Of a DNA stretch of 64,000 nt, positions 1-64,000 are shown one piece after another. Both the position numbers and the translations under genes were made by a program. Within the stretch, counting starts at the first letter, position 1. The number at the start of each line of letters is the position of its first letter. The notes beneath the pieces were generated by a model, which searched no databases, was not told where the DNA came from, and saw only the letters and a program-made list of their open reading frames with translations. Origin of the DNA: an uncultured Bacteroidota bacterium (lineage in GTDB: Bacteria; Bacteroidota; Bacteroidia; Flavobacteriales; Flavobacteriaceae); NCBI GenBank assembly GCA_902602415.1, contig CACKQW010000001.1, positions 86,342-150,341 of the forward strand, in the 5' to 3' direction.

Positions 1-1148
1 CTTTTGCAATAATGTTATTTACAATATTATTCGGAATTGCAAATGGTTTTCAAAATACATTTGAAAATGAGTTTGCTGGAGATGCCAACAATTCAATATT
101 TATATATTCAGGACGTACTTCAAAGCCGGTAGATGGATATCAAACGGGTAGAAGAATTATGTTTGATAATGAATTATACAAAACCATTAAAAAGGAATTC
201 AATAATAATATTGAATTTATCACAGGAAGAGTGTATAATAACGTTACAGCAACTTTTGGCGTAGAGAGAAATAATTATACTGTCAGAGCAGTAGATCCAG
301 ATCACCAATTTATTGAAAAATCAGAAATGAAACAAGGAAGATTTATTAATTCCTTAGATTTGGCAAATAATACCAAAAATATTGTTATTGGAAATTTAGT
401 TGCTAATGATCTCTTTGGCAATATCGATCCAATTGGAAAATATTTAGATCTCAATAAAATTAAGTTTAAAGTTGTTGGTGTTTTTGTAGAAAGAACAGAA
501 GGAACTGATAGTAATGAGGCAAGGATAATATATATGCCTATTTCTACAGCTCAAAAAATATATGGAGCTGATGATAAAATTGATCAGATTAATTTAACCT
601 ATAATCCTGCATTAAGTGAGCAAGAAGCGCTGGCTTTTGGTAATAAAATCATTGACAGAATGAAAGAAATTTTATTTGTTGCAAAAGATGATCAATCAGC
701 TATTCGCACAAGAAATAGGGCTAGAGAAGCGCAAGAAATTAATCAGTTTAATGGTGCTTTGGCCGTTCTAGTATTAATTATCGGCATGGGAACATTAATA
801 GCTGGAGTTGTTGGAATTAGTAATATTATGATATTTATTGTGAAGGAAAGAACAAAGGAAATTGGGATTAGAAAGGCACTCGGTGCTACTCCAAATTCAA
901 TTGTATTATTAATAATTTTGGAATCAATTTTTATTACTGCCATTTCAGGATATATTGGACTGCTAATTGGCGGAGGAATTTTAAATGCATTTAATTTAGA
1001 AGATTATTGGATTACTGATCCTCAGGTTAGCAGCAAGCTTGTAATAGCTGCAACAATTACTTTGATAATTTCTGGAACAATTGCTGGATATATCCCTGCC
1101 AAAAGAGCCGCTGGAGTTAAGCCAATTAAAGCATTAAGAGATGAGTAA
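1..1148 (+). CDS. ABC transporter permease, MacB/FtsX family (5'-truncated)
   Basis: The reading frame is open from the window edge, so the usual N-terminal segment (about 35-40 residues including part of the first membrane helix) lies outside. The ATG at 12 is an internal Met and not the start. What remains is a periplasmic MacB core domain followed by three C-terminal membrane helices of an FtsX domain, with the conserved KERTKEIGIRKALGAT coupling-helix motif. Family role: inner-membrane permease of an export or lipoprotein-type ABC system. It overlaps the next permease by 8 bases and is followed by adaptor and TolC genes, so a tripartite exporter is likely. No ATPase is visible in the window; it is probably just upstream. 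Substrate unknown. Confidence 0.9.
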   Translation, partial: FAIMLFTILFGIANGFQNTFENEFAGDANNSIFIYSGRTSKPVDGYQTGRRIMFDNELYKTIKKEFNNNIEFITGRVYNNVTATFGVERNNYTVRAVDPDHQFIEKSEMKQGRFINSLDLANNTKNIVIGNLVANDLFGNIDPIGKYLDLNKIKFKVVGVFVERTEGTDSNEARIIYMPISTAQKIYGADDKIDQINLTYNPALSEQEALAFGNKIIDRMKEILFVAKDDQSAIRTRNRAREAQEINQFNGALAVLVLIIGMGTLIAGVVGISNIMIFIVKERTKEIGIRKALGATPNSIVLLIILESIFITAISGYIGLLIGGGILNAFNLEDYWITDPQVSSKLVIAATITLIISGTIAGYIPAKRAAGVKPIKALRDE

Positions 1149-2388
1149 TATGTTTAGATTCTTATTTGACAAAGACACATGGCAAGAGCTTAGGGAAAGC
1201 TTAACTAAAAATAAGTTAAGGACTATAATTACGATGATTGGTGTATGGTGGGGAATTTTATTATTAATCGGTCTTTTGGGTTCTGCAAAAGGAATTGAAA
1301 ATAAATTCAGCGTTCAGTTTGGTGACTATGCCACTAATAGTGTCTTTATTTGGGGGCAAACAACAAGTAAGGCTTTTAAGGGATTTCAGCAAGGAAGATA
1401 TCCTGGCTTAAAACTTTCACAGCTTGAAAAAATTAAAAACCAGGTAAAAGGTATTAAGTTTTTATTACCTAGAAATGCTAGAGATGCTCAGGTTGTGAGA
1501 GGTGTTCAATATGATAATTTTGGAATATCAGGCGATTTCCCTCTGCTTGATGAAATTCAAAAGAAAAATCTTATTAGCGGAAGATTTATTAACCAATTGG
1601 ATATTAATGACAGTAAAAAAGTAGCTGTTATTTCTGATGATGTATACAAACAACTGTTCGCGGTAGATGAAAATGCAATTGGAGAGTTTTTAAAAATTAA
1701 TGATATCAGTTTTAAGGTAGTCGGTGTTTTTGAGCAAGGCGACTTTGATTTTGGAGGAGATTTACATATACCTTTTACAACTTTTCAAAAGGTCTATAAC
1801 CAAGGGGATAATATTGGCTGGATTACTGTTACAGGTGAGCAAGATTTTAATATAAGACAAATTGAAAAAGATGTTAAACTGGCACTTAAAAACTTAAACT
1901 ATGTTCACCCTGACGATAATCGTGCTTTTGGCAGCTTTAATCTTGGAGAATTGTTTGATAGGTTTGAAGGTTTTTTGAAAGGAATGCAATTTTTAACTTG
2001 GTTTGTTGGAATTGCCACATTAATTGCCGGTGTATTTGCAATTGGAAATATATTGCTCATCACGGTTAAAGAAAGAACAAAAGAAATTGGTATTAGAAGA
2101 GCAATCGGCGCAACTCCATTTGAGATTAAAAGGCAAATAATACTTGAATCTATCTTTTTGACAATAATAGCTGGGATTTTTGGCATTATTAGTGGAGGAT
2201 GGATATTAATTGCAATGGATTTTGCGTATGGAAGTGGCCCTGATTCTATTCTAATTAATGCATCTGTGTCAATATTTGTGGTTTTTATTGCAGTAATTAT
2301 ATTGGTACTTTTTGGATCTCTAATCGGATTAATTCCTGCTAACAGAGCAACTAGTATTAAACCTATAGATGCATTGAGAGAAGAATAA
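1141..2388 (+). CDS. ABC transporter permease, MacB/FtsX family
   Basis: 415 residues. N-terminal cytoplasmic segment and one membrane helix (about residues 30-50), a large periplasmic MacB core domain, then three C-terminal helices (about 285-405) with the coupling motif KERTKEIGIRRAIGAT. It is a paralogue of the preceding permease, and the two overlap by 8 bases, which suggests a heterodimeric permease. Next come HlyD-like adaptor and TolC-like channel genes on the same strand. Family knowledge: such sets export peptides, lipids or toxic compounds across both membranes. The substrate cannot be read from sequence. Confidence 0.92.
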   Translation: MSNMFRFLFDKDTWQELRESLTKNKLRTIITMIGVWWGILLLIGLLGSAKGIENKFSVQFGDYATNSVFIWGQTTSKAFKGFQQGRYPGLKLSQLEKIKNQVKGIKFLLPRNARDAQVVRGVQYDNFGISGDFPLLDEIQKKNLISGRFINQLDINDSKKVAVISDDVYKQLFAVDENAIGEFLKINDISFKVVGVFEQGDFDFGGDLHIPFTTFQKVYNQGDNIGWITVTGEQDFNIRQIEKDVKLALKNLNYVHPDDNRAFGSFNLGELFDRFEGFLKGMQFLTWFVGIATLIAGVFAIGNILLITVKERTKEIGIRRAIGATPFEIKRQIILESIFLTIIAGIFGIISGGWILIAMDFAYGSGPDSILINASVSIFVVFIAVIILVLFGSLIGLIPANRATSIKPIDALREE

Positions 2389-2407
2389 TTAATTTTAAAT
2401 TTTAAAT

Positions 2408-3559
2408 ATGAAAAATTGGATTAAATATATATTAATAATTTTGGTGATATTCTTATTACTATTTGTGCTAAAATATTTTAACGATTCAAATACGGCATCA
2501 ATAATTGATTATAAGACAGAGCAACCTTTTTATACTTCAATTGTAAAAGAGGTTGTAGCTACGGGTAAATTAAATCCGGAAGATGAAATCGAATTGAAAC
2601 CACAGGTAAGTGGTATAATAGATAAAATTTTTGTGGAGGAAGGCGATATTGTAATGAGAGGAGATTTAATAGCAAGTATTAGGGTGGTTCCTAATGAACA
2701 AGCATTATTGAGTGCAACTAGTAGAATTAACTCATCAAAATTATCCTATGATAATGCAAAAAAACTTTTTGATAGAAGCGAAAAATTATACGAAAAGGGA
2801 GTTATTTCCAAACAGGACTTTGAAAATAGTCAGTTGTCAATGGAGCAAAATATGGAATCCTTGAGGCAAGCCGAAAATGATTTTAAGATTATAAAAAAAG
2901 GAACTCTAACAGGTGGAAGCTCAGCAAACACGAATGTTTTGTCTCAAATTTCGGGTACTATTTTGGAAATACCAATCAGAGAAGGCACCCCGATTACTGA
3001 AACCAATACGTTTAGTCCTGGTACAACAATCGCAACCGTTGCAGATATGACTAAAATGATCTTCGAAGGACAAGTTGATGAAACTGAGGTTTCTAAGCTT
3101 GCTGAGGGATCTGAAATTAAGGTTATATTGGGTGCACTAGAAAAGGATGAATTCGAAGCTAAGTTAACATTTGTTGCCCCAAAAGGTATTGAATTAGGAG
3201 GTGCTGTACAGTTTAAAATAAAAGCTGATGTTGAAATACCTGAAAGTGTTAATGTTAGAGCAGGATACAGTGCAAATGCAATCATGTCAATTGGTCAGAA
3301 AGAGAATATTTTATGTATCAATGAATCCTTGCTACAGTTTAATAGAATCACAGACAAACCTTTCGTTGAAATACAAAACGAAAATGGTTTATTTATTACA
3401 AAAGAGGTTGAAGTTGGAATTTCTGACGGAATCAATGTCGAAATATTAAAAGGAGTGAAAGAGGGAGATAAAATTAAAGTATGGAATTCTATTGAGGATG
3501 AAGATGAAGATGAGGTTAGAAGGAGACAAGATGAAAATTCCAGAGAATTAGAGGATTAA
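2408..3559 (+). CDS. Efflux periplasmic adaptor subunit (HlyD/MacA family)
   Basis: 383 residues. A single N-terminal membrane anchor (about 4-24) is followed by a split biotinyl-lipoyl-like domain (about 50-85 and again near 175-215), an alpha-hairpin between them (about 95-155) and beta-barrel domains. This is the membrane-fusion architecture that links an inner-membrane transporter to TolC. The C terminus is strongly acidic (EDEDEDE) and then mixed charge, which is not part of the family core. It lies 19 bases after the permease and 15 bases before the tolC-like gene, so it very likely belongs to the same operon and complex. Confidence 0.92.
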   Translation: MKNWIKYILIILVIFLLLFVLKYFNDSNTASIIDYKTEQPFYTSIVKEVVATGKLNPEDEIELKPQVSGIIDKIFVEEGDIVMRGDLIASIRVVPNEQALLSATSRINSSKLSYDNAKKLFDRSEKLYEKGVISKQDFENSQLSMEQNMESLRQAENDFKIIKKGTLTGGSSANTNVLSQISGTILEIPIREGTPITETNTFSPGTTIATVADMTKMIFEGQVDETEVSKLAEGSEIKVILGALEKDEFEAKLTFVAPKGIELGGAVQFKIKADVEIPESVNVRAGYSANAIMSIGQKENILCINESLLQFNRITDKPFVEIQNENGLFITKEVEVGISDGINVEILKGVKEGDKIKVWNSIEDEDEDEVRRRQDENSRELED

Positions 3560-3574
3560 TATTATTTGGTAGAT

Positions 3575-4885
3575 ATGAAAAAAATTAAAATTTTTAAGTT
3601 TTGTATTCTTGTAGCTAGCATTTCATTTGCACAAGATAAAATATGGACCTTAGAGCAATGTGTTGATCATGCATTGGAAAATAATATAACAATTCTTCAG
3701 GCTGAAAATAGTTTACTTTCATCTAAGCAAGATATCATAAGTGCAAAAGGCAATTTTTTACCATCAATTAACTCCAATCTTAGTGGAGGTGCCAGTTTAG
3801 GAAATATTGAAGTTTTTCCTGGAGAATTTAGAGATAGAGAGTTTTATTCTACATCTGTTGGAATTGGTTTTTCCCAAAGTGTTTTTAACGGATTTAGAAA
3901 TATTAACTTATTGAATCAAAGTAAATTAAGTTTGGAAAGAAATCAATTTGAATTGGAAAAGTTTAAGGACGACATATCGCTTAACGTTGCAAACACTTAT
4001 TTAAATGTACTGTTTAACAAAGAAAATTTAGAATTAGCTAAGCTTCAAGTTGAATTTTCAGAATTCCAAGTTAATCAGGTAAAAACATTGGTTGAGGCTG
4101 GATCTGAACCAAATTCAACATTAATTGAAACTCAGGCAACATACAGCAGAGATATTCAAAATTTAACTATTGCTGAAAATAACCACGATCTAGCGCTGCT
4201 GACACTAGCACAATTATTACAATTGCCTTATGAAAATTTTGATGTGGAAGTAATAGAAATTGACACCCCCTCTGCAAATCTAATGTATAATGATATTGCA
4301 CCTATATTAAATTATGCTTTGCAAAATCGTAATGAAATTAAAGTTGCTGAAAGAGACATTGAATTAGCAAAATTAGGAACCAAGATTTCTAAAAGTGCAT
4401 ATTTACCAAATGTATCTATGGGATATGGATTTAATGCATCTGCTAACTTTTCAAACTTAACAGTAGATGATGAATTACTTGATCAGTTAAATGTAAATAA
4501 AGGACATTCAATTAACATGAATATCTCGATTCCAATTTTTAATAGAAATCAAACAAAAGCACAGGTTAAAAAATCAAAAATTCAAGAAGAAACTACGAAT
4601 TTAGCTTTAGAACAGGCGAAAATCAATTTAGAATCAACAATTCAAAGAGCATTTACAGATGCACGTGCTGCATTAAAATCTTATGAAGCTGCGCAGCTTT
4701 CTTTACAATCACAGGAGGTAGCATTTAAAAATTCACAAGAAAGATTTATAATAGGAGCCTTGAATTCTTTTGATTTGGAACAATCCAGATTACGAATGAT
4801 AAATGCCAGATCTTCATTAATTAATGCTAAATATGATTTTATATTCAAAACAAAAGTATTAGATTTCTACCTCGGTAAAAGATAA
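3575..4885 (+). CDS. TolC family outer membrane efflux protein
   Basis: I chose the ATG at 3575. The in-frame TTG at 3566 would add three residues before a normal signal peptide (MKKIKIFKF...SFAQ). About 436 residues. Two OEP repeats rich in coiled-coil segments (about 170-225 and 330-420) and beta-strands are typical of the trimeric outer-membrane tunnel. It is the last gene of the permease-permease-adaptor-TolC set and probably forms the outer-membrane exit duct. The family assignment is clear; the substrate is not. Confidence 0.93.
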   Translation: MKKIKIFKFCILVASISFAQDKIWTLEQCVDHALENNITILQAENSLLSSKQDIISAKGNFLPSINSNLSGGASLGNIEVFPGEFRDREFYSTSVGIGFSQSVFNGFRNINLLNQSKLSLERNQFELEKFKDDISLNVANTYLNVLFNKENLELAKLQVEFSEFQVNQVKTLVEAGSEPNSTLIETQATYSRDIQNLTIAENNHDLALLTLAQLLQLPYENFDVEVIEIDTPSANLMYNDIAPILNYALQNRNEIKVAERDIELAKLGTKISKSAYLPNVSMGYGFNASANFSNLTVDDELLDQLNVNKGHSINMNISIPIFNRNQTKAQVKKSKIQEETTNLALEQAKINLESTIQRAFTDARAALKSYEAAQLSLQSQEVAFKNSQERFIIGALNSFDLEQSRLRMINARSSLINAKYDFIFKTKVLDFYLGKR

Positions 4886-4890
4886 ACTTC

Positions 4891-5550
4891 GTGTCATTAA
4901 TTTTAAATATTGAAACATCAACGACCAACTGCTCAGTTTCTATCTCTGAAAATGAGGAAATAATTACATCACAGGAAAAAAATTTTGAGTACTATTCACA
5001 CTCTGAAGTTTTACATGTTTATATTGCTGAACTATTTAGTAAATCAAATTTGGAAATCAATGATATTAGAGCTGTTTCAATCTCAGAAGGTCCTGGTTCA
5101 TACACTGGCTTGAGAATTGGATCTGCAACGGCTAAAGGAATTTGTTTTGCTTTGAAAATTCCATTAATTGCGATCGATACCATGCATATTTTGGCAAAAA
5201 AAATAAAATCAACAAAGGGGTATATTATTCCCAACTTAGATGCAGGAAGAAATGAAATTTATTTTTCTGTTTTTGATTGTAATTACAAAAAAATTCAACC
5301 TACAAATTTTAAAGAATTAAAAACAAAATCTTTTGAAAAATATCTTGATTCTGAATCGGTTCAATTTGTTGGAAATGCAAACAACAAATTGAAAAAATTC
5401 TTGAACTCAGATAATGCAATTTTTTCAAAAAATGAGTTACCATCGTCCTTAGAAATGGTAAGTTTGTCCTTTGAAAAATTTTCTAGAAATGAGTTTGTAG
5501 ATATTGAGAATTTTGAGCCTAACTACTTAAAGAACTTTATTAAAAAATAA
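4891..5550 (+). CDS. tsaB: tRNA threonylcarbamoyladenosine biosynthesis protein TsaB
   Basis: 219 residues from a GTG start five bases after the tolC-like gene. The N terminus LILNIETSTTNCSVSI is the ASKHA phosphate-1 strand, and the motif SEGPGSYTGLRIGSATAKG is diagnostic of TsaB. Family knowledge: TsaB pairs with TsaD and TsaE to transfer threonylcarbamoyl to A37 of ANN-decoding tRNAs. It meets the NifU-like gene tail to tail, with only six bases between stop codons and no clear terminator hairpin. Confidence 0.95.
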   Translation: MSLILNIETSTTNCSVSISENEEIITSQEKNFEYYSHSEVLHVYIAELFSKSNLEINDIRAVSISEGPGSYTGLRIGSATAKGICFALKIPLIAIDTMHILAKKIKSTKGYIIPNLDAGRNEIYFSVFDCNYKKIQPTNFKELKTKSFEKYLDSESVQFVGNANNKLKKFLNSDNAIFSKNELPSSLEMVSLSFEKFSRNEFVDIENFEPNYLKNFIKK

Positions 5551-5556
5551 ATAAAA

Positions 5557-6426
5557 TTATCCGTTTATTGCTTCAACCTTGTCAACTTTAGTTGACAGCA
5601 TTTCTTTAAGAATATTTTCAATTCCATTTTTTAGAGTTATTGTTGAAGATGGACAACCACTACACGCTCCTTGTAAAATTACTTTAACAACTTTTCCTTT
5701 TGGGTCATAGGAGTCAAATACAATATTTCCACCATCAGATGAAACCGCAGGCTTGATATATTCATCTAAAATTGATATAATTTGTTTTGAAATTTCATCA
5801 CTTTTTGAATCTTTTTGAGGTTTTGATTTTTTATATTCAAGAATATTTTTTGAAAGAAAATCAATGATGAAGCTTCTTAATTGAGGTGTGATTTCATCCC
5901 ACTCACTTATTTCATATTTTGTTATAGAAACATAGTTTCGATCAATATAAATACTTTTTACAAACGGAAATTTAAATAACTCCCTTGCAAATTTCATTTC
6001 TGATGCTTCATCGATATTATTAAACTCAACATTAGTATCAATTAAAATTTTATTAGACACAAATTTCATGACTGATGGGTTTGGTGTACTTTCAGAATAT
6101 ATTGAAATGGGGTTTTTAATATTTTTTTTTGGTTCATCTACAGCGTTAAGTCCACTATTTAAATAATTTTCAATTTTTACTCTTACCTCTTCTTCAACAT
6201 CATTCCATTCAATGATATTAAATCTTTCAATTGAAATAAATGATGGAGTTATATATACTTTTTTTACAAATGGAAGGTAAAAAAGCTCTTGTGCTAATTT
6301 TGAGTTTTTTGCTTCATCAATATTAGAATACTCATAGTTTTTATGATTTGTTATAAAACTATTTATTTCAAATTTATTAATAAATTTATTAGCTGTTTTT
6401 TCGATTTTTACCTTGTATTTCATCAT
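5557..6426 (-). CDS. NifU family Fe-S cluster scaffold/carrier protein
   Basis: 289 residues with three parts: Nfu_N domain (about 3-90), a second Nfu_N domain (about 107-195, with the motif STPNPSVMKF), and a NifU C-terminal domain (about 213-280) carrying the cluster-binding pair C255 and C258 in ACSGCPSS. The C-terminal domain binds a 4Fe-4S cluster at a dimer interface and delivers it to apoproteins. The first Nfu_N copy has lost the TPNP loop that the second keeps, so the two copies have diverged. A duplicated Nfu_N is usual in flavobacterial homologues. It is transcribed divergently from the PorP/SprF gene. Confidence 0.93.
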   Translation of the reverse strand: MMKYKVKIEKTANKFINKFEINSFITNHKNYEYSNIDEAKNSKLAQELFYLPFVKKVYITPSFISIERFNIIEWNDVEEEVRVKIENYLNSGLNAVDEPKKNIKNPISIYSESTPNPSVMKFVSNKILIDTNVEFNNIDEASEMKFARELFKFPFVKSIYIDRNYVSITKYEISEWDEITPQLRSFIIDFLSKNILEYKKSKPQKDSKSDEISKQIISILDEYIKPAVSSDGGNIVFDSYDPKGKVVKVILQGACSGCPSSTITLKNGIENILKEMLSTKVDKVEAING

Positions 6427-6440
6427 AATAAAGCCTTTAG

Positions 6441-6448
6441 CAAAAATA
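6441..6448 (-). promoter_or_regulatory. Putative -7 promoter box for the NifU-like gene
   Basis: On the minus strand the sequence reads TATTTTTG, a full match to the Bacteroidota -7 consensus TAnnTTTG. Transcription would start about four bases downstream, giving a leader of roughly 11 bases before the ATG at 6426. No clear -33 TTG is seen. Confidence 0.45.
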
Positions 6449-6501
6449 ATAAATATTAGTCTTTAAGGAAATATTAATCAGTATATGTCTATTAAAATTT
6501 A

Positions 6502-6509
6502 TATATTTG
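6502..6509 (+). promoter_or_regulatory. Putative -7 promoter box for the PorP/SprF gene
   Basis: TATATTTG matches the Bacteroidota -7 consensus TAnnTTTG. The predicted start is near 6513, leaving a leader of about 44 bases before the ATG at 6557. The -33 element is not obvious. Confidence 0.45.
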
Positions 6510-6556
6510 GTCGTGCTGTGTAATATCAGTTGTAAATAATAGTTTTATTTTACATT

Positions 6557-7570
6557 ATGAGATATAAAATATCAATCTTATTTCTTGCAATCATTGTTTT
6601 TTTTAATGAGAAATCTTTTTCACAAGAGGGTTTGCCAATATATTCTGATTATTTAACCGATAATTATTATTTATTGTTTCCTTCAATGGCAGGAGCATCT
6701 AGTTGCTCCAAAATCAGATTTACAGGGAGACAGCAATGGGTTGACTCTGATAAAGCACCAAATTTACAGACGATAAGTTTTAATGGTAGACTAGGAGATT
6801 CTAGATCTGCTCTTGGTGCTATTGCATATAATGATCAAAATGGATATCATTCGCAATCAGGAGGCTATTTAACATATGCTCATCACATCATGTTTTCAAG
6901 AAGTGAATTGGATTTGGATATGCTTTCTTTTGGTCTCAGCGCGGGATTAATCCAATATAAACTAGATGAATCTTCTTTCCTTTCTGCAGGTTTTGATCCA
7001 CTTATTTCTGGAGTTGAGCAAAGTGCAACAAATTTCAATATTGATTTTGGTTTTTCATATCAATACCTTGATTTCTATATTCACACTTCAATAAAAAATC
7101 TCTTAAAAAATGATGGTATAAACTTTAATGAACAAGGGTTAAGCTATAATAATCTCAGAACATATATTATGTCCTCTGGATATTTGTTTTCAAACAACTC
7201 TGATACCTGGTATTTTGAACCATCATTAATGTTTGTGCACAAAGACGCTACTAAAGAAACATTCGCTGATTTGAATTTTAAATTGTATAAAGAGTTTAAT
7301 TTTGGAAGGATTTGGGGTGGAATATCATACAGAACATCTTTTGACGGTGCTAATTATGTAAATAATACAAATCAACTAACTAATCAAAAGCTTCAGTATG
7401 TTACTCCTTTAATTGGTATGAAGTTTAATAGTTTTGTTTTTGCATACACTTATTCATACCAATCAAACTCTGTAGTATTTGATAATGGTGGTTACCATCA
7501 ATTAACTTTGGGATTTGATTTAGGATGTAGAAAAGATAGAATGGATTGTAAATGTCCCTGGATCAAGTAA
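6557..7570 (+). CDS. Type IX secretion system membrane protein, PorP/SprF family
   Basis: 337 residues with a signal peptide (about 1-22) and then the family signature LPIYSDYLTDNYYLLFPSMAGA near the mature N terminus. The remainder is alternating beta-strands with GF/GL turns, as in an outer-membrane beta-barrel. PorP/SprF proteins work with the PorK/N/L/M machinery and the gliding apparatus, where they are thought to hold secreted adhesins on the surface. It stands alone here with no partner adhesin nearby. A C-terminal cysteine-bearing tail (CRKDRMDCKCPWIK) is unusual for a barrel end. Confidence 0.88.
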   Translation: MRYKISILFLAIIVFFNEKSFSQEGLPIYSDYLTDNYYLLFPSMAGASSCSKIRFTGRQQWVDSDKAPNLQTISFNGRLGDSRSALGAIAYNDQNGYHSQSGGYLTYAHHIMFSRSELDLDMLSFGLSAGLIQYKLDESSFLSAGFDPLISGVEQSATNFNIDFGFSYQYLDFYIHTSIKNLLKNDGINFNEQGLSYNNLRTYIMSSGYLFSNNSDTWYFEPSLMFVHKDATKETFADLNFKLYKEFNFGRIWGGISYRTSFDGANYVNNTNQLTNQKLQYVTPLIGMKFNSFVFAYTYSYQSNSVVFDNGGYHQLTLGFDLGCRKDRMDCKCPWIK

Positions 7571-7575
7571 ATTTA

Positions 7576-8358
7576 TTAAAATTCCTTTCTTTCCATTTTA
7601 AATCTTCCATCAATAAAGTCTTTTGAAATAGTTTTTGAATTATAAAATAATTTGACACTACCATGGGTATTCTTTTCAGAGCTTAGGTTAAACTCATTTA
7701 ATATCTTTTTGGTTTGATTAACGATGGGCATTATTGAATCAACTATTTTAATTTTATCACCAATAATTTCCATTATTTCATCTTTTAAAAAATTATAATG
7801 CGTACAGCCTAAAACAAGGTGATCTATATTTTCTTTTACCATTGGAAGTAAATAGTCATTTAATTTTATCTTAAAAAATGTTGATTTTATCGGGACACCT
7901 TTTTCTAAGTTTTCTACTAAACCAAATCCAGGCTGCTCGTAAATTTTAATTTTTTCTTTGTTATTAGAGTGCTGTGTTTTTAAAAAAACATTGCTACTCA
8001 ATGTTTTTTTAGTAGCTAAAACACCTATTTTTTTTGTTTTTGTTTGTAAAATTGCAGGCTTTATCCCAGGCTCAATTCCGATAATTGGGCAATTAAAAAT
8101 TTTTCTTAATGATTCAATTGAATTTGTTGTTGAAGTATTACAAGCAACAATGATGATTTTACAATCTAGTTTAATTAGCTCTTTACAGTTCTTAATACTT
8201 AGTTCAGTAATAATTTTTTTTGACTTATTTCCGTAAGGACAATTTTTGTTGTCCGCCAAATAAATAAATTTCTCATTTTTAAGCTCTTTGAATAGTTCAT
8301 TTAGAATAGAGACACCTCCAATTCCAGAATCAAAAATACCAATAGGTCTATTATCCAT
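7576..8358 (-). CDS. murI: Glutamate racemase
   Basis: 260 residues. N-terminal IGIFDSGIGGVSIL, the first catalytic cysteine C73 in VACNTSTTNS, and the second C185 in VLGCTHYNF identify the cofactor-independent racemase that supplies D-glutamate for peptidoglycan. The start is ATG. It follows the ompH-bamA gene string on the same strand, but a strong intrinsic terminator (8363-8390) sits only four bases before its start codon, so it is not a simple last member of that operon. Confidence 0.95.
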   Translation of the reverse strand: MDNRPIGIFDSGIGGVSILNELFKELKNEKFIYLADNKNCPYGNKSKKIITELSIKNCKELIKLDCKIIIVACNTSTTNSIESLRKIFNCPIIGIEPGIKPAILQTKTKKIGVLATKKTLSSNVFLKTQHSNNKEKIKIYEQPGFGLVENLEKGVPIKSTFFKIKLNDYLLPMVKENIDHLVLGCTHYNFLKDEIMEIIGDKIKIVDSIMPIVNQTKKILNEFNLSSEKNTHGSVKLFYNSKTISKDFIDGRFKMERKEF

Positions 8359-8362
8359 GAGT

Positions 8363-8390
8363 AAAAAAAAAGCTGTCTACTGACAGCTTT
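8363..8390 (-). terminator. Strong intrinsic terminator between ompH and murI
   Basis: On the minus strand: AAAGCTGTC, loop AGTA, GACAGCTTT, then a run of T (9-bp perfect stem, at least eight T). It lies 22 bases after the ompH stop and ends four bases before the murI ATG. It could end the envelope operon, or it could act as a conditional terminator for murI. Confidence 0.85.
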
Positions 8391-8411
8391 CTAATTTTAT
8401 TGACATTTAAT

Positions 8412-8918
8412 TTAAAAATTTAGTTTTTTCTTAACTTCTTCCATTAAATCTTTTCCACTAGCAACGATTAAACCTTGTCCTTGGGTTGAATCTAGCACAT
8501 AATCAAATCCAAGATCAGCGGCTACTTGGTTAATTGCTTCTTGTGCCTTTTCAGTAATTGGCTTCAAAAGATCAAATTCTTTTTTTTGTAATTCCTGCTG
8601 AGCTTGAGCTTGATACTGTCTAATACTCTGTTCCATTCCTTGAACTTCTTGTAATCTTTTGGCATTTTCTTCTTCAGATTGTGATGCAGCTTCTGAATCA
8701 TATTGTTTTACTTTACTTTGAAGTTCAGAGGCCATTGTTTGAATATCAGTTTCATAGGTTTTAGCAAGTTTTTCAAGTTCAGCTTTAGCATCATTCATTT
8801 CTGGCATGGAAGCTACTAATTCAGTAGTATTAATGTGAGCAATCTTTGATTGAGCTGTTACATTTACACAAATAAAACCTAATATTAGGGTTAGGAAGAT
8901 TTTATTGATATTGTTCAT
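8412..8918 (-). CDS. OmpH/Skp family periplasmic chaperone
   Basis: 168 residues with a signal peptide (about 1-22, ending VTAQ), then KIAHINTTELVASMPEM, the usual strand and helix entry of Skp. A long coiled-coil arm follows (about 45-115, rich in E, K, Q) and the body is completed by a strand near ADLGFDYVLDS. Skp trimers hold unfolded outer-membrane proteins in the periplasm for delivery to BamA, whose gene is nearby. Probably cotranscribed with the upstream ompH paralogue and also served by an internal promoter. Confidence 0.92.
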   Translation of the reverse strand: MNNINKIFLTLILGFICVNVTAQSKIAHINTTELVASMPEMNDAKAELEKLAKTYETDIQTMASELQSKVKQYDSEAASQSEEENAKRLQEVQGMEQSIRQYQAQAQQELQKKEFDLLKPITEKAQEAINQVAADLGFDYVLDSTQGQGLIVASGKDLMEEVKKKLNF

Positions 8919-8945
8919 AATTTTTTAATTTTGTTAATGTCTTCG

Positions 8946-8953
8946 CAAATGTA
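8946..8953 (-). promoter_or_regulatory. Putative -7 promoter box for the downstream ompH
   Basis: The minus strand reads TACATTTG, matching TAnnTTTG, directly after the stop of the upstream ompH paralogue. The predicted start is near 8942, giving a 24-base leader for the ompH starting at 8918. It would let the small chaperone be made apart from bamA. Confidence 0.4.
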
Positions 8954-9691
8954 CTAATCTTTTCCTTTTTTATTAGCACTATTTTTTTGTTTTCTTTGTT
9001 CAAGTAATTCTTTGACAGAGAGTTTTCTATTAGAATTGTCTTTTTCTTGTATTTTATTTTCTCGATTTTTTTCTCTCAAATCAAATTTCGAATCATTATT
9101 CATTTTGATTTCTTGACGTTTTTGCTGATCAAATTCTTTTTTTTCTCTTCTTGAATCCAATTTTTTTCTGTTATTAGATCTTGATATTGTCTGAATTATC
9201 TGGTCACTAATATCGAATCTTTTGTCCGAATAGAGCATTACTAAGTCAGAGGATTTATCAAAAATGAAATCATAATTTTTTGATTTGGCGATCTCTCTTA
9301 TTGCATTAAAAATCTGATCTTGAATTGGCTGAATTAATTGTGTTTTTTGGATTATCAAATCCCCATTAGGCCCAAATTTTCTCTGTTGAAATTCCTCTAA
9401 ATCATTTTCCTCTATTAAAATTTCTTGTTCCATTTCTTCAATTAATTCTTTTGTTAAAAGAATTCTTTCAGAATTTAACGCTTCTTTCAATCCTTGGATT
9501 TCTCTTTTTTTCTTTTGAATTTCTGAATTCCAACTTTGGGCTTGACTTTCAAGTCTTTCGGAAACCTCTGAGTATTCCGATAAATTTTCAAGAATATATT
9601 CAGTGTCAATATATCCAATCTTTACTCCCTTTTGAGAAGTAACTGTGCAAGAAATCAAAAAAAATAAAATTAATGTAAATCCTTTTCTCAT
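8954..9691 (-). CDS. OmpH/Skp family protein, long variant with charged C-terminal tail
   Basis: 245 residues. Signal peptide (about 1-19), GVKIGYIDTEYILENLSEY entry segment, coiled-coil arm (about 45-115), and a closing IAKSKNYDFIFDKS strand. After about residue 165 it adds an 80-residue tail extremely rich in K, R, E, N and Q (SNNRKKLDSRREKKEFDQQK onward) that plain Skp lacks; it is probably disordered or helical. It sits directly after bamA on the same strand and is followed by a second ompH, as is common in Flavobacteriia. Confidence 0.9.
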   Translation of the reverse strand: MRKGFTLILFFLISCTVTSQKGVKIGYIDTEYILENLSEYSEVSERLESQAQSWNSEIQKKKREIQGLKEALNSERILLTKELIEEMEQEILIEENDLEEFQQRKFGPNGDLIIQKTQLIQPIQDQIFNAIREIAKSKNYDFIFDKSSDLVMLYSDKRFDISDQIIQTISRSNNRKKLDSRREKKEFDQQKRQEIKMNNDSKFDLREKNRENKIQEKDNSNRKLSVKELLEQRKQKNSANKKGKD

Positions 9692-9727
9692 ATTTTTTTA
9701 AACGTTAGTTGGTGTAATTTATTTTAT

Positions 9728-12274
9728 TTAAAAGTTTTGTCCAAATATAAAATGAGTTTCCCATCCGTGTTTAGTTGATTGACCAGGAATAGGGTCAAAT
9801 CCATGACCAAAGTCAATACCTAATAAACCAAATTGTGGCATGAAAAGTCTTATTCCAACTCCAGCAGATCTATTTAGTAAAAATGGGTTGAAATCTCTAA
9901 AGCTATTATATGAAGCACCCCCCTCAATGAATGATAAAGCAAAAATTTTAGCCTGTTCTCCTAAGCTGATAGGATATCTTAGTTCCAAAGAATATTTATT
10001 AAAAATAGAGCCTCCATCCTGAGTTGAAAGTGATGAGTTTGGATATCCCCTAAGTGGTACATTTTCTCTTCCATCTAGATTATACATCCCCATTCCATCT
10101 CCACCTAAGAAAAATCTTTCAAAAGGAATAATTCCTCTATCATTATTGTATGCGCCAAGAAATCCAAAATCAAAGGATGGTCTTAATACAAGCTTTTCTG
10201 TAAGTGCGGTAAACCATTCTCCTTTAAATTTTATTTTATAAAATTCGAGCCATTTATACCTTTCTTGATCTATTTCAGCGATTCTATCTGTTGCATCAGA
10301 ATTTGTTGGATCCTCAGAAAGGACTTCAACTAAACTCGATCTTTCCTCTTTAAGTGCACTATAATCTACATTATTAAATGCTGAATATGGAAGTGTTAGC
10401 TTGGCTGAAATACTAAAGTTGGAACCACCAGTTGGATAAATTGGATCAGTGTATGTATTATTTCTACTCAAAGCAATTGTGTAAGACAAATTGCTAGAAG
10501 AGCCATTACCAAATGTAAACAAACCGGTTCTGTAATCATTTAAGTCGTAATACTGAAAACCGATGTATTGTGCTAGTGTAAAGTAATCATCAGGGACAGT
10601 TAGTCTCTTTGCAATTCCGATTGACAGCCCTGAAATGTTAAAATATCTTGATTTGTCGGCTGTGTAGCTGTAGGGATTAAACATATATTGCTTCGTTTGA
10701 GATAATTGAACTGAAAATTGAACAGGTTTTTTACCTCCAAGCCATGGTTCGGTAAAGTTAAAGCTATTTACTGTGTAGAATCTGCTTGCTTGCAATCTAA
10801 GTGCTAATCTTTGTCCATCACCCATTGGAACAGGTTTATATGCTTCCTTTTTAAAGATGTCTTTTACCGAAAAATTATTAAATGAAAAACCCAGAGTTCC
10901 AATAAAACCGCCACCACCATAACCTCCTTGTAATTCAATAGTACTAGAACCAGTTTCAACCAGTGAATACTCTAAATCAACCGTCCCAGTTGTAGGATTA
11001 ATATTTTTAAAATCAGGTGTTATGAGTTGAGGGTCGAAAAATCCCAATTGGCCAAGTTCTCTTAAGGATCTAAATACATTAGCCTTGCTGTACAATTGGC
11101 CTGGTCGGGTTCTAATTTCTCTATAAATTACATGGTCATTTGTTTTATTATTCCCGACAACAGTAATCTTGTTGAAGTATGCCGGTTTACCTTCATTTAT
11201 TCTAATTTCTAAGTCAATTTCATTTCCATCAGCATTAACCTCAACAGGTGTAACAGATGAAAACAAGTATCCGTTATTTTGATATAAATTACTTAAATCG
11301 TTAGCATCAGGGTCAGATCTATCAGCAATTCTCTTTTCTAGCTCAACTCCATTATACGTATCACCCTCTTTAATCTTGAGAATTTGATTCAGCTGTTGGT
11401 CAGTATAAATAGTATTTCCTAAATATTCTATTTTTCCAAATGAATACTTTTCACCTTCGGTAAGGGAAATCTCAACATTTATTTCGTTTTTATTTTCATC
11501 ATATATTGAATCTGAAATTATTCTGGCATCACGATAACCTTTTTCTTTGTATTTGTCAATGACACTCGAAAGATCTTCCTCAAAGTCTTCAGGAATGTAT
11601 TTTGATCTTTTAAATATCCTATAGAATTTTTTTCTTTTAGTATTTTTCATTGACTTTTCAATCACTCGAGAACTCAATTTTTTATTTCCTAAGATGTTAA
11701 TTTTATTTATTTTAATCTTTGGACCTTTTTCAATATTGATTTTCATATTTACTTTTGCCTTTCCAAGGGAGTCTGTGTATTCTTCATTAAGAATGTTTAC
11801 TTTTGCTTTTAAAAATCCTTTTTCCTTGTATTTATTTTCTAGGTAATTTTTTGTTGTTGTAATTAAGTTTTCAGTGACTTTTACACCAATTTGTAATTTA
11901 TTTTCTTTTATAACTTCTTCAATTTTTCTTTTTTTAATACCATTTACCTCTAATTCTTTCAACTCTGCCAAGTCAAATAATTCAATTTCCAGGTCAATTC
12001 TATTGTCAGATATATTTTTTTTATAAACGTTTACTGAGCTAAATAAGTTCGATGCCCAAAGTTTTTTGATAGCATTGCTTAATTTTTCTCCCGGAACTGA
12101 AATAGTTTCACCTTTTTTTAGCCCAGAGTATGTTATAATGGTTAATGGGCTAAAAGATGTATTACCTGAAACAGTAATTTCTCCTATTTCATATTTTTCA
12201 ATACTACTTTGTGACTGAATGTTATATCCAAAGAAGAGGAAAAATAATATTAAATAGAATCTATATATTCTCAT
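9728..12274 (-). CDS. bamA: Outer membrane protein assembly factor BamA
   Basis: 848 residues. Signal peptide (about 1-21), five POTRA repeats (about 27-455, for example the GEITVSGNTSF and KINKINILGNKKL starts), then a 16-strand Omp85 barrel. The barrel holds the long conserved loop region with FFLGGDGMGMYNLDGRENVPLRGYP in place of the usual (G/S)RG(F/Y) motif. The C-terminal strand ends in a phenylalanine (FIFGQNF). It inserts beta-barrel proteins into the outer membrane. It lies 11 bases after uppS and is followed by two ompH chaperone genes. Confidence 0.96.
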   Translation of the reverse strand: MRIYRFYLILFFLFFGYNIQSQSSIEKYEIGEITVSGNTSFSPLTIITYSGLKKGETISVPGEKLSNAIKKLWASNLFSSVNVYKKNISDNRIDLEIELFDLAELKELEVNGIKKRKIEEVIKENKLQIGVKVTENLITTTKNYLENKYKEKGFLKAKVNILNEEYTDSLGKAKVNMKINIEKGPKIKINKINILGNKKLSSRVIEKSMKNTKRKKFYRIFKRSKYIPEDFEEDLSSVIDKYKEKGYRDARIISDSIYDENKNEINVEISLTEGEKYSFGKIEYLGNTIYTDQQLNQILKIKEGDTYNGVELEKRIADRSDPDANDLSNLYQNNGYLFSSVTPVEVNADGNEIDLEIRINEGKPAYFNKITVVGNNKTNDHVIYREIRTRPGQLYSKANVFRSLRELGQLGFFDPQLITPDFKNINPTTGTVDLEYSLVETGSSTIELQGGYGGGGFIGTLGFSFNNFSVKDIFKKEAYKPVPMGDGQRLALRLQASRFYTVNSFNFTEPWLGGKKPVQFSVQLSQTKQYMFNPYSYTADKSRYFNISGLSIGIAKRLTVPDDYFTLAQYIGFQYYDLNDYRTGLFTFGNGSSSNLSYTIALSRNNTYTDPIYPTGGSNFSISAKLTLPYSAFNNVDYSALKEERSSLVEVLSEDPTNSDATDRIAEIDQERYKWLEFYKIKFKGEWFTALTEKLVLRPSFDFGFLGAYNNDRGIIPFERFFLGGDGMGMYNLDGRENVPLRGYPNSSLSTQDGGSIFNKYSLELRYPISLGEQAKIFALSFIEGGASYNSFRDFNPFLLNRSAGVGIRLFMPQFGLLGIDFGHGFDPIPGQSTKHGWETHFIFGQNF

Positions 12275-12285
12275 GTTGAAAATAC

Positions 12286-13029
12286 TTAATTATTGATTTG
12301 TTCACTGATTTTTCCAAATCTTCTTTCTCTACTTTGGTAGTTAATAATTGCTTTGTAAAGGTCTTTTTTCTTGAAATCTGGCCATAGTTTTTTTGAAAAA
12401 TATAGTTCTGAATATGCTATTTGCCATAATAAAAAATTACTTATTCTTTTTTCACCACTTGTTCGGATTAATAAATCCACATCAGGTAAAAAACGAGTGT
12501 AAAGATGGTCATTTATAACCGATTCATCAATTTTTTTTGAAGAAATTATGTTATTTTTAACTTTGTCAGAAATTTCTTTTACAACATCAATTATCTCACT
12601 TCTAGCTCCATAGCTTAATGCAAGTGTTAGGGTTAAGCTTTTATTATTTTTAGTCTCATTTGTAACTTTGATTAGATAATCGCAAATTTTTCTCGGTAAT
12701 TTTTCCAATGTCCCAATTGTTGTAAATTTTATATCATTTTTATTGAGATTTTTTAGCTCATTTTTAAGCGAAAGTAGAAGAAGTTCCATTAAAAAATCAA
12801 TTTCTAATTTTGGTCTTTTCCAATTTTCTGTAGAGAAGGCATATAGAGTTAGATTTTTAATACCCAATTCAATGCATGCTTCAATAATATTTTTTACTGC
12901 TTTCCTGCCAGCCTTGTGACCAAACTCTCTGCTTAAACCTTTTTTTTTCGCCCATCTTCCATTCCCATCCATTATTACAGCAACGTGGTTAGGAATTTTA
13001 TTTTTATCAATTTCAACTTTCTTCATCAT
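12286..13029 (-). CDS. uppS: Isoprenyl transferase (undecaprenyl diphosphate synthase)
   Basis: 247 residues. HVAVIMDGNGRWAKKKG holds the catalytic Asp (D21) of cis-prenyltransferases, and RTSGEKRISNFLLWQ plus AYSELYF form the conserved C-terminal diphosphate-binding part. It makes the C55 lipid carrier for peptidoglycan and other surface polymers. The start codon overlaps the stop of the DUF6089 gene (ATGA), and bamA follows 11 bases later, so the three are translationally and transcriptionally linked. Confidence 0.96.
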   Translation of the reverse strand: MMKKVEIDKNKIPNHVAVIMDGNGRWAKKKGLSREFGHKAGRKAVKNIIEACIELGIKNLTLYAFSTENWKRPKLEIDFLMELLLLSLKNELKNLNKNDIKFTTIGTLEKLPRKICDYLIKVTNETKNNKSLTLTLALSYGARSEIIDVVKEISDKVKNNIISSKKIDESVINDHLYTRFLPDVDLLIRTSGEKRISNFLLWQIAYSELYFSKKLWPDFKKKDLYKAIINYQSRERRFGKISEQINN

Positions 13030-13718
13030 CTGATATTACAATAACATGGTCTTCTTCCAAATGTATATGAAATTCCTAAAGAACTAAAAAAATACCAGTC
13101 ATTGTTATTTATATTTCCAAAATTAGGATTTAAAGACGAATTTCCGTCAATTTCATCGGAAAATACGTACCTAGCACCTCCTTCCATTGAAAAAATAAAT
13201 TTTTCAAGAAATCTCACTTTTAATCCAATAATCATTGGAATACCAAAAGACTTATTTTTTTTATTAACTGATATTAAATTATCTCCCTGTAATAAAATTT
13301 CATCAAATTTTGAAAAGGACAACCCTGTATACATGTAAGGGCTAAAAAAATCATAATCCTCATGTAGATTGAAATCAAGCATATTAAACTCAATTCCAGC
13401 AGAAATTTCAGAGATTGGTGTAGAAAAACTATAGCCTCTTTCAATTCTTCTAGGATCTTTAGAGTTTATATCATTTGCGATTAAATTTGATTTTATAAAA
13501 GTCAATTTTATTGAATGTCTAGGACTTCTATTCCATTTCAGCGAAAAACCAGAAACATTATTATTTCTAATGTTTTTTTGGAATGGATTAACAAATTTAG
13601 TATCTCCAACATCACCAATAAAATTTGATTTCCCATGTATATAGCCAACTTCATATATTTGAGAAAACAAGCTATTACAAATCAATGAAAATAATAATAT
13701 AAAATGACTAATTTTCAA
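13026..13718 (-). CDS. DUF6089 family outer-membrane-like protein
   Basis: 230 residues from a TTG start (no in-frame ATG nearby). Signal peptide (about 1-19), then repeated beta-strands with aromatic ends and a C-terminal segment GISYTFGRRPCYC. This looks like a small outer-membrane beta-barrel. In Flavobacteriia a DUF6089 gene commonly sits between nadK and uppS, as here. Function unknown; the constant envelope neighbourhood suggests a role linked to outer-membrane biogenesis (inference). Confidence 0.82.
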   Translation of the reverse strand: MKISHFILLFSLICNSLFSQIYEVGYIHGKSNFIGDVGDTKFVNPFQKNIRNNNVSGFSLKWNRSPRHSIKLTFIKSNLIANDINSKDPRRIERGYSFSTPISEISAGIEFNMLDFNLHEDYDFFSPYMYTGLSFSKFDEILLQGDNLISVNKKNKSFGIPMIIGLKVRFLEKFIFSMEGGARYVFSDEIDGNSSLNPNFGNINNNDWYFFSSLGISYTFGRRPCYCNIR

Positions 13719-13755
13719 TTTTTTCCTTTTAACATAAAACTGAAATGGGTTCGTA

Positions 13756-14628
13756 TTATTGTTCTGTTCTTTTATCTTTCCCCCAATAAAGTTTTTCCCT
13801 TAGCGTGTTAAGGGGATCTGAATCACCAGTATCTACTAATTGTAATTTATGTTTAGATTTATTTATTGATAATTTTGTTTTTACAGAAATCGAAAAAATT
13901 TCAGAATCTGCAGATAAAAGGCATTCTTTTTCTCTACTTGAAATTTCAAGATCTATTTTTTGATTATCGGGGACAACTAGTGGCCTAGCATTTAAATTAT
14001 GAGGAGCAATTGGTGTAAAAACTAAACTTTCAGCATTTGGTAAAATAATTGGACCACCACAACTCAGTGAATATCCTGTAGAGCCTGTTGGCGTTGAAAT
14101 GATTAATCCATCTGCCCAGTAAGTATTCAAGTATTGATTATCAATCATTGTTTTTATTGAAATTAACGAAGTAGTATTTTTTCTGCTAATGGCTATTTCA
14201 TTTAGTGCATATTTTTTACGGTCGTCAAACTCAACCTCAATTATTGTCCTTTCAGAAATTTTATAATCTTTATTAACTAGTTTTTTTACTATTTGATCAA
14301 TATTTTCAATATTTGAGCTAGCTAAGAATCCAAGCCTACCTTTGTTAATTCCAATGATTGGAATATTTAAATCAGCAATTTCTTTTGCAGCTCTTAAAAA
14401 TGTTCCGTCTCCTCCTACAGCAATTACATAGTCAAAACTTTTATCAAGTTGAATAAATTTTCTAGTGTGTAAGTAATCAATTTTAGAACCTTTATTTTTT
14501 GAAATAAATTGATATAAATTTTCATCAATTTCACAAATTATTTTATTCTTTTCAAGAACTTTGATAAGAGAAATAATATGCTGAAAATTTTCTGTAGAAT
14601 TAGATTTTGTATAAAGGGCAATTTTCAA
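13756..14628 (-). CDS. nadK: NAD kinase
   Basis: 290 residues from a TTG start. Contains the GGDGT motif (72-76) in VIAVGGDGTFLRAAKEI, and the downstream substrate motif NEIAISRKNT and TGSTGYSLSCGGP loop of the diacylglycerol-kinase-like fold. It phosphorylates NAD to NADP in the cytosol. Divergent from pdxJ across a 91-base promoter region. As I recall, many Flavobacteriaceae carry a CBS-domain gene between pdxJ and nadK; it is absent here. Confidence 0.95.
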   Translation of the reverse strand: MKIALYTKSNSTENFQHIISLIKVLEKNKIICEIDENLYQFISKNKGSKIDYLHTRKFIQLDKSFDYVIAVGGDGTFLRAAKEIADLNIPIIGINKGRLGFLASSNIENIDQIVKKLVNKDYKISERTIIEVEFDDRKKYALNEIAISRKNTTSLISIKTMIDNQYLNTYWADGLIISTPTGSTGYSLSCGGPIILPNAESLVFTPIAPHNLNARPLVVPDNQKIDLEISSREKECLLSADSEIFSISVKTKLSINKSKHKLQLVDTGDSDPLNTLREKLYWGKDKRTEQ

Positions 14629-14662
14629 AATGATCTAGGAAATAAATGAAATTATTACTTTC

Positions 14663-14691
14663 AAAATTAAGTAAAAATAAATTAGTTTTGA
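14663..14691. promoter_or_regulatory. Divergent promoter pair for nadK and pdxJ
   Basis: Two -7 boxes matching TAnnTTTG face outwards: TAATTTTG on the minus strand (14663-14670) for nadK and TAGTTTTG on the plus strand (14684-14691) for pdxJ. Predicted leaders are about 31 and 25 bases. The boxes are 13 bases apart, so the two polymerases would compete for the site. Confidence 0.45.
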
Positions 14692-14719
14692 CGAAATAAA
14701 ACTACTTAAAATATTATGA

Positions 14720-15433
14720 ATGACTAAGCTAAGTGTTAACATAAATAAAATAGCTACTCTTAGGAACTCGAGAGGTGGTAATGAACCAAATGTGGTTAAA
14801 TTTGCGGTAGATATTCAAAGATTTGGTGCTGATGGAATAACTATACATCCAAGACCAGATGAACGACACATAAAATATGATGATGTGTATGCCTTAAAAA
14901 ATGAGGTTTACACTGAATTTAATATCGAAGGTAATCCGATCGATAAATTTATGAAATTAGTAATTGATGTACAACCAACTCAAGTAACTCTAGTTCCTGA
15001 TAAAATAGATGCTATTACCTCAAATTCTGGATGGAATACTATTAAGTATAAAAACATGTTAAAGGATATTATTAATGAGCTAAAGTCTTATGATATTCGG
15101 ACTTCAATTTTTTTAGATCCTGAAACTAAATATATTGATTCACTAGTGGAAATTAAACCTGATAGGGTGGAATTATATACAGAAGAATTTGCCAAAGAAT
15201 TTCTAATTGGTAATTTTTCAATAATTGAAAAATATAAAGTTTGTGCAGATAAAATATCAAAAGAGGGTATCGGGGTTAATGCAGGTCATGATCTTTCATT
15301 AAAAAACATAAAGTATTTTGCTAATAACATAGAAAATTTATTAGAAGTGTCCATAGGTCATGCACTCATAACTGAGAGTTTATATTATGGTTTAGAAAAA
15401 ACAATCAAGAAATATTTGCACTTTTTGTCTTAA
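14720..15433 (+). CDS. pdxJ: Pyridoxine 5'-phosphate synthase
   Basis: 237 residues. TKLSVNINKIATLRNSRG, the active-site stretch GITIHPRPDERHI, and GIGVNAGHDLSLKN near the C terminus are PdxJ signatures. It condenses 1-deoxyxylulose 5-phosphate with 3-amino-2-oxopropyl phosphate in the DXP-dependent vitamin B6 route. An ATG four bases upstream runs into a stop after three codons, so the start at 14720 is the usable one. An alpha/beta hydrolase gene follows two bases later. Confidence 0.96.
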   Translation: MTKLSVNINKIATLRNSRGGNEPNVVKFAVDIQRFGADGITIHPRPDERHIKYDDVYALKNEVYTEFNIEGNPIDKFMKLVIDVQPTQVTLVPDKIDAITSNSGWNTIKYKNMLKDIINELKSYDIRTSIFLDPETKYIDSLVEIKPDRVELYTEEFAKEFLIGNFSIIEKYKVCADKISKEGIGVNAGHDLSLKNIKYFANNIENLLEVSIGHALITESLYYGLEKTIKKYLHFLS

Positions 15434-15435
15434 TT

Positions 15436-16200
15436 ATGTTATTGCACTCAAAAATTTTAGGTGAGTCTTCTTCAGAAGTTTTGATTCTTCATGGATTTTT
15501 AGGATCGGGGGATAACTGGCTTTCAATTGCTAGGGAATTATGTAAAAAAAATATTAAAGTTCATTTAATTGATCAAAGAAATCATGGCAGGAGTTTTCAT
15601 ACTGAATCGTTTAACTATGACGATATGTGTAATGATTTACTTTATTACATTAAATATTATAAAATTACCAAACCGATTCTTTTGGGTCATTCCATGGGTG
15701 GTAAGACCGCCATGCAATTTTGTTTAAAATATCCCGAACTAATCTTAAAGGTTTTCGTAATGGATATAGCCCCCAAATACTATCCAAATCACAATCAGCA
15801 CATTCTTGATGCCTTGAAAACAATAGATTTAGAGAAATTTAATCAGAGGAAAGAAATCGAGAAAGTGCTTTCAAATTCTATAACTATGCCAGAAATTAGA
15901 GGATTTATAATGAAAAGTATTTTTAGAAAATCTAATAATAAGTTTGGGATTCGGTTCAATTTACAATCGCTTTCTAAAAATGTAGAAATTGTCGGAAAAG
16001 AGATTTCATCTACTAATAAATTTCTTAAAAGAGTCTTTTTTTTCAAAGGTGAAAAATCTAGTTATATAAATTTATCTGACCACAAATTAATATATTCTTT
16101 TTTCCCAAATGCAGAAGTTATAGAAATTAAAAATGCGGGTCATTGGCTTCACAGAGACAATATGTCTGATGTGTTGAGACATTTACACGCAAATATATAA
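15436..16200 (+). CDS. Alpha/beta fold hydrolase (YbfF-like esterase)
   Basis: 254 residues. HGFLGSGDNW gives the oxyanion-hole HG motif, GHSMGG holds the nucleophile S86, and NAGHWLH holds the catalytic histidine H236. DQRNHGRS is typical of the YbfF/esterase-lipase group. Substrate unknown. It is cotranscribed with pdxJ (two-base gap), a pairing often seen in Flavobacteriia. Confidence 0.88.
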   Translation: MLLHSKILGESSSEVLILHGFLGSGDNWLSIARELCKKNIKVHLIDQRNHGRSFHTESFNYDDMCNDLLYYIKYYKITKPILLGHSMGGKTAMQFCLKYPELILKVFVMDIAPKYYPNHNQHILDALKTIDLEKFNQRKEIEKVLSNSITMPEIRGFIMKSIFRKSNNKFGIRFNLQSLSKNVEIVGKEISSTNKFLKRVFFFKGEKSSYINLSDHKLIYSFFPNAEVIEIKNAGHWLHRDNMSDVLRHLHANI

Positions 16201-16218
16201 GTATTAACATCATTGTTT

Positions 16219-16247
16219 TTGATACATCTAAAAAAAGATTAATTTCG
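16219..16247 (+). promoter_or_regulatory. Putative promoter of tig-clpP-clpX
   Basis: A TTG at 16219-16221 and, 18 bases later, TAATTTCG at 16240-16247 fit the Bacteroidota -33 TTG / -7 TAnnTTTG pattern, with C for T at one position. Transcription would start near 16251, about 14 bases before the tig ATG. Confidence 0.45.
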
Positions 16248-16265
16248 CACACCAATTCACTCAGA

Positions 16266-17588
16266 ATGAAAATATCCGCAGCAAAAAAAAATAAACTTAA
16301 TGGAATAATAACGGTAGTCATAGAAAAAAATGATTATGAACAAAAGGTTACCAGTGTTTTGAAGAAATATTCAAAGACTGCAAGCATTCCTGGTTTTAGA
16401 AAAGGCTTTGTACCTTTATCGCTAATAAAAAAACAATATGGAGGTGCAGTAAAAGTTGATGAAATCAATAAGCTGATTGACTTAAGCCTAAAGAAATATA
16501 TCAACGATGAAAAATTGGATTTACTAGGTGGACCTATTCCTTGTAAAAATGATGATTTAGATTGGAATTCAGAGACGATTTGCTTTGATTTTGAGATTGG
16601 GTACTCACCTGAATTTAAATTGAATTTCAAACCCAAAAAACCAATTGTTCAGTACGAGATTATTCCTGATAAAAAGAATATTGATGATCAGATTAAAAAT
16701 ATTCAGGCTAGATATGGTAAATTGATATCAAAGTCCAAAATCAAAGAAAAATATGAAATTACTGGGTTATTTTTTTCGGATGATAATGAGATTAATGAGT
16801 CTATAGTTTTTACAACTGATATTCTAAAACCATCTTTTAGAAAAAAAATTTTAGGTCTTACAATTGGAAAAGAGATTGAAGAGCAAGCCTCAAAAATTTT
16901 CAAAGATTCCAAGGATATTTCATTGAAATTAAAAATTGATTCAACAGAAAAAGAGCAGCTAAATAAACTTATTAAAGTAAAAATTAATGAGATAAATGAG
17001 AGAGAGCCCGCAGAGTTAAATCAAGATTTGTTTGACAAAATTTTTGGAAAAGAAGTTGTTAAAAATGTTTCCCAAATGAAAAATAAACTTTCTGAAGATT
17101 TCATTAAACAATTTCAAACACAGACAAACCAAAAGTTAATGAATGATACAATTGAATTTCTTATTAGTTCTACTAAAATAGATTTACCAAAAGATTTTTT
17201 AACTAAATGGATTCAATTAAACAGTGAAAAGAAAATTACTTTAGATGAAGCAAAACTAGAGTATGAGAAATCCGAGAAGGGAATGAAATATCAGCTAATC
17301 GAAAGTAAAATAATTATTCAAAATAATCTGCAAGTTAATTTTGATGACTTAAAAAAATACACTTCTGATTTGATAAAAATACAAATGCAACAGTATGGTC
17401 AATCTGTTACAGATGAAAAAAATATAGAACAAACAGTTGCTAGAGTGATGAGCAATAAAGATGAAGTTAAGAGACTTACAGAACAACTTAGCGGTGAAAG
17501 AATACTTAATTTTTTCAAAGAAAACATATCATATAAATCAAAAAAATTAACTTATGATCAGTTTATTAAAGAGGCTTATCAAGTTTAA
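16266..17588 (+). CDS. tig: Trigger factor
   Basis: 440 residues. The N-terminal ribosome-binding domain (about 1-115) holds the signature IPGFRKGFVP, close to the canonical GFRxGxxP. The C-terminal chaperone arms are helical (about 250-440). The middle PPIase domain is poorly conserved (about 150-235), as in other Bacteroidota trigger factors. It meets nascent chains at the ribosome exit. clpP and clpX follow on the same strand, the classic tig-clpP-clpX order. Confidence 0.94.
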   Translation: MKISAAKKNKLNGIITVVIEKNDYEQKVTSVLKKYSKTASIPGFRKGFVPLSLIKKQYGGAVKVDEINKLIDLSLKKYINDEKLDLLGGPIPCKNDDLDWNSETICFDFEIGYSPEFKLNFKPKKPIVQYEIIPDKKNIDDQIKNIQARYGKLISKSKIKEKYEITGLFFSDDNEINESIVFTTDILKPSFRKKILGLTIGKEIEEQASKIFKDSKDISLKLKIDSTEKEQLNKLIKVKINEINEREPAELNQDLFDKIFGKEVVKNVSQMKNKLSEDFIKQFQTQTNQKLMNDTIEFLISSTKIDLPKDFLTKWIQLNSEKKITLDEAKLEYEKSEKGMKYQLIESKIIIQNNLQVNFDDLKKYTSDLIKIQMQQYGQSVTDEKNIEQTVARVMSNKDEVKRLTEQLSGERILNFFKENISYKSKKLTYDQFIKEAYQV

Positions 17589-17622
17589 TTATTTGTTATA
17601 TTTATAATTAGAATTATTAGAA

Positions 17623-18297
17623 ATGGATTTAGGAAAAGAATTTAAAAAATTTGCTACAAAAGAAAAGGGTATAAGTAGCACATATTACAATGATATTATT
17701 AGCAGTATGTTTCCCTCTGGTTTGACTCCAAATATTATTGAAGAAAGACAAATGAATATTGCCATATTTGATGTTTTCTCAAGACTCATGATGGATAGAA
17801 TTATATTTTTAGGGACTGCTATTAATGATCAAGTTGCTAATATAATTCAAGCACAATTATTATTTCTAGAAAGTACGGATTCTTCAAAAGACATTCAAAT
17901 TTATATTAATTCACCTGGAGGTAGTGTTTATGCTGGTTTAGGAATTTATGATACAATGCAGTTAATAAAACCTGATGTTGCGACTATTTGTACTGGGATG
18001 GCTGCTTCAATGGGCGCTGTTTTATTGTGTGCTGGTCAAAAGGGTAAAAGAAGCGGGTTGACTCATTCCAGAGTTATGATTCATCAACCATTAGGAGGTG
18101 CTCAAGGTCAAGCAAGTGATATTGAAATTACCACAAGAGAAATCCTGTCCCTGAAAGAAGAGTTATATAAAATAATCAGTAAACATACTGGGCAAGATTA
18201 TGAAAAAGTATATGCTGATAGTGACAGGGATTATTGGATGAAAGCTAAAAAAGCTTTAGAATATGGTATGATTGATGAAATTCTTACTAAAAATTAA
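17623..18297 (+). CDS. clpP: ATP-dependent Clp protease proteolytic subunit
   Basis: 224 residues. Catalytic triad S129 ([11 protein letters not shown]), H154 ([10 protein letters not shown]) and an Asp near 199 (YADSDRD). [18 protein letters not shown] is the conserved central strand and oligomer interface. The extra 45 N-terminal residues before [11 protein letters not shown] are the propeptide region. It forms the tetradecameric serine protease and works with ClpX, whose gene starts five bases after its stop. Confidence 0.97.
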
Positions 18298-18302
18298 ATT
18301 TG

Positions 18303-19532
18303 ATGTCTAAGTCAGATTTACAATGCTCATTTTGTGGTAAGAAAAAAGACCAAACAAAGCTTCTAATTGCTGGAATTGATGCGCATATCTGTGAGGTATG
18401 TATCGAGCAGGCAAATGGGATTATTATTCAGGAGAACAGTGCTGAAGATTCAAACGTTAATCAGACCTCAGAACAAAAGCTAATTAAACCTCAACAAATT
18501 AAACTTTTTTTAGATGACTATGTCATTGGACAAGATTATACCAAAAAAATAATTGCAGTTTCAGTTTATAATCATTACAAGAGAATTTCGCAACAAGTTG
18601 AAAATGAAATTGAAATAGAAAAGAGTAATATAATTATGGTTGGTCAAACGGGGACTGGAAAAACATTAATTGCTAAGACAATAGCTAAAATGCTCGATGT
18701 TCCTTTAGCAATTGTAGATGCAACTGTTTTAACTGAAGCTGGTTACGTAGGGGAAGATGTTGAAGGTATTTTAACAAAACTTCTTCAATCAGCTAATTAC
18801 AATGTTGAAAAGGCGGAAAAAGGAATTGTTTTTATTGATGAAATTGATAAAATTGCAAGGAAAAGTGATAATCCATCTATTACAAGAGATGTTTCTGGTG
18901 AAGGGGTTCAACAGGCTCTACTTAAACTTTTAGAAGGAACAATTGTTAATGTCCCTCCAAAAGGAGGAAGAAAACATCCAGATCAAAAATTTATTGAGGT
19001 AAATACTGAAAATATATTATTCATTGCTGGTGGTGCATTTGACGGAATTGATAGGCATATTTCAAGGAGATTAAATTTAAATGTTATTGGTTATAAAAGT
19101 GCTGAAAATAATCCAATACTTTCTAAAAATATACTAAAGTATATTAATCCAAAAGACTTAAAAGAATATGGATTAATTCCTGAAATTATTGGCCGTTTAC
19201 CTGTGGTTACGTACATGGAGCCCTTGGATAAAAATACGTTATTGAATATTCTTACAAAACCTAAAAATGCTTTAATTAAACAGTATGTTAAGTTATTTGA
19301 ATTCGATGGTATTAAATTGGAATTTAATAAAAGTGCTCTTGATTTTATTGTAGATAAAGCAGTCGACTATGGGTTGGGTGCTAGAGGTCTAAGATCTCTT
19401 TGTGAAGAAGTATTAAATGATGCAATGTTTAATTTGCCTGGAAGTGAAACAAAAAAACTAGTAGTAACCAAAAAATATGCATCAGAGCAAATTGCAAGAA
19501 TTAATTTAAAAAAGCTAAAAGCCGCGTCTTAA
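18303..19532 (+). CDS. clpX: ATP-dependent Clp protease ATP-binding subunit ClpX
   Basis: The start is the ATG at 18303; an in-frame TTG one codon earlier is less likely. 409 residues. The N-terminal zinc-binding domain has C8, C11, C30 and C33. The AAA+ module has Walker A GQTGTGKT, Walker [11 protein letters not shown], the sensor region, and the pore loop YVGEDVEG. The ClpP-docking loop reads IGY in place of the enterobacterial IGF. It unfolds tagged substrates and feeds them to ClpP. Confidence 0.97.
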
Positions 19533-21043
19533 TTATTTAATTTTTTAATACTATCCATAAACTTTCTCTCATTTGATAATCTAGGAATTTTATTTTGCCC
19601 TCCCATTTTATTGTTTTTTTTAAGCCATTTTAAAAAAACACCAGGCTTCCCAATTGTAATTTTTGGTTTGTTCAAAGTAAAATTATTATATCTTTTAGCA
19701 TCATAATCTGAATTTTCATTTCTCAGTTCTTTGTCAATAATTGCAGATAAATTTATAGTGTCAGATGGTTTGTTTTTGAATTCAATGAACCATTCATGCG
19801 CACCCTTTTTTTTATTTTTCATAAATATTGGGGCAACTGTATAATCAACAAGTTCTAAATTATATTTTGAAGAAATGCTATTAATTACATTATCGGTATT
19901 TTCAATAATTACTTCTTCACCAAAAACATTGATAAAATGCTTTGTTCTTCCAGAAACAATAATTTTGAATGGAGATAAACAGGTAAATTTTACAGTATCT
20001 CCAATTTTATATCTCCATAATCCAGCATTTGTTGTAATTAGTATAGCATAATTTGTATCTAATTTCACATCGGCTAGAGAAATAACCCTTTCTTCATTAG
20101 TTCCGTATTTATCCATATCTATAAATTCATAAAAGATACCATAATCTAACATTAATAATAGTTCGTCAGAATTATTTTCATATTGTATTGCAAAAAATCC
20201 CTCAGAAGCATTGTAAATTTCGTAATACCTCATATCATCTTTTCCAATCAATTTTTTGTATTGGTTCAAATAAGGTTTAAAACTTACACCTCCATGAAAA
20301 TAAACTTCAATATTTGGCCATACCTCACATATTTGATTTGTATTTGTTTCTTTCAAAATTCTGTTCAATAGCACTAACATCCATGACGGAACTCCTGCAA
20401 GGCTTGTAACATTTTCACTTTTAGTTTCATTTATAATAGCATCAATTTTATAATTCCAGTCCTCCATTAATGAAGTTTTATTACTGGGTGTGCTACTGAA
20501 CTCTGCCCAAAATGGCATATTGTCAATTAATATTGCAGAAAGATCTCCATAAAAAGTACCATTTTTCTCATAAGGAGTTTTACTACCGCCCAACCTTAAA
20601 CTTTTACCGGTAAAAAGCTGAGAGTTAGGGTTATTATTAAAATACATACATAAAAGATCTTTTCCTGCAGCATAGTGGCAATCCTCCAAAGATTCGTTAG
20701 TGACTGGAATATATTTACTTTTAGAGTTAGTGGTCCCACTAGATTTGGCAAACCATTTAATTTTTGACGGCCAGAAAATATTATTTTCGCCACGTCTGGC
20801 TAATTCAATTTTTTCAGAAAATTGTTCATAGCTAAACACGGGAACCCTTTCAGTGAATTCTTGGTAATTTTTTATGCTTGCAAAGTCATATTTTTCTCCG
20901 ATTATTGTATTCTTTGCAATTCCCATTAGTTTAAACAATACATCATTTTGAACTTCATTAGGGTACTTTATGAATAATTCAATTTGATGCATCCTTTTTT
21001 TAAGGAACCACGAAGCAATTGAATTAACTAATGGAATTGGCAT
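19529..21043 (-). CDS. GH3 auxin-responsive promoter family protein (acyl-adenylating enzyme)
   Basis: 504 residues. [17 protein letters not shown] is the ATP/phosphate loop of the ANL superfamily, and [13 protein letters not shown] and [15 protein letters not shown] match the GH3 C-terminal adenylation motifs. Plant GH3 proteins join amino acids to acyl acids such as jasmonate. Bacteroidota homologues are widespread but their substrate is not known to me. It converges on clpX, with stop codons overlapping by four bases, and diverges from the DUF2797 gene. No neighbour hints at a substrate. Confidence 0.88.
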
Positions 21044-21084
21044 GTTTTTTTTGTAATTTAATTTCCTTAAAATAATAAATTTTT

Positions 21085-21882
21085 ATGCATTTTCAAGGGG
21101 TAGTAAAAAAAATGGTTACAGAATTAGGAACGCCTGTAAATTACTTTATTGAATTTGAGAATAATTTTATTCATCTCAATCAATTTATTGATAAGTCATT
21201 TAAATTTGAGTGTATTGGTTATTCCTGCTTATCATGCTCTGAAAGCTTAAATATTTACAGACAAGGTTTTTGTAAATCATGTTTTTTTGAAAGTCCTTTA
21301 GCAGGTGATTGGATCATGAGACCTGAGTTAAGTAAAGCCCATTTAAATATTGGTGATAGAGACCTTGATTATGAAAAGAAAATCCAACTGCAACCTCACA
21401 TAGTTTACCTGTCAAATACTGGCAGGATTAAAGTTGGTGTTACAAGAAAATCACAAATCCCCTGCAGATGGATTGATCAGGGTGCACATGAGGCTGTAGA
21501 ACTTTTACAAACACCTAATCGCTTTCTGGCAGGAGAGGCTGAAGTAGCCTTAAAAAAATATATGAGCGATAAAACTAATTGGAGGACCATGTTGAAAAAT
21601 GAAAGAGATTCTAGTAATATAAAAAGTTCAAAGGACCAAGCTAAAAACTTTATACCAAGTAATTTATTGCATTATTTTGTTGATACTTCAAATGTTGTAA
21701 GCATTGATTATCCTGTTGTGGAGTATCCAGAAAATCCAAAATCAATTAAACTAAGTAAGGATTCAATTTTTTCTGGTACTTTAAAGGGAGTCAAGGGTCA
21801 ATATTTAATTTTTGAAAATAATCAAGTTTTAAATTACAGAGCACATGAAGGTCATGTTTTTAAAATTGAAATAGATTGCTAA
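21085..21882 (+). CDS. DUF2797 domain-containing protein
   Basis: 265 residues. A cysteine cluster at about 46-70 (SCLSCSES, then GFCKSCFFESP) looks like a zinc-binding knuckle. It is followed by IVYLSNTGRIKVGVTRKSQ, then CRWIDQGAHEAVEL, a region resembling the GIY-YIG fold core. The family is known only as a domain of unknown function. Its stop overlaps the end of the minus-strand transporter by four bases. I would not assign a function. Confidence 0.85.
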   Translation: MHFQGVVKKMVTELGTPVNYFIEFENNFIHLNQFIDKSFKFECIGYSCLSCSESLNIYRQGFCKSCFFESPLAGDWIMRPELSKAHLNIGDRDLDYEKKIQLQPHIVYLSNTGRIKVGVTRKSQIPCRWIDQGAHEAVELLQTPNRFLAGEAEVALKKYMSDKTNWRTMLKNERDSSNIKSSKDQAKNFIPSNLLHYFVDTSNVVSIDYPVVEYPENPKSIKLSKDSIFSGTLKGVKGQYLIFENNQVLNYRAHEGHVFKIEIDC

Positions 21883-22601
21883 TCTATATTTATCTCTTCA
21901 TTAATTTTTAAATTAAATTTTTTTCTAAAGATATAAACACCAATATATAAAAATGGTGTGTCAATCAGTGCAACTAAAACTTTAAATAAAAAACCTGAGA
22001 TTAAGAGTCCCATGAATTGATTCCATTGTAACACATTTGTAACACATAATAAAAAAATTATTGTAAAAGTGTCTATAAATTGGGAAAAGAAAGTTGAAAA
22101 ATTATTTCTAAGCCATAGCATTCTTCCTTTTGTAAGTTTTTTCCAAAAATGATATATGTGAATGTCTATGTATTGTGCAAATAAATAGCTTAACATACTG
22201 GCAAGTACCGCGATAAATGTACTTCCAAAAACCCTATTGAAAATTTCATTATCTACAGGGGAATTTGGTATTGCTGGTGTTAAATCTGCAACATAAACTA
22301 TTAGAATTGAAAATACTGCTGCAAAAATACCTACTGTTACTACTTGATTTGCTTTTTTCTTACCGTAAATTTCACTGATTAAATCAGTAATTAAAAATGT
22401 TATAGGGTAGGGTAATATTCCTACAGAAAGCTGAAATAACTTTTCACCAAAAATTTCAATATTAAATGGATACCAATAAAAGAATTTTTGAAAAATTAGA
22501 TTGGAAACAACTAAGGAAGTAATAAATAATGAGGCTAATAGCAGATATATTTTTCTGGCAAGTATTTTTTTTTCTGGATTCACTAAATTGTCTTTGATCA
22601 A
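21879..22601 (-). CDS. Queuosine precursor transporter (VUT/YhhQ family)
   Basis: About 240 residues from the TTG at 22601, the start that best fits family length. A longer frame from a TTG at 22658 would add 19 charged residues and overlap the folK start by 15 bases. Six membrane helices. LPYPITFLITDLISEIYGKKKA and LRNNFSTFFSQFIDTFTII are the conserved family segments. Members import 7-deazaguanine precursors (preQ0/preQ1) for tRNA queuosine. The presence of a dedicated precursor importer suggests salvage (inference). No queuosine synthesis genes lie nearby. Confidence 0.88.
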   Translation of the reverse strand: MIKDNLVNPEKKILARKIYLLLASLFITSLVVSNLIFQKFFYWYPFNIEIFGEKLFQLSVGILPYPITFLITDLISEIYGKKKANQVVTVGIFAAVFSILIVYVADLTPAIPNSPVDNEIFNRVFGSTFIAVLASMLSYLFAQYIDIHIYHFWKKLTKGRMLWLRNNFSTFFSQFIDTFTIIFLLCVTNVLQWNQFMGLLISGFLFKVLVALIDTPFLYIGVYIFRKKFNLKINEEINID

Positions 22602-22643
22602 ATATAATAAATCATTTCTTTTCTTTAATTTGTCAAACCTTTT

Positions 22644-23774
22644 ATGAATACATACCAAAAATATTATCTTTCTATTGGATCAAACATGGGTGATAAGTTT
22701 AAAAATATCCAAATTGCATTGGATATGATTCATACAAAAATTGCCTCTTTTGTATCCATTTCCTCTGTGTATGAAACAAAAGCAATTGGTTTCAAAGGTG
22801 ATAACTTTTATAATATATGTGCTTCTTTTAATTCAAACATTGAAGCTGAAAATTTAATGAATGAACTATTACAAGTTGAAACTTCTATGGGCAGAATCAG
22901 AAAAAATAATGACACTTATGAATCAAGGATTATAGATATTGATATACTTATTGCTGGTGATCTTGTAATTGAAAAGCAATCTTTAATGTTACCGCACCCA
23001 AGAATGACAGATAGACTTTTTGTTATGCAACCATTAGTTGAAATTGAACCTAATTTATTACACCCAATTCTAAATATCTCTTGCCGAGAAATATTAAATA
23101 AAATCAAAAAAAATGATAGTGTTAAAAAAACAAATCTTTTGTTAAATAATCCGAGAAATGCTGAAATTTCTAATATGTATAATTACATAGCTATCGAGGG
23201 AAATATTGGATCAGGAAAAACATCACTATCAAAACAAATAGCCAATGATTTTGATTCGAAATTAATTCTAGAAAGATTTATAGACAATCCTTTCTTAGAA
23301 AAATTTTATGAAGATAAGAAGCAATATGCATTCAAATTAGAAATGTCTTTTTTAGCTGATAGATATCAACAAACAGCTGATGATTTATCCCAATTAAATT
23401 TCTTCAATAACATGACAATAAGCGATTATGATATTCACAAATCCTTAATTTTCTCAAAAATTAATTTAAATATTGACGAATTTAACCTGTATCGAAAATT
23501 ATTTTACTCTTTACACAAAAGTATTGTTAAACCTGATTTGATAATTTTTCTTAAAAATTCAGTTGAAAACTTAAAAAGAAATATTAAAAAAAGAGGAAGA
23601 AGTTATGAGTCAAATATTACTGATGATTATCTGACTAATATCAATTCTGGTTATTATGATTTTTTTAAATCAAGACCTGACATAAAAGTTAAATATATTG
23701 ATGTTTCTGAAATTGATTTTGTTGAAAATAGATTAGATTATTTATCAATTTTAACGGAGATTACTAATGATTAA
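22644..23774 (+). CDS. folK: Fusion of HPPK (FolK) and deoxynucleoside kinase
   Basis: 376 residues in two parts. Residues 1-150 are 2-amino-4-hydroxy-6-hydroxymethyldihydropteridine diphosphokinase, with LSIGSNMGDKFKNI, the metal-binding ESRIIDIDIL and PHPRMTDRLFVMQPL. After a linker (about 155-178), residues 180-376 are a deoxynucleoside kinase with P-loop GNIGSGKT (186-193), a DR motif near 240 and the LID-like KRGRSYE. The two halves join folate synthesis and deoxynucleoside salvage. Such fusions are known in Bacteroidota. A separate single-domain deoxynucleoside kinase lies at 44493. Confidence 0.93.
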   Translation: MNTYQKYYLSIGSNMGDKFKNIQIALDMIHTKIASFVSISSVYETKAIGFKGDNFYNICASFNSNIEAENLMNELLQVETSMGRIRKNNDTYESRIIDIDILIAGDLVIEKQSLMLPHPRMTDRLFVMQPLVEIEPNLLHPILNISCREILNKIKKNDSVKKTNLLLNNPRNAEISNMYNYIAIEGNIGSGKTSLSKQIANDFDSKLILERFIDNPFLEKFYEDKKQYAFKLEMSFLADRYQQTADDLSQLNFFNNMTISDYDIHKSLIFSKINLNIDEFNLYRKLFYSLHKSIVKPDLIIFLKNSVENLKRNIKKRGRSYESNITDDYLTNINSGYYDFFKSRPDIKVKYIDVSEIDFVENRLDYLSILTEITND

Positions 23775-24294
23775 TTTTTGAAAATATATTCCAAATAATA
23801 ATTCCTGCTGCAACTGAAATATTTAAAGAATGCTTAGTTCCATATTGAGGAATTTCAATTGCCATATCACTCAAATCAATGGTTCTCTGCTCAATACCAT
23901 TTACCTCATTCCCAAAAATAATAGCGTACTTACTGTTTTTTGAAGGCTTAAAATTTTCAAGAGAAATTGAATTAGTAGTTTGTTCAACAGATATTATTTT
24001 ATTTCCTTCATCTTTCAACTTTTGGATAGCTACTTCAATATTTTTTTCATATTTCCATTCAACTGATTCGCTACTTCCTAATGCAGTTTTTCTAATATCT
24101 TTATTTGGAGGTTGAGCAGAAATACCACACAATATTATTTCATTTATTAAAAATGAGTCAGCGGTTCTAAAAACACTACCTATATTATGAGCACTTCTAA
24201 TGTTTTCTAGAAGTATTGTAATTGGGATCTTTTTTGACTTTTTAAATTCTTCAACTGAAATCCTATCAAGCTCACTATTTTTTAATTTTTTCAC
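23764..24294 (-). CDS. SpoU/TrmH family RNA 2'-O-methyltransferase
   Basis: 176 residues from a GTG start. Three SpoU motifs are clear: NIRSAHNIGSVFRTAD (motif 1), IIFGNEVNGIE (motif 2) and IPQYGTKHSLNISVAAGIIIWN (motif 3), forming the SPOUT knot that binds SAM. The small size fits a TrmH-like tRNA methyltransferase, but the target nucleotide cannot be read. Convergent with the folK fusion (11-base overlap) and divergent from mutS. Confidence 0.9.
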   Translation of the reverse strand: MKKLKNSELDRISVEEFKKSKKIPITILLENIRSAHNIGSVFRTADSFLINEIILCGISAQPPNKDIRKTALGSSESVEWKYEKNIEVAIQKLKDEGNKIISVEQTTNSISLENFKPSKNSKYAIIFGNEVNGIEQRTIDLSDMAIEIPQYGTKHSLNISVAAGIIIWNIFSKINH

Positions 24295-24320
24295 TAGATT
24301 TATTTATGTTTGATATTCAT

Positions 24321-24328
24321 TATTTTCG
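24321..24328 (+). promoter_or_regulatory. Putative -7 promoter box for mutS
   Basis: TATTTTCG resembles TAnnTTTG with one C. The predicted start near 24332 lies downstream of the first in-frame TTG (24310), which argues that mutS translation begins later, at 24367. Confidence 0.35.
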
Positions 24329-24366
24329 TAAAACTAAGTCATAAAAATACTATTAAACTCAAGCAT

Positions 24367-26958
24367 TTGGAAAAAGAAGTAAAAAAAACAACTCCTTTGA
24401 TGAAGCAATATAATTCTATCAAGGCCAAATACCCGGATGCATTACTTTTGTTCCGAGTGGGAGATTTTTATGAAACCTTTGGCAATGATGCAATTAATGC
24501 TTCAAAGATTTTAGATATAGTTTTAACAAAAAGGGGTGCCGGTAGTCAAAGCGAAACGGAGCTTGCAGGATTTCCATTTCATTCCTTGAATTTATATTTG
24601 CCAAAACTTGTTAAAGCAGGACTGCGTGTTGCAGTTTGTGATCAATTAGAAGATCCAAAAAAAACAAAAAAAATTGTAAAAAGAGGTGTAACTGAAATTA
24701 TAACGCCTGGTCTAGCTACCGTGGATGGAGTTATAAATCCTAAATCAAACAACTTTCTTGCATCCTTACATTTTGCAGGAACAGTTGGGTTATCCTTGCT
24801 TGATATTTCAACTGGAGAATTTTTAATAGCAGAAGGAGATATTGAGTATACTGCCAAGTTGTTGGATAATTTTTCTCCAAATGAAGTTCTTCTTACTAAA
24901 GAAAACAAGAAGCATTTTGTTAACTCATATGGCGATTCATTCAACTTATTTTTTTTAGATGAGTGGGTTTTTAACTTAGATTATGCTAACGATTTATTAA
25001 AAAAACAGTTTGAAACTTCATCTCTTAAGGGTTTTGGAATTGATGATTTGAATAATGGTATTATCTCCTCTTCAGCTATTATGCATTATTTAAATGAAAC
25101 GCAGCATGAGAGATTAAACCATATTACTTCCATTAAGAGAATACCAAAAGAAGGACATGTTTGGCTAGATAGATTCACTATACGCAATCTAGAGTTATTT
25201 AGACCAAATTCTGTTGATGGGAAATGCTTGATTGATGTAATTGACCGAACATTATCTCCGATGGGAGGAAGACTTCTCAAAAGATGGGTAGCATTACCAT
25301 CCTGTGAAAAAGATGTAATTATTTCAAGACATAATATTGTTAAATTTTTGATCAGTGATGAGAAAATGAATGAATTAATTCATAATGCAATTTCTAATCT
25401 TAGTGATATTGAAAGGTTAACTTCGAAGTTAGCAACTAAGAAAATTAATCCTAGAGAAATTTTTAGTTTAAAGCATTCTGTTGAGTTAATTGAAAACTTA
25501 AAGAGTGATATATACAAGACTGAATGTATGGAATTAAATCACCTAATTGATTCTATCGAAAATTGCACAGACTTTATTTCAAAAGTTAGTAATACTTTAA
25601 ATTTAGATCCGCCTGTAAGTATTGGTAAAGGAAATACTATTTCTTCATCCGTTTCTGGAGAGCTTTCAGATCTTAGGGAAATTTCCAAAAACACTAAAGA
25701 ATTTTTAGAAAAAATGCTAGAGGATTTGTCAAAAGAAACTAATATCCCCTCACTTAAGATTTCCTCAAATAACGTGTTTGGATATTATATTGAGGTTAGA
25801 AACACACATAAAGCAAAAGTGCCATCAGAATGGATTAGGAAACAGACATTAGTAAATGCGGAAAGATATGTAACAGAAGAATTAAAAGAATATGAGACAA
25901 AAATTTTAGGTGCTGAAGAAAAAATTCTTAGTCTAGAACTAAAAATTTATGATGAACTCTTGAATTGGAGTCAATCCTTCATAAAAAAAATACAAAAAAA
26001 CTCTTTTGTTATTTCTAGATTAGATTGTTTATTATCATTTTCTAATCTCGCTATTTCAAAAAAATATTGTCGACCTATTTTTGACGATTCTTATGATATA
26101 GAAATTTCAGAGGGAAGACATCCAGTAATTGAATCTCAATTATCAACTGAAAAACCTTTCATTCCAAATAATATTTTGATCACACCAAAGAATCAGCAAA
26201 TCATAATGATTACAGGTCCTAATATGTCTGGAAAATCAGCAATATTGCGACAAACAGCAATTATAAGTCTTATGGCTCAAATAGGTAGTTTTGTTCCTGC
26301 AAAAAAGTTAAGAATGGGTATAGTTGATAAGATTTTTACGAGAGTTGGGGCATCTGATAATATTAGTGTAGGCGAATCAACTTTTATGGTTGAAATGAAC
26401 GAAACAGCTTTAATTTTAAATAATATATCTACTAGGAGTCTTATTTTATTAGATGAAATTGGTAGAGGAACAAGTACTTATGATGGAATTTCAATAGCAT
26501 GGGCAATTACAGAGTACCTGCATAATCATAGCTCCAAACCTAAAACATTATTTGCTACCCATTATCACGAGTTAAATCAAATGGAGGGCTTATTTGAAAG
26601 AATTAAAAATTTTAATGTATCGATTAAAGAAGAAAATAATCAAATATTGTTTCTTAGAAAATTAATTCCTGGAAGCAGTGAACATAGTTTTGGAATTCAT
26701 GTTGCTAAGATGGCAGGTGTGCCAAAAAGTGTTATTAAGAATGCTAATAAAATATTATTAAATCTAGAAAAAGACAGAGGACAGGATAAAATAAGTAATA
26801 AAAAAATTCAAAATAATCAATTAGATTTTTTCACCATTGAGGATCCTATTTCTCAAGAAATAAAACTAGAATTAATGAAAATAGATTTAGATAAATTAAC
26901 ACCAATTGAAGCTTTAGTGATATTAAATGATTTGAAAAGAAAAGCAAACAATTCATAA
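24367..26958 (+). CDS. mutS: DNA mismatch repair protein MutS
   Basis: About 863 residues from the TTG at 24367 (an ATG at 24400 is the next option). The frame is open from 24310 but that part looks non-coding and includes the likely promoter. The mismatch-binding domain has FRVGDFYETFGNDA (Phe-X-Glu), followed by connector, lever and clamp domains. The ABC-type ATPase has ITGPNMSGKSAILRQ (Walker A), LILLDEIGRGTSTYDG (Walker B/signature) and FATHYHELNQ. It starts methyl-independent mismatch repair together with MutL, which is not in the window. Confidence 0.96.
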   Translation: MEKEVKKTTPLMKQYNSIKAKYPDALLLFRVGDFYETFGNDAINASKILDIVLTKRGAGSQSETELAGFPFHSLNLYLPKLVKAGLRVAVCDQLEDPKKTKKIVKRGVTEIITPGLATVDGVINPKSNNFLASLHFAGTVGLSLLDISTGEFLIAEGDIEYTAKLLDNFSPNEVLLTKENKKHFVNSYGDSFNLFFLDEWVFNLDYANDLLKKQFETSSLKGFGIDDLNNGIISSSAIMHYLNETQHERLNHITSIKRIPKEGHVWLDRFTIRNLELFRPNSVDGKCLIDVIDRTLSPMGGRLLKRWVALPSCEKDVIISRHNIVKFLISDEKMNELIHNAISNLSDIERLTSKLATKKINPREIFSLKHSVELIENLKSDIYKTECMELNHLIDSIENCTDFISKVSNTLNLDPPVSIGKGNTISSSVSGELSDLREISKNTKEFLEKMLEDLSKETNIPSLKISSNNVFGYYIEVRNTHKAKVPSEWIRKQTLVNAERYVTEELKEYETKILGAEEKILSLELKIYDELLNWSQSFIKKIQKNSFVISRLDCLLSFSNLAISKKYCRPIFDDSYDIEISEGRHPVIESQLSTEKPFIPNNILITPKNQQIIMITGPNMSGKSAILRQTAIISLMAQIGSFVPAKKLRMGIVDKIFTRVGASDNISVGESTFMVEMNETALILNNISTRSLILLDEIGRGTSTYDGISIAWAITEYLHNHSSKPKTLFATHYHELNQMEGLFERIKNFNVSIKEENNQILFLRKLIPGSSEHSFGIHVAKMAGVPKSVIKNANKILLNLEKDRGQDKISNKKIQNNQLDFFTIEDPISQEIKLELMKIDLDKLTPIEALVILNDLKRKANNS

Positions 26959-26968
26959 TTCTATTTTC

Positions 26969-26998
26969 TTGCTTAATAAAAATAAAATTTTAAATTTG
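26969..26998 (+). promoter_or_regulatory. Putative promoter of the tRNA-Gly/tRNA-Leu unit
   Basis: TTG at 26969-26971 and TAAATTTG at 26991-26998, separated by 19 bases, match the Bacteroidota -33/-7 pattern exactly. The predicted start near 27002 gives a 33-base 5' leader before tRNA-Gly. This is the best promoter match in the window. Confidence 0.65.
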
Positions 26999-27034
26999 CA
27001 TCCCTACTTAAGGATAATATGTTCATTAAAATAG

Positions 27035-27109
27035 GCGAAAGTAGCTCAGGGGTAGAGCATCACCTTGCCAAGGTGAGGGTCGCGGGTTCAAATCCCGTCT
27101 TTCGCTCCA
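27035..27109 (+). tRNA. tRNA-Gly (anticodon GCC)
   Basis: A full cloverleaf can be drawn: acceptor stem GCGAAAG/CTTTCGC, D arm with AGCTCAGGGGTAGAGC, anticodon stem TCACC/GGTGA around loop TTGCCAA (anticodon GCC), and T arm GCGGGTTCAAATCCCGT. Discriminator T, and the CCA end is encoded (27107-27109). Confidence 0.97.
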
Positions 27110-27118
27110 CAAAATTTT

Positions 27119-27204
27119 GCTGAAGTGGTGGAATTGGTAGACACGTTGGACTTAAAATCCAATGGATAGTAATATCCGTGCGGGTTCAAGTCCCGCCTTC
27201 AGTA
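27119..27204 (+). tRNA. tRNA-Leu (anticodon UAA)
   Basis: Class II tRNA with a long variable arm (GGATAGTAATATCC). Acceptor stem GCTGAAG/CTTCAGT with a first-pair G.T wobble, anticodon stem TTGGA/TCCAA around loop CTTAAAA (anticodon TAA), and T arm GCGGGTTCAAGTCCCGC. Unlike the neighbouring tRNA-Gly, the 3' CCA is not encoded (the sequence reads CAA after discriminator A), so it must be added by the CCA enzyme. Confidence 0.96.
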
Positions 27205-27205
27205 C

Positions 27206-27236
27206 AAAACCCGTAATAATCATTACGGGTTTTTTT
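27206..27236 (+). terminator. Intrinsic terminator of the tRNA unit
   Basis: A 12-bp perfect stem AAAACCCGTAAT / ATTACGGGTTTT with loop AATC, followed by T. It starts two bases after the tRNA-Leu discriminator base. Confidence 0.92.
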
Positions 27237-27298
27237 GTTCTTACAAATTGCCAAGATTTGGAATAGAAATTGTTAACTTTATGTAAAACAATAGAATT

Positions 27299-27871
27299 AT
27301 GAAACAAAAACTACTTTTTTTATCACTTTTAATTTCTTCATTTGTATTTTCTCAGACAACGCATCAGTATTCCTGGAATATGCAAAGTACTAACCAAACA
27401 ATCAATATTGAAATTGGGGATACAGTTGTTTGGACTTGGGGATCAGGTACACACAACTTAATCTCAACTGGTGGAGTTGAAACCTTTGATAGTGGCTATC
27501 ATGGCCAAGGACATGTTTTCTCACATACATTCTCCCTTGTTGGAAGCACTACATTTACTTGTAGTCCGCATGCTTCAATGTATGGTGTAGTAAATGTTAC
27601 TGATCCACTTTCTGTAGATGAATATAATATCATACAACTTGATGTCTACCCAAACCCTGCAATTGATATAGTGAATATTAAGTTAAACACTGTTAATGAA
27701 GATGCTGACTTGGAGATTTATAATATGTTAGGCAAAGTTGTTATGAAAAAATCTTATGATTTCAATGCTGAAAGTTTATCGATAGATATTTCTGAATTTG
27801 CAACAGGAGTTTACATTTTAAAAGTTTCTATTAGTGAATCTACTTCCTACAAAAGATTCATTAAAAAATAA
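27299..27871 (+). CDS. Secreted cupredoxin (plastocyanin-like) with type IX sorting domain
   Basis: 190 residues. Signal peptide (about 1-18). A short plastocyanin-like domain (about 22-101) has the type 1 copper ligands H52 (GTHNL), then C88, H91 and M94 in FTCSPHASMYG. The C-terminal type IX sorting domain (about 108-190) has LDVYPNPAIDIVNI, GVYILKVSI and a KRFIKK end, so it should cross the outer membrane by T9SS and be released or attached at the surface. Likely role: extracellular or surface electron transfer or copper binding. No redox partner gene is adjacent. Confidence 0.88.
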   Translation: MKQKLLFLSLLISSFVFSQTTHQYSWNMQSTNQTINIEIGDTVVWTWGSGTHNLISTGGVETFDSGYHGQGHVFSHTFSLVGSTTFTCSPHASMYGVVNVTDPLSVDEYNIIQLDVYPNPAIDIVNIKLNTVNEDADLEIYNMLGKVVMKKSYDFNAESLSIDISEFATGVYILKVSISESTSYKRFIKK

Positions 27872-27895
27872 TTTTTATTATCGTAAATAGATTAT

Positions 27896-27903
27896 TATAT
27901 TTA
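27896..27903 (+). promoter_or_regulatory. Putative -7 promoter box of the trp operon
   Basis: TATATTTA resembles TAnnTTTG with A for the final G. It ends four bases before the leader-peptide ATG, so transcription would begin at or next to that ATG. The same octamer occurs before the GLPGLI gene (45949). The -33 region is only T-rich. Confidence 0.35.
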
Positions 27904-27907
27904 TATA

Positions 27908-27964
27908 ATGATTAAAAGAATTACAAATAAATGGTGGTGGATGCATGAAATACCTATTTCGTGA
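27908..27964 (+). CDS. trpL: trp operon leader peptide
   Basis: An 18-codon open frame, MIKRITNKWWWMHEIPIS, with three consecutive Trp codons (27932-27940) and a TGA stop. It is followed by mutually exclusive RNA hairpins and then trpE. Three Trp in 18 residues directly upstream of trpEGDCFBA is the hallmark of a ribosome-sensed attenuator. The stop codon lies inside the antiterminator segment (27959-27966), so a ribosome that finishes the peptide would mask that segment. Confidence 0.88.
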   Translation: MIKRITNKWWWMHEIPIS

Positions 27965-28024
27965 TGTAACCTTTATTTGTATAAAAAAATTAAAAGCTTA
28001 TCATCACGATAAGCTTTTTTTTTT
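27944..28024 (+). terminator. trp attenuator: protector, antiterminator and terminator hairpins
   Basis: Three competing pairings are visible. Segment 1:2 is CATGAAAT (27944-27951) with ATTTCGTG (27956-27963), with one G.T. Segment 2:3 is TCGTGATG (27959-27966) with CATCACGA (28002-28009), eight perfect pairs. Segment 3:4, the terminator, is AAAAGCTTATC (27992-28002), loop ATCAC, GATAAGCTTTT (28008-28018), then T to 28024. A ribosome stalled at the Trp codons would cover segment 1 and free 2 to pair with 3, opening the terminator. A ribosome at the stop codon would cover 2 and allow termination. Confidence 0.85.
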
Positions 28025-28056
28025 CATAATAGTTAGTTTAGTTTGTTTATTAAATC

Positions 28057-28086
28057 AGAGAGAGTCACATTAGGTGGCTCTCTTTT
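28057..28086 (+). promoter_or_regulatory. Second hairpin before trpE
   Basis: AGAGAGTCAC (28059-28068), loop ATTAG, GTGGCTCTCT (28074-28083): ten pairs with one T.G, extendable by two, then a short T tract. It lies five bases before the trpE ATG. It could be a second weak terminator, a translation control hairpin, or a 5' stabilising structure once the attenuator is read through. Confidence 0.65.
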
Positions 28087-28091
28087 GAAAA

Positions 28092-29495
28092 ATGAAAAAA
28101 ATAGAATTAAAAACTACATATAAAAATTTTTTAGTTGATACAATAACACCTGTTAGTATCTATCTGAGGGTAAGAGATAAATTTCCAAACAGCCTATTAT
28201 TAGAGAGCAGTGATTATAATTCCAGCAACAATAGTTTTTCTTACATATGTTTTAATCAAATTGCTTCTTTTGAAGTTTCTGACAATAATATCTCATTAAA
28301 ATTTCCAAACAATTCATCCAAAAATATTCCTTGTTCCAAAAAAAATATAATTGAAGAGCTGCAAAACTTTATTAATTCATTCAAGGTTGAAAAAAGTGAT
28401 TTTTCTTTCATAAATAATGGTCTTTTTGGATTTACATCTTATGACGCAGTCCAATATTTCGAAGATGTAAATATTATAAAAAAGGAAAATTCGATTAAAA
28501 TTCCAGAAATGTATTACGGAGTTTATAAAAATATAATTGCTATAAATCATTTCAAAAATGAAGCACATGTTTTTTGTCATTCTTTAGACGATAGTAATAA
28601 TATTGATGAAATATACCAGGTAATTAAAGTATCTAATTCCCACAATTTCAGCTTTAGTTCCCTAGATAAAATCAAATCAAATTTAACAGATTCAGAATTT
28701 CTTGAGCATGTTGCTAATGCGAAGCAACATTGTAAAAGAGGAGATATTTTCCAATTAGTCTTGTCTAGAAGGTTTTCGCAACAATTTAGGGGTGATGACT
28801 TTAATGTATATAGAGCATTAAGAAGTATAAATCCATCTCCTTATTTATTTTATTTTGACTTTGGAAGTTATAAAATATTTGGAAGTTCTCCAGAAGCTCA
28901 ATTGGTAATTAAGGATAAGTTCGCTGAAATCCATCCAATTGCAGGAACTTTTAAGAGAACGGGAAATGAAGCTGAGGATAAATTATTAGCTAAGCAACTA
29001 ATCAATGACCCAAAAGAGGGAAGCGAGCATGTTATGCTAGTAGATTTAGCAAGAAATGATTTAAGTAGAAATTGTTCAACTGTTAAAGTTGAAAAATTCA
29101 AAGAAGTTCAGTATTTCTCTCATGTTATACATCTTGTAAGTAAAGTTACAGGTCGGTTAGAAAACCTTGATAATAATTTAAAAGTTATTGCTGACACTTT
29201 TCCTGCGGGAACCTTATCTGGTGCGCCAAAACATATGGCAATGAATTTAATCGAAAAATATGAAAAAACAAATAGGGGCTACTATGGAGGAGCTATTGGT
29301 TTATTGGATTTTCATGGAAATTATAATCACGCAATAATGATTAGAACTTTTTTAAGTAAAGACAATTATTTGTACTGGCAAGCGGGTGCTGGTATTGTAG
29401 ATAAGTCAGAAAATGAAAATGAATTACAGGAAGTGTATAACAAATTAAACGCCCTTACAAAGTCAATAGAAATAGCAAATAATTTACACGGATGA
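28092..29495 (+). CDS. trpE: Anthranilate synthase component I
   Basis: 467 residues. The N-terminal regulatory part has the Trp-binding LLLESSDYN motif, so enzyme-level feedback inhibition is likely to be kept. The chorismate-binding domain (about 200-460) has KRGDIFQLVLSRRFSQ, FGSSPEAQL, IAGTFKRTGN, DPKEGSEHVMLVDLARND and FPAGTLSGAPK. It makes anthranilate from chorismate with TrpG, whose start overlaps its stop by four bases. First structural gene of the attenuated trp operon. Confidence 0.97.
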   Translation: MKKIELKTTYKNFLVDTITPVSIYLRVRDKFPNSLLLESSDYNSSNNSFSYICFNQIASFEVSDNNISLKFPNNSSKNIPCSKKNIIEELQNFINSFKVEKSDFSFINNGLFGFTSYDAVQYFEDVNIIKKENSIKIPEMYYGVYKNIIAINHFKNEAHVFCHSLDDSNNIDEIYQVIKVSNSHNFSFSSLDKIKSNLTDSEFLEHVANAKQHCKRGDIFQLVLSRRFSQQFRGDDFNVYRALRSINPSPYLFYFDFGSYKIFGSSPEAQLVIKDKFAEIHPIAGTFKRTGNEAEDKLLAKQLINDPKEGSEHVMLVDLARNDLSRNCSTVKVEKFKEVQYFSHVIHLVSKVTGRLENLDNNLKVIADTFPAGTLSGAPKHMAMNLIEKYEKTNRGYYGGAIGLLDFHGNYNHAIMIRTFLSKDNYLYWQAGAGIVDKSENENELQEVYNKLNALTKSIEIANNLHG

Positions 29496-30055
29496 AAAAA
29501 ATATTAGTAATTGACAATTATGATAGTTTTACTTACAATTTAGTTCATTTATTAAAGGAATTAAACTGTGATGTATCTGTATTTAGAAATGATCAGTTTA
29601 GCATAGAAGATATTGTAAACTTTCATAAAATTTTACTTTCTCCTGGCCCTGGAATTCCTGATGAAGCGGGTCTTTTAAAAGAAGTTATTTCAAAATATGG
29701 ATCAAGCAAAAGTATTTTAGGAGTATGCTTGGGGCTACAAGCAATTGCAGAGGTATATGGTGGAACTCTTAAAAACTTAGATAATGTTTTTCATGGTGTT
29801 TCAACTAATATAAATGTCTGCGTCGGTGATGAATTAATTTTTAAAGGAATCAAAAATAACTTCCTTGCGGCAAGGTATCATTCATGGGTTGTTAACACAA
29901 TTTCCGAAGATTTAGAAATTACATCACGAGATAATAACAAACAAATTATGTCAATTAGACACAAAAAGTTTGATGTTAAAGGTGTGCAGTTTCATCCGGA
30001 ATCAATTCTAACTCCTTTCGGAAAAAAAATAATCGAAAATTGGGTCAAGAGTTAA
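29492..30055 (+). CDS. trpG: Anthranilate synthase component II (glutamine amidotransferase)
   Basis: 187 residues. Class I amidotransferase with DNYDSFTYNLVH, SPGPGIPDEAG, the nucleophile C79 in GVCLGLQAIAE, and the His-Glu pair in VQFHPESIL. It supplies ammonia to TrpE. ATGA overlap with trpE and a one-base gap to trpD. Some TrpG proteins also serve p-aminobenzoate synthesis; no pabB is nearby, but a dual role cannot be excluded. Confidence 0.96.
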   Translation: MKKILVIDNYDSFTYNLVHLLKELNCDVSVFRNDQFSIEDIVNFHKILLSPGPGIPDEAGLLKEVISKYGSSKSILGVCLGLQAIAEVYGGTLKNLDNVFHGVSTNINVCVGDELIFKGIKNNFLAARYHSWVVNTISEDLEITSRDNNKQIMSIRHKKFDVKGVQFHPESILTPFGKKIIENWVKS

Positions 30056-30056
30056 A

Positions 30057-31052
30057 ATGAAAGAAATAATTAAGAGACTTATTAATCATGAAAATCTAGA
30101 TCAAATAGAATCTAGAGACATATTAATTGATATTTCAAGTGGCAAATATAACAATGAACAAATAGCATCTTTTTTGACTATTTTTATGATGAGAGGAATT
30201 ACTTCAGAGGAATTAATTGGCTTTCAAAGTGCTTTGCTTGAATTATGTGTAAAAATAGATTTCAAGGATTTTCAAACAATTGATTTATGTGGTACAGGTG
30301 GAGATAATAAAAACACTTTTAATATATCAACTCTGGCTTCATTCGTTACAGCTGGCGCAGGGATTCATGTGGCTAAACACGGGAACTATTCTGTTTCATC
30401 ATCATGTGGCTCATCAAATCTTTTAGAATATTTTGGAATCAAATTCAGTAATGATTCTAATTTTTTGAACAATTGTTTAGATAAAGCAAACATATGTATT
30501 TTACATGCACCTTTATTTCACCCGGCAATGAAAAATGTTGCACCTGTTAGAAAAGCCCTAGGGTTAAAAACATTTTTTAATATTTTGGGTCCATTGGTTA
30601 ATCCTTGTCGACCTGATTTTCAGCTTGTTGGTGTTTATGGATTAGATGTATTTCGATTATATAAGTCTGTCTATGAAAAAGCAACTGAACTTCGGTATTC
30701 TATAGTACATTCTTTGGATGGCTATGATGAAATTTCTCTTACTTCTGAAACCAAAGTTGCTATGAATAATAAAGAGTTTTTATTAAAACCAAGTGATCTT
30801 GATTTCAATGAAATATCTCCTGATAAAATTTTTGGAGGAAATTCTGTTAAAGATGCGGCAAAGATTTTTTATGATATTTTAAACCTAAATGGTACTAAAG
30901 AACAAACAAATGTCGTATTGGCAAATTCTGCATTAGCAATTTCTACTGCAAACGATGTAGACCTCAATCATGCTTGTGATCTTGCTAGAGATTCTTTATT
31001 TGGCAAAAAAGCACTCAATTCATTTAATAAATTAATAGGTCTAAGTAAATGA
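30057..31052 (+). CDS. trpD: Anthranilate phosphoribosyltransferase
   Basis: 331 residues. DLCGTGGDNKNTFNIST is the phosphoribosyl-diphosphate loop, KHGNYSVSSSCGSSNLLE binds anthranilate, and VRKALGLKTFFNILGPLVNP is the conserved family segment. It joins anthranilate and PRPP. The stop overlaps the trpC start (ATGA), indicating tight translational coupling. Confidence 0.97.
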   Translation: MKEIIKRLINHENLDQIESRDILIDISSGKYNNEQIASFLTIFMMRGITSEELIGFQSALLELCVKIDFKDFQTIDLCGTGGDNKNTFNISTLASFVTAGAGIHVAKHGNYSVSSSCGSSNLLEYFGIKFSNDSNFLNNCLDKANICILHAPLFHPAMKNVAPVRKALGLKTFFNILGPLVNPCRPDFQLVGVYGLDVFRLYKSVYEKATELRYSIVHSLDGYDEISLTSETKVAMNNKEFLLKPSDLDFNEISPDKIFGGNSVKDAAKIFYDILNLNGTKEQTNVVLANSALAISTANDVDLNHACDLARDSLFGKKALNSFNKLIGLSK

Positions 31053-31834
31053 ATATTTTAAATAAAATAATTAGCCATAAAAAAAATGAGATAAAGATTC
31101 TTAAATCAAATTGTACAATTAATGATTTGCAATCAACAAGACTATTTAAAAAGCGTGTAGTCTCATTAAAAAATAATTTAAAATCTAGCAGGTCAGGAAT
31201 TATTGCAGAGCACAAAAGAAAGTCACCCTCAAAAAATATAATTAATGATAACTTATCTATTGAGTATGTGATTGATGGTTATAAAAATGCAAAAGTTTCT
31301 GGGATTTCAGTTTTGACTGACTCCCATTTTTTCGGAGGATCTAAGCAAGATTTAAAAATATCAAAAGAAATTTTCTCCGGTCCAGTTTTAAGAAAAGACT
31401 TTATAATAGATGAATTTCAAGTTATTGAATCTAAATCATTGGGAGCTGATGTAATACTATTAATTGCCTCAGCCTTAACGAAGAAAGAAATAAAAAATCT
31501 ATCAAAACTAGCAAAAAAATTGAATTTAGAAGTATTAGTTGAAATCCATTGTGAGAAGGAATTGGATAAAGCACTTTGCCAATATGTCGATTTAATTGGA
31601 GTAAATAATAGAGATTTGAAAACATTTAAAACAGACATTAATATTTCAAAAAATATTTCAAAAAAAATACCGGATGATTTTACAAAAATTTCAGAAAGTG
31701 GGTTTGATAGCTATGAATCAATTAATGATTTAAGATTGTATGGATTTGAGGGGTTTTTAATTGGGGAATATTTCATGAAATCATCTGATCCTGGAATAGC
31801 TGCAAAGAATTTAATAAAAAAAATAGAGCAATGA
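31049..31834 (+). CDS. trpC: Indole-3-glycerol phosphate synthase
   Basis: 261 residues, TIM barrel. IIAEHKRKSPSKN (catalytic KxSPS), LRKDFIIDEFQVIES, GVNNRDLKTF and KISESGFDSYESI are the TrpC signatures. It converts CdRP to indole-3-glycerol phosphate. ATGA overlaps with both trpD and trpF. TrpC and TrpF are separate proteins here, unlike the enterobacterial fusion. Confidence 0.97.
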   Translation: MNILNKIISHKKNEIKILKSNCTINDLQSTRLFKKRVVSLKNNLKSSRSGIIAEHKRKSPSKNIINDNLSIEYVIDGYKNAKVSGISVLTDSHFFGGSKQDLKISKEIFSGPVLRKDFIIDEFQVIESKSLGADVILLIASALTKKEIKNLSKLAKKLNLEVLVEIHCEKELDKALCQYVDLIGVNNRDLKTFKTDINISKNISKKIPDDFTKISESGFDSYESINDLRLYGFEGFLIGEYFMKSSDPGIAAKNLIKKIEQ

Positions 31835-32439
31835 AACTAAAAGTTTGTGGTATGAAATATCCAGAAAATATTAAATTGATTTCTGAGTTAGGGCCAGATT
31901 TCATGGGCTTTATTTTTTACAAAAACTCAAAGAGGTATATTGATAAACACGACATTCCAACAATAAATAAAAATATAAAGAAAGTTGGTGTTTTTGTTGA
32001 TCCAAAAATTGAATATTTAAACAAAATGGTAAATAAACATGAATTAGATATTGTTCAATTACATGGCAATGAGACACCAGAATTTATTTCTAAAATTAAT
32101 AACATTAAAATTATTAAAGCTTTTGCTATTGATCCAAACTTTAATTTTAATGTTCTTAAAAACTATTTAAGTTGTGATTACTTTTTGTTTGATACCGCAG
32201 GTAAGTTACCGGGTGGTAATGGTATATCTTTTGATTGGAACATATTAAGTGATTATAAAATAAATAAACCATTTTTTTTAAGTGGTGGTATCGGAATTAA
32301 CTCTCTTAAAAAATTTAAGAGATTTTTAAATTCTGTTATTTCAAAAAATTGTGTTGCAATAGACATTAATAGTCAATTTGAAATTGACTTTGGCATAAAA
32401 GATTTTCAATTAATTAAAAATTTCATCAATGAGTTATAA
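31831..32439 (+). CDS. trpF: Phosphoribosylanthranilate isomerase
   Basis: 202 residues. KLKVCGMKYPENI has the catalytic Cys, FIFYKNSKRYI, VQLHGNETPEFI, and DTAGKLPGGNGISFDW with the catalytic Asp. It performs the Amadori rearrangement before TrpC. It overlaps trpB by 11 bases. Confidence 0.96.
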   Translation: MKLKVCGMKYPENIKLISELGPDFMGFIFYKNSKRYIDKHDIPTINKNIKKVGVFVDPKIEYLNKMVNKHELDIVQLHGNETPEFISKINNIKIIKAFAIDPNFNFNVLKNYLSCDYFLFDTAGKLPGGNGISFDWNILSDYKINKPFFLSGGIGINSLKKFKRFLNSVISKNCVAIDINSQFEIDFGIKDFQLIKNFINEL

Positions 32440-33610
32440 TATAAATTCCAAAGGATATTATGGCAGTTTTGGAGGTGCATATATTCCAGAAATGTTATTA
32501 CATAATATAGAAGAATTGAAAGATAATTATTTAAAAATTATTAAGGATAAGAGTTTTACAAAAGAATTTAATGAACTCTTAAAGAATTATGTAGGTAGAC
32601 CTTCTCCATTATATTTTTCAAAAAATTTATCTCAAAAATATTTAACAAAAGTCTATTTAAAAAGAGAAGATTTAAATCACACTGGTTCACATAAAATTAA
32701 TAATACTATTGGTCAAATACTTCTTGCAAAGAGATTAAAGAAATCCAGGATTATCGCTGAAACTGGTGCAGGTCAACATGGAGTAGCAACTGCAACTGTA
32801 TGTGCATTAATGGGCTTAAAATGTATTGTTTATATGGGTGCGACAGATATAAAAAGACAGTCTCCAAATGTTGCTAGAATGAAAATGTTAGGAGCTGAGG
32901 TAATTTCAGTCACTTCAGGAAGTTCAACTTTGAAGGATGCAACGAATGAGGCAATGAGAGATTGGATAAATAATCCAATTGATACACATTATATTGTTGG
33001 AAGTGTAGTTGGACCACACCCATTTCCAGACATGGTTGCAAGATTTCAATCCGTAATATCAAAAGAAATTAAAGAACAACTTACAGAATTAGAAGGAAGA
33101 GATTATCCCGATTATCTAGTTGCCTGTGTTGGTGGTGGAAGTAATGCTGCAGGAACTTTTTATGATTATTTGGATGACCAAAGAGTTAAAATAATTTGTG
33201 TTGAGGCTTCAGGAAAAGGAATAAATTCTGGAAAATCAGCTGCTACTACAAAGCTTGGTAAACTTGGAATTATCCACGGAAGTAAAACTCTACTTATGCA
33301 AACTAATGATGGACAAATTACTGAGCCTTATTCAATTTCTGCTGGTTTAGATTACCCAGGGATTGGCCCCATGCACGCTAATCTATATACGTCAAAGAGA
33401 GGAGAATTCATTTCAGTAGATGATGATGAAGCCATGGCAGCAGGCTTAATGTTATCTCAAACTGAGGGCATTATACCAGCTATTGAAACAGCTCATGCAT
33501 TTGCTATTTTTGAAAATAAAAAATTTAAACCAAAGGACATAGTGGTGGTAAACCTCTCGGGAAGAGGAGATAAAGATTTAGAAAATTTTACAGATTATTT
33601 TAAAATTTGA
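32429..33610 (+). CDS. trpB: Tryptophan synthase beta chain
   Basis: 393 residues. KREDLNHTGSHKINNTIGQ holds the PLP lysine, AETGAGQHGVATATVCA binds substrate, and CVGGGSNAAGTF binds the PLP phosphate. TrpB1-type length and motifs. It condenses indole and serine to tryptophan in complex with TrpA. Its TGA stop shares one base with the trpA ATG. Confidence 0.98.
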   Translation: MSYNINSKGYYGSFGGAYIPEMLLHNIEELKDNYLKIIKDKSFTKEFNELLKNYVGRPSPLYFSKNLSQKYLTKVYLKREDLNHTGSHKINNTIGQILLAKRLKKSRIIAETGAGQHGVATATVCALMGLKCIVYMGATDIKRQSPNVARMKMLGAEVISVTSGSSTLKDATNEAMRDWINNPIDTHYIVGSVVGPHPFPDMVARFQSVISKEIKEQLTELEGRDYPDYLVACVGGGSNAAGTFYDYLDDQRVKIICVEASGKGINSGKSAATTKLGKLGIIHGSKTLLMQTNDGQITEPYSISAGLDYPGIGPMHANLYTSKRGEFISVDDDEAMAAGLMLSQTEGIIPAIETAHAFAIFENKKFKPKDIVVVNLSGRGDKDLENFTDYFKI

Positions 33611-34374
33611 TGAATAGGATTAAAAAAAAATTAAAACAATCGGAAGATATTCTTTCTATTTATTTTACGGTTGGATTCCCTTGTTTAAATGATACATTAC
33701 AGATCATAAAAGAACTAGATTCCAGTAAAGTTGATATGATTGAGTTGGGGTTACCATTTAGTGATCCATTAGCTGATGGACAAACAATTCAAAATAGTTC
33801 AAAAATTGCTTTAGCTAATGGAATGTCTACACAATTATTGTTTGAACAGCTTATCGACATTAGAAATCATACTGATATACCATTAATAATAATGGGCTAT
33901 CTTAATCCAATTTTTCAATTCGGGATTGATTTATTTTGTAAAAAATGTAAAGAGGTAGGTATTGACGGATTGATTATTCCTGATTTGCCACCTGAAATCT
34001 ATATAAGCGATTACAAAAAATTTTTCCAACTAAATGATTTAATCAATATATTTTTAATCACTCCTCAAACTTCAGATGATAGAATAAAGTATATTGACTC
34101 AATCTCTGATGGATTTATTTATATGGTAAGTTCATCTAGTATTACAGGTGGGGAGCATAATTTTACTAAGGAAAATATTGATTATTTTAAAAGAATTAAT
34201 AATTTAAAATTAAAAAGTCCAAAAATAATTGGATTTGGCATTTCAAATAGGGAAATTTTTTTAACAGCTAATAATTATGCAAATGGATGTATAATTGGCA
34301 GTGCTTTTATCAAATACATACAAAAAAATGGTATTTCTTCAATTAGATCTTTTGTCAAAGAAATTACATCTTAA
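33610..34374 (+). CDS. trpA: Tryptophan synthase alpha chain
   Basis: I chose the ATG at 33610, which overlaps the trpB stop by one base; a TTG one codon earlier is also in frame. 254 residues. MIELGLPFSDPLADGQTIQ has the catalytic Glu and Asp, and YMVSSSSITGGE is the phosphate-binding loop. It cleaves indole-3-glycerol phosphate to indole, which tunnels to TrpB. Last gene of the operon; no convincing terminator hairpin is seen in the 41 bases before convergent lspA. Confidence 0.97.
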   Translation: MNRIKKKLKQSEDILSIYFTVGFPCLNDTLQIIKELDSSKVDMIELGLPFSDPLADGQTIQNSSKIALANGMSTQLLFEQLIDIRNHTDIPLIIMGYLNPIFQFGIDLFCKKCKEVGIDGLIIPDLPPEIYISDYKKFFQLNDLINIFLITPQTSDDRIKYIDSISDGFIYMVSSSSITGGEHNFTKENIDYFKRINNLKLKSPKIIGFGISNREIFLTANNYANGCIIGSAFIKYIQKNGISSIRSFVKEITS

Positions 34375-34415
34375 CTCGCTAAAGAATTTTATGTATACTT
34401 TCTAAATATTTAAAA

Positions 34416-34901
34416 TTAATTACCTTTTTTAAAGCTGGCAATTATAATTAGAATAATTCCTGTGGTTACAGAAAGATCTGCGATGTTGAAGATGCCTGTT
34501 TTTAAAAAGCTGCCTAAGTTTATATATAAAAAATCAGTAACTGATCCGTAAACAATACGGTCAAAAATATTTGCAACTCCTCCTCCGATAATCAAGGAAA
34601 ATCCAACTAATGATAAATTATCAAGCTTTTTATTCATGTAAGTATATATGCTTACCCCAACTAATACAATAATTGGAAATATAATTAATAAAATTAACTT
34701 AGGAATATAAGATAATTCACTACCCATTCCTAAAAAAGCTCCTGAGTTTTCAACCCTGATTAGGGTGAAAAAACTACCAATGAGCTCTATTTCATTGTAG
34801 CTTTCAATATTATTCCTTATCCAAAATTTAGATAATTGATCAAAAAAAATGCTTAATATTATTAATGAAGAGATTTTGTAGTATCTATTGTTTTTTAACA
34901 T
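34416..34901 (-). CDS. lspA: Lipoprotein signal peptidase (signal peptidase II)
   Basis: 161 residues with four membrane helices. The catalytic aspartates sit in GGGVANIFDRIVYGSVTDF (first Asp region) and FNIADLSVTTG (second Asp). DQLSKFWIRNNIE and NSGAFLG are the other conserved blocks. It removes the signal peptide from diacylglyceryl-modified prolipoproteins in the inner membrane. It follows fabD by three bases on the minus strand. Confidence 0.96.
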   Translation of the reverse strand: MLKNNRYYKISSLIILSIFFDQLSKFWIRNNIESYNEIELIGSFFTLIRVENSGAFLGMGSELSYIPKLILLIIFPIIVLVGVSIYTYMNKKLDNLSLVGFSLIIGGGVANIFDRIVYGSVTDFLYINLGSFLKTGIFNIADLSVTTGIILIIIASFKKGN

Positions 34902-34904
34902 AAT

Positions 34905-35786
34905 TTAAATATCAAAAGATTCAAGTAAAACATCAGGATTAATTTTTTTAACTAATCCCTGAAGAACTTTGCCAGGACCAACTTCAATAAATGTAGTTGC
35001 TGAATTTAAACACATTGCCTCCACTGATTGCGACCATAGTACTGGACTAGTTAATTGTAAAATTAAATTCTTTTTAATTTCATTTTTATCAATGGATGCT
35101 TTGGCATTTACATTTTGGTAAATAGGACATATTGGAGATGAAAAATTAATTTTATTAATTGCTGACTCTAATTCCTTTTTAGCTGGCTCCATCAACGGTG
35201 AGTGAAATGCTCCTCCAACGGTTAATATTATTGCTCTTTTAGCGCCTAAATTTTTCAACTTATCACAAGCTAAGTTTATACCATCAGTAGATCCTGAAAT
35301 TACTAATTGTCCTGGACAATTATAATTTGCAGGAACAACGATTTCTTTAATTGAGTTACAAACTCTCTCAACTTCCTTAAAACTAATTCCAAGTATTGCT
35401 GCCATGGTTCCAGGTATTAATTCACAAGCCGTTTGCATTGCATTAGCACGTAACTTTACCAATTGTAAACCATCTTCATAAGAGATACATTTATTAATCA
35501 CAAGTGCTGAAAATTCACCTAATGAATGACCTGCGACCATGTCAGGTTTTATTAAATTATCATTGATTTTTCCAAGGATTGTTGAGTGAATAAATATAGC
35601 AGGTTGTGTAACATTTGTTTTTTTCAAACTTTCACTATCACCCTCAAACATTATTTCTGTAATATTAAAGCCTAAAATATTATTGGCTTGTTGAAAAAGT
35701 TTTTTTGCTTGTGAATTTCTATCGTATAATTCTTTACCCATTCCAACAAATTGAGCACCCTGCCCTGGAAATATATATGCTTTCAT
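34905..35786 (-). CDS. fabD: Malonyl-CoA:ACP transacylase
   Basis: 293 residues. FPGQGAQFVGMG at the N terminus, the active-site serine in VAGHSLGEFSAL, and GGAFHSPLMEPA with the catalytic His. It loads malonyl onto ACP for fatty acid synthesis. The start overlaps the end of the DHFR gene by four bases, giving the unusual string thyA-folA-fabD-lspA. Confidence 0.96.
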   Translation of the reverse strand: MKAYIFPGQGAQFVGMGKELYDRNSQAKKLFQQANNILGFNITEIMFEGDSESLKKTNVTQPAIFIHSTILGKINDNLIKPDMVAGHSLGEFSALVINKCISYEDGLQLVKLRANAMQTACELIPGTMAAILGISFKEVERVCNSIKEIVVPANYNCPGQLVISGSTDGINLACDKLKNLGAKRAIILTVGGAFHSPLMEPAKKELESAINKINFSSPICPIYQNVNAKASIDKNEIKKNLILQLTSPVLWSQSVEAMCLNSATTFIEVGPGKVLQGLVKKINPDVLLESFDI

Positions 35787-36289
35787 AATTTCTTAATATA
35801 AGTTTCAAAAGTGTAATTATATAGATGTCTTTCGTCAGAACTATTTTCTACCCTATTAATTAAAGTCCATGTATCAGAATCAATTTTGGGAAAGAAAGTA
35901 TCTCCATCAAAATTCTCATGAACTCTGGTTAGTTCGATTTTTTCCGCAAGTATAATTCCACTTTTATAGACTTCGCCTCCTCCAATAATAAATGGATTTG
36001 AATCGTTTCTAGCTTCATATAAAGCCTCTTCAAAGTTGTTTACAGCTAAAATATTTTCTGGAAACTCATTTTTGTGTTTTCTTGTTAATACAATGTGTTT
36101 TCTATTAGGTAAAATCCCAGGCAATGATTCATATGTTTTTCTACCCATAATTATACAATGACCTGACGTTAGCTCTTTGAATCTTTTCAAATCATTGGGA
36201 AGTCTCCAGATTAAGTCATTGTTTTTACCAATAACATTATTCTCAGATGCAGCAACTATAATTGTGATAATTTGATTTGATTGAGTCAT
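35783..36289 (-). CDS. folA: Dihydrofolate reductase
   Basis: 168 residues. IIVAASENNVIGKNNDLIWRLPNDLKRF (cut here as VIGKNNDLIWRLPNDL) contains the substrate-binding Trp and the catalytic acid. IIMGRKTYESLPG binds NADPH, and FIIGGGEVYKSG is the second nucleotide loop. It regenerates tetrahydrofolate used up by ThyA, whose gene ends nine bases upstream on the same strand. Confidence 0.96.
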   Translation of the reverse strand: MTQSNQIITIIVAASENNVIGKNNDLIWRLPNDLKRFKELTSGHCIIMGRKTYESLPGILPNRKHIVLTRKHKNEFPENILAVNNFEEALYEARNDSNPFIIGGGEVYKSGIILAEKIELTRVHENFDGDTFFPKIDSDTWTLINRVENSSDERHLYNYTFETYIKKL

Positions 36290-36298
36290 TGAAAGAGA

Positions 36299-37123
36299 TT
36301 AGACTGCAACCTTTCCTTTAATATGAGGATGTGGATCATAGTTTTCAAGAGTAAAATCTTCGAATTTAAAATCAAAAATATCGGTTACTGATGGGTTCAA
36401 TTTCATGTTTGGAAGTGACCTTGGTTCTCTTTTTAACTGCATATTCATTTGTTCAAAATGGTTGCTGTAGATATGTGCATCTCCAAAGGTATGTACAAAA
36501 TCACCTAATTTTAGATTACATACTTGGGCAATCATCATGGTTAGTAAGGAATAAGATGCAATATTGAAAGGAACACCCAAGAAAACATCAGCGCTTCTTT
36601 GGTATAATTGACATGAAAGTTTCTCATTGGATACGTAAAATTGAAAGAAGGCATGGCATGGTGGTAATGCTGCTTTCCCATTTGCAACATTTGATTCAAA
36701 TGATTTACTTTTATCAGGGAGAACTGAAGGATTCCATGCTGAAATCAAATGTCTTCTGCTGTTTGGATTATTTACTAATTCTTTCACCAAAATTTTTATC
36801 TGATCAATTCCGTCATTATTCCAATTTCTCCATTGAAAGCCATACACTGGTCCAAGATCTCCATTTTTATCAGCCCATGCATTCCAAATATTTACACCAT
36901 TTTCTTTTAAATAGTCAATATTAGTGTCTCCTTTTAAAAACCATAATAATTCGTAGATAATCGATTTTAAGTGTAATTTTTTTGTAGTTACTATTGGAAA
37001 GCCCTTACTTAAATCAAATCTCATTTGGTATCCAAAAATACTTTTTGTTCCAGTTCCGGTTCTATCCCCTTTAACTTCCCCATTTTCGAGGACATGTCTT
37101 ACTAAGTCTAAATATTGCTTCAT
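36299..37123 (-). CDS. thyA: Thymidylate synthase
   Basis: 274 residues. [20 protein letters not shown] at the start, the nucleophile Cys in [13 protein letters not shown], and [17 protein letters not shown] with [12 protein letters not shown]. It methylates dUMP with methylene-THF and is followed by folA, which recycles the dihydrofolate. ATG start. Confidence 0.97.
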
Positions 37124-37173
37124 AAAGTGATGAGGTAAAAATAATTAATAGATAGGGGTTAACTAAATTACCA

Positions 37174-37195
37174 GAAAAAAAGTTATTAACTTTTT
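37174..37195 (-). terminator. Putative intrinsic terminator after the nucleoside transporter gene
   Basis: On the minus strand AAAAAGTT, loop AAT, AACTTTTT and further T overlap the transporter stop codon. The stem is AT-rich and therefore weak on its own, but the T tract is good. It would separate the etf-nuclease-transporter unit from thyA. Confidence 0.5.
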
Positions 37196-38594
37196 AGCCA
37201 ATAATCATACCTGCAATTGTTGCTGATAATAATGATGCTAATGTTCCACCAATTAAAGCTTTAAACCCAAATTTTGAAAGGTTTTTTCTTTGCTTAGGCT
37301 CTAATGCTCCAATTCCTCCAATTTGAATTCCAATAGAGGCAAAATTTGCAAAGCCACATAACATATAGGTTGCTATTATTATTGATTTTTGATAATTCAA
37401 ATGAATAACACTTGTTGCATCTTTTAATCCAGATAATTGGATATATCCTATGAATTCACTGGCAGCAAGTTTAATTCCTAGCAGTTGTCCCATCAGGGTA
37501 CAATCTTCTTTTGCCACTCCAATTAGCCACATGAAAGGTGAAAATATATATCCTAAAATTAGTTCAAGGGATAAATTGCTATAAACTGTATTTTTTAAAA
37601 TCCAATCATTAATATTGGTTATTGATCCAAACCCATTAAGTAAATAATTAACAAGTGCTATAAAAGCAATAAATACAAGTAGCATAGCAGCGATATTTGC
37701 AGCAAGTTTTAGTCCCTCAGAGGTGCCAATCGAAATCGCATCAAGAAAATTGGCACCAATTTTATTTTGTGAAATTTTAATATTAGTATTAATTTTTTCT
37801 GTTTCTGGGTATAATATCTTAGAAATAACTATTGCCCCAGGTGCAGCCATAACAGAGGCCGTCAATAGATGCTTCGCATAAAAAACTTTCATTTCGGGAT
37901 CATCTCCGCCCAAGAAACCAATATATGCAGCTAAGACGCCACCGGCTACTGTGGCCATCCCCCCAATCATTACCAATAAAATTTCCGATTTGGACATTTT
38001 TTCTAAATAAGCCTTAATCATCAGTGGTGATTCTGTTTGTCCCAAAAATATGTTACCAGCAACACTTAAACTTTCTGGTCCTGAAACGCCCAAAAGCTTG
38101 GATAATAGAAAAGCCATTGCTTTTACAATTTTTTGAATAATTCCTAAATAAAATAATATCGATGTAAGCGCTGCGAAAAATATTACTGTTGGCAAAATTG
38201 AAAATATAAATACATTTCCAAAGTTTTCAGGGCTAACTAGATCTCCAAATAGGAATTTTGTTCCCTCCATTGTGAAGTCCAAAATTTTTACAAAGACCTT
38301 TCCTGCACTTTCAAAAACAGCTTTGATCCATGAAACCTTTAAAACACCAATCGCAAGTATCAATTGAAGTAACAGTCCAGTAATCGCATTTTTCCAATTA
38401 ATAGCTTTCTTATTAGAACTTAAAAAATAAGTTAACAGTATTAAAAAAGTAACACCTATGCATCCCCTGTAAAAACTCTCAAATCCAAAACCTTGGCTTG
38501 GATAAATATCACTTGTTTGGGAAAATGAATCAGTACTAAAGAATACTAATAAAAGTAGGATTAAAAATATTTTATTTTCTTTTAGAAATTTCAT
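37194..38594 (-). CDS. Concentrative nucleoside transporter (NupC/CNT family)
   Basis: 466 residues, about ten to eleven membrane segments. GFESFYRGCIGV, a Nucleos_tra2 N-terminal region, the gate domain and GGMATVAGGVLAAYIGFLGG in the core (family motif), then SEFIGYIQL and CGFANFASIGIQIGGIGAL near the C terminus. It is a Na+- or H+-coupled importer of nucleosides. A leading hydrophobic stretch ending FSQ may be an extra signal-like segment. Nucleoside uptake fits the two deoxynucleoside kinases elsewhere in the window. It overlaps the nuclease gene by 23 bases. Confidence 0.92.
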   Translation of the reverse strand: MKFLKENKIFLILLLLVFFSTDSFSQTSDIYPSQGFGFESFYRGCIGVTFLILLTYFLSSNKKAINWKNAITGLLLQLILAIGVLKVSWIKAVFESAGKVFVKILDFTMEGTKFLFGDLVSPENFGNVFIFSILPTVIFFAALTSILFYLGIIQKIVKAMAFLLSKLLGVSGPESLSVAGNIFLGQTESPLMIKAYLEKMSKSEILLVMIGGMATVAGGVLAAYIGFLGGDDPEMKVFYAKHLLTASVMAAPGAIVISKILYPETEKINTNIKISQNKIGANFLDAISIGTSEGLKLAANIAAMLLVFIAFIALVNYLLNGFGSITNINDWILKNTVYSNLSLELILGYIFSPFMWLIGVAKEDCTLMGQLLGIKLAASEFIGYIQLSGLKDATSVIHLNYQKSIIIATYMLCGFANFASIGIQIGGIGALEPKQRKNLSKFGFKALIGGTLASLLSATIAGMIIG

Positions 38595-39156
38595 CTCTTA
38601 TTTTTGCTGCTGATTCATAATCTTCATCATTAATTGCTGAATTTAAAAGTTCTTTGAGTTCTTCCAAAGATTTCTTATTAATTTCAATTTTTTTATCTTC
38701 AAACAAATCATTAATTAAAGATTTTTCTTCAACATTTTTTTCAATTTTTATTATGATTCCTGCCTTTTTTAATATCTTTTCATAGGTATATATTGGTGCA
38801 TCAAATCGAATTGCTAATGCGATAGCATCACTAGATCTTGAATCAATTATTTCTTCTTTGCCATCTCTTTCACAAATAACACTTGAAAAAAATACTCCGT
38901 CCTCCAATTTGTAAATAATAACTTTTTTAATTTTTATATCAAAAATGTTGCAGAAGTTTTTGAAAAGATCATGGGTTAGGGGACGAGGTGGTTTAATCTC
39001 TTTTTCTATTGCAATAGCAATGGATTGTGCTTCATTAGTTCCAATTACAATAGGAAGTTTTCTTTCACCTTCAGATTCACTTAAAATTAATGCATATGCT
39101 CCATTTTCTGTTTGGCTATATGAGATTCCATTAATATGTAATTCAATGAGATTCAT
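38572..39156 (-). CDS. Bifunctional nuclease family protein (DUF151) with UVR motif
   Basis: 194 residues. An N-terminal DUF151 domain (about 1-135, with LPIVIGTNEAQSIAIA, RPLTHDLF and SRSSDAIALAIR), and a C-terminal UvrB/UvrC-type helical motif (about 160-192, with LLNSAINDEDYESAAKIRDE). This pairing is usual for Bacteroidota. Plant and bacterial members have been reported to have DNase/RNase activity, but the physiological role is not established. Overlaps the nucleoside transporter by 23 bases. Confidence 0.9.
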   Translation of the reverse strand: MNLIELHINGISYSQTENGAYALILSESEGERKLPIVIGTNEAQSIAIAIEKEIKPPRPLTHDLFKNFCNIFDIKIKKVIIYKLEDGVFFSSVICERDGKEEIIDSRSSDAIALAIRFDAPIYTYEKILKKAGIIIKIEKNVEEKSLINDLFEDKKIEINKKSLEELKELLNSAINDEDYESAAKIRDEISKRK

Positions 39157-39158
39157 AT

Positions 39159-40118
39159 TTATGAGTTTAAGGATTTAAATTCTTTTATCTTACTAATTAA
39201 ATCAGGAACTACTTCAAATGCATCTCCGACAATTCCATAATCTGCAGCTTTAAAAAATGGAGCTTCAGGATCAGTATTGATCACTACCTTAGTTTTAGAA
39301 GCATTAACTCCAGCAAGATGTTGAATAGCTCCAGAAATACCAATTGCAACATACAGATTGGATGAAACAGGTTTCCCCGTCTGCCCAACATGTTCACTGT
39401 GAGGTCTCCATCCTAGATCTGAAACAGGCTTTGAACAAGCAGTAGCGCCACCTAAAACATCAGCTAAATCTTCAACCAAGTACCAGTTTTCCGGTCCCTT
39501 CAAGCCCCTTCCTCCAGAAACCACTATATCTGCATCAGAAATAGATATTTTATTTTCAGATTTTTCAATTGATGTTACATTATTCAAAGGACTAGTCATT
39601 TCAAAATTTATTTCTTCAATTTCTGCTAAGACAGATTTCTTTATTATTTCAAATGAATTTTTTGCAACGGAAAGAATTACATTTTTTTCTAACGCCTCAA
39701 CTGTTTCAAATGCTTTATTCGTAAATGAGTTTCTAACTACTTTAATTGAAGACTTTGATTCAATTTTCGAAATTACATTTGATATGTATGATGCATTTAA
39801 CTTTACTGAAAGTATTCCCCCAAGATATCTGGAGTTTGAACTTGAGCTCAAAATTAAAAATCTAAATTTTTCATTAAAAATTTTTGATATATATTCTGAA
39901 TAAATAGTAACATCAAAATTTAAATAATTTTTGTTTTTGTAGTGATATGTTTTTTTTACTCCATAGTTGGAAAGTTCTTCGGCATTGTCAGCATTAAAGC
40001 ATACAGCATGTACTTCTAGTTCCAAAGTGTTTGCAATAAGAGAGGCATATGAAGCTAACTCAAAACAGTCTTTTTTTAGTTTTCCTTTTTCAGATTCAGC
40101 ATAAAGTAAAATACACAT
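39159..40118 (-). CDS. etfA: Electron transfer flavoprotein subunit alpha
   Basis: 319 residues. The C-terminal FAD-binding domain contains VVSGGRGLKGPENW, SDLGWRPHSEHVGQTGKPV and the terminal YVAIGISGAIQHLAG and DPEAPFFKAADYGIVGD signatures. With EtfB it carries electrons from acyl-CoA and related dehydrogenases to the quinone pool via ETF-QO. It follows etfB with a one-base gap. Confidence 0.97.
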   Translation of the reverse strand: MCILLYAESEKGKLKKDCFELASYASLIANTLELEVHAVCFNADNAEELSNYGVKKTYHYKNKNYLNFDVTIYSEYISKIFNEKFRFLILSSSSNSRYLGGILSVKLNASYISNVISKIESKSSIKVVRNSFTNKAFETVEALEKNVILSVAKNSFEIIKKSVLAEIEEINFEMTSPLNNVTSIEKSENKISISDADIVVSGGRGLKGPENWYLVEDLADVLGGATACSKPVSDLGWRPHSEHVGQTGKPVSSNLYVAIGISGAIQHLAGVNASKTKVVINTDPEAPFFKAADYGIVGDAFEVVPDLISKIKEFKSLNS

Positions 40119-40119
40119 A

Positions 40120-40866
40120 TCAAATAACTTTTGCTTCTTTGTTTAATAGCTCAATTAATTTATCAACATTATCGCTTGGAATTAATGTAACTTTATTTTT
40201 GGTTGAAGGTTTTTCAAATTTAACTGTTACCGAGGATATTTTAAATCCATAATCTTCAATAACGATAAGCTCCTTTTTTCTCGCCATCATAATACCTCTC
40301 ATATTTGGAATCCTTAAATCTTTTTCTTCAACTATACCTTTTTGCGAGCTGATGATGAGTGGCAATGATGTTGAAATATTTTCAACACCACCCTCAATTT
40401 CTCTAACTGCTTTAACATTGCCATTATCAATATCAAGGGATGTACATTTGTCAATAAAATTGATACTGGAAAGTGCAGAAACCATTCCAGGAACCATGCC
40501 TCCATTATAATCAATAGATTCTCTACCCATAATAATTAAGTCATATTTATTTGATTCTAAATATTTTGCAATCGATTTGGAAACGACTTTTGAGCATTTA
40601 GGATTGGTATTTATTCTTACAGCTTTATCTGCACCAATTGCTAAAGCTTTTCGTAATGTTTGTTCAGTATTTTTTAGTCCAACATTTAAAACATCAACTG
40701 TAGCACCCATTTTTTCTTTAAACCAGATTGCTCTAATAAGTCCAAACTCGTCATTAGGGTTAATTATAAATTGTATACCATCACTGTCAAAGGATTTATT
40801 CTCGTCACAAAAATTAATTTTTGAAGTTGTGTCAGGAACATGGCTAATACAAACCAAAATCTTCAT
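40120..40866 (-). CDS. etfB: Electron transfer flavoprotein subunit beta
   Basis: 248 residues. MKILVCISHVPDTTSKI start, NPNDEFGLIRAIW, the AMP-binding region DLIIMGRESIDYNGG, and the GGVENISTSLPLIISSQKG signature loop. It forms the ETF heterodimer with EtfA. It starts the minus-strand unit etfB-etfA-nuclease-transporter and is divergent from pdhB. Confidence 0.97.
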   Translation of the reverse strand: MKILVCISHVPDTTSKINFCDENKSFDSDGIQFIINPNDEFGLIRAIWFKEKMGATVDVLNVGLKNTEQTLRKALAIGADKAVRINTNPKCSKVVSKSIAKYLESNKYDLIIMGRESIDYNGGMVPGMVSALSSINFIDKCTSLDIDNGNVKAVREIEGGVENISTSLPLIISSQKGIVEEKDLRIPNMRGIMMARKKELIVIEDYGFKISSVTVKFEKPSTKNKVTLIPSDNVDKLIELLNKEAKVI

Positions 40867-40888
40867 AAAAAATAAAAATATTAGACTT

Positions 40889-40896
40889 CAAATTTA
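40889..40896 (-). promoter_or_regulatory. Putative -7 promoter box for etfB
   Basis: The minus strand reads TAAATTTG, matching TAnnTTTG, with a predicted 19-base leader. It is one arm of a small inverted repeat CAAATT-TACG-AATTTG (40889-40904), so a regulator site or small hairpin may overlap the promoter. Confidence 0.4.
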
Positions 40897-40969
40897 CGAA
40901 TTTGTGATTCAATAAACTTTATTTGCCAAATATTTTTCAGTTAATAATAATTTATTATTAATCCTTTAG

Positions 40970-40977
40970 TATTTTTG
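40970..40977 (+). promoter_or_regulatory. Putative -7 promoter box for pdhB
   Basis: TATTTTTG matches TAnnTTTG. The predicted start near 40981 gives a leader of about ten bases to the ATG at 40992, and it places the alternative GTG start (40977) inside the promoter. Confidence 0.5.
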
Positions 40978-40991
40978 TGAAAATTTTAATT

Positions 40992-41969
40992 ATGAGGACT
41001 CTACAATTCAGGGAAGCTGTTTGTGAAGCAATGAGTGAGGAGATGAGAAATGATGAAAGAATCTATCTCATGGGTGAAGAGGTTGCAGAATATAACGGAG
41101 CATATAAGGCCTCAAAAGGCATGCTTGATGAATTTGGTCCTAAAAGAGTAATTGATACACCCATTTCTGAGTTAGGTTTTGCTGGTATAGCAATAGGATC
41201 TACTATGACCGGAAACCGTCCGATTGTTGAGTATATGACATTTAATTTTTCTCTTGTCGGAATTGACCAAATAATTAATAACGCTGCTAAAATTCGACAA
41301 ATGTCTGGCGGTCAGTTTAAATGCCCAATTGTATTTCGGGGCCCCACAGGCTCTGCTGGTCAGTTAGCTGCTACACACTCACAAGCTTTTGAAAATTGGT
41401 TTGCTAACACCCCTGGTTTAAAAGTAATAGTTCCATCCAATCCTTATGATGCCAAGGGGTTGTTAAAATCAGCTATTAGAGACGATGACCCTGTAATTTT
41501 TATGGAAAGTGAACAAATGTATGGTGACAAGGGGGAGGTACCTGAGGGGGAATACACAATACCCATTGGCTTGGCTGATATCAAAAGAGAGGGTAATGAC
41601 GTTACTATTGTTTCGTTTGGAAAAATTATAAAAGAGGCATTCAAAGCAGCTGAGCTTTTATCAAGTGAAGGAATTGAGTGTGAAATTATTGACCTTAGAA
41701 CTGTACGACCTATGGATCACAAGACAATTATTGATTCGGTTAAAAAAACAAACAGACTAGTAATTTTAGAAGAGGCATGGCCTTTTGGTAATGTTTCAAC
41801 CGAAATAACTTATCAAGTTCAATCACAAGCATTTGATTATTTAGATGCTCCAATTGAAAAGATTAATACAGCTGATACTCCTGCTCCCTACTCACCAGTT
41901 TTACTACAAGAGTGGCTCCCAAATAGTAATGATGTGATAAATGCTGTAAAGAAGGTGCTTTACAAATAA
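40992..41969 (+). CDS. Pyruvate dehydrogenase complex E1 component, beta subunit
   Basis: 325 residues from the ATG at 40992 (MRTLQFREAVCEAMSEEM, the usual flavobacterial start); the GTG at 40977 overlaps the promoter. YLMGEEVAEYNGAYKASKGM, DTPISELGFAGIAIG, FRGPTGSAGQLAATHSQ and IDLRTVRPMD mark the transketolase-like E1 beta chain. It decarboxylates pyruvate with the alpha subunit, which is not in the window. Stand-alone pdhB genes are normal in this class. Confidence 0.95.
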   Translation: MRTLQFREAVCEAMSEEMRNDERIYLMGEEVAEYNGAYKASKGMLDEFGPKRVIDTPISELGFAGIAIGSTMTGNRPIVEYMTFNFSLVGIDQIINNAAKIRQMSGGQFKCPIVFRGPTGSAGQLAATHSQAFENWFANTPGLKVIVPSNPYDAKGLLKSAIRDDDPVIFMESEQMYGDKGEVPEGEYTIPIGLADIKREGNDVTIVSFGKIIKEAFKAAELLSSEGIECEIIDLRTVRPMDHKTIIDSVKKTNRLVILEEAWPFGNVSTEITYQVQSQAFDYLDAPIEKINTADTPAPYSPVLLQEWLPNSNDVINAVKKVLYK

Positions 41970-42003
41970 TTAGAAGAGTTTTCGCAAATTAACTCGATTT
42001 CAC

Positions 42004-42011
42004 TATTTTTG
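42004..42011 (+). promoter_or_regulatory. Putative -7 promoter box for the membrane pyrophosphatase
   Basis: TATTTTTG matches TAnnTTTG, with a predicted leader of about 18 bases to the ATG at 42034. Confidence 0.45.
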
Positions 42012-42033
42012 CGACCAATTTAAAAAAATACAT

Positions 42034-44439
42034 ATGGATGCTATGATGATTTACATGCCTATAATAATGTCAGTTTTAGGACTTATTTATGTTTTTATTC
42101 GAAGATCTTGGGTCCTCAAACAAGACTCCGGTGATGGTAAAATGAAAGAAATCTCAGATCATATTTATGAGGGAGCCCTTGCCTTTTTGAATGCTGAGTA
42201 CAGATTACTCTCAGTTTTTGTTCTAATTGTTAGTGTTGTTTTGGCGGGTATATCATTTGTTGTTCCAACAACGCATATTTTAATTGTTGTTTCATTTATT
42301 TTTGGGGCATTCTTTTCTGCATTTGCAGGAAATATTGGGATGAAAATAGCCACTAAAACTAATGTCAGAACAACTCAGGCGGCTAAATCATCACTGCCTG
42401 AAGCTTTAAAAATTTCCTTTGCTGGTGGTACTGTTATGGGATTGGGTGTTGCTGGTCTTGCAGTTTTAGGCTTAACTACATTCTTTATAATATTTTTTCA
42501 ATACTTCATGGGTGGAGTTTGGTCTGCTAGTGATTATGGTTCACCAAGTGATACCATGATTGTTGTTTTAGAAACTCTTGCGGGTTTTTCATTGGGTGCA
42601 GAATCGATAGCCCTTTTCGCTAGAGTTGGTGGTGGAATTTATACCAAAGCAGCTGATGTAGGTGCTGATTTGGTTGGTAAGGTAGAAGCCGGTATCCCTG
42701 AGGATGATCCTAGAAACCCAGCTACAATTGCTGATAATGTTGGGGATAATGTTGGGGACGTTGCAGGAATGGGCGCAGATTTATTTGGGTCTTATGTTGC
42801 TACAGTTTTAGCAGCAATGGTATTAGGTAATTATGTAATTATTGATATGGGTGGTATGATTGAAGACTCTTTTGGAGGAATTGGCCCTATTTTATTGCCA
42901 ATGGCCATTGCTGGACTAGGTATAATTATATCCTTAATCGGGACATTATTTGTAAAAATAAATTCTAATAGTGCTAAAGAAGCAGAAGTTATGGGAGCTC
43001 TCAATAAAGGGAATGGAATTTCAATATTTCTAGTTGCTATTTCATCTTATTTCCTCATTGATTATATGTTACCAGAAACTTTACAGATGGAGTTTTTTGG
43101 GGAAGGTATCAAAGATATTTCTTCTTTGAATGTATTTTTAGCTGCTTTAACAGGATTAATTGTTGGTTGGTTTATTTCTACTATTACTGAGTATTATACT
43201 GGTTTGGGCAAAAAACCAGTTTTGGAAATTGTTCAAAAATCAAGTACCGGGGCAGCTACAAATATTATCGCTGGACTTGCCACAGGTATGATCTCAACAT
43301 TTGGGTCTGTCATACTATTTGCCGCTGCAATTTGGGCAGCCTATGCTTTTGCTGGGTTCTATGGTGTAGCATTATCTGCATCAGCGATGATGGCCACTAC
43401 TGGAATGCAACTTGCAATTGATGCTTTTGGCCCAATCTCTGATAATGCTGGTGGTGTAGCAGAAATGAGTGGTCAAAAACCAATTGTACGAGAAAGAACT
43501 GATATTCTTGATTCTGTTGGTAACACTACAGCTGCAACTGGTAAGGGTTTTGCAATTGCCTCTGCAGCACTAACATCTCTCGCTTTATTTGCTGCATATG
43601 TTACATTTACTGGAATTGAGGGAATTAATATTTTTAAAGCACCTGTTTTAGCAATGTTATTTATTGGGGGAATGGTTCCAGTTGTTTTCTCAGCTTTAGC
43701 TATGAACGCTGTTGGTAAAGCTGCTATGGAAATGGTATATGAAGTTAGAAGACAATTTAAAGAAATTCCAGGTATAATGAAAGGAAAGGCTAAGCCTGAG
43801 TATGACAAATGTGTTGACATTTCTACTAAAGCGTCTTTAAAAGAAATGATGTTACCTGGTATTTTAGCAATTGGTACTCCAATCATCATAACTGTCTTGC
43901 CAATGTTAATTGGAATTGAAAATCAGCAAATTGCAGAGATGCTTGGTGGATATATGGCAGGAGTTACAGTTAGTGGAGTTTTATGGGCTATTTTTCAAAA
44001 CAATGCTGGTGGAGCATGGGATAACGCAAAAAAATCTTTCGAAGCTGGTGTTGAAATAAATGGAAAAATGACTTTTAAGGGATCGGAAGCACACAAAGCC
44101 TCAGTAACTGGTGATACAGTTGGAGATCCATTTAAGGATACTTCTGGTCCATCTATGAATATACTTATTAAACTTACATGTTTGATTGGGCTTGTAATTG
44201 CACCAATTCTTGGTGGCCACTCTTCTGATTCGATTCAGAATACTGTTGACCGATCGGTTAATAAAGAGGTAATAATTGAAGCACAAAATAATGTTTGGAC
44301 AATGAAAATAACAACTGATCAAACAGATCTCTCAGGTTCTAAAAGCGATTCTGAAATAATTACTGGAACCAAAGAAGAAATAATTAATGAGGCAAAAAAA
44401 ATGGGTGTTAAGGATTTTGATGAATTTGTAAATAATTAA
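42034..44439 (+). CDS. hppA: Membrane-bound K+-dependent pyrophosphatase (Na+/H+-pumping)
   Basis: 801 residues with about 16 membrane helices. KAADVGADLVGKVEAGIPEDDPRNPATIADNVGDNVGD (core DVGADLVGKVE) is the pyrophosphate-binding signature, and SDNAGGVAEM and DTVGDPFKDTSGPS are the other metal/PPi sites. GNTTAATGKG has Ala500 and Gly503 where K+-independent enzymes have Lys and Thr, so K+ dependence is predicted. Na+ versus H+ pumping is not decided from sequence; Na+ is common in marine Bacteroidota. A soluble tail of about 55 residues follows the last helix. Confidence 0.95.
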   Translation: MDAMMIYMPIIMSVLGLIYVFIRRSWVLKQDSGDGKMKEISDHIYEGALAFLNAEYRLLSVFVLIVSVVLAGISFVVPTTHILIVVSFIFGAFFSAFAGNIGMKIATKTNVRTTQAAKSSLPEALKISFAGGTVMGLGVAGLAVLGLTTFFIIFFQYFMGGVWSASDYGSPSDTMIVVLETLAGFSLGAESIALFARVGGGIYTKAADVGADLVGKVEAGIPEDDPRNPATIADNVGDNVGDVAGMGADLFGSYVATVLAAMVLGNYVIIDMGGMIEDSFGGIGPILLPMAIAGLGIIISLIGTLFVKINSNSAKEAEVMGALNKGNGISIFLVAISSYFLIDYMLPETLQMEFFGEGIKDISSLNVFLAALTGLIVGWFISTITEYYTGLGKKPVLEIVQKSSTGAATNIIAGLATGMISTFGSVILFAAAIWAAYAFAGFYGVALSASAMMATTGMQLAIDAFGPISDNAGGVAEMSGQKPIVRERTDILDSVGNTTAATGKGFAIASAALTSLALFAAYVTFTGIEGINIFKAPVLAMLFIGGMVPVVFSALAMNAVGKAAMEMVYEVRRQFKEIPGIMKGKAKPEYDKCVDISTKASLKEMMLPGILAIGTPIIITVLPMLIGIENQQIAEMLGGYMAGVTVSGVLWAIFQNNAGGAWDNAKKSFEAGVEINGKMTFKGSEAHKASVTGDTVGDPFKDTSGPSMNILIKLTCLIGLVIAPILGGHSSDSIQNTVDRSVNKEVIIEAQNNVWTMKITTDQTDLSGSKSDSEIITGTKEEIINEAKKMGVKDFDEFVNN

Positions 44440-44467
44440 AATTTTAGCATTTTTGCTTAAAAATAAT

Positions 44468-44494
44468 AAAGGCCTCAATTTGACGCCTTTTTTT
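44468..44494. terminator. Terminator between the convergent hppA and deoxynucleoside kinase genes
   Basis: AAAGGC / GCCTTT six-pair stem with an 11-base loop, then seven T on the plus strand. The complementary strand also has T-rich sequence after the hairpin, so it may work in both directions. The T tract runs into the stop codon of the minus-strand gene. Confidence 0.65.
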
Positions 44495-45098
44495 ATTTGA
44501 TTTTGTCATCAATTAAAGAGATGATTTTTTCAAGGTCTTTTTTGTTTTCAACAAAATCTAAATCATCAATCTCTATAATTAGTAAGTTGCCTTTTTTGTA
44601 GTTATGAATCCACGCTTCATATCGTTCATTTAGCCTGCTCAAATAATCAATACTAATTGAGTTTTCATAATCTCTACCTCTTTTATGAATTTGTGAAACT
44701 AGGTTAGGAATTGAACTTCTTAAATAAATAAGTAAATCTGGGGCTGCAACATCTTCCTCCATTAAACTAAAAAGAGATTTATAATTTTCAAAGTCTCTAT
44801 TTGTCATTAATCCCATAGCATGAAGATTAGGAGCAAAGATATTTGAATCTTCATATATAGTTCTGTCCTGAATTACGTTAATCCCTTTTTTTTGAATATC
44901 CTTGATTTGTCTAAACCTACTATTTAAAAAATATATTTGAAGATTAAAACTCCACCTTTCCATTTGGTTGTAGAAATCATCTAAATAAGGGTTTTTTAAA
45001 ACATCCTCAAGTTCCTTTTTAAATTTATAATGTTTTGATAAAAGCTTTGTAAGAGTTGTCTTACCAGCACCAATATTTCCTGCTATTGCTATATGCAT
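44493..45098 (-). CDS. Deoxynucleoside kinase (dAK/dGK type)
   Basis: 201 residues. P-loop AGNIGAGKTTL at residues 5-15, QDRTIYEDSNIFAP with the DR motif, and LID-like KRGRDYENSISIDYL. The family phosphorylates deoxyadenosine, deoxyguanosine or deoxycytidine. It is a paralogue of the C-terminal half of the folK fusion at 22644, so there are two kinases for salvage. It is followed upstream by an exported protein of unknown function. Confidence 0.94.
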   Translation of the reverse strand: MHIAIAGNIGAGKTTLTKLLSKHYKFKKELEDVLKNPYLDDFYNQMERWSFNLQIYFLNSRFRQIKDIQKKGINVIQDRTIYEDSNIFAPNLHAMGLMTNRDFENYKSLFSLMEEDVAAPDLLIYLRSSIPNLVSQIHKRGRDYENSISIDYLSRLNERYEAWIHNYKKGNLLIIEIDDLDFVENKKDLEKIISLIDDKIK

Positions 45099-45101
45099 AT
45101 G

Positions 45102-45881
45102 CTAATTTTTTTTAATTAAAAATCTATTATAAAAATCCTCTTCATAAATATACAAGGATTCATTGATTACAAAAAAATCTTTAATAAATAATTTTGGTGT
45201 TTTGAATAAATTTATTTTTAATTCTTTTTTGTTTAGATATCCTACACTATCATCAGATGCCAAAAAAATATTTTTTTCAAAAAATCTTATTTTATTAAAC
45301 TTAGCAGAATTTGGAATTCTATAATCTAACAAACCATTATAGTCAACTTTCATTAATTCATTTGATGTTAAAATCCATAAGGAATTATAATCACTAATGA
45401 TATCATATAATTTCGCAGTTACTTTAATTTTTACATTGTTTAAAATTCTTTTTTTAATAAAATCATACTTTAATATCTCATCATTATTTTCATCAAAAAT
45501 CCAAATAAAGTTTTCATTGGAATTTGAAATATTTGTTACTTCAATATTATCAGTTAATTTATTGAAGTCCAGCTTAATAATCTCATTAAGTTTATTATCT
45601 AACAATATTAACACATTAAATTTTTCATACCATATTTTTATTTCCATTGGATTATAAAAGTCAATTTTTGTTATTTCTCCCATGTTAACACTGTTAAATC
45701 TTTCATTATTGTTTTTGATTAACTCCTGATTGCTTAAATAATAACAGTTGTCAAACTTGTCACAGTGTATTTTAATTTTATCATCAGCATTGATTAATTT
45801 TTTTGTCATTTCCAAATAAAACTTTTCCTGTGACGTACTGGAAAAGAATATGAATAGAAAAAAAATAATTAAATATCTCAT
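45102..45881 (-). CDS. Exported beta-rich protein of unknown function
   Basis: I chose the ATG at 45881 (259 residues), because it gives a clean signal peptide MRYLIIFFLFIFFSSTSQ; a TTG at 45896 adds five residues. The mature part has repeated short strands with the pattern of aromatic or hydrophobic residues ending in ILLDNKLNEI, IWIFDENNDEILKYD, LWILTSNELMKVD and IFLASDDSVGYL. This suggests an incomplete beta-propeller of the NHL/YncE kind (inference). It ends three bases before the deoxynucleoside kinase and is probably cotranscribed with it. Function unknown. Confidence 0.7.
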   Translation of the reverse strand: MRYLIIFFLFIFFSSTSQEKFYLEMTKKLINADDKIKIHCDKFDNCYYLSNQELIKNNNERFNSVNMGEITKIDFYNPMEIKIWYEKFNVLILLDNKLNEIIKLDFNKLTDNIEVTNISNSNENFIWIFDENNDEILKYDFIKKRILNNVKIKVTAKLYDIISDYNSLWILTSNELMKVDYNGLLDYRIPNSAKFNKIRFFEKNIFLASDDSVGYLNKKELKINLFKTPKLFIKDFFVINESLYIYEEDFYNRFLIKKN

Positions 45882-45924
45882 ATCATTAAAGTACAAAATA
45901 TTATGATTAATTTAACTCTGAATT

Positions 45925-45942
45925 AGATTAACAAGTTAATCT
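45925..45942. promoter_or_regulatory. Perfect dyad, candidate operator of the GLPGLI-alkB operon
   Basis: AGATTAAC-AA-GTTAATCT is a perfect 8+8 inverted repeat around two bases. It ends six bases before the putative -7 box (45949-45956) of the operon, in the -33 to -7 interval where a repressor would block polymerase. No T tract follows, so it is not a terminator. It is also 44 bases from the divergent start at 45881. Confidence 0.5.
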
Positions 45943-45948
45943 TACAAT

Positions 45949-45956
45949 TATATTTA
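45949..45956 (+). promoter_or_regulatory. Putative -7 promoter box of the GLPGLI-alkB-receptor operon
   Basis: TATATTTA, the same octamer as before the trp leader, one base off TAnnTTTG. It predicts a start near 45960 and a leader of about six bases. Confidence 0.35.
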
Positions 45957-45965
45957 CAATAAAAA

Positions 45966-46769
45966 ATGAAAAGAACTTTTATATTATTTTTTTTAACCCT
46001 AAGCAGCTTTTCAATTACAGCTCAAGACTTTCAGGGAAAAGCATACTACAAGACAAAGACAACTATGGACTTTGGTTCATGGGGAGATAAGATGTCATCA
46101 GAGAGAAAAAAGATGATGAAAGAGAGAATGAGACCATATTTGGAGCCTACATTTATATTAACTTTTGACAAAGAAAAATCTATGTATAAAGAGCAGGAAA
46201 GGTTAGATGCTCCTGGATCTGGTGGTAGAAGTGGTTGGGGTAAAATGATGTCGGGAAATAGGGGCCCTATTTTTAAAAATTTAAAAACAAAAAAATTCAT
46301 ACAAGACTCAGAATTTATGGGTAAAAAATTTTTAATCACTGACTCTGTAAATAAAATTAATTGGGTTTTAGAAAAAGAACAAAAAATGATAGGTAATTAT
46401 CTTAGTTTTAAAGCAACAGCAGAAATTCCAAAGAAAAAAACCATCTCCAGTGAATGGAGAAAGTTAGAAAAAAGTGATTCGACTGATATACAAAATGAGT
46501 ATACAAAGGTCAATGCCTGGTATTCTCCTCAGATCCCAATTGCAAACGGTCCTGCTGAGTTTGATGGATTACCGGGACTTATTTTGGAGTTAAACTACGA
46601 AAAAACAGTTATTTTATGTACAAAAGTTGTAATGAACCCAGAAAAGAAAATTCAAATAAATGAACCCAGGAAGGGAGAGGTAGTTTCTAAAAATGAATAT
46701 GATAAAATTGTAGAAGTTAAGGTTAAGGAGATGAGAGATATGTATAGAGGACCAAGGTCTAAAAGATAA
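45966..46769 (+). CDS. GLPGLI family protein
   Basis: 267 residues. Signal peptide (about 1-19, ending ITAQ), then a periplasmic or surface domain with the family motif in GPAEFDGLPGLILELNYE (about 195-212). The C terminus is basic. The family is almost confined to Bacteroidota, has no known function, and is often encoded beside TonB-receptor-like genes. Here the receptor gene is third in the operon, with an alkane monooxygenase gene between. A glycine- and serine-rich stretch (DAPGSGGRSGWG) is specific to this copy. Confidence 0.88.
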   Translation: MKRTFILFFLTLSSFSITAQDFQGKAYYKTKTTMDFGSWGDKMSSERKKMMKERMRPYLEPTFILTFDKEKSMYKEQERLDAPGSGGRSGWGKMMSGNRGPIFKNLKTKKFIQDSEFMGKKFLITDSVNKINWVLEKEQKMIGNYLSFKATAEIPKKKTISSEWRKLEKSDSTDIQNEYTKVNAWYSPQIPIANGPAEFDGLPGLILELNYEKTVILCTKVVMNPEKKIQINEPRKGEVVSKNEYDKIVEVKVKEMRDMYRGPRSKR

Positions 46770-46784
46770 ATTTTAAATTTACAC

Positions 46785-47864
46785 ATGCAAAAAAATTTCC
46801 ATCTGAGTGATTTAAAATATTTAATGGCATATAGTATCCCAATAAGTGCTATAATAGGTTTAACTATTGAAGGATTTTTTTATTTTTTAACCCCTATTTA
46901 TATTTTCATCGGGATCCCTGCGGTTGAGTCTATTTTAACCTTTTTAAAATTAGATGATAAATTTAAAGGCCGTTCATCTAAAGAAATTCACTGGATTTTT
47001 AACTGGATGCTTTACATAAATATTTTACTAGTTTATGGAGTATTAATTTACGCTCTAATTAAATCTGTTTCGATTAATATTATTTCATTAGATTTTCTTG
47101 GAATTGTATTTACTGTCGGATTGGTAATAGTTTCCAACGGCATTAATGTTGCACATGAGCTATGTCACAGAACAAATTCATTTGAAAGATACCTTGGAAA
47201 ATTTTTACTAATTCCATCATTATACATGCATTTTTATCTAGAACATAACTTTGGCCATCACTTGAATGTAGCAACTCCTAATGATCCTGTAACAGCAAAG
47301 TACAACGAACCTTTGTATTCCTTTTGGATAAGTGCTGTTTTTGGAGAGTTAAATGGTGCAATGAAAATCCAGAGAAAGAGATTACAAAATAAAAAACTAT
47401 CATTTTTTTCTCTACAAAATGATATGCTTTGGTATGGTATAATTCAATTTATCTATTTAGTATGTGGTTTTATAATATTTGGATTTAAGGGCTTAATTTT
47501 AATTTTTGTAGCAGCTATCATTTCAATTTTAATGTTTGAGTCAGTAAATTATATTGAACATTATGGTTTGTTGAGAAAAAAACTAAAATCTGGAAGATAT
47601 GAAAGGGTTCAAGAGAAACACTCATGGAATTCAAATCATATATTAGGAAGAATTGTTTTATATGAGCTTACAAGACATAGCGATCATCACAGATCGTCAA
47701 CAATTGAATATCAAAATTTAAAATCAATTGACGATTCCCCGCAGTTACCTTTTGGATATCCAACAAGTATTTTAATTTCATTCATCCCCATTTTATGGTT
47801 TAAAATCATGAATCCAAGAGTTCCTAAAGAAATGATTTCAATTGCTTCAAAAAACTATTCATGA
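46785..47864 (+). CDS. alkB: AlkB-type alkane 1-monooxygenase (integral membrane di-iron)
   Basis: 359 residues with about six membrane helices. All the histidine boxes of the AlkB group are present: HELCH (124-128), EHNFGHH (153-159), NYIEHYG (255-261) and LTRHSDHH (295-302). HSWNSNH and PQLPFGYP are also family-specific and separate it from ordinary fatty-acid desaturases. The first box reads HELCHR where many AlkB have HELGHK. It would hydroxylate the terminal carbon of alkanes or similar alkyl chains, using rubredoxin; no rubredoxin or rubredoxin reductase gene is nearby. It lies 15 bases after the GLPGLI gene and overlaps the receptor gene (ATGA). Confidence 0.9.
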   Translation: MQKNFHLSDLKYLMAYSIPISAIIGLTIEGFFYFLTPIYIFIGIPAVESILTFLKLDDKFKGRSSKEIHWIFNWMLYINILLVYGVLIYALIKSVSINIISLDFLGIVFTVGLVIVSNGINVAHELCHRTNSFERYLGKFLLIPSLYMHFYLEHNFGHHLNVATPNDPVTAKYNEPLYSFWISAVFGELNGAMKIQRKRLQNKKLSFFSLQNDMLWYGIIQFIYLVCGFIIFGFKGLILIFVAAIISILMFESVNYIEHYGLLRKKLKSGRYERVQEKHSWNSNHILGRIVLYELTRHSDHHRSSTIEYQNLKSIDDSPQLPFGYPTSILISFIPILWFKIMNPRVPKEMISIASKNYS

Positions 47865-50602
47865 AAAAAATTATTATTATTTTTTGTTTTTTATCTGGCA
47901 TAAGCTCATTTTCTCAAATAAAAATTTCTGGTAAGGTTACAGATAGTATTGGTAATCCTTTAGAATTAGCCAATATAATTTTAATTGATGCTGAAACAGA
48001 CATATTAGAGTCTTTTGGAACATCCAACGAAAAAGGAGAATATAAAATACAATTAAGAAAAAATAAAAGTTATAATTTCCAAGTAAGTTATATAGGAATG
48101 GCTACATTTTCTCAATTAATTCTTTCCAAAGAACAAGATATTGTGAAGAACGTTAAATTAAATGAAAACAATATTCTCGATACTGTTCAATTAACTTATG
48201 AAATGCCTGTTGTGATCAGTGGAGACACTTTAATTTATGATGCTGACTCTTTTAAGACTGGAACAGAAAGAAAATTGGAGGATGTCTTGAAAAATTTGCC
48301 TGGAGTTGAAATTAATGATGACGGAGAAATTGAAGTTGAGGGAAAAGCTGTTTCAAAAGTAATGGTTGAGGGGAAAGATTTTTTTGATGGAGATTCAAAA
48401 ATTGCCTCAAAAAACATCCCTTCAAGTGCTGTTGATAAAGTTCAGATATTAAAGAATTATTCAGAAATCTCTCAGTTAAGCTCAGTACAAAATAATCAAG
48501 ATAATATTGCAATCAATATCAAACTTAAAAAAGGTAAAGATAAATTTTGGTTTGGAGATATTTTGGCAGGAGTTGGAGAATCCTCAGTTTCTAATCTACA
48601 CATATTTCAGCCAAAATTATTTTATTACAGTCCTAAGTATAGTATTAATATTATTGGAGACCTAAATAATATTGGTGAGCAAGCATTTACTAGAAGAGAT
48701 TATTGGAATTTTTCTGGGGGTTTTAATAAACCAAGCTCAAAAAGTGGCACTAACATCTCTCTTGGTAATAATAATTTAAGTTTTTTACAGCTTCAAAATA
48801 ATAGAGCAAAAGATATAAATACAGAGTTCGCTGCTATTAATACCAGTTTTTCACCCAATAAAAAAATTGATTTTTCGTCCTTCATCATACTAACAAATAG
48901 CGAAATAGAGATTCAACAAAACAATACTACACAGTATGTTGGTGGTTCTCAAGAAATTCCCGACGAATTTGTTCAGCAAAATACTGTTCAAAATAGTGAG
49001 TTAGGGATAGGTAAATTGACGATGAAATATACTCCAGATGTAAATAACCAACTGGATTATGAAATTTTAGGAAGGTTAACTAATGAAACCCAAGATCAAA
49101 ATTATTTATCTTCTGTAATTGGAGAAATTGATCAGTTGGATGATTCTGAATCTTTTAGTATAAGTCAAAATTTCAATTACTATTTTACCTTAAATGAAAA
49201 AAATATATTTGCATTTGAAGCACAACATTTATTAAGAAACGAAGATCCTTTTTACAATGCCAATTTAGAAAACAATGAAAATTTTGAACCGACTGCTACT
49301 GGCTTGGGCCTTGATAATTCATTTTTAAATTTTAATATTAATCAAAACAGAAAAGTTAAGTCAAATCAATTGGATGCCAAAATTGATTATTGGAATATAT
49401 TAAACTCAAAAAGTGATTTGAATATCACTATTGGTAATATATACAGTAAACAAGACTTCAGATCAGAAATATTTCAATCTCTTATAGATAATAACGATCA
49501 ATTTTATCCCACTCCTTTAATAAATAACGGACATGACTCTAATGATATCAATTATATTTTTGATGATTTATATTTAGGTTTAAGATACAGACTTAAAGCT
49601 GGGAAATTTACAATATCTCCAGGGTTTTCAGCGCATTCTTACAATTCAAAAAATGATCAATATGATGTTATAAACTCAGATTTAGTTTCTGATATTTCAT
49701 ACAAAAAGTCGTTTTTCAAATTTCTTCCGAATTTCAATTTAATAATTCAACTTAAGGATAGTGAAAACATTAGGCTTAATTATTCAATGAGAACTCAGTT
49801 TACTGATATAACAAAGATTGCGAGGGGTCTAGTTTTAAATAATTACAATTCGATTTTTATTGGGAATCAATACCTTCAAAATGCTGTATCACATAATGTT
49901 AATCTTAATTATTATTCTTTTAATTTATTTAATTATACAAATATATACGCAGGATTAAATTATAATAAGTCTATTGATCAAATCAGAAATTTAACGAGTT
50001 TTGAAAGTGTAATAGCTACAAGCTCTCCCTTTAATTCTCCTTTTGCTGATGAAAATTTTTCTATGTATGGGAGATATCAGAGATCAATGGGTAAACTAAG
50101 GGCAACAATCGGCTCTAATTTTAATTTTTCAAAGTTCAATCAGTTCATTCAGAGTGACTCAAATCCTAATTTAAGCGAAACCTTTTCTCAAGGTTATAAT
50201 GTTTCCCTAAGAACCCTATTTAGAAATGCACCTAATTTTGAAACAGGATTAAAGTATTCAGTTAGTGAAACGAACATTGGATCTTTAAAGACTAAATATT
50301 TTACTGAAACACCATTCATCGAAATTGATGCACTAGTTTTAAAAAAAATTACTTTTAGAACCAATTTTTCCTATTCTAAATTTAGTGATGAAGATGATAT
50401 AATTAACGAATACAAGTTTTTTGATGCCTCTGCATCATACAGAGCTAACGAAGAGAGTAAATTTGAATTTGAAATAAAAGCAAATAACTTACTAAACACA
50501 AAATCTCAGAGTCAATCAAGTACTTCAAATATTTTTGTTAATACAACTGAATACTTCGTCCAGCCAAGATTTATTACATTTAGACTTATATATAGTCTTT
50601 AA
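47861..50602 (+). CDS. TonB-dependent receptor-like outer membrane protein (CarboxypepD_reg + barrel)
   Basis: 913 residues. Signal peptide (about 1-19), carboxypeptidase-like regulatory domain (about 21-105, KISGKVTDSIGNPLELANI), plug-like region (about 115-225, with VLKNLPGVEINDDGEIEVEG and ILKNYSEISQLSSVQ), and a long beta-barrel to the C terminus (ITFRLIYSL). No TonB box is evident. It belongs to the Bacteroidota group of receptor-like barrels that neighbour GLPGLI genes. Coupling to alkB by an ATGA overlap suggests a shared substrate or a membrane-linked role (inference). Confidence 0.9.
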   Translation: MKKIIIIFCFLSGISSFSQIKISGKVTDSIGNPLELANIILIDAETDILESFGTSNEKGEYKIQLRKNKSYNFQVSYIGMATFSQLILSKEQDIVKNVKLNENNILDTVQLTYEMPVVISGDTLIYDADSFKTGTERKLEDVLKNLPGVEINDDGEIEVEGKAVSKVMVEGKDFFDGDSKIASKNIPSSAVDKVQILKNYSEISQLSSVQNNQDNIAINIKLKKGKDKFWFGDILAGVGESSVSNLHIFQPKLFYYSPKYSINIIGDLNNIGEQAFTRRDYWNFSGGFNKPSSKSGTNISLGNNNLSFLQLQNNRAKDINTEFAAINTSFSPNKKIDFSSFIILTNSEIEIQQNNTTQYVGGSQEIPDEFVQQNTVQNSELGIGKLTMKYTPDVNNQLDYEILGRLTNETQDQNYLSSVIGEIDQLDDSESFSISQNFNYYFTLNEKNIFAFEAQHLLRNEDPFYNANLENNENFEPTATGLGLDNSFLNFNINQNRKVKSNQLDAKIDYWNILNSKSDLNITIGNIYSKQDFRSEIFQSLIDNNDQFYPTPLINNGHDSNDINYIFDDLYLGLRYRLKAGKFTISPGFSAHSYNSKNDQYDVINSDLVSDISYKKSFFKFLPNFNLIIQLKDSENIRLNYSMRTQFTDITKIARGLVLNNYNSIFIGNQYLQNAVSHNVNLNYYSFNLFNYTNIYAGLNYNKSIDQIRNLTSFESVIATSSPFNSPFADENFSMYGRYQRSMGKLRATIGSNFNFSKFNQFIQSDSNPNLSETFSQGYNVSLRTLFRNAPNFETGLKYSVSETNIGSLKTKYFTETPFIEIDALVLKKITFRTNFSYSKFSDEDDIINEYKFFDASASYRANEESKFEFEIKANNLLNTKSQSQSSTSNIFVNTTEYFVQPRFITFRLIYSL

Positions 50603-50685
50603 CTTTTGTTCCCTTTTTTTTTTTTTAATTAGATAAATAGTTTTTCTTTACAGGTTGAATTATTTAAAATTAACTTTTTGAAGGA

Positions 50686-52368
50686 TTGAAAGAAAAATTA
50701 AATAAATACAGCAAAATCATCACTCAAGATGACTCTCAGCCCGCAGCTCAAGCAATGCTGTATGCGATTGGATTTAAAGATGAAGATTTTAATAAACCAA
50801 TTATTGGTATTGCTAGTACTGGATATGAAGGCAACCCATGTAATATGCACCTTAATAAATTAGCTCTAGATGTAAAAAAAGGTGTACAGGAAAAGGATTA
50901 CGTTGGCTTAATTTTCAATACAATTGGAGTTAGTGATGGAATATCAATGGGGACTCCCGGCATGAGATATTCCCTACCCTCTAGAGATATTATTGCAGAC
51001 TCAGTTGAAACTGTAGTTGAAGCTATGTCCTACGATGGTTTGATCACTGTCGTTGGATGCGATAAAAATATGCCTGGTGCTCTCATGGGTATGATTAGAC
51101 TGAATAGACCTTCTATTCTTTTGTATGGGGGAACTATTGATTCAGGTTGTCACAATGATAAAAAACTTGATATTGTTTCTGCGTTTGAGGCATGGGGTGG
51201 TAAGGTTTCCGGTAAAATAAATGAAATTGAATACAAACAAATTATTAAAAAATCCTGTCCTGGATCTGGTGCATGTGGTGGTATGTATACAGCCAATACA
51301 ATGGCCTCTGCAATTGAGGCATTAGGGATGTCACTTCCATTTTCATCTTCCATTCCTGCAAATAATTCGAATAGAGAGAGTTTATCAAAAGAGGTCGGAA
51401 AATCCATTGAAAAATTAATTGTAAATGATATCAAGCCGCTTGATATCATTTCAAAAAAATCCTTAGAAAATGCAATTTCATTAGTTATTGCTTTGGGTGG
51501 ATCTACTAACGCTGTATTACATTTTTTAGCAATTGCAAGATCTGCAAACATTGAATTCTCTTTAGATGATTTTCAAAAGATTAGTGATAAGACTCCCTAT
51601 ATTGCTAATTTAAAACCAAGTGGCAAATATTTAATGGAGGATTTACATGAAATTGGTGGTATTCCTTTTATTTTAAAATACATGCTAGATGCTGGGTTTC
51701 TGCATGGCGACTGCCTCACTGTTACTGGAAAAACTTTAGAGGAAAATTTAAGATCTGTGAAGTCATTATCATTTGATCAAGATATTATAATGCCTTTGGA
51801 AAATCCCATTAAAAAATCGGGTCATATTCAGATTTTATATGGAAATTTGGCTGTTGAGGGAAGTGTTGCTAAAATTTCAGGAAAAGAAGGTTTACAATTT
51901 CAGGGTAAAGCCAAAGTTTTTGATTCTGAGCTCGAAGCTAATCTTGGAATTAAAAAAGGATTGGTAAAAAAAGGAAATGTAGTGGTAATAAGGTTTGTAG
52001 GTCCAAAAGGTGGACCAGGAATGCCTGAGATGTTAAAACCAACTGCTGCGATAATGGGTGCTGGTTTAGGGAAAGATGTAGCGTTAATTACAGATGGAAG
52101 ATTTTCGGGGGGAACTCATGGCTTTGTTGTTGGCCATATTACACCTGAGGCGCAAGTTGGGGGAAATATTGCTTTTGTTGAGGACGGTGATATTATTTCA
52201 ATTGATGCCAGAAAAAATACTATAAATTTACATGTTACTGAAGATGAGATAAATAAACGAAAACTAAATTGGAAAAAGCCTAAATTAAAAGTTAACATGG
52301 GTTCCTTATATAAGTATGCCAGGTTTGTATCCTCGGCATCAAAGGGATGTGTAACGGATGAATTTTAA
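50686..52368 (+). CDS. ilvD: Dihydroxy-acid dehydratase
   Basis: 560 residues from a TTG start; an in-frame stop at 50671 and no ATG between leave no better choice, and AAGGA lies directly before it. [33 protein letters not shown] and [17 protein letters not shown] are the IlvD/Edd signatures, with the cysteines that hold the Fe-S cluster. It makes the 2-oxo acids of the Ile and Val pathways. First gene of ilvDBNCA. No leader peptide or attenuator was found in the 83 bases upstream, which contain a long T run. Confidence 0.96.
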
Positions 52369-52379
52369 TAAATTATATA

Positions 52380-54068
52380 ATGCCAAAAATTTCAGGAAGC
52401 GAAGCAGTAATTAAATGCCTAATAAATGAAGGTGTTGAGATAATATATGGGTACCCTGGAGGTGCAATTATGCCTGTTTATGATGAGTTATTTAAGTATC
52501 AAGATAAAATTCACCATGTTTTGACAAGACATGAGCAAGGTGCGACTCACGCTGCTCAGGGTTTTGCAAGAATCTCCGGTAAAGTTGGTGTTGCAATTGC
52601 CACATCTGGACCTGGAGCTACAAACCTTGTTACTGGCTTAGCAGATGCACAAATTGATTCAACTCCTATGATATGCATCACTGGCCAAGTAAGCTCAAAG
52701 CTTTTGGGAAGTGATGCTTTTCAAGAAACCGATATTATTGGTATTTCAACACCAATAACAAAGTGGAATTATCAAATAACAAAGGCCTCTGAGATTCCTG
52801 AAATTTTTGCAAAAGCTTTTTATATTGCTAAAAGTGGAAGACCAGGCCCCGTCTTAATTGATATTACTAAAGATGCTCAGTTTGAACTTTTTGATTTTTC
52901 ATATAATAAAATCAACGGCATAAGAAGTTATAATCCTACTCCTGAAATTGACAAGAACAAAATAAAAGAAGCAGCAAAACTAATCAACAAAGCAAAAAAA
53001 CCTCTTATTGTATGGGGGCAGGGTGTTATTCTTGGAAATGCTGAAAAAGAGTTAATAGATTTAGTTGAGAAAACTGGGATTCCTGCAGCATGGACCATAT
53101 TGGGAGCATCTGCTATTCCTACAGAACATCCTTTAAATGTTGGCATGCTTGGCATGCATGGTAATTATGCTCCAAATGTTAAAACAAATGAGTGTGATAT
53201 ACTTATCGCTATAGGAATGAGATTTGATGATCGTGTAACTGGTGATGTAACTAGGTATGCTAAACAGGCTCAAATTATTCATTTTGAAATTGATCCAGCG
53301 GAGGTAAATAAAAATATTGAAGTTGATATAGCTGTTTTAGGAAATGCCAAAGATACATTAGGAGAAATAATAAAGTATGTTGAAACTAACTCTCATAAAA
53401 ATTGGCTTAAAGAATTTTCAGATTTATATAAAGTTGAATTTAATAAAGTAATTGATGCTGAAATAAATCCTACTAAGAAGGGGTTAACCATGGGTGAGGT
53501 AATTAAACACATTAACAAACATACAAAAGGAGATGCTGCAATTGTTACAGATGTAGGGCAACATCAAATGGTAGCTTGCAGGTATGCAAATTTTAGAAAC
53601 TCTAAAAGTAATATAACATCTGGTGGTTTGGGAACTATGGGTTTTGCATTACCAGCTGCTTTAGGTGCAAAAATGGCTGCCCCGCACAGAGAAGTGGTCG
53701 CTGTAATTGGTGATGGAGGTTATCAAATGACCATTCAAGAACTTGGAACTATTTTTCAAACAAAGGCTGCGGTTAAGATCGTAGTGTTAAACAATGATTT
53801 TTTAGGAATGGTACGACAATGGCAACAACTATTCTTTGAAAAGAGATATGCATCCACTGAAATGGTAAATCCTGATTTTGTTAAAATAGCAGAGGGATAT
53901 TACATAAAAGCAAAAAGAGTAAATAAAAGAGATGATCTTGCGCCAGCTATCGAAGAAATGATAAAATCAAAAGAGCCTTATTTTTTAGAAGTTGTTGTGG
54001 AAAAGGAGGCTAATGTTTTCCCGATGATTCCAACTGGATCATCAGTTTCTGATATTAGATTAAGTTAA
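52380..54068 (+). CDS. ilvB: Acetolactate synthase, large (catalytic) subunit
   Basis: 562 residues, ThDP enzyme. IYGYPGGAIMPVYDEL, the catalytic Glu in TRHEQGATHAAQGFAR, SGPGATNLVTGLADA, and VIGDGGYQMTIQEL with the Mg/ThDP motif. NNDFLGMVRQWQQLFFEKRY is typical of anabolic acetolactate synthase. It forms acetolactate and acetohydroxybutyrate. The small subunit follows four bases later. Confidence 0.97.
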   Translation: MPKISGSEAVIKCLINEGVEIIYGYPGGAIMPVYDELFKYQDKIHHVLTRHEQGATHAAQGFARISGKVGVAIATSGPGATNLVTGLADAQIDSTPMICITGQVSSKLLGSDAFQETDIIGISTPITKWNYQITKASEIPEIFAKAFYIAKSGRPGPVLIDITKDAQFELFDFSYNKINGIRSYNPTPEIDKNKIKEAAKLINKAKKPLIVWGQGVILGNAEKELIDLVEKTGIPAAWTILGASAIPTEHPLNVGMLGMHGNYAPNVKTNECDILIAIGMRFDDRVTGDVTRYAKQAQIIHFEIDPAEVNKNIEVDIAVLGNAKDTLGEIIKYVETNSHKNWLKEFSDLYKVEFNKVIDAEINPTKKGLTMGEVIKHINKHTKGDAAIVTDVGQHQMVACRYANFRNSKSNITSGGLGTMGFALPAALGAKMAAPHREVVAVIGDGGYQMTIQELGTIFQTKAAVKIVVLNNDFLGMVRQWQQLFFEKRYASTEMVNPDFVKIAEGYYIKAKRVNKRDDLAPAIEEMIKSKEPYFLEVVVEKEANVFPMIPTGSSVSDIRLS

Positions 54069-54072
54069 TTAA

Positions 54073-54606
54073 ATGAGTGAAAAAAAAATTAAATATACGG
54101 TTTCAATATACACTGAAAATAGTGTAGGTCTTTTGAACAGGATTTCAGCTATATTTCAAAAAAGACATATAAATATAGAGAGCTTTAATTCATCAATTAC
54201 TGAAATTGAGGATGTCCATAGATGGACAATTTTAGTCCATACATCTGAAACTTTGATTAAAAAAATTGTTGGTCAGATAAATAAGCAAATTGAAGTCATC
54301 AAGTCATATTACCACACCGATGAAGAAACAATTTATCAGGAGTCGTGTTTATTTAAGATTAAATCCTCTTTACTTTTTGATGATCGAAAAATTCAAAATA
54401 TTATTAAAGAAAGTAATGCTATCATAGTTACTGTGAACCCTGAGTTTTTTGTTATTGAAAAATCTGGAAGAACATATGAGTTAGATGAATTATATGAAAA
54501 ACTCAGTAAATACGGGATACTACAATATGTAAGGTCAGCACGAATTGCTGTCACCAAAGCACCTCTTTTTATCTCTGATATTTTGAAAAAATTTAAAAAA
54601 AAATAA
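54073..54606 (+). CDS. ilvN: Acetolactate synthase, small (regulatory) subunit
   Basis: 177 residues. The N-terminal ACT domain (about 6-80) has [21 protein letters not shown] and [10 protein letters not shown], the valine-binding elements, and the C-terminal ALS_ss domain has [19 protein letters not shown]. It activates IlvB and transmits valine feedback. One base separates it from ilvC. Confidence 0.95.
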
Positions 54607-54607
54607 A

Positions 54608-56077
54608 ATGAAAAATTATTTTAATTCTCTTAGTGAAACTGAAAAAAAAGAGCAGTTATCCAAGTGTAGATTTATGGATCTTAATGAGTTTAGTCAAGAG
54701 AATAAATCTTTAATCGGTAAAAAAATTGTCATAATTGGGTGTGGTGCACAAGGACTAAATCAGGGCTTAAATATGCGTGATTCTGGCTTGAATATTTCCT
54801 ATGTACTGAGAGAAAATGCTATCAAAATGAAACGACAATCCTTTGTTAATGTATCGGAAAACAACTTCGAATTTGGACTAATTCAAGATTTAGTTCCAGA
54901 TGCTGATATGGTTATTAATTTAACTCCTGATAAGAATCATTCTGATGTAATAAATAGTATTGTTCCATTAATGAAAAAAGGATCAATTCTTTCGTATTCA
55001 CATGGTTTTAATGTTGTAGAAGAGGGTATGATAATAAGAGATGATATTACTGTAATCATGGTTGCTCCTAAGTGTCCAGGAACTGAGGTTAGAGAAGAAT
55101 TTAAAAGAGGTTTTGGTGTTCCAACTCTAATTGCCGTTCATTCCTCAAACGATCCTAATGGAAATGGCCTTGAGTTTGCCAAAGCTTATGCTTTCTCACT
55201 TGGTTCTCATAAAGCTGGTGTTTTGGAGTCATCATTTGTTGCTGAAGTCAAAAGTGATTTGATGGGTGAACAGACGATACTATGTGGAGTTTTACAATCG
55301 GCTTCAATTTTTTTATTTAATAAAATGTGTGATGCGCAAATAGATAAAAATTATTCATCAAAATTAATTCAAAATGGATGGGAAGTAATTACTGAAGCTT
55401 TAAAACATGGTGGAATTACAAAAATGATGAATCAGTTAAGTGATCAATCAAAAATAAATACATTTAATTTAGCCTCTAAGTTAAAAGTTAAAATGAAGCC
55501 ACTTTTTGAGAAGCATATGCAGGAAATTATGTCTGGAAAATTTTCAAGTGAGATGATGGATGATTGGAAAAATAATGATTATAAGTTATTAAAATGGAGA
55601 GAGGAAACTGGAAACACCAAATTTGAAAAAACAATATCATCAGAAAGAAAAATTGAAAACAATGAATATTTTGAAAAAGGTATTGCAATGATTGCATTTG
55701 TAAAATCTGGGGTAGAGTTAGCATTTGAAACGATGATAAATGCTGGTATAATTGATGAATCAGCATATTATGAATCACTTCATGAATTACCACTTATAGC
55801 AAATTTAATCTCTAGAAAAAAACTATATGAGATGAATAGAATCATCTCTGATACAGCAGAATATGGTTGTTATTTATTTTCTAATGAGGCAAAAAAACTA
55901 TTTGAATCTGAGTTTAAACATCTAAATTTTTATTTAAACGGGTCTGAAAAAGATAAAGAAAGTCAAATTGACATAGAATTAGTTAAAAAAATTAACTTTG
56001 AAATAATAAATCATCCGGTTGAAAAAATTGGTTTGCAATTAAGAAAATCAATGACTGAGATGAAAAATTTATTTTAG
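54608..56077 (+). CDS. ilvC: Ketol-acid reductoisomerase (class II, long form)
   Basis: 489 residues, the duplicated long form as in Escherichia coli. [20 protein letters not shown] is the nucleotide fold; [20 protein letters not shown] is the family motif. The two knotted C-terminal domains contain [12 protein letters not shown] and [15 protein letters not shown]. It reduces and isomerises acetolactate with NADPH. Its last base overlaps the ilvA GTG. Confidence 0.97.
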
Positions 56078-57078
56078 TGCAAAAGTTAATTGATTTAGCT
56101 CATATTAGAGGTACTACAAGAAAAATTAGAGGAATTGTAAAAAAAACACCTTTACAAGAGAGTCTTAATTATTCACAAAAATATAATTCAAAAATTTTTT
56201 TTAAGAGGGAAGATCTTCAGGATGTTAAATCATTTAAGATAAGAGGTGCATACACGAAAATTCTCAGTGTTGAAAAAACGATAGCTCAAAATGGACTTGT
56301 TTGTGCAAGTGCTGGAAATCATGCTCAAGGCTTTGCTGTTAGTTGCTCCCTTTTAGATTACAATGGAACAGTATTTATGCCACACTCAACCCCAAGTTTA
56401 AAGGTTAGTTTGGTAAAAAAATTCGGAGGTAAGAATATCAAGATCAAGCTTGTAGGAGAAAACTTTTCAAAAGCTTACAAAGCTGCGATGGATTATTGTA
56501 TTAGTAATAGAAAAACATTTATTCATCCATTTGATGATATTAAAGTTATTGAAGGCCAGGCTACCTTGTTTTTAGAGATTATTGAACAGATAAAAAATCC
56601 AATTGATTATATTTTTATTCCAATTGGAGGAGGTGGACTTATTTCAGGTGCGATAAATATATTCAAACAACTTAGTCCAAAAACAAAGATAATCGGTATT
56701 GAGCCTGCTGGCGCTCCTTCCATGAAGGAATCTATCATCAAAAATAAAATAATAAAACTGCATAAAATTGATAATTTCGTGGATGGTGCTGCAGTACACA
56801 AAATTGGCATTATTCCATTTGAATTTTGTAAAGATTACTTAGATGACTTATTGGTAATTGATGAAGGTGAAATTTGTCAATCAATTTTAGATTTGAAATC
56901 AATTGAGAAAATTACCGCTGAGCCTGCAGGGGCGATGTCTTCAGCTGCTCTGAGATTGTACAAAGAAAGAATAGTTAAAAAAAATGTAGTTTGTATAATT
57001 TGTGGCGGAAATAATGATGATTCAAGAATGAAAGAAATTTATAAAAGAGCGATTAATTGGAAAAATTCATCAAAATAA
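56077..57078 (+). CDS. ilvA: Threonine deaminase without C-terminal regulatory domain
   Basis: 333 residues from a GTG overlapping the ilvC stop. FKREDLQDVKSFKIRGAY holds the PLP lysine, CASAGNHAQGFA and IPIGGGGLISG bind substrate and phosphate, and FVDGAAVHKIG is typical of the flavobacterial IlvA group. Those homologues usually run to about 415-420 residues with an ACT-like domain; this one stops just where that domain would begin (after IYKRAINWKNSSK). The sequence after the stop shows no continuation in another frame. It sits in the Ile/Val operon, so it is biosynthetic, but allosteric control by isoleucine is probably reduced or lost (inference). Confidence 0.92.
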   Translation: MQKLIDLAHIRGTTRKIRGIVKKTPLQESLNYSQKYNSKIFFKREDLQDVKSFKIRGAYTKILSVEKTIAQNGLVCASAGNHAQGFAVSCSLLDYNGTVFMPHSTPSLKVSLVKKFGGKNIKIKLVGENFSKAYKAAMDYCISNRKTFIHPFDDIKVIEGQATLFLEIIEQIKNPIDYIFIPIGGGGLISGAINIFKQLSPKTKIIGIEPAGAPSMKESIIKNKIIKLHKIDNFVDGAAVHKIGIIPFEFCKDYLDDLLVIDEGEICQSILDLKSIEKITAEPAGAMSSAALRLYKERIVKKNVVCIICGGNNDDSRMKEIYKRAINWKNSSK

Positions 57079-57216
57079 ATTTTGAAGCTAATGCAGTAAT
57101 TTTAAGGTTTGATGTAATTAACGAAAAATGTTTTAAAAAAACTTTTCTTTTTTTACATAGAATTGTTTCAGTATATTGATATGCTTTTTTGGAATAAAAA
57201 TTGATAAGGAATAAGT

Positions 57217-58809
57217 ATGTATTTTAATTTTGAAAAAATACCTGATCAATACAAGATCAAAAATGAAATAGTTCAAAATCAGTTTTTGGTTAATGGAAAG
57301 CTGGTAACTTGGAATGGGGATTTGTCTCCTGTTTATTCCACCATTTCTTCAAATAAAAAATATAGCCCAACTAAATTGGGTGAAATACCAAGCTTAGGAA
57401 AAAAAGAGGCTATGTTAGCATTAGATTCCGCATGTAATGCATTTGACAATGGAAAAGGAATTTGGCCAACCATGAAGGTTTTAGACAGAATTAAAGCTAT
57501 GGAAAACTTTGTAGCCGAAATGAAAACTAAAAGAGATATCATTGTTAAGCTTTTAATGTGGGAAATTGGCAAAAATTTTAATGATTCAAAAAAAGAATTT
57601 GATAGAACAGTTGACTATATATATGACACGATTGAGGCATATAAACAAATTGATAGAGATTCAGCTAAATTCCAAAAAAATAGTGGTATCAATGCTCACA
57701 TCAGAAGAGGACCCTTGGGAGTGGTTCTATGTTTGGGTCCCTATAACTATCCTTTAAATGAAACTTTCTGTTTGCTAATACCAGCTCTTATTATGGGAAA
57801 TACGGTAATTTTCAAGCCTGCAAAACATGGGGTTTTACTAATTACTCCTTTATTGGAAGCCTTTAAAAAGCATTTCCCGCCTGGAGTTGTAAATATTCTT
57901 TTTGGTAGAGGAAGAGCTTTAGCAACTCCTATCATGGAAACAGGTAAAGTAAATGTTTTAGCTTTAATTGGACACAGCTCTTCTGCCAACGCACTTCAGG
58001 AATCACATCCCAAAAAAAACAGATTACGATTAGTTCTTGGTTTGGAGGCAAAGAACCCAGCAATAATACTTCCCGATGCTGATTTAGATTTAGCAATAAA
58101 GGAATGTATTAATGGATCTCTTTCATACAATGGGCAAAGATGTACAGCCCTTAAAATAATTTATGTTCATGAAAAAATAAGAGATAATTTTATTAAAAAA
58201 TTTTCAAAAGAAGTTGATGATTTGAAGTATGGTAACCCCTGGGAGCCTGATGTTATGCTTACACCTCTTCCCGAACCAAACAAACCAAAATATATAAACT
58301 CACTTGTTCAAGATGCTTTAAAAAAGGGTGCTAAAGTTATGAATAAAAAAGGAGGGTTAATGTGTGAAAATTATATTTACCCATCTGTTTTATTTCCTGT
58401 AACTAAAGATATGGAAGTATATAAAGATGAGCAATTTGGACCAGTAATTCCAATTATATCTTTTAAAAATATTAATGAACCATTAAATGATATGGCTGAA
58501 TCCAACTATGGACAGCAGGTAAGTTTGTTTGGTAAAGACACCAAAACATTAGGGCCACTAATTGATACTTTAGTTAATTTAGTTTGTAGAGTTAATATTA
58601 ATAGTTCTTGTCAAAGAGGTCCTGATATTTACCCTTTCACTGGAAGAAAAGACTCAGCTTTCAGCACCCTTAGTGTTCGTGATGCACTTAGATCTTTCTC
58701 AATTAGAACATTTGTTGCCTCTAAAGATAATGATGATAACAACAAAATAATCAAGGATTTATTAGGATCAAAAAAATCTAATTTTGTTTCAACTGATTAT
58801 ATTCTTTAG
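57217..58809 (+). CDS. GapN-like NADP-dependent glyceraldehyde-3-phosphate dehydrogenase
   Basis: 530 residues, aldehyde dehydrogenase superfamily. [24 protein letters not shown] binds the cofactor, [17 protein letters not shown] carries the general-base Glu, and [17 protein letters not shown] carries the catalytic Cys. [18 protein letters not shown] near the C terminus is characteristic of the non-phosphorylating GAPDH group. It would oxidise glyceraldehyde 3-phosphate straight to 3-phosphoglycerate and yield NADPH. It stands alone; an AAGGA lies six bases before the ATG. The exact substrate is inferred from family resemblance. Confidence 0.82.
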
Positions 58810-58839
58810 TCAATTTTTTATTTTCTCACAAATATTATA

Positions 58840-58847
58840 TACATTCG
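58840..58847 (+). promoter_or_regulatory. Putative -7 promoter box of the phe/tyr operon
   Basis: TACATTCG resembles TAnnTTTG with one C, as in the tig and mutS boxes. It ends four bases before the leader ATG at 58852, the same spacing as in the trp leader. Confidence 0.35.
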
Positions 58848-58851
58848 TGAC

Positions 58852-58917
58852 ATGACAAATTTGATTACACTAAGTTTTGGATTTTATTATTTCTTTTTCT
58901 ATTCTAAGAATAGGTAG
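58852..58917 (+). CDS. pheL: Phe/Tyr-rich leader peptide of the pheA operon
   Basis: A 21-codon frame from ATG to TAG. Codons 9-17 read FGFYYFFFY: five Phe and three Tyr in nine positions. It is followed by a terminator and then pheA, aminotransferase and tyrA genes. The mix of Phe and Tyr codons fits an operon that makes both amino acids. The stop codon's G is the first base of the antiterminator segment, so a ribosome at the stop would mask it. Confidence 0.85.
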   Translation: MTNLITLSFGFYYFFFYSKNR

Positions 58918-58980
58918 AGACTATAATATGTAATCATAATATTAATGAAATCTAGTCTCGAATTATTCGGGACTTTTTTT
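58917..58980 (+). terminator. phe/tyr attenuator: antiterminator and terminator
   Basis: The terminator is AGTCTCGAA (58954-58962), loop TTA, TTCGGGACT (58966-58974), with one T.G and T to 58980. The segment GAGACTA (58917-58923) is perfectly complementary to TAGTCTC (58953-58959), the first arm, so the two pairings exclude each other. An upstream hairpin CTATTC-TAA-GAATAG (58899-58913) overlaps the end of the leader frame. Stalling on the Phe/Tyr codons would leave GAGACTA free and prevent termination. Confidence 0.85.
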
Positions 58981-59811
58981 ATGAGTAAAAAAAATATAGG
59001 AATACAAGGAATACAAGGTTCATTTCACCATATTGTGGCGAATGAATATTATGGCAATAATATCGATATTGATGAATTCCAATCCTTTGAAATAATGGCA
59101 AGACATCTTGCGGAAGGAAAATCTGATGCATCAATAATGGCTATTGAAAATTCTATTGCAGGATCAATCATTCCTAATTACGCACTGATTGACGAATATA
59201 ATCTTTCTATTGTAGGGGAATATTATTTGAAAATTTCTCATCATTTGTTAGCCCTTGAAAACCAGTCCATTGATGATATTAAAGAAGTTCACTCACATCC
59301 AATGGCATTACTTCAGTGTAGAGATTTTTTTAAAAAACATTCAAAAATTAAATTAGTTGAGGATACAGATACGGCACTCTCGGCCAAAAAAATTCACATG
59401 AATAATGAAAAAGGTATAGCTGCAATTGCCAGTGCATTAGCATCTCATTTATATTCTTTAGATGTTTTAGCAGAAAATATTCAGACAATTGAAAATAATG
59501 AGACAAGATTTGTTGTTCTAGAAAGATCAACTCCAAATAGTAAATCTGTATTTGATAAAGCTTCAATAAAATTTGAGTTGGATCACAAAAGAGGGAGTTT
59601 GGCAACAATACTAAATGTTTTGAGCGATTGTAAAATGAATTTGACTAAAATTCAGTCAATGCCAAAAATTGAAACTCCGTGGAGATATTCTTTTTTTGTG
59701 GATATCACATTCCAATCTTCAGATGATTATTTTAAAGCAAAATCAATAATTGAAATTATGGCAAAAGATTTTAAAGTTTTAGGAGAATATAAAAACTCAA
59801 AAAATGATTGA
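58981..59811 (+). CDS. pheA: Prephenate dehydratase
   Basis: 276 residues from the ATG at 58981. An in-frame ATG at 58945 would encode the terminator hairpin and is rejected. IGIQGIQGSFHHIVANEYYG start, MAIENSIAGSIIPNYALI, HSHPMALLQCRDFF and NETRFVVLERS with the TRF catalytic region. An ACT domain (about 190-270) contains KRGSLATILNVLSD, so Phe feedback is likely. It has no chorismate mutase domain; that activity is fused to DAHP synthase downstream. First structural gene after the attenuator. Confidence 0.95.
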   Translation: MSKKNIGIQGIQGSFHHIVANEYYGNNIDIDEFQSFEIMARHLAEGKSDASIMAIENSIAGSIIPNYALIDEYNLSIVGEYYLKISHHLLALENQSIDDIKEVHSHPMALLQCRDFFKKHSKIKLVEDTDTALSAKKIHMNNEKGIAAIASALASHLYSLDVLAENIQTIENNETRFVVLERSTPNSKSVFDKASIKFELDHKRGSLATILNVLSDCKMNLTKIQSMPKIETPWRYSFFVDITFQSSDDYFKAKSIIEIMAKDFKVLGEYKNSKND

Positions 59812-60946
59812 TAATTCCAAAAGGTTAGAACATATTTCTGAGTACTATTTTTCCAAGAAGTTAAGAGAAGTAAAATCTTTAATTGACAAGGGTGAAGATA
59901 TAGTTAATTTAGGAATTGGAAGCCCAGATTTATTTCCACCTGAAAATTCAATTAATACGGTTATAAAAAGTTTGAATCAAAAAAATGCTCATAAGTATCA
60001 AGGCTATTCTGGTATTTACCAATTACGCGAAAAAATTTCTTCTTTTTATAAAAAATATTATGAAGTTGATCTTCATCCTGATCAAAATGTATTACCACTT
60101 ATTGGAAGCAAGGAGGGGATATTTCACATATCAATGTCTTTTTTAAATGATGATGATTCAGTATTAATACCAAATCCAGGTTATCCAACATATTCTTCTA
60201 TCACTAAATTGATTGGAAATAAAATAATTAATTATGATCTGACTGAAAGTAATAATTGGGAACCAGATTTCAATAACTTAAAGAAGTTAGATTTAAGTAA
60301 AGTAAAAATAATGTGGGTAAATTATCCAAATATGCCTACCGGAAGAACAGCTTCCGTAAATTTATTTAAAAAAATTGTTCAATTTGGAAAAGAAAATAAC
60401 ATATTAATAGTAAATGATAACCCATATAGTTTTATTTTAAATGATAACCCCTTAAGTATTATGAGTATTTCTGGCGCAATGGAAAATTGTATTGAGCTAA
60501 ACTCAATGAGTAAAATATACAATATGGCTGGTTGGAGAGTAGGATTTGTTGTGGGAAACCCCACTTTTATTAGCAATATTTTGAAGGTTAAAAGTAATAT
60601 GGACTCTGGAATGTTCTACCCTGTTCAGATGGGTGCTGCTAATGCACTATCTCAAAATAATGATTGGTTTGAGAAACTAAATATAAAATATAAAGAAAGA
60701 CGTGAATTAGTTTGGGAGCTTGCATCAAAACTTGGTTGTACTTTTTCTAAAGATAATGTTGGGATGTTTATATGGGCAAAAATTAATAAATCAATTCCAT
60801 CAAAAGAATTTGTTGATAATCTACTGCACAAATCTGGAATTTTCGTTGCACCTGGAATAATTTTCGGAACAAATGGAGAAGGATATATTAGAATATCATT
60901 GTGTAATTCCACAGCAAATATTAAAAAGGCAATTTCTCGATTATGA
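59804..60946 (+). CDS. PLP-dependent aminotransferase, class I/II (aromatic amino acid pathway)
   Basis: 380 residues. NLGIGSPDLFPPE, QGYSGIYQLREKI, NPGYPTYSS, VNYPNMPTGRTA, and the PLP lysine in NSMSKIYNMAGWRVGFVVG. Its place between pheA and tyrA suggests it transaminates phenylpyruvate and hydroxyphenylpyruvate (or prephenate), but the sequence alone does not fix the substrate. It overlaps pheA by 8 bases and tyrA by four. Confidence 0.92.
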   Translation: MIDNSKRLEHISEYYFSKKLREVKSLIDKGEDIVNLGIGSPDLFPPENSINTVIKSLNQKNAHKYQGYSGIYQLREKISSFYKKYYEVDLHPDQNVLPLIGSKEGIFHISMSFLNDDDSVLIPNPGYPTYSSITKLIGNKIINYDLTESNNWEPDFNNLKKLDLSKVKIMWVNYPNMPTGRTASVNLFKKIVQFGKENNILIVNDNPYSFILNDNPLSIMSISGAMENCIELNSMSKIYNMAGWRVGFVVGNPTFISNILKVKSNMDSGMFYPVQMGAANALSQNNDWFEKLNIKYKERRELVWELASKLGCTFSKDNVGMFIWAKINKSIPSKEFVDNLLHKSGIFVAPGIIFGTNGEGYIRISLCNSTANIKKAISRL

Positions 60947-61797
60947 AAAATATATACATAGTTGGTGTAGGTCTTATTGGAGGTAGCTTTGCTCTAGAAT
61001 TGAAGAATATATTTAATGATTATAATATAATCGGTATTGATATTTCCACACAAAATTTAAAGATTGCAAAACAAAAAAATATAATTGATTCACACGCAGA
61101 AATAAATGATATTACCAATGCTTTCATGATAATCATTGCTGTACCTGTAAAATCGATAATTAAAATCTTACCAAAAATTTTAGAATTTATTTCTACTGAA
61201 ACCCTTGTTATAGATTTTGGTTCAACTAAGTTAAATATTTGTAAAAATCTTCAAACTCACAAGCGAAGATCTAATTTTCTTGCTGCTCATCCCATAGCGG
61301 GTAATGAATTCTCTGGTCCTGATGCTGCTGCAAAGGGCCTGTTTACAAATAAAACAATGATTATTTGTGAAAAAAATAAGACCAATAAGAAACTTGTTGA
61401 TTTGGCTATTAATATATTTAAAGAGATGAAGATGAATATTAGTTTTATGGATCCTGAATCTCATGATAAACATATCGCATATGTGTCTCATTTATCTCAT
61501 ATAAGTTCATTCATGTTGGGGAAAACTGTAATTGACGAAGAAAAAAATGAAAAGAATATTTTTGATATGGCTGGTAGTGGATTTGAATCTACCGTTAGGT
61601 TAGCAAAAAGTTCACCAAAAATGTGGACAGATATATTAGAAGACAACAAAATAAATATAAAAGAGGCACTTGACGATTATATTTATAATTTGAATAATAT
61701 TAGAGATTTAATAAATGATAATAAATTTGATGAATTAGAATTAGAGTTAAAAAAGATCAATTATATTAAGAATATACTAAATGGCATTAATCTATGA
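60943..61797 (+). CDS. tyrA: Prephenate dehydrogenase
   Basis: 284 residues. Dinucleotide fold IYIVGVGLIGGSFALEL, then AAHPIAGNEFSGPDAA with the catalytic His and HIAYVSHLSHISSFML. There is no C-terminal ACT domain, so any Tyr feedback must lie elsewhere. It converts prephenate to 4-hydroxyphenylpyruvate. ATGA overlaps on both sides. Confidence 0.94.
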   Translation: MKNIYIVGVGLIGGSFALELKNIFNDYNIIGIDISTQNLKIAKQKNIIDSHAEINDITNAFMIIIAVPVKSIIKILPKILEFISTETLVIDFGSTKLNICKNLQTHKRRSNFLAAHPIAGNEFSGPDAAAKGLFTNKTMIICEKNKTNKKLVDLAINIFKEMKMNISFMDPESHDKHIAYVSHLSHISSFMLGKTVIDEEKNEKNIFDMAGSGFESTVRLAKSSPKMWTDILEDNKINIKEALDDYIYNLNNIRDLINDNKFDELELELKKINYIKNILNGINL

Positions 61798-62876
61798 AGA
61801 ATAATAAAGACTTAAGAGCATGGCTTGATAATTTTAATTTATCACATCCGTTAGTTATTGCTGGACCATGCAGTGCAGAAACAGAAAATCAAGTTATTGA
61901 GATTGCAAATCAGCTAAAAGATAGTGATGCGACCGTTTACAGAGCTGGTATTTGGAAGCCAAGAACAAGACCTGGAAATTTTGAAGGAGTTGGTTCATTA
62001 GCATTGGATTGGCTCAAGAGAGTTAAGAATGAAACAAATATTTTAACTACAACAGAGGTTGCTAATGCTAATCACGTAGATTTGGCCTTAAAAAATGATG
62101 TTGATATTTTATGGATAGGAGCAAGGACTACAGTTAGCCCCTTTATTATTCAAGAAATTGCTGATGCCCTAAACGGTTCGGATAAAATAGTTTTGATAAA
62201 AAATCCTGTAAATCCTGATTTATCTCTGTGGCTTGGCGCAATAGAAAGGATTTATTCATCTAATATAAAAAATATTGGAGCAATTCATCGTGGATTTTCA
62301 ACCTATGAAAAAACTAAATATAGAAATAATCCTGAATGGCAAATTGCTATCGATCTACAAAGAAAATTACCTGATCTTCCACTGATTCTTGATCCATCAC
62401 ACATAGCAGGAAGAAGAGATTTAATTTTTGACTTATGTCAAACAGCACTGGACCTTAACTATGATGGGCTTATGATTGAAACACATAATGATCCTGATAA
62501 CGCATGGAGCGATGCCAAACAACAAATTACTCCTTCAGTCTTAAAAGAAATAACGAAAAAATTAGTTGTTAGAAGGAAGAGTAATGATAATGATGATTTT
62601 AAAACAAAGTTAGGAACTTTAAGAGCTCAAATTAATATGCACGATGAGCAATTAATTAACATTTTAGGAAATAGAATGAAGGTTGCTAAAAAAATAGGAT
62701 CTTTAAAAAAAGAAAATAATGTTGCTGTTCTTCAATCGGGAAGATGGAATGAAATTTTGGAAAGAATGATAAATGATGGAAAGAGTGAAGGGTTGAGTGA
62801 AGAGTTAATATTAAAGGTTTTCAAAGCAATTCATCAGGAATCAATTAACAACCAAAATCAAATTTTAAAAAAATAG
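61794..62876 (+). CDS. Bifunctional DAHP synthase / chorismate mutase
   Basis: 360 residues. Residues 1-255 are a type I-beta DAHP synthase: VIAGPCSAETENQV, YRAGIWKPRTRPGNFEGVG, IHRGFSTYEKTKYRN and LDPSHIAGRRDLI. Residues about 270-355 are an AroQ-type chorismate mutase: LRAQINMHDEQLINILGNRM, KVAKKIGSLKKEN, and the closing VFKAIHQESI. It catalyses the first shikimate step and the branch to prephenate, linking pathway entry to exit in one protein. This C-terminal fusion is usual in Bacteroidota. Confidence 0.95.
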   Translation: MKNNKDLRAWLDNFNLSHPLVIAGPCSAETENQVIEIANQLKDSDATVYRAGIWKPRTRPGNFEGVGSLALDWLKRVKNETNILTTTEVANANHVDLALKNDVDILWIGARTTVSPFIIQEIADALNGSDKIVLIKNPVNPDLSLWLGAIERIYSSNIKNIGAIHRGFSTYEKTKYRNNPEWQIAIDLQRKLPDLPLILDPSHIAGRRDLIFDLCQTALDLNYDGLMIETHNDPDNAWSDAKQQITPSVLKEITKKLVVRRKSNDNDDFKTKLGTLRAQINMHDEQLINILGNRMKVAKKIGSLKKENNVAVLQSGRWNEILERMINDGKSEGLSEELILKVFKAIHQESINNQNQILKK

Positions 62877-62883
62877 AGTTTCA

Positions 62884-63810
62884 TTGGAAGGTAAAGTTTA
62901 TAAATCTACTGGGTCTTGGTATTTAGTTAAAGCTGAAGATGATAACTTTTATGAATGTAAAATTAAGGGAAAATTAAGGTTAAGTGAATCTTCAAGTACA
63001 AATCCTGTTGTTGTAGGAGATATTGTAAATTTTAATTTACACAAAGAAGAAAATAGGGAAATTGGAATCATTGAAAAAATTAAGGACAGAAAAAATTACA
63101 TTTTAAGAAAGTCTGTTAACCTTTCAAAACAAACTCATATTCTGGCTTCAAATATTGATCTTTTATTATTAGTAATTACATTAAAAGACCCTATAACAAC
63201 CACAAGTTTTATTGACAGATTTTTGGTAGCAGCTCAAGCATATTCAATTAAAAGTATCTTAATATTCAACAAGTTTGATATTTATAAAAAAAATGAACTC
63301 AAAAGCCTAAACGAAATAATTAATATTTATAAAAAAATAGGTTATCAGTGCTTAACTTTTTCAACAAAGGATGAATTAAATTTAGAAATTTTAAAGCGAT
63401 CAATTCAAGGAAAAACTATTATGCTTGGAGGTCATTCAGGGGTTGGAAAAACATCTATAGTCAATTTGTTAAGCCCATCATTAAAACTTAGAGTTAGCAG
63501 TATTTCTCAACATTTTCAAGGAAAGCATACCACTACCTATGCTGAATTATTTGAATTAGACAGTGAAACTGAGCTAATTGATACCCCTGGTATTAAGGGT
63601 TTTGGATTAATCAATTATCATGATCACGAATTGGGAGACTACTTCCCTGAGTTTTTATCAAATAAAGGTGGTTGTAAGTTTAGTAATTGCATGCATTTAA
63701 ATGAACCAAACTGTAAAATTAAATATCTTATTGAAAAGGGAGATATTTCACAATCAAGATATAAAAGTTATTTGCAGATATTGGATTCTAATGATTTAAA
63801 ACATAGGTAA
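62884..63810 (+). CDS. rsgA: Ribosome small subunit-dependent GTPase A
   Basis: 308 residues from a TTG start. N-terminal OB fold (about 1-75), circularly permuted GTPase with NKFD (G4) before GGHSGVGKTSIVNLL (G1) and DTPGIKGFG (G3), and a C-terminal zinc knuckle in GGCKFSNCMHLNEPNCKIK. It checks 30S subunit maturation. It overlaps dtd by one base and sits seven bases after the DAHP synthase gene. Confidence 0.95.
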   Translation: MEGKVYKSTGSWYLVKAEDDNFYECKIKGKLRLSESSSTNPVVVGDIVNFNLHKEENREIGIIEKIKDRKNYILRKSVNLSKQTHILASNIDLLLLVITLKDPITTTSFIDRFLVAAQAYSIKSILIFNKFDIYKKNELKSLNEIINIYKKIGYQCLTFSTKDELNLEILKRSIQGKTIMLGGHSGVGKTSIVNLLSPSLKLRVSSISQHFQGKHTTTYAELFELDSETELIDTPGIKGFGLINYHDHELGDYFPEFLSNKGGCKFSNCMHLNEPNCKIKYLIEKGDISQSRYKSYLQILDSNDLKHR

Positions 63811-64000
63811 TGAAATTAGTGATTCAAAGAGTAACATGTTCAAATTTATATATTGATGGATCTCTTATTTCTCAAATTAAACAAGGGTTGGTGGTATTGA
63901 TAGGAATTTCTAAATCTGATTCTGAAAATGTAATTGATAAGCTGGTAAAAAAGTTACTAAACCTAAGGGTTTTTGAAGATGAAAATTCAAAAATGAATTA
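63810..64000 (+). CDS. dtd: D-aminoacyl-tRNA deacylase (3'-truncated)
   Basis: The frame from ATG 63810 runs to the window edge with 63 complete codons. KLVIQRVTCSNLYIDG, GLVVLIGISKSD and LLNLRVFEDENSKMN match the N-terminal half of Dtd, including the start of the motif that normally continues LS. The enzyme removes D-amino acids mischarged on tRNA. It overlaps the rsgA stop by one base. Confidence 0.92.
   Translation, partial: MKLVIQRVTCSNLYIDGSLISQIKQGLVVLIGISKSDSENVIDKLVKKLLNLRVFEDENSKMN

Follow-up and report, generated by a model that had tools for sequence, protein, structure and literature searches.

Within the window, by which we mean the whole 64,000-nucleotide stretch of DNA that was analysed, a row of four genes for aromatic amino acid synthesis starts at position 58981. 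It is preceded by a short leader region in locally AT-rich DNA, and upstream of this an aldehyde dehydrogenase gene (Pfam) ends at 58809. The features are as follows:

58841–58848, + strand: promoter-like −7 box TACATTCG of the Bacteroidota sigma-A type TAnnTTTG, from a motif count and the published consensus.
58852–58917, + strand: leader peptide ORF of 21 codons, MTNLITLSFGFYYFFFYSKNR followed by a stop codon, read directly; a Phe/Tyr-rich short ORF with a terminator occurs in 156 of 179 loci.
58876–58902, + strand: control codons FGFYYFFFY, codons 9–17 of the leader, from third-base choice over 156 loci and a modelled switch at codons 13–15.
58885–58904, + strand: possible segment 1, inside the Phe/Tyr codons, pairing with 58908–58928 in a fold of 58852–58981 (weak).
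58917–58923, + strand: segment 2, GAGACTA, the 5′ strand of the antiterminator.
58953–58962, + strand: segment 3, combining the antiterminator 3′ strand (58953–58959) and the terminator 5′ arm (58954–58962).
58966–58980, + strand: segment 4, the terminator 3′ arm (58966–58974) and a T run to 58980.
58981–59811, + strand: pheA, prephenate dehydratase (Pfam PDT, 1.1e-54), start by comparison.
59804–60946, + strand: class I/II aminotransferase (Pfam Aminotran_1_2), gene order conserved.
60943–61797, + strand: tyrA, prephenate dehydrogenase (Pfam PDH), gene order conserved.
61794–62876, + strand: DAHP synthase–chorismate mutase fusion (Pfam PF00793 and PF01817), gene order conserved.

The original prediction had described a Phe/Tyr-coded attenuator here, and its individual elements were recovered. 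The leader containing FGFYYFFFY is present, and its stop codon TAG (58915–58917) supplies the first base of segment 2. The hairpin said to touch the pheA start has a stem of nine pairs, one of them G–U, between 58954–58962 and 58966–58974, with the T run reaching 58980 and the ATG following at 58981. GAGACTA, claimed to be complementary to the terminator, pairs over all 7 nt with TAGTCTC at 58953–58959, of which 6 nt belong to the terminator 5′ arm and one base lies before it. Among the 16 terminator-like sites of positions 44001–64000 (both strands; 7.7 expected by shuffling), this terminator had the most pairs. The proposed operon was likewise borne out by Pfam, which assigned the expected domains to all four genes; their ends overlap, and an ACT domain in PheA scored below the Pfam cut-off.

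The prediction had also warned that gene calling would carry pheA upstream through the terminator, and the longest ATG ORF indeed begins at 58945. This upstream in-frame ATG is absent from four of the 17 same-genus loci (L007, L013, L014 and L015) and shifts between −36, −33 and −30 in the other 13; because of this absence and shifting, 58981 is the better start, as had been claimed. What is maintained before 58981 would thus be the hairpin rather than a coding sequence, and the element itself argues for a pheA start at the terminator's end in the window's genus. Among the best 80 named contigs, the nearest PheA relative is Bacteroidetes bacterium MED-G13 (91% identical), and another near relative, a Flavobacteriaceae bacterium, belongs to the same genus as the window. 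In two distant genomes PheA lies inside an ORF of ~670 codons with the Phe/Tyr leader still upstream (L198:10890–12905; L209, minus strand, first ORF, 675 codons).

We collected 192 loci of PheA relatives from 60 relatives (43 matched), 296 genomes of the phylum (258 matched, part of them read) and the best 80 named contigs; dropping four duplicates and nine near-identical loci left a counting set of 179. The detector looked for a short ORF with at least six Phe or Tyr residues in 10 codons within 300 nt of pheA, the ORF ending between 5 nt inside and 70 nt before a terminator. Leader and terminator together were found in 156 of the 179 distinct prephenate dehydratase loci; in dinucleotide shuffles, 20 for each locus, they occurred in 0 of 3,580. 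The 156 are not independent events, given that the loci share ancestry and one family supplies many of them. None of 518 other ORF starts (at least 200 codons, on the named contigs) matched the same detector. When all amino acid pairs were tried in it, Phe/Tyr was by far the best (156 loci), followed by Phe/Ser with 81, which shares Phe. Comparison within the genus, proposed earlier as a check, gave a Phe/Tyr-rich short frame and terminator before pheA in 17 of the 17 genomes where pheA was found (21 searched, the window's own included). In a second sample of 20 loci, mainly from families new to the sampling, the detector matched nine (up to 800 nt); L232 has 10 Phe/Tyr in 10 codons and no terminator reaching the threshold, and the other 10 are without the element. 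The element therefore occurs well beyond the family and, with nine of 20, is not universal in the class.

The detector missed 23 of the 179 loci. Eleven of these carry the element in a form that scores below threshold, has been moved away from pheA or stands before a rearranged operon, another 11 show none, and one (L073, of the same genus as two of the rearranged loci below) was left unsorted. Five (L027, L090, L095, L098 and L191) have a leader and hairpin by eye that fall below the thresholds, and the leader of L100 starts at −307, so that it barely falls outside the searched stretch. Two loci, L021 and L140 (Gelidibacter sp.), have an intact element 467–646 nt upstream with repeats between it and pheA. 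The repeats, with GTTCGAAGAACGAAATAAAATGAACTAGTTGAACTAATCCCGCC-type units, occupy L196:9103–9749 (110-nt spacing; the genome of L021) and L140:5456–6001. In L071, L074 and L078 a DAHP synthase gene precedes pheA, and it is this gene that the element (leader e.g. MLITAAIYFTFFYFYFRSQSRIGAVYCLAKN) heads. Pfam analysis of L193, a longer stretch of L074, placed DAHP synthase–chorismate mutase, 3-dehydroquinate synthase and EPSP synthase before pheA; the other two DAHP synthase-first loci read alike by eye, one with a 122-codon ORF in between. In these longer stretches (L193–L195, from another family) the attenuator heads the row DAHPS-aroB-aroA-pheA and is not directly before pheA. That the element moves to DAHP synthase when this gene leads is a strong sign that it is tied to the operon rather than to pheA itself. 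Nothing was seen in the stretch read near pheA in 11 loci: L033, L042 and L043, which belong to the same taxonomic order as the window, and L105–L112, which come from other classes of the phylum.

Some loci carry more than one unit. In L090 and L098 a second Phe/Tyr leader with its own hairpin lies farther upstream. In the genus g57, PheA was matched in 22 of 25 genomes, and reading the 22 loci (L233–L254) with terminator thresholds looser than those of the main detector gave two units in series in 17 and one unit in five. The two units are unlike each other, differing in leader ending and stem sequence. Eight units of four such loci show segment 2 partners of 5–8 nt, with no shuffle baseline. 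A pair of Phe/Tyr gates, one after the other, would be expected to make the response sharper or to reduce leak. A tandem leader-ORF arrangement is known from the Salmonella mgtCBR operon, as described in the available part of PMC3641672. As there, the long leader of g57 contains a pair of short ORFs together with stem-loops; according to the same part of that paper, however, mgtCBR is an Mg2+ transport and virulence operon and not an amino acid operon, whereas both g57 units carry Phe/Tyr codons.

Covariation of the stems, also proposed as a check, was analysed in 86 aligned sequences, and both stems covary. Of 96 sequences prepared, 10 were dropped by hand for length of list; L103, L104 and L136 were excluded. 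The ORF of L136 looks out of frame, and this locus was counted in the 156 and left out of the alignment, the spacing and the ribosome models. For the antiterminator, two-sided changes were found at all eight pairs with 84.1% of cells paired, compared with at most 47.2% on sliding by 1–3 columns; the two-sided changes numbered 82 cells against 33.8 in shuffles. For the terminator, all nine pairs covary and 95.8% of cells are paired, falling to at most 52.9% on sliding. Since the two stems have segment 3 in common, three strands change together. Counting ungapped duplexes only, the antiterminator was better than in shuffled linkers at p≤0.05 in 121 of the 156 loci and missed this level in 35.

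In the 129 loci whose duplex score was 16 or more, the distance from the last Phe/Tyr codon to segment 2 was 11.8±2.5 nt (the window has 14 nt), compared with −14.7±10.6 nt from the stop codon in the same 129 loci. Because the former varies far less, it is the control codons and not the stop codon that are held in register with segment 2. A predicted 1:2 protector hairpin between the Phe/Tyr codons (the possible segment 1) and segment 2 is weak (median z −1.75; p≤0.05 in 72 of 156 loci; p=0.12 in the window).

The codon content points to what such a leader would sense. Over the 156 loci the 10-codon blocks hold 681 Phe and 455 Tyr codons. With TAA and TAG barred by the ORF definition, codons starting with TT or TA end in T or C in 1,136 cases and in A or G in 11, all 11 being TTA or TTG; in the two other frames of the same blocks A and G are common at the third-base position. 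The leaders are kept where the 5′ part of pheA reaches 61% GC, and 355 of the 1,136 Phe/Tyr codons end in C. The earlier claim that Phe and Tyr are coded jointly agrees with the presence of both in 155 of 156 leaders and with an operon whose enzymes would make both products. It could be argued that the switch senses Phe only, as the enterobacterial pheL does, and that the Tyr codons are neutral one-base relatives of Phe codons, a reading in keeping with the excess of Phe over Tyr codons. However, Tyr is found in all but one of the blocks and at least twice in 153, in front of an operon that serves Tyr as well, so that we consider sensing of Phe alone unlikely.

Joint sensing of Phe and Tyr may extend to Trp. 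Trp makes up 50 of the non-Phe/Tyr residues (6.7%) in 121 distinct 14-residue blocks, 49 of which have at least one; the base of comparison was PheA itself (0.4% Trp), and the printed enrichment ratio is overstated because PheA is poor in Trp, the usual proteome content being near 1.2%. Sensing of Trp would make sense because the synthesis of each of the three aromatic amino acids is expected to draw on the DAHP synthase of this operon. Asn and Thr are likewise over-represented in the 14 residues ending with the control codons (121 distinct blocks). By tblastn, tyrA was not found beside pheA in L201, L204, L208, L209 and L198; for L209 and L198, Pfam nevertheless detects a prephenate dehydrogenase domain in the vicinity of pheA. 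The L201 leader has several Tyr codons and the L208 block has one.

Upstream of the Phe/Tyr block, the motif TAnnTTnG was found in 137 of the 156 loci, compared with 25.0 expected from mononucleotide shuffling. According to the part of PMC9723704 available, TAnnTTTG at −12 to −5 is the box of the main sigma factor in Flavobacterium psychrophilum. From the box in the window, transcription is predicted to start at the leader ATG. Predicted 5′ UTRs span −2 to 40 nt in the 134 loci that have both a box and an in-frame ATG, and short ones are common in the relatives. Translation of the leader may begin without a 5′ UTR (leaderless), or at the TTG at 58861.

The sequence and its comparison among relatives establish the leader, its codon content, both stems, the spacing and the operon. 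Taken together, they suggest that the element before pheA is very probably a classical ribosome-mediated transcription attenuator gauging charged tRNA-Phe and tRNA-Tyr. In this scheme, whose translation of the leader, coupling, termination and direction of response we infer, RNA polymerase would start just ahead of the leader ORF with a ribosome following it. In a shortage of Phe or Tyr, this ribosome would wait at the Phe/Tyr codons and leave segment 2 free to pair with segment 3; the terminator could then not form, and pheA, the aminotransferase gene, tyrA and the DAHP synthase gene would be transcribed. When both amino acids are plentiful, the ribosome would reach the stop codon and cover segment 2, and the terminator would end transcription right before pheA.

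We modelled this switch by removing the RNA under the ribosome, with its edge placed 12 nt past the first A-site base. In the window the terminator had a predicted probability of 0.85–0.93 with the A site at every codon except 13–15 (Tyr, Phe and Phe), where it fell to 0.09, 0.07 and 0.31 and that of the antiterminator was 0.88, 0.91 and 0.65 respectively. In equilibrium folds with the full terminator, a stall at Phe/Tyr codons lowered the terminator probability by more than 0.3 in only 62 of 155 loci, which suggests that most loci would need a kinetic decision during transcription. When the RNA was ended at segment 3, the antiterminator reached at least 0.5 for some Phe/Tyr codon in all 155 loci, and with the ribosome at the stop codon it did so in none (edge at 12 or 15 nt) or in seven (edge at 9 nt); this test was added after the equilibrium test, and geometry fixes part of its outcome, as segment 2 lies under a ribosome that has reached the stop codon. 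The truncated RNA without a ribosome favoured the antiterminator in 111 of 155 loci, and untranslated leaders might in consequence read through.

In the window's genus the switch could instead act mainly on translation, the hairpin hiding the pheA start and antitermination freeing it, as the pheA ATG comes directly after the T run in each of the 17 same-genus loci. Outside the genus, however, the terminator ends 8–137 nt before the PheA match (138 detector hits; median 25 nt; at least 15 nt in 120), and where repeats are inserted the gap grows to several hundred nt with the element otherwise the same. The T runs themselves argue for termination of transcription, and we give the translational mode only a small chance of being the main one.

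We also considered whether an RNA sensor of another kind (a T-box, a riboswitch or a protein-bound RNA) could be at work with a fortuitous ORF, because any antiterminator/terminator pair could in principle answer another ligand. No Rfam family, T-box, Flavo-1 RNA and Phe_leader (RF01859) included, was found at E≤1 in positions 48000–64000 of the window, and nothing reached the gathering score in 35 related loci. What is conserved is instead which codons the leader holds and how far they lie from segment 2, making another sensor highly improbable. The weak same-strand matches overlapping the element in the 35 loci numbered 11: five to Phe_leader, two to Thr_leader and the rest to unrelated small RNAs. 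The five Phe_leader matches (one in each of five loci) are full-length and sub-threshold, the best with 39.3 bits (E 0.0022; L088) against a gathering score of 55 bits, and membership of RF01859 was rejected, there being no match in the window. A plasmid collection gave no match.

Finally, AT-rich DNA in which TTT and TAT codons arise easily and a dehydrogenase gene ending nearby would be compatible with a short ORF that merely results from the T-richness of the promoter and with a hairpin that is only the terminator of the upstream gene, yet shuffles never reproduce leader and terminator together, the aldehyde dehydrogenase was found upstream in only 7 of 100 loci of at least 5 kb, and the covariation of an antiterminator strand that a plain terminator does not need, together with the GC-rich homologues and their C-ending codons, makes this so unlikely as to be almost negligible.

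The attenuator at pheA may have a counterpart in the same genome. In front of trpE (28092, Pfam) a leader, MIKRITNKWWWMHEIPIS, was found by eye at 27908–27964. CGTGATG at 27960–27966 overlaps the leader stop codon and is complementary to CATCACG at 28002–28008, and a terminator at 27992–28018 is followed by T. The fold with segment 2 has a z of −3.63 and the terminator alone a z of −7.55. The genome thus seems to rely on such a switch for Trp as well. By eye, positions 50590–50790 in front of ilvD (Pfam) showed neither a leader peptide nor a terminator, in contrast to both aromatic operons.

A wider picture is compatible with these results. One leader peptide would gauge the whole aromatic pool, with Phe and Tyr in nearly every case and Trp in a good number of lineages, would be old enough to be shared across much of the class and by part of the phylum outside it, would track the operon's head gene (pheA, or DAHP synthase in DAHPS-aroB-aroA-pheA) and would be doubled in one genus in which both unlike attenuators must be passed; we put the chance that all of these parts hold together at about even. 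The Bacteroidota would gain a well-defined classical attenuator lacking an Rfam match at the gathering score; its relatives are numerous enough for building a model and for testing transcription–translation coupling in a phylum whose promoters and translation starts, according to the available part of PMC9723704, differ from those of most other bacteria. The tandem form offers a direct test bed for two amino acid attenuators in series.

Comparison with the well-known attenuators shows what is shared and what is different. The enterobacterial pheA attenuator (RF01859) has a leader rich in Phe codons, a terminator and an antiterminator. The present element precedes the same gene with the same three parts, whereas Tyr accompanies Phe in nearly every leader and the operon includes tyrA and DAHP synthase. 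Enterobacterial attenuators also respond to several amino acids, the thr operon to Thr and Ile and the ilv operons to Ile, Val and Leu. As in those, one leader peptide would gauge more than one amino acid, although the amino acids and the operon differ. Closer to the window, the part of PMC9723704 available describes a conserved structured 5′ element before pheA in F. psychrophilum in 2021, kept in other genera of the Flavobacteriaceae and lacking an Rfam hit, and proposes leader-peptide attenuation for amino acid operons of this species generally. That element precedes the same gene in the same bacterial family; this part of the paper gives neither the sequence nor the codon content of a pheA leader, and describes no antiterminator, no coding of Tyr or Trp and no occurrence of the pheA element outside the family. 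Our literature search, which covered few subscription papers, recognised no further description of a Phe/Tyr leader in Bacteroidota; Lopatovskaya et al. (2010), known to us as a citation in the part of PMC4833913 available, may bear on it. The existence of the element in Flavobacteriaceae is thus already in print in outline, judging from the available text of PMC9723704, and what the present analysis adds is the dual Phe/Tyr (often Trp) coding, the detail of the mechanism, the range beyond the family, the following of the first gene of the operon and the serial attenuators of one genus.
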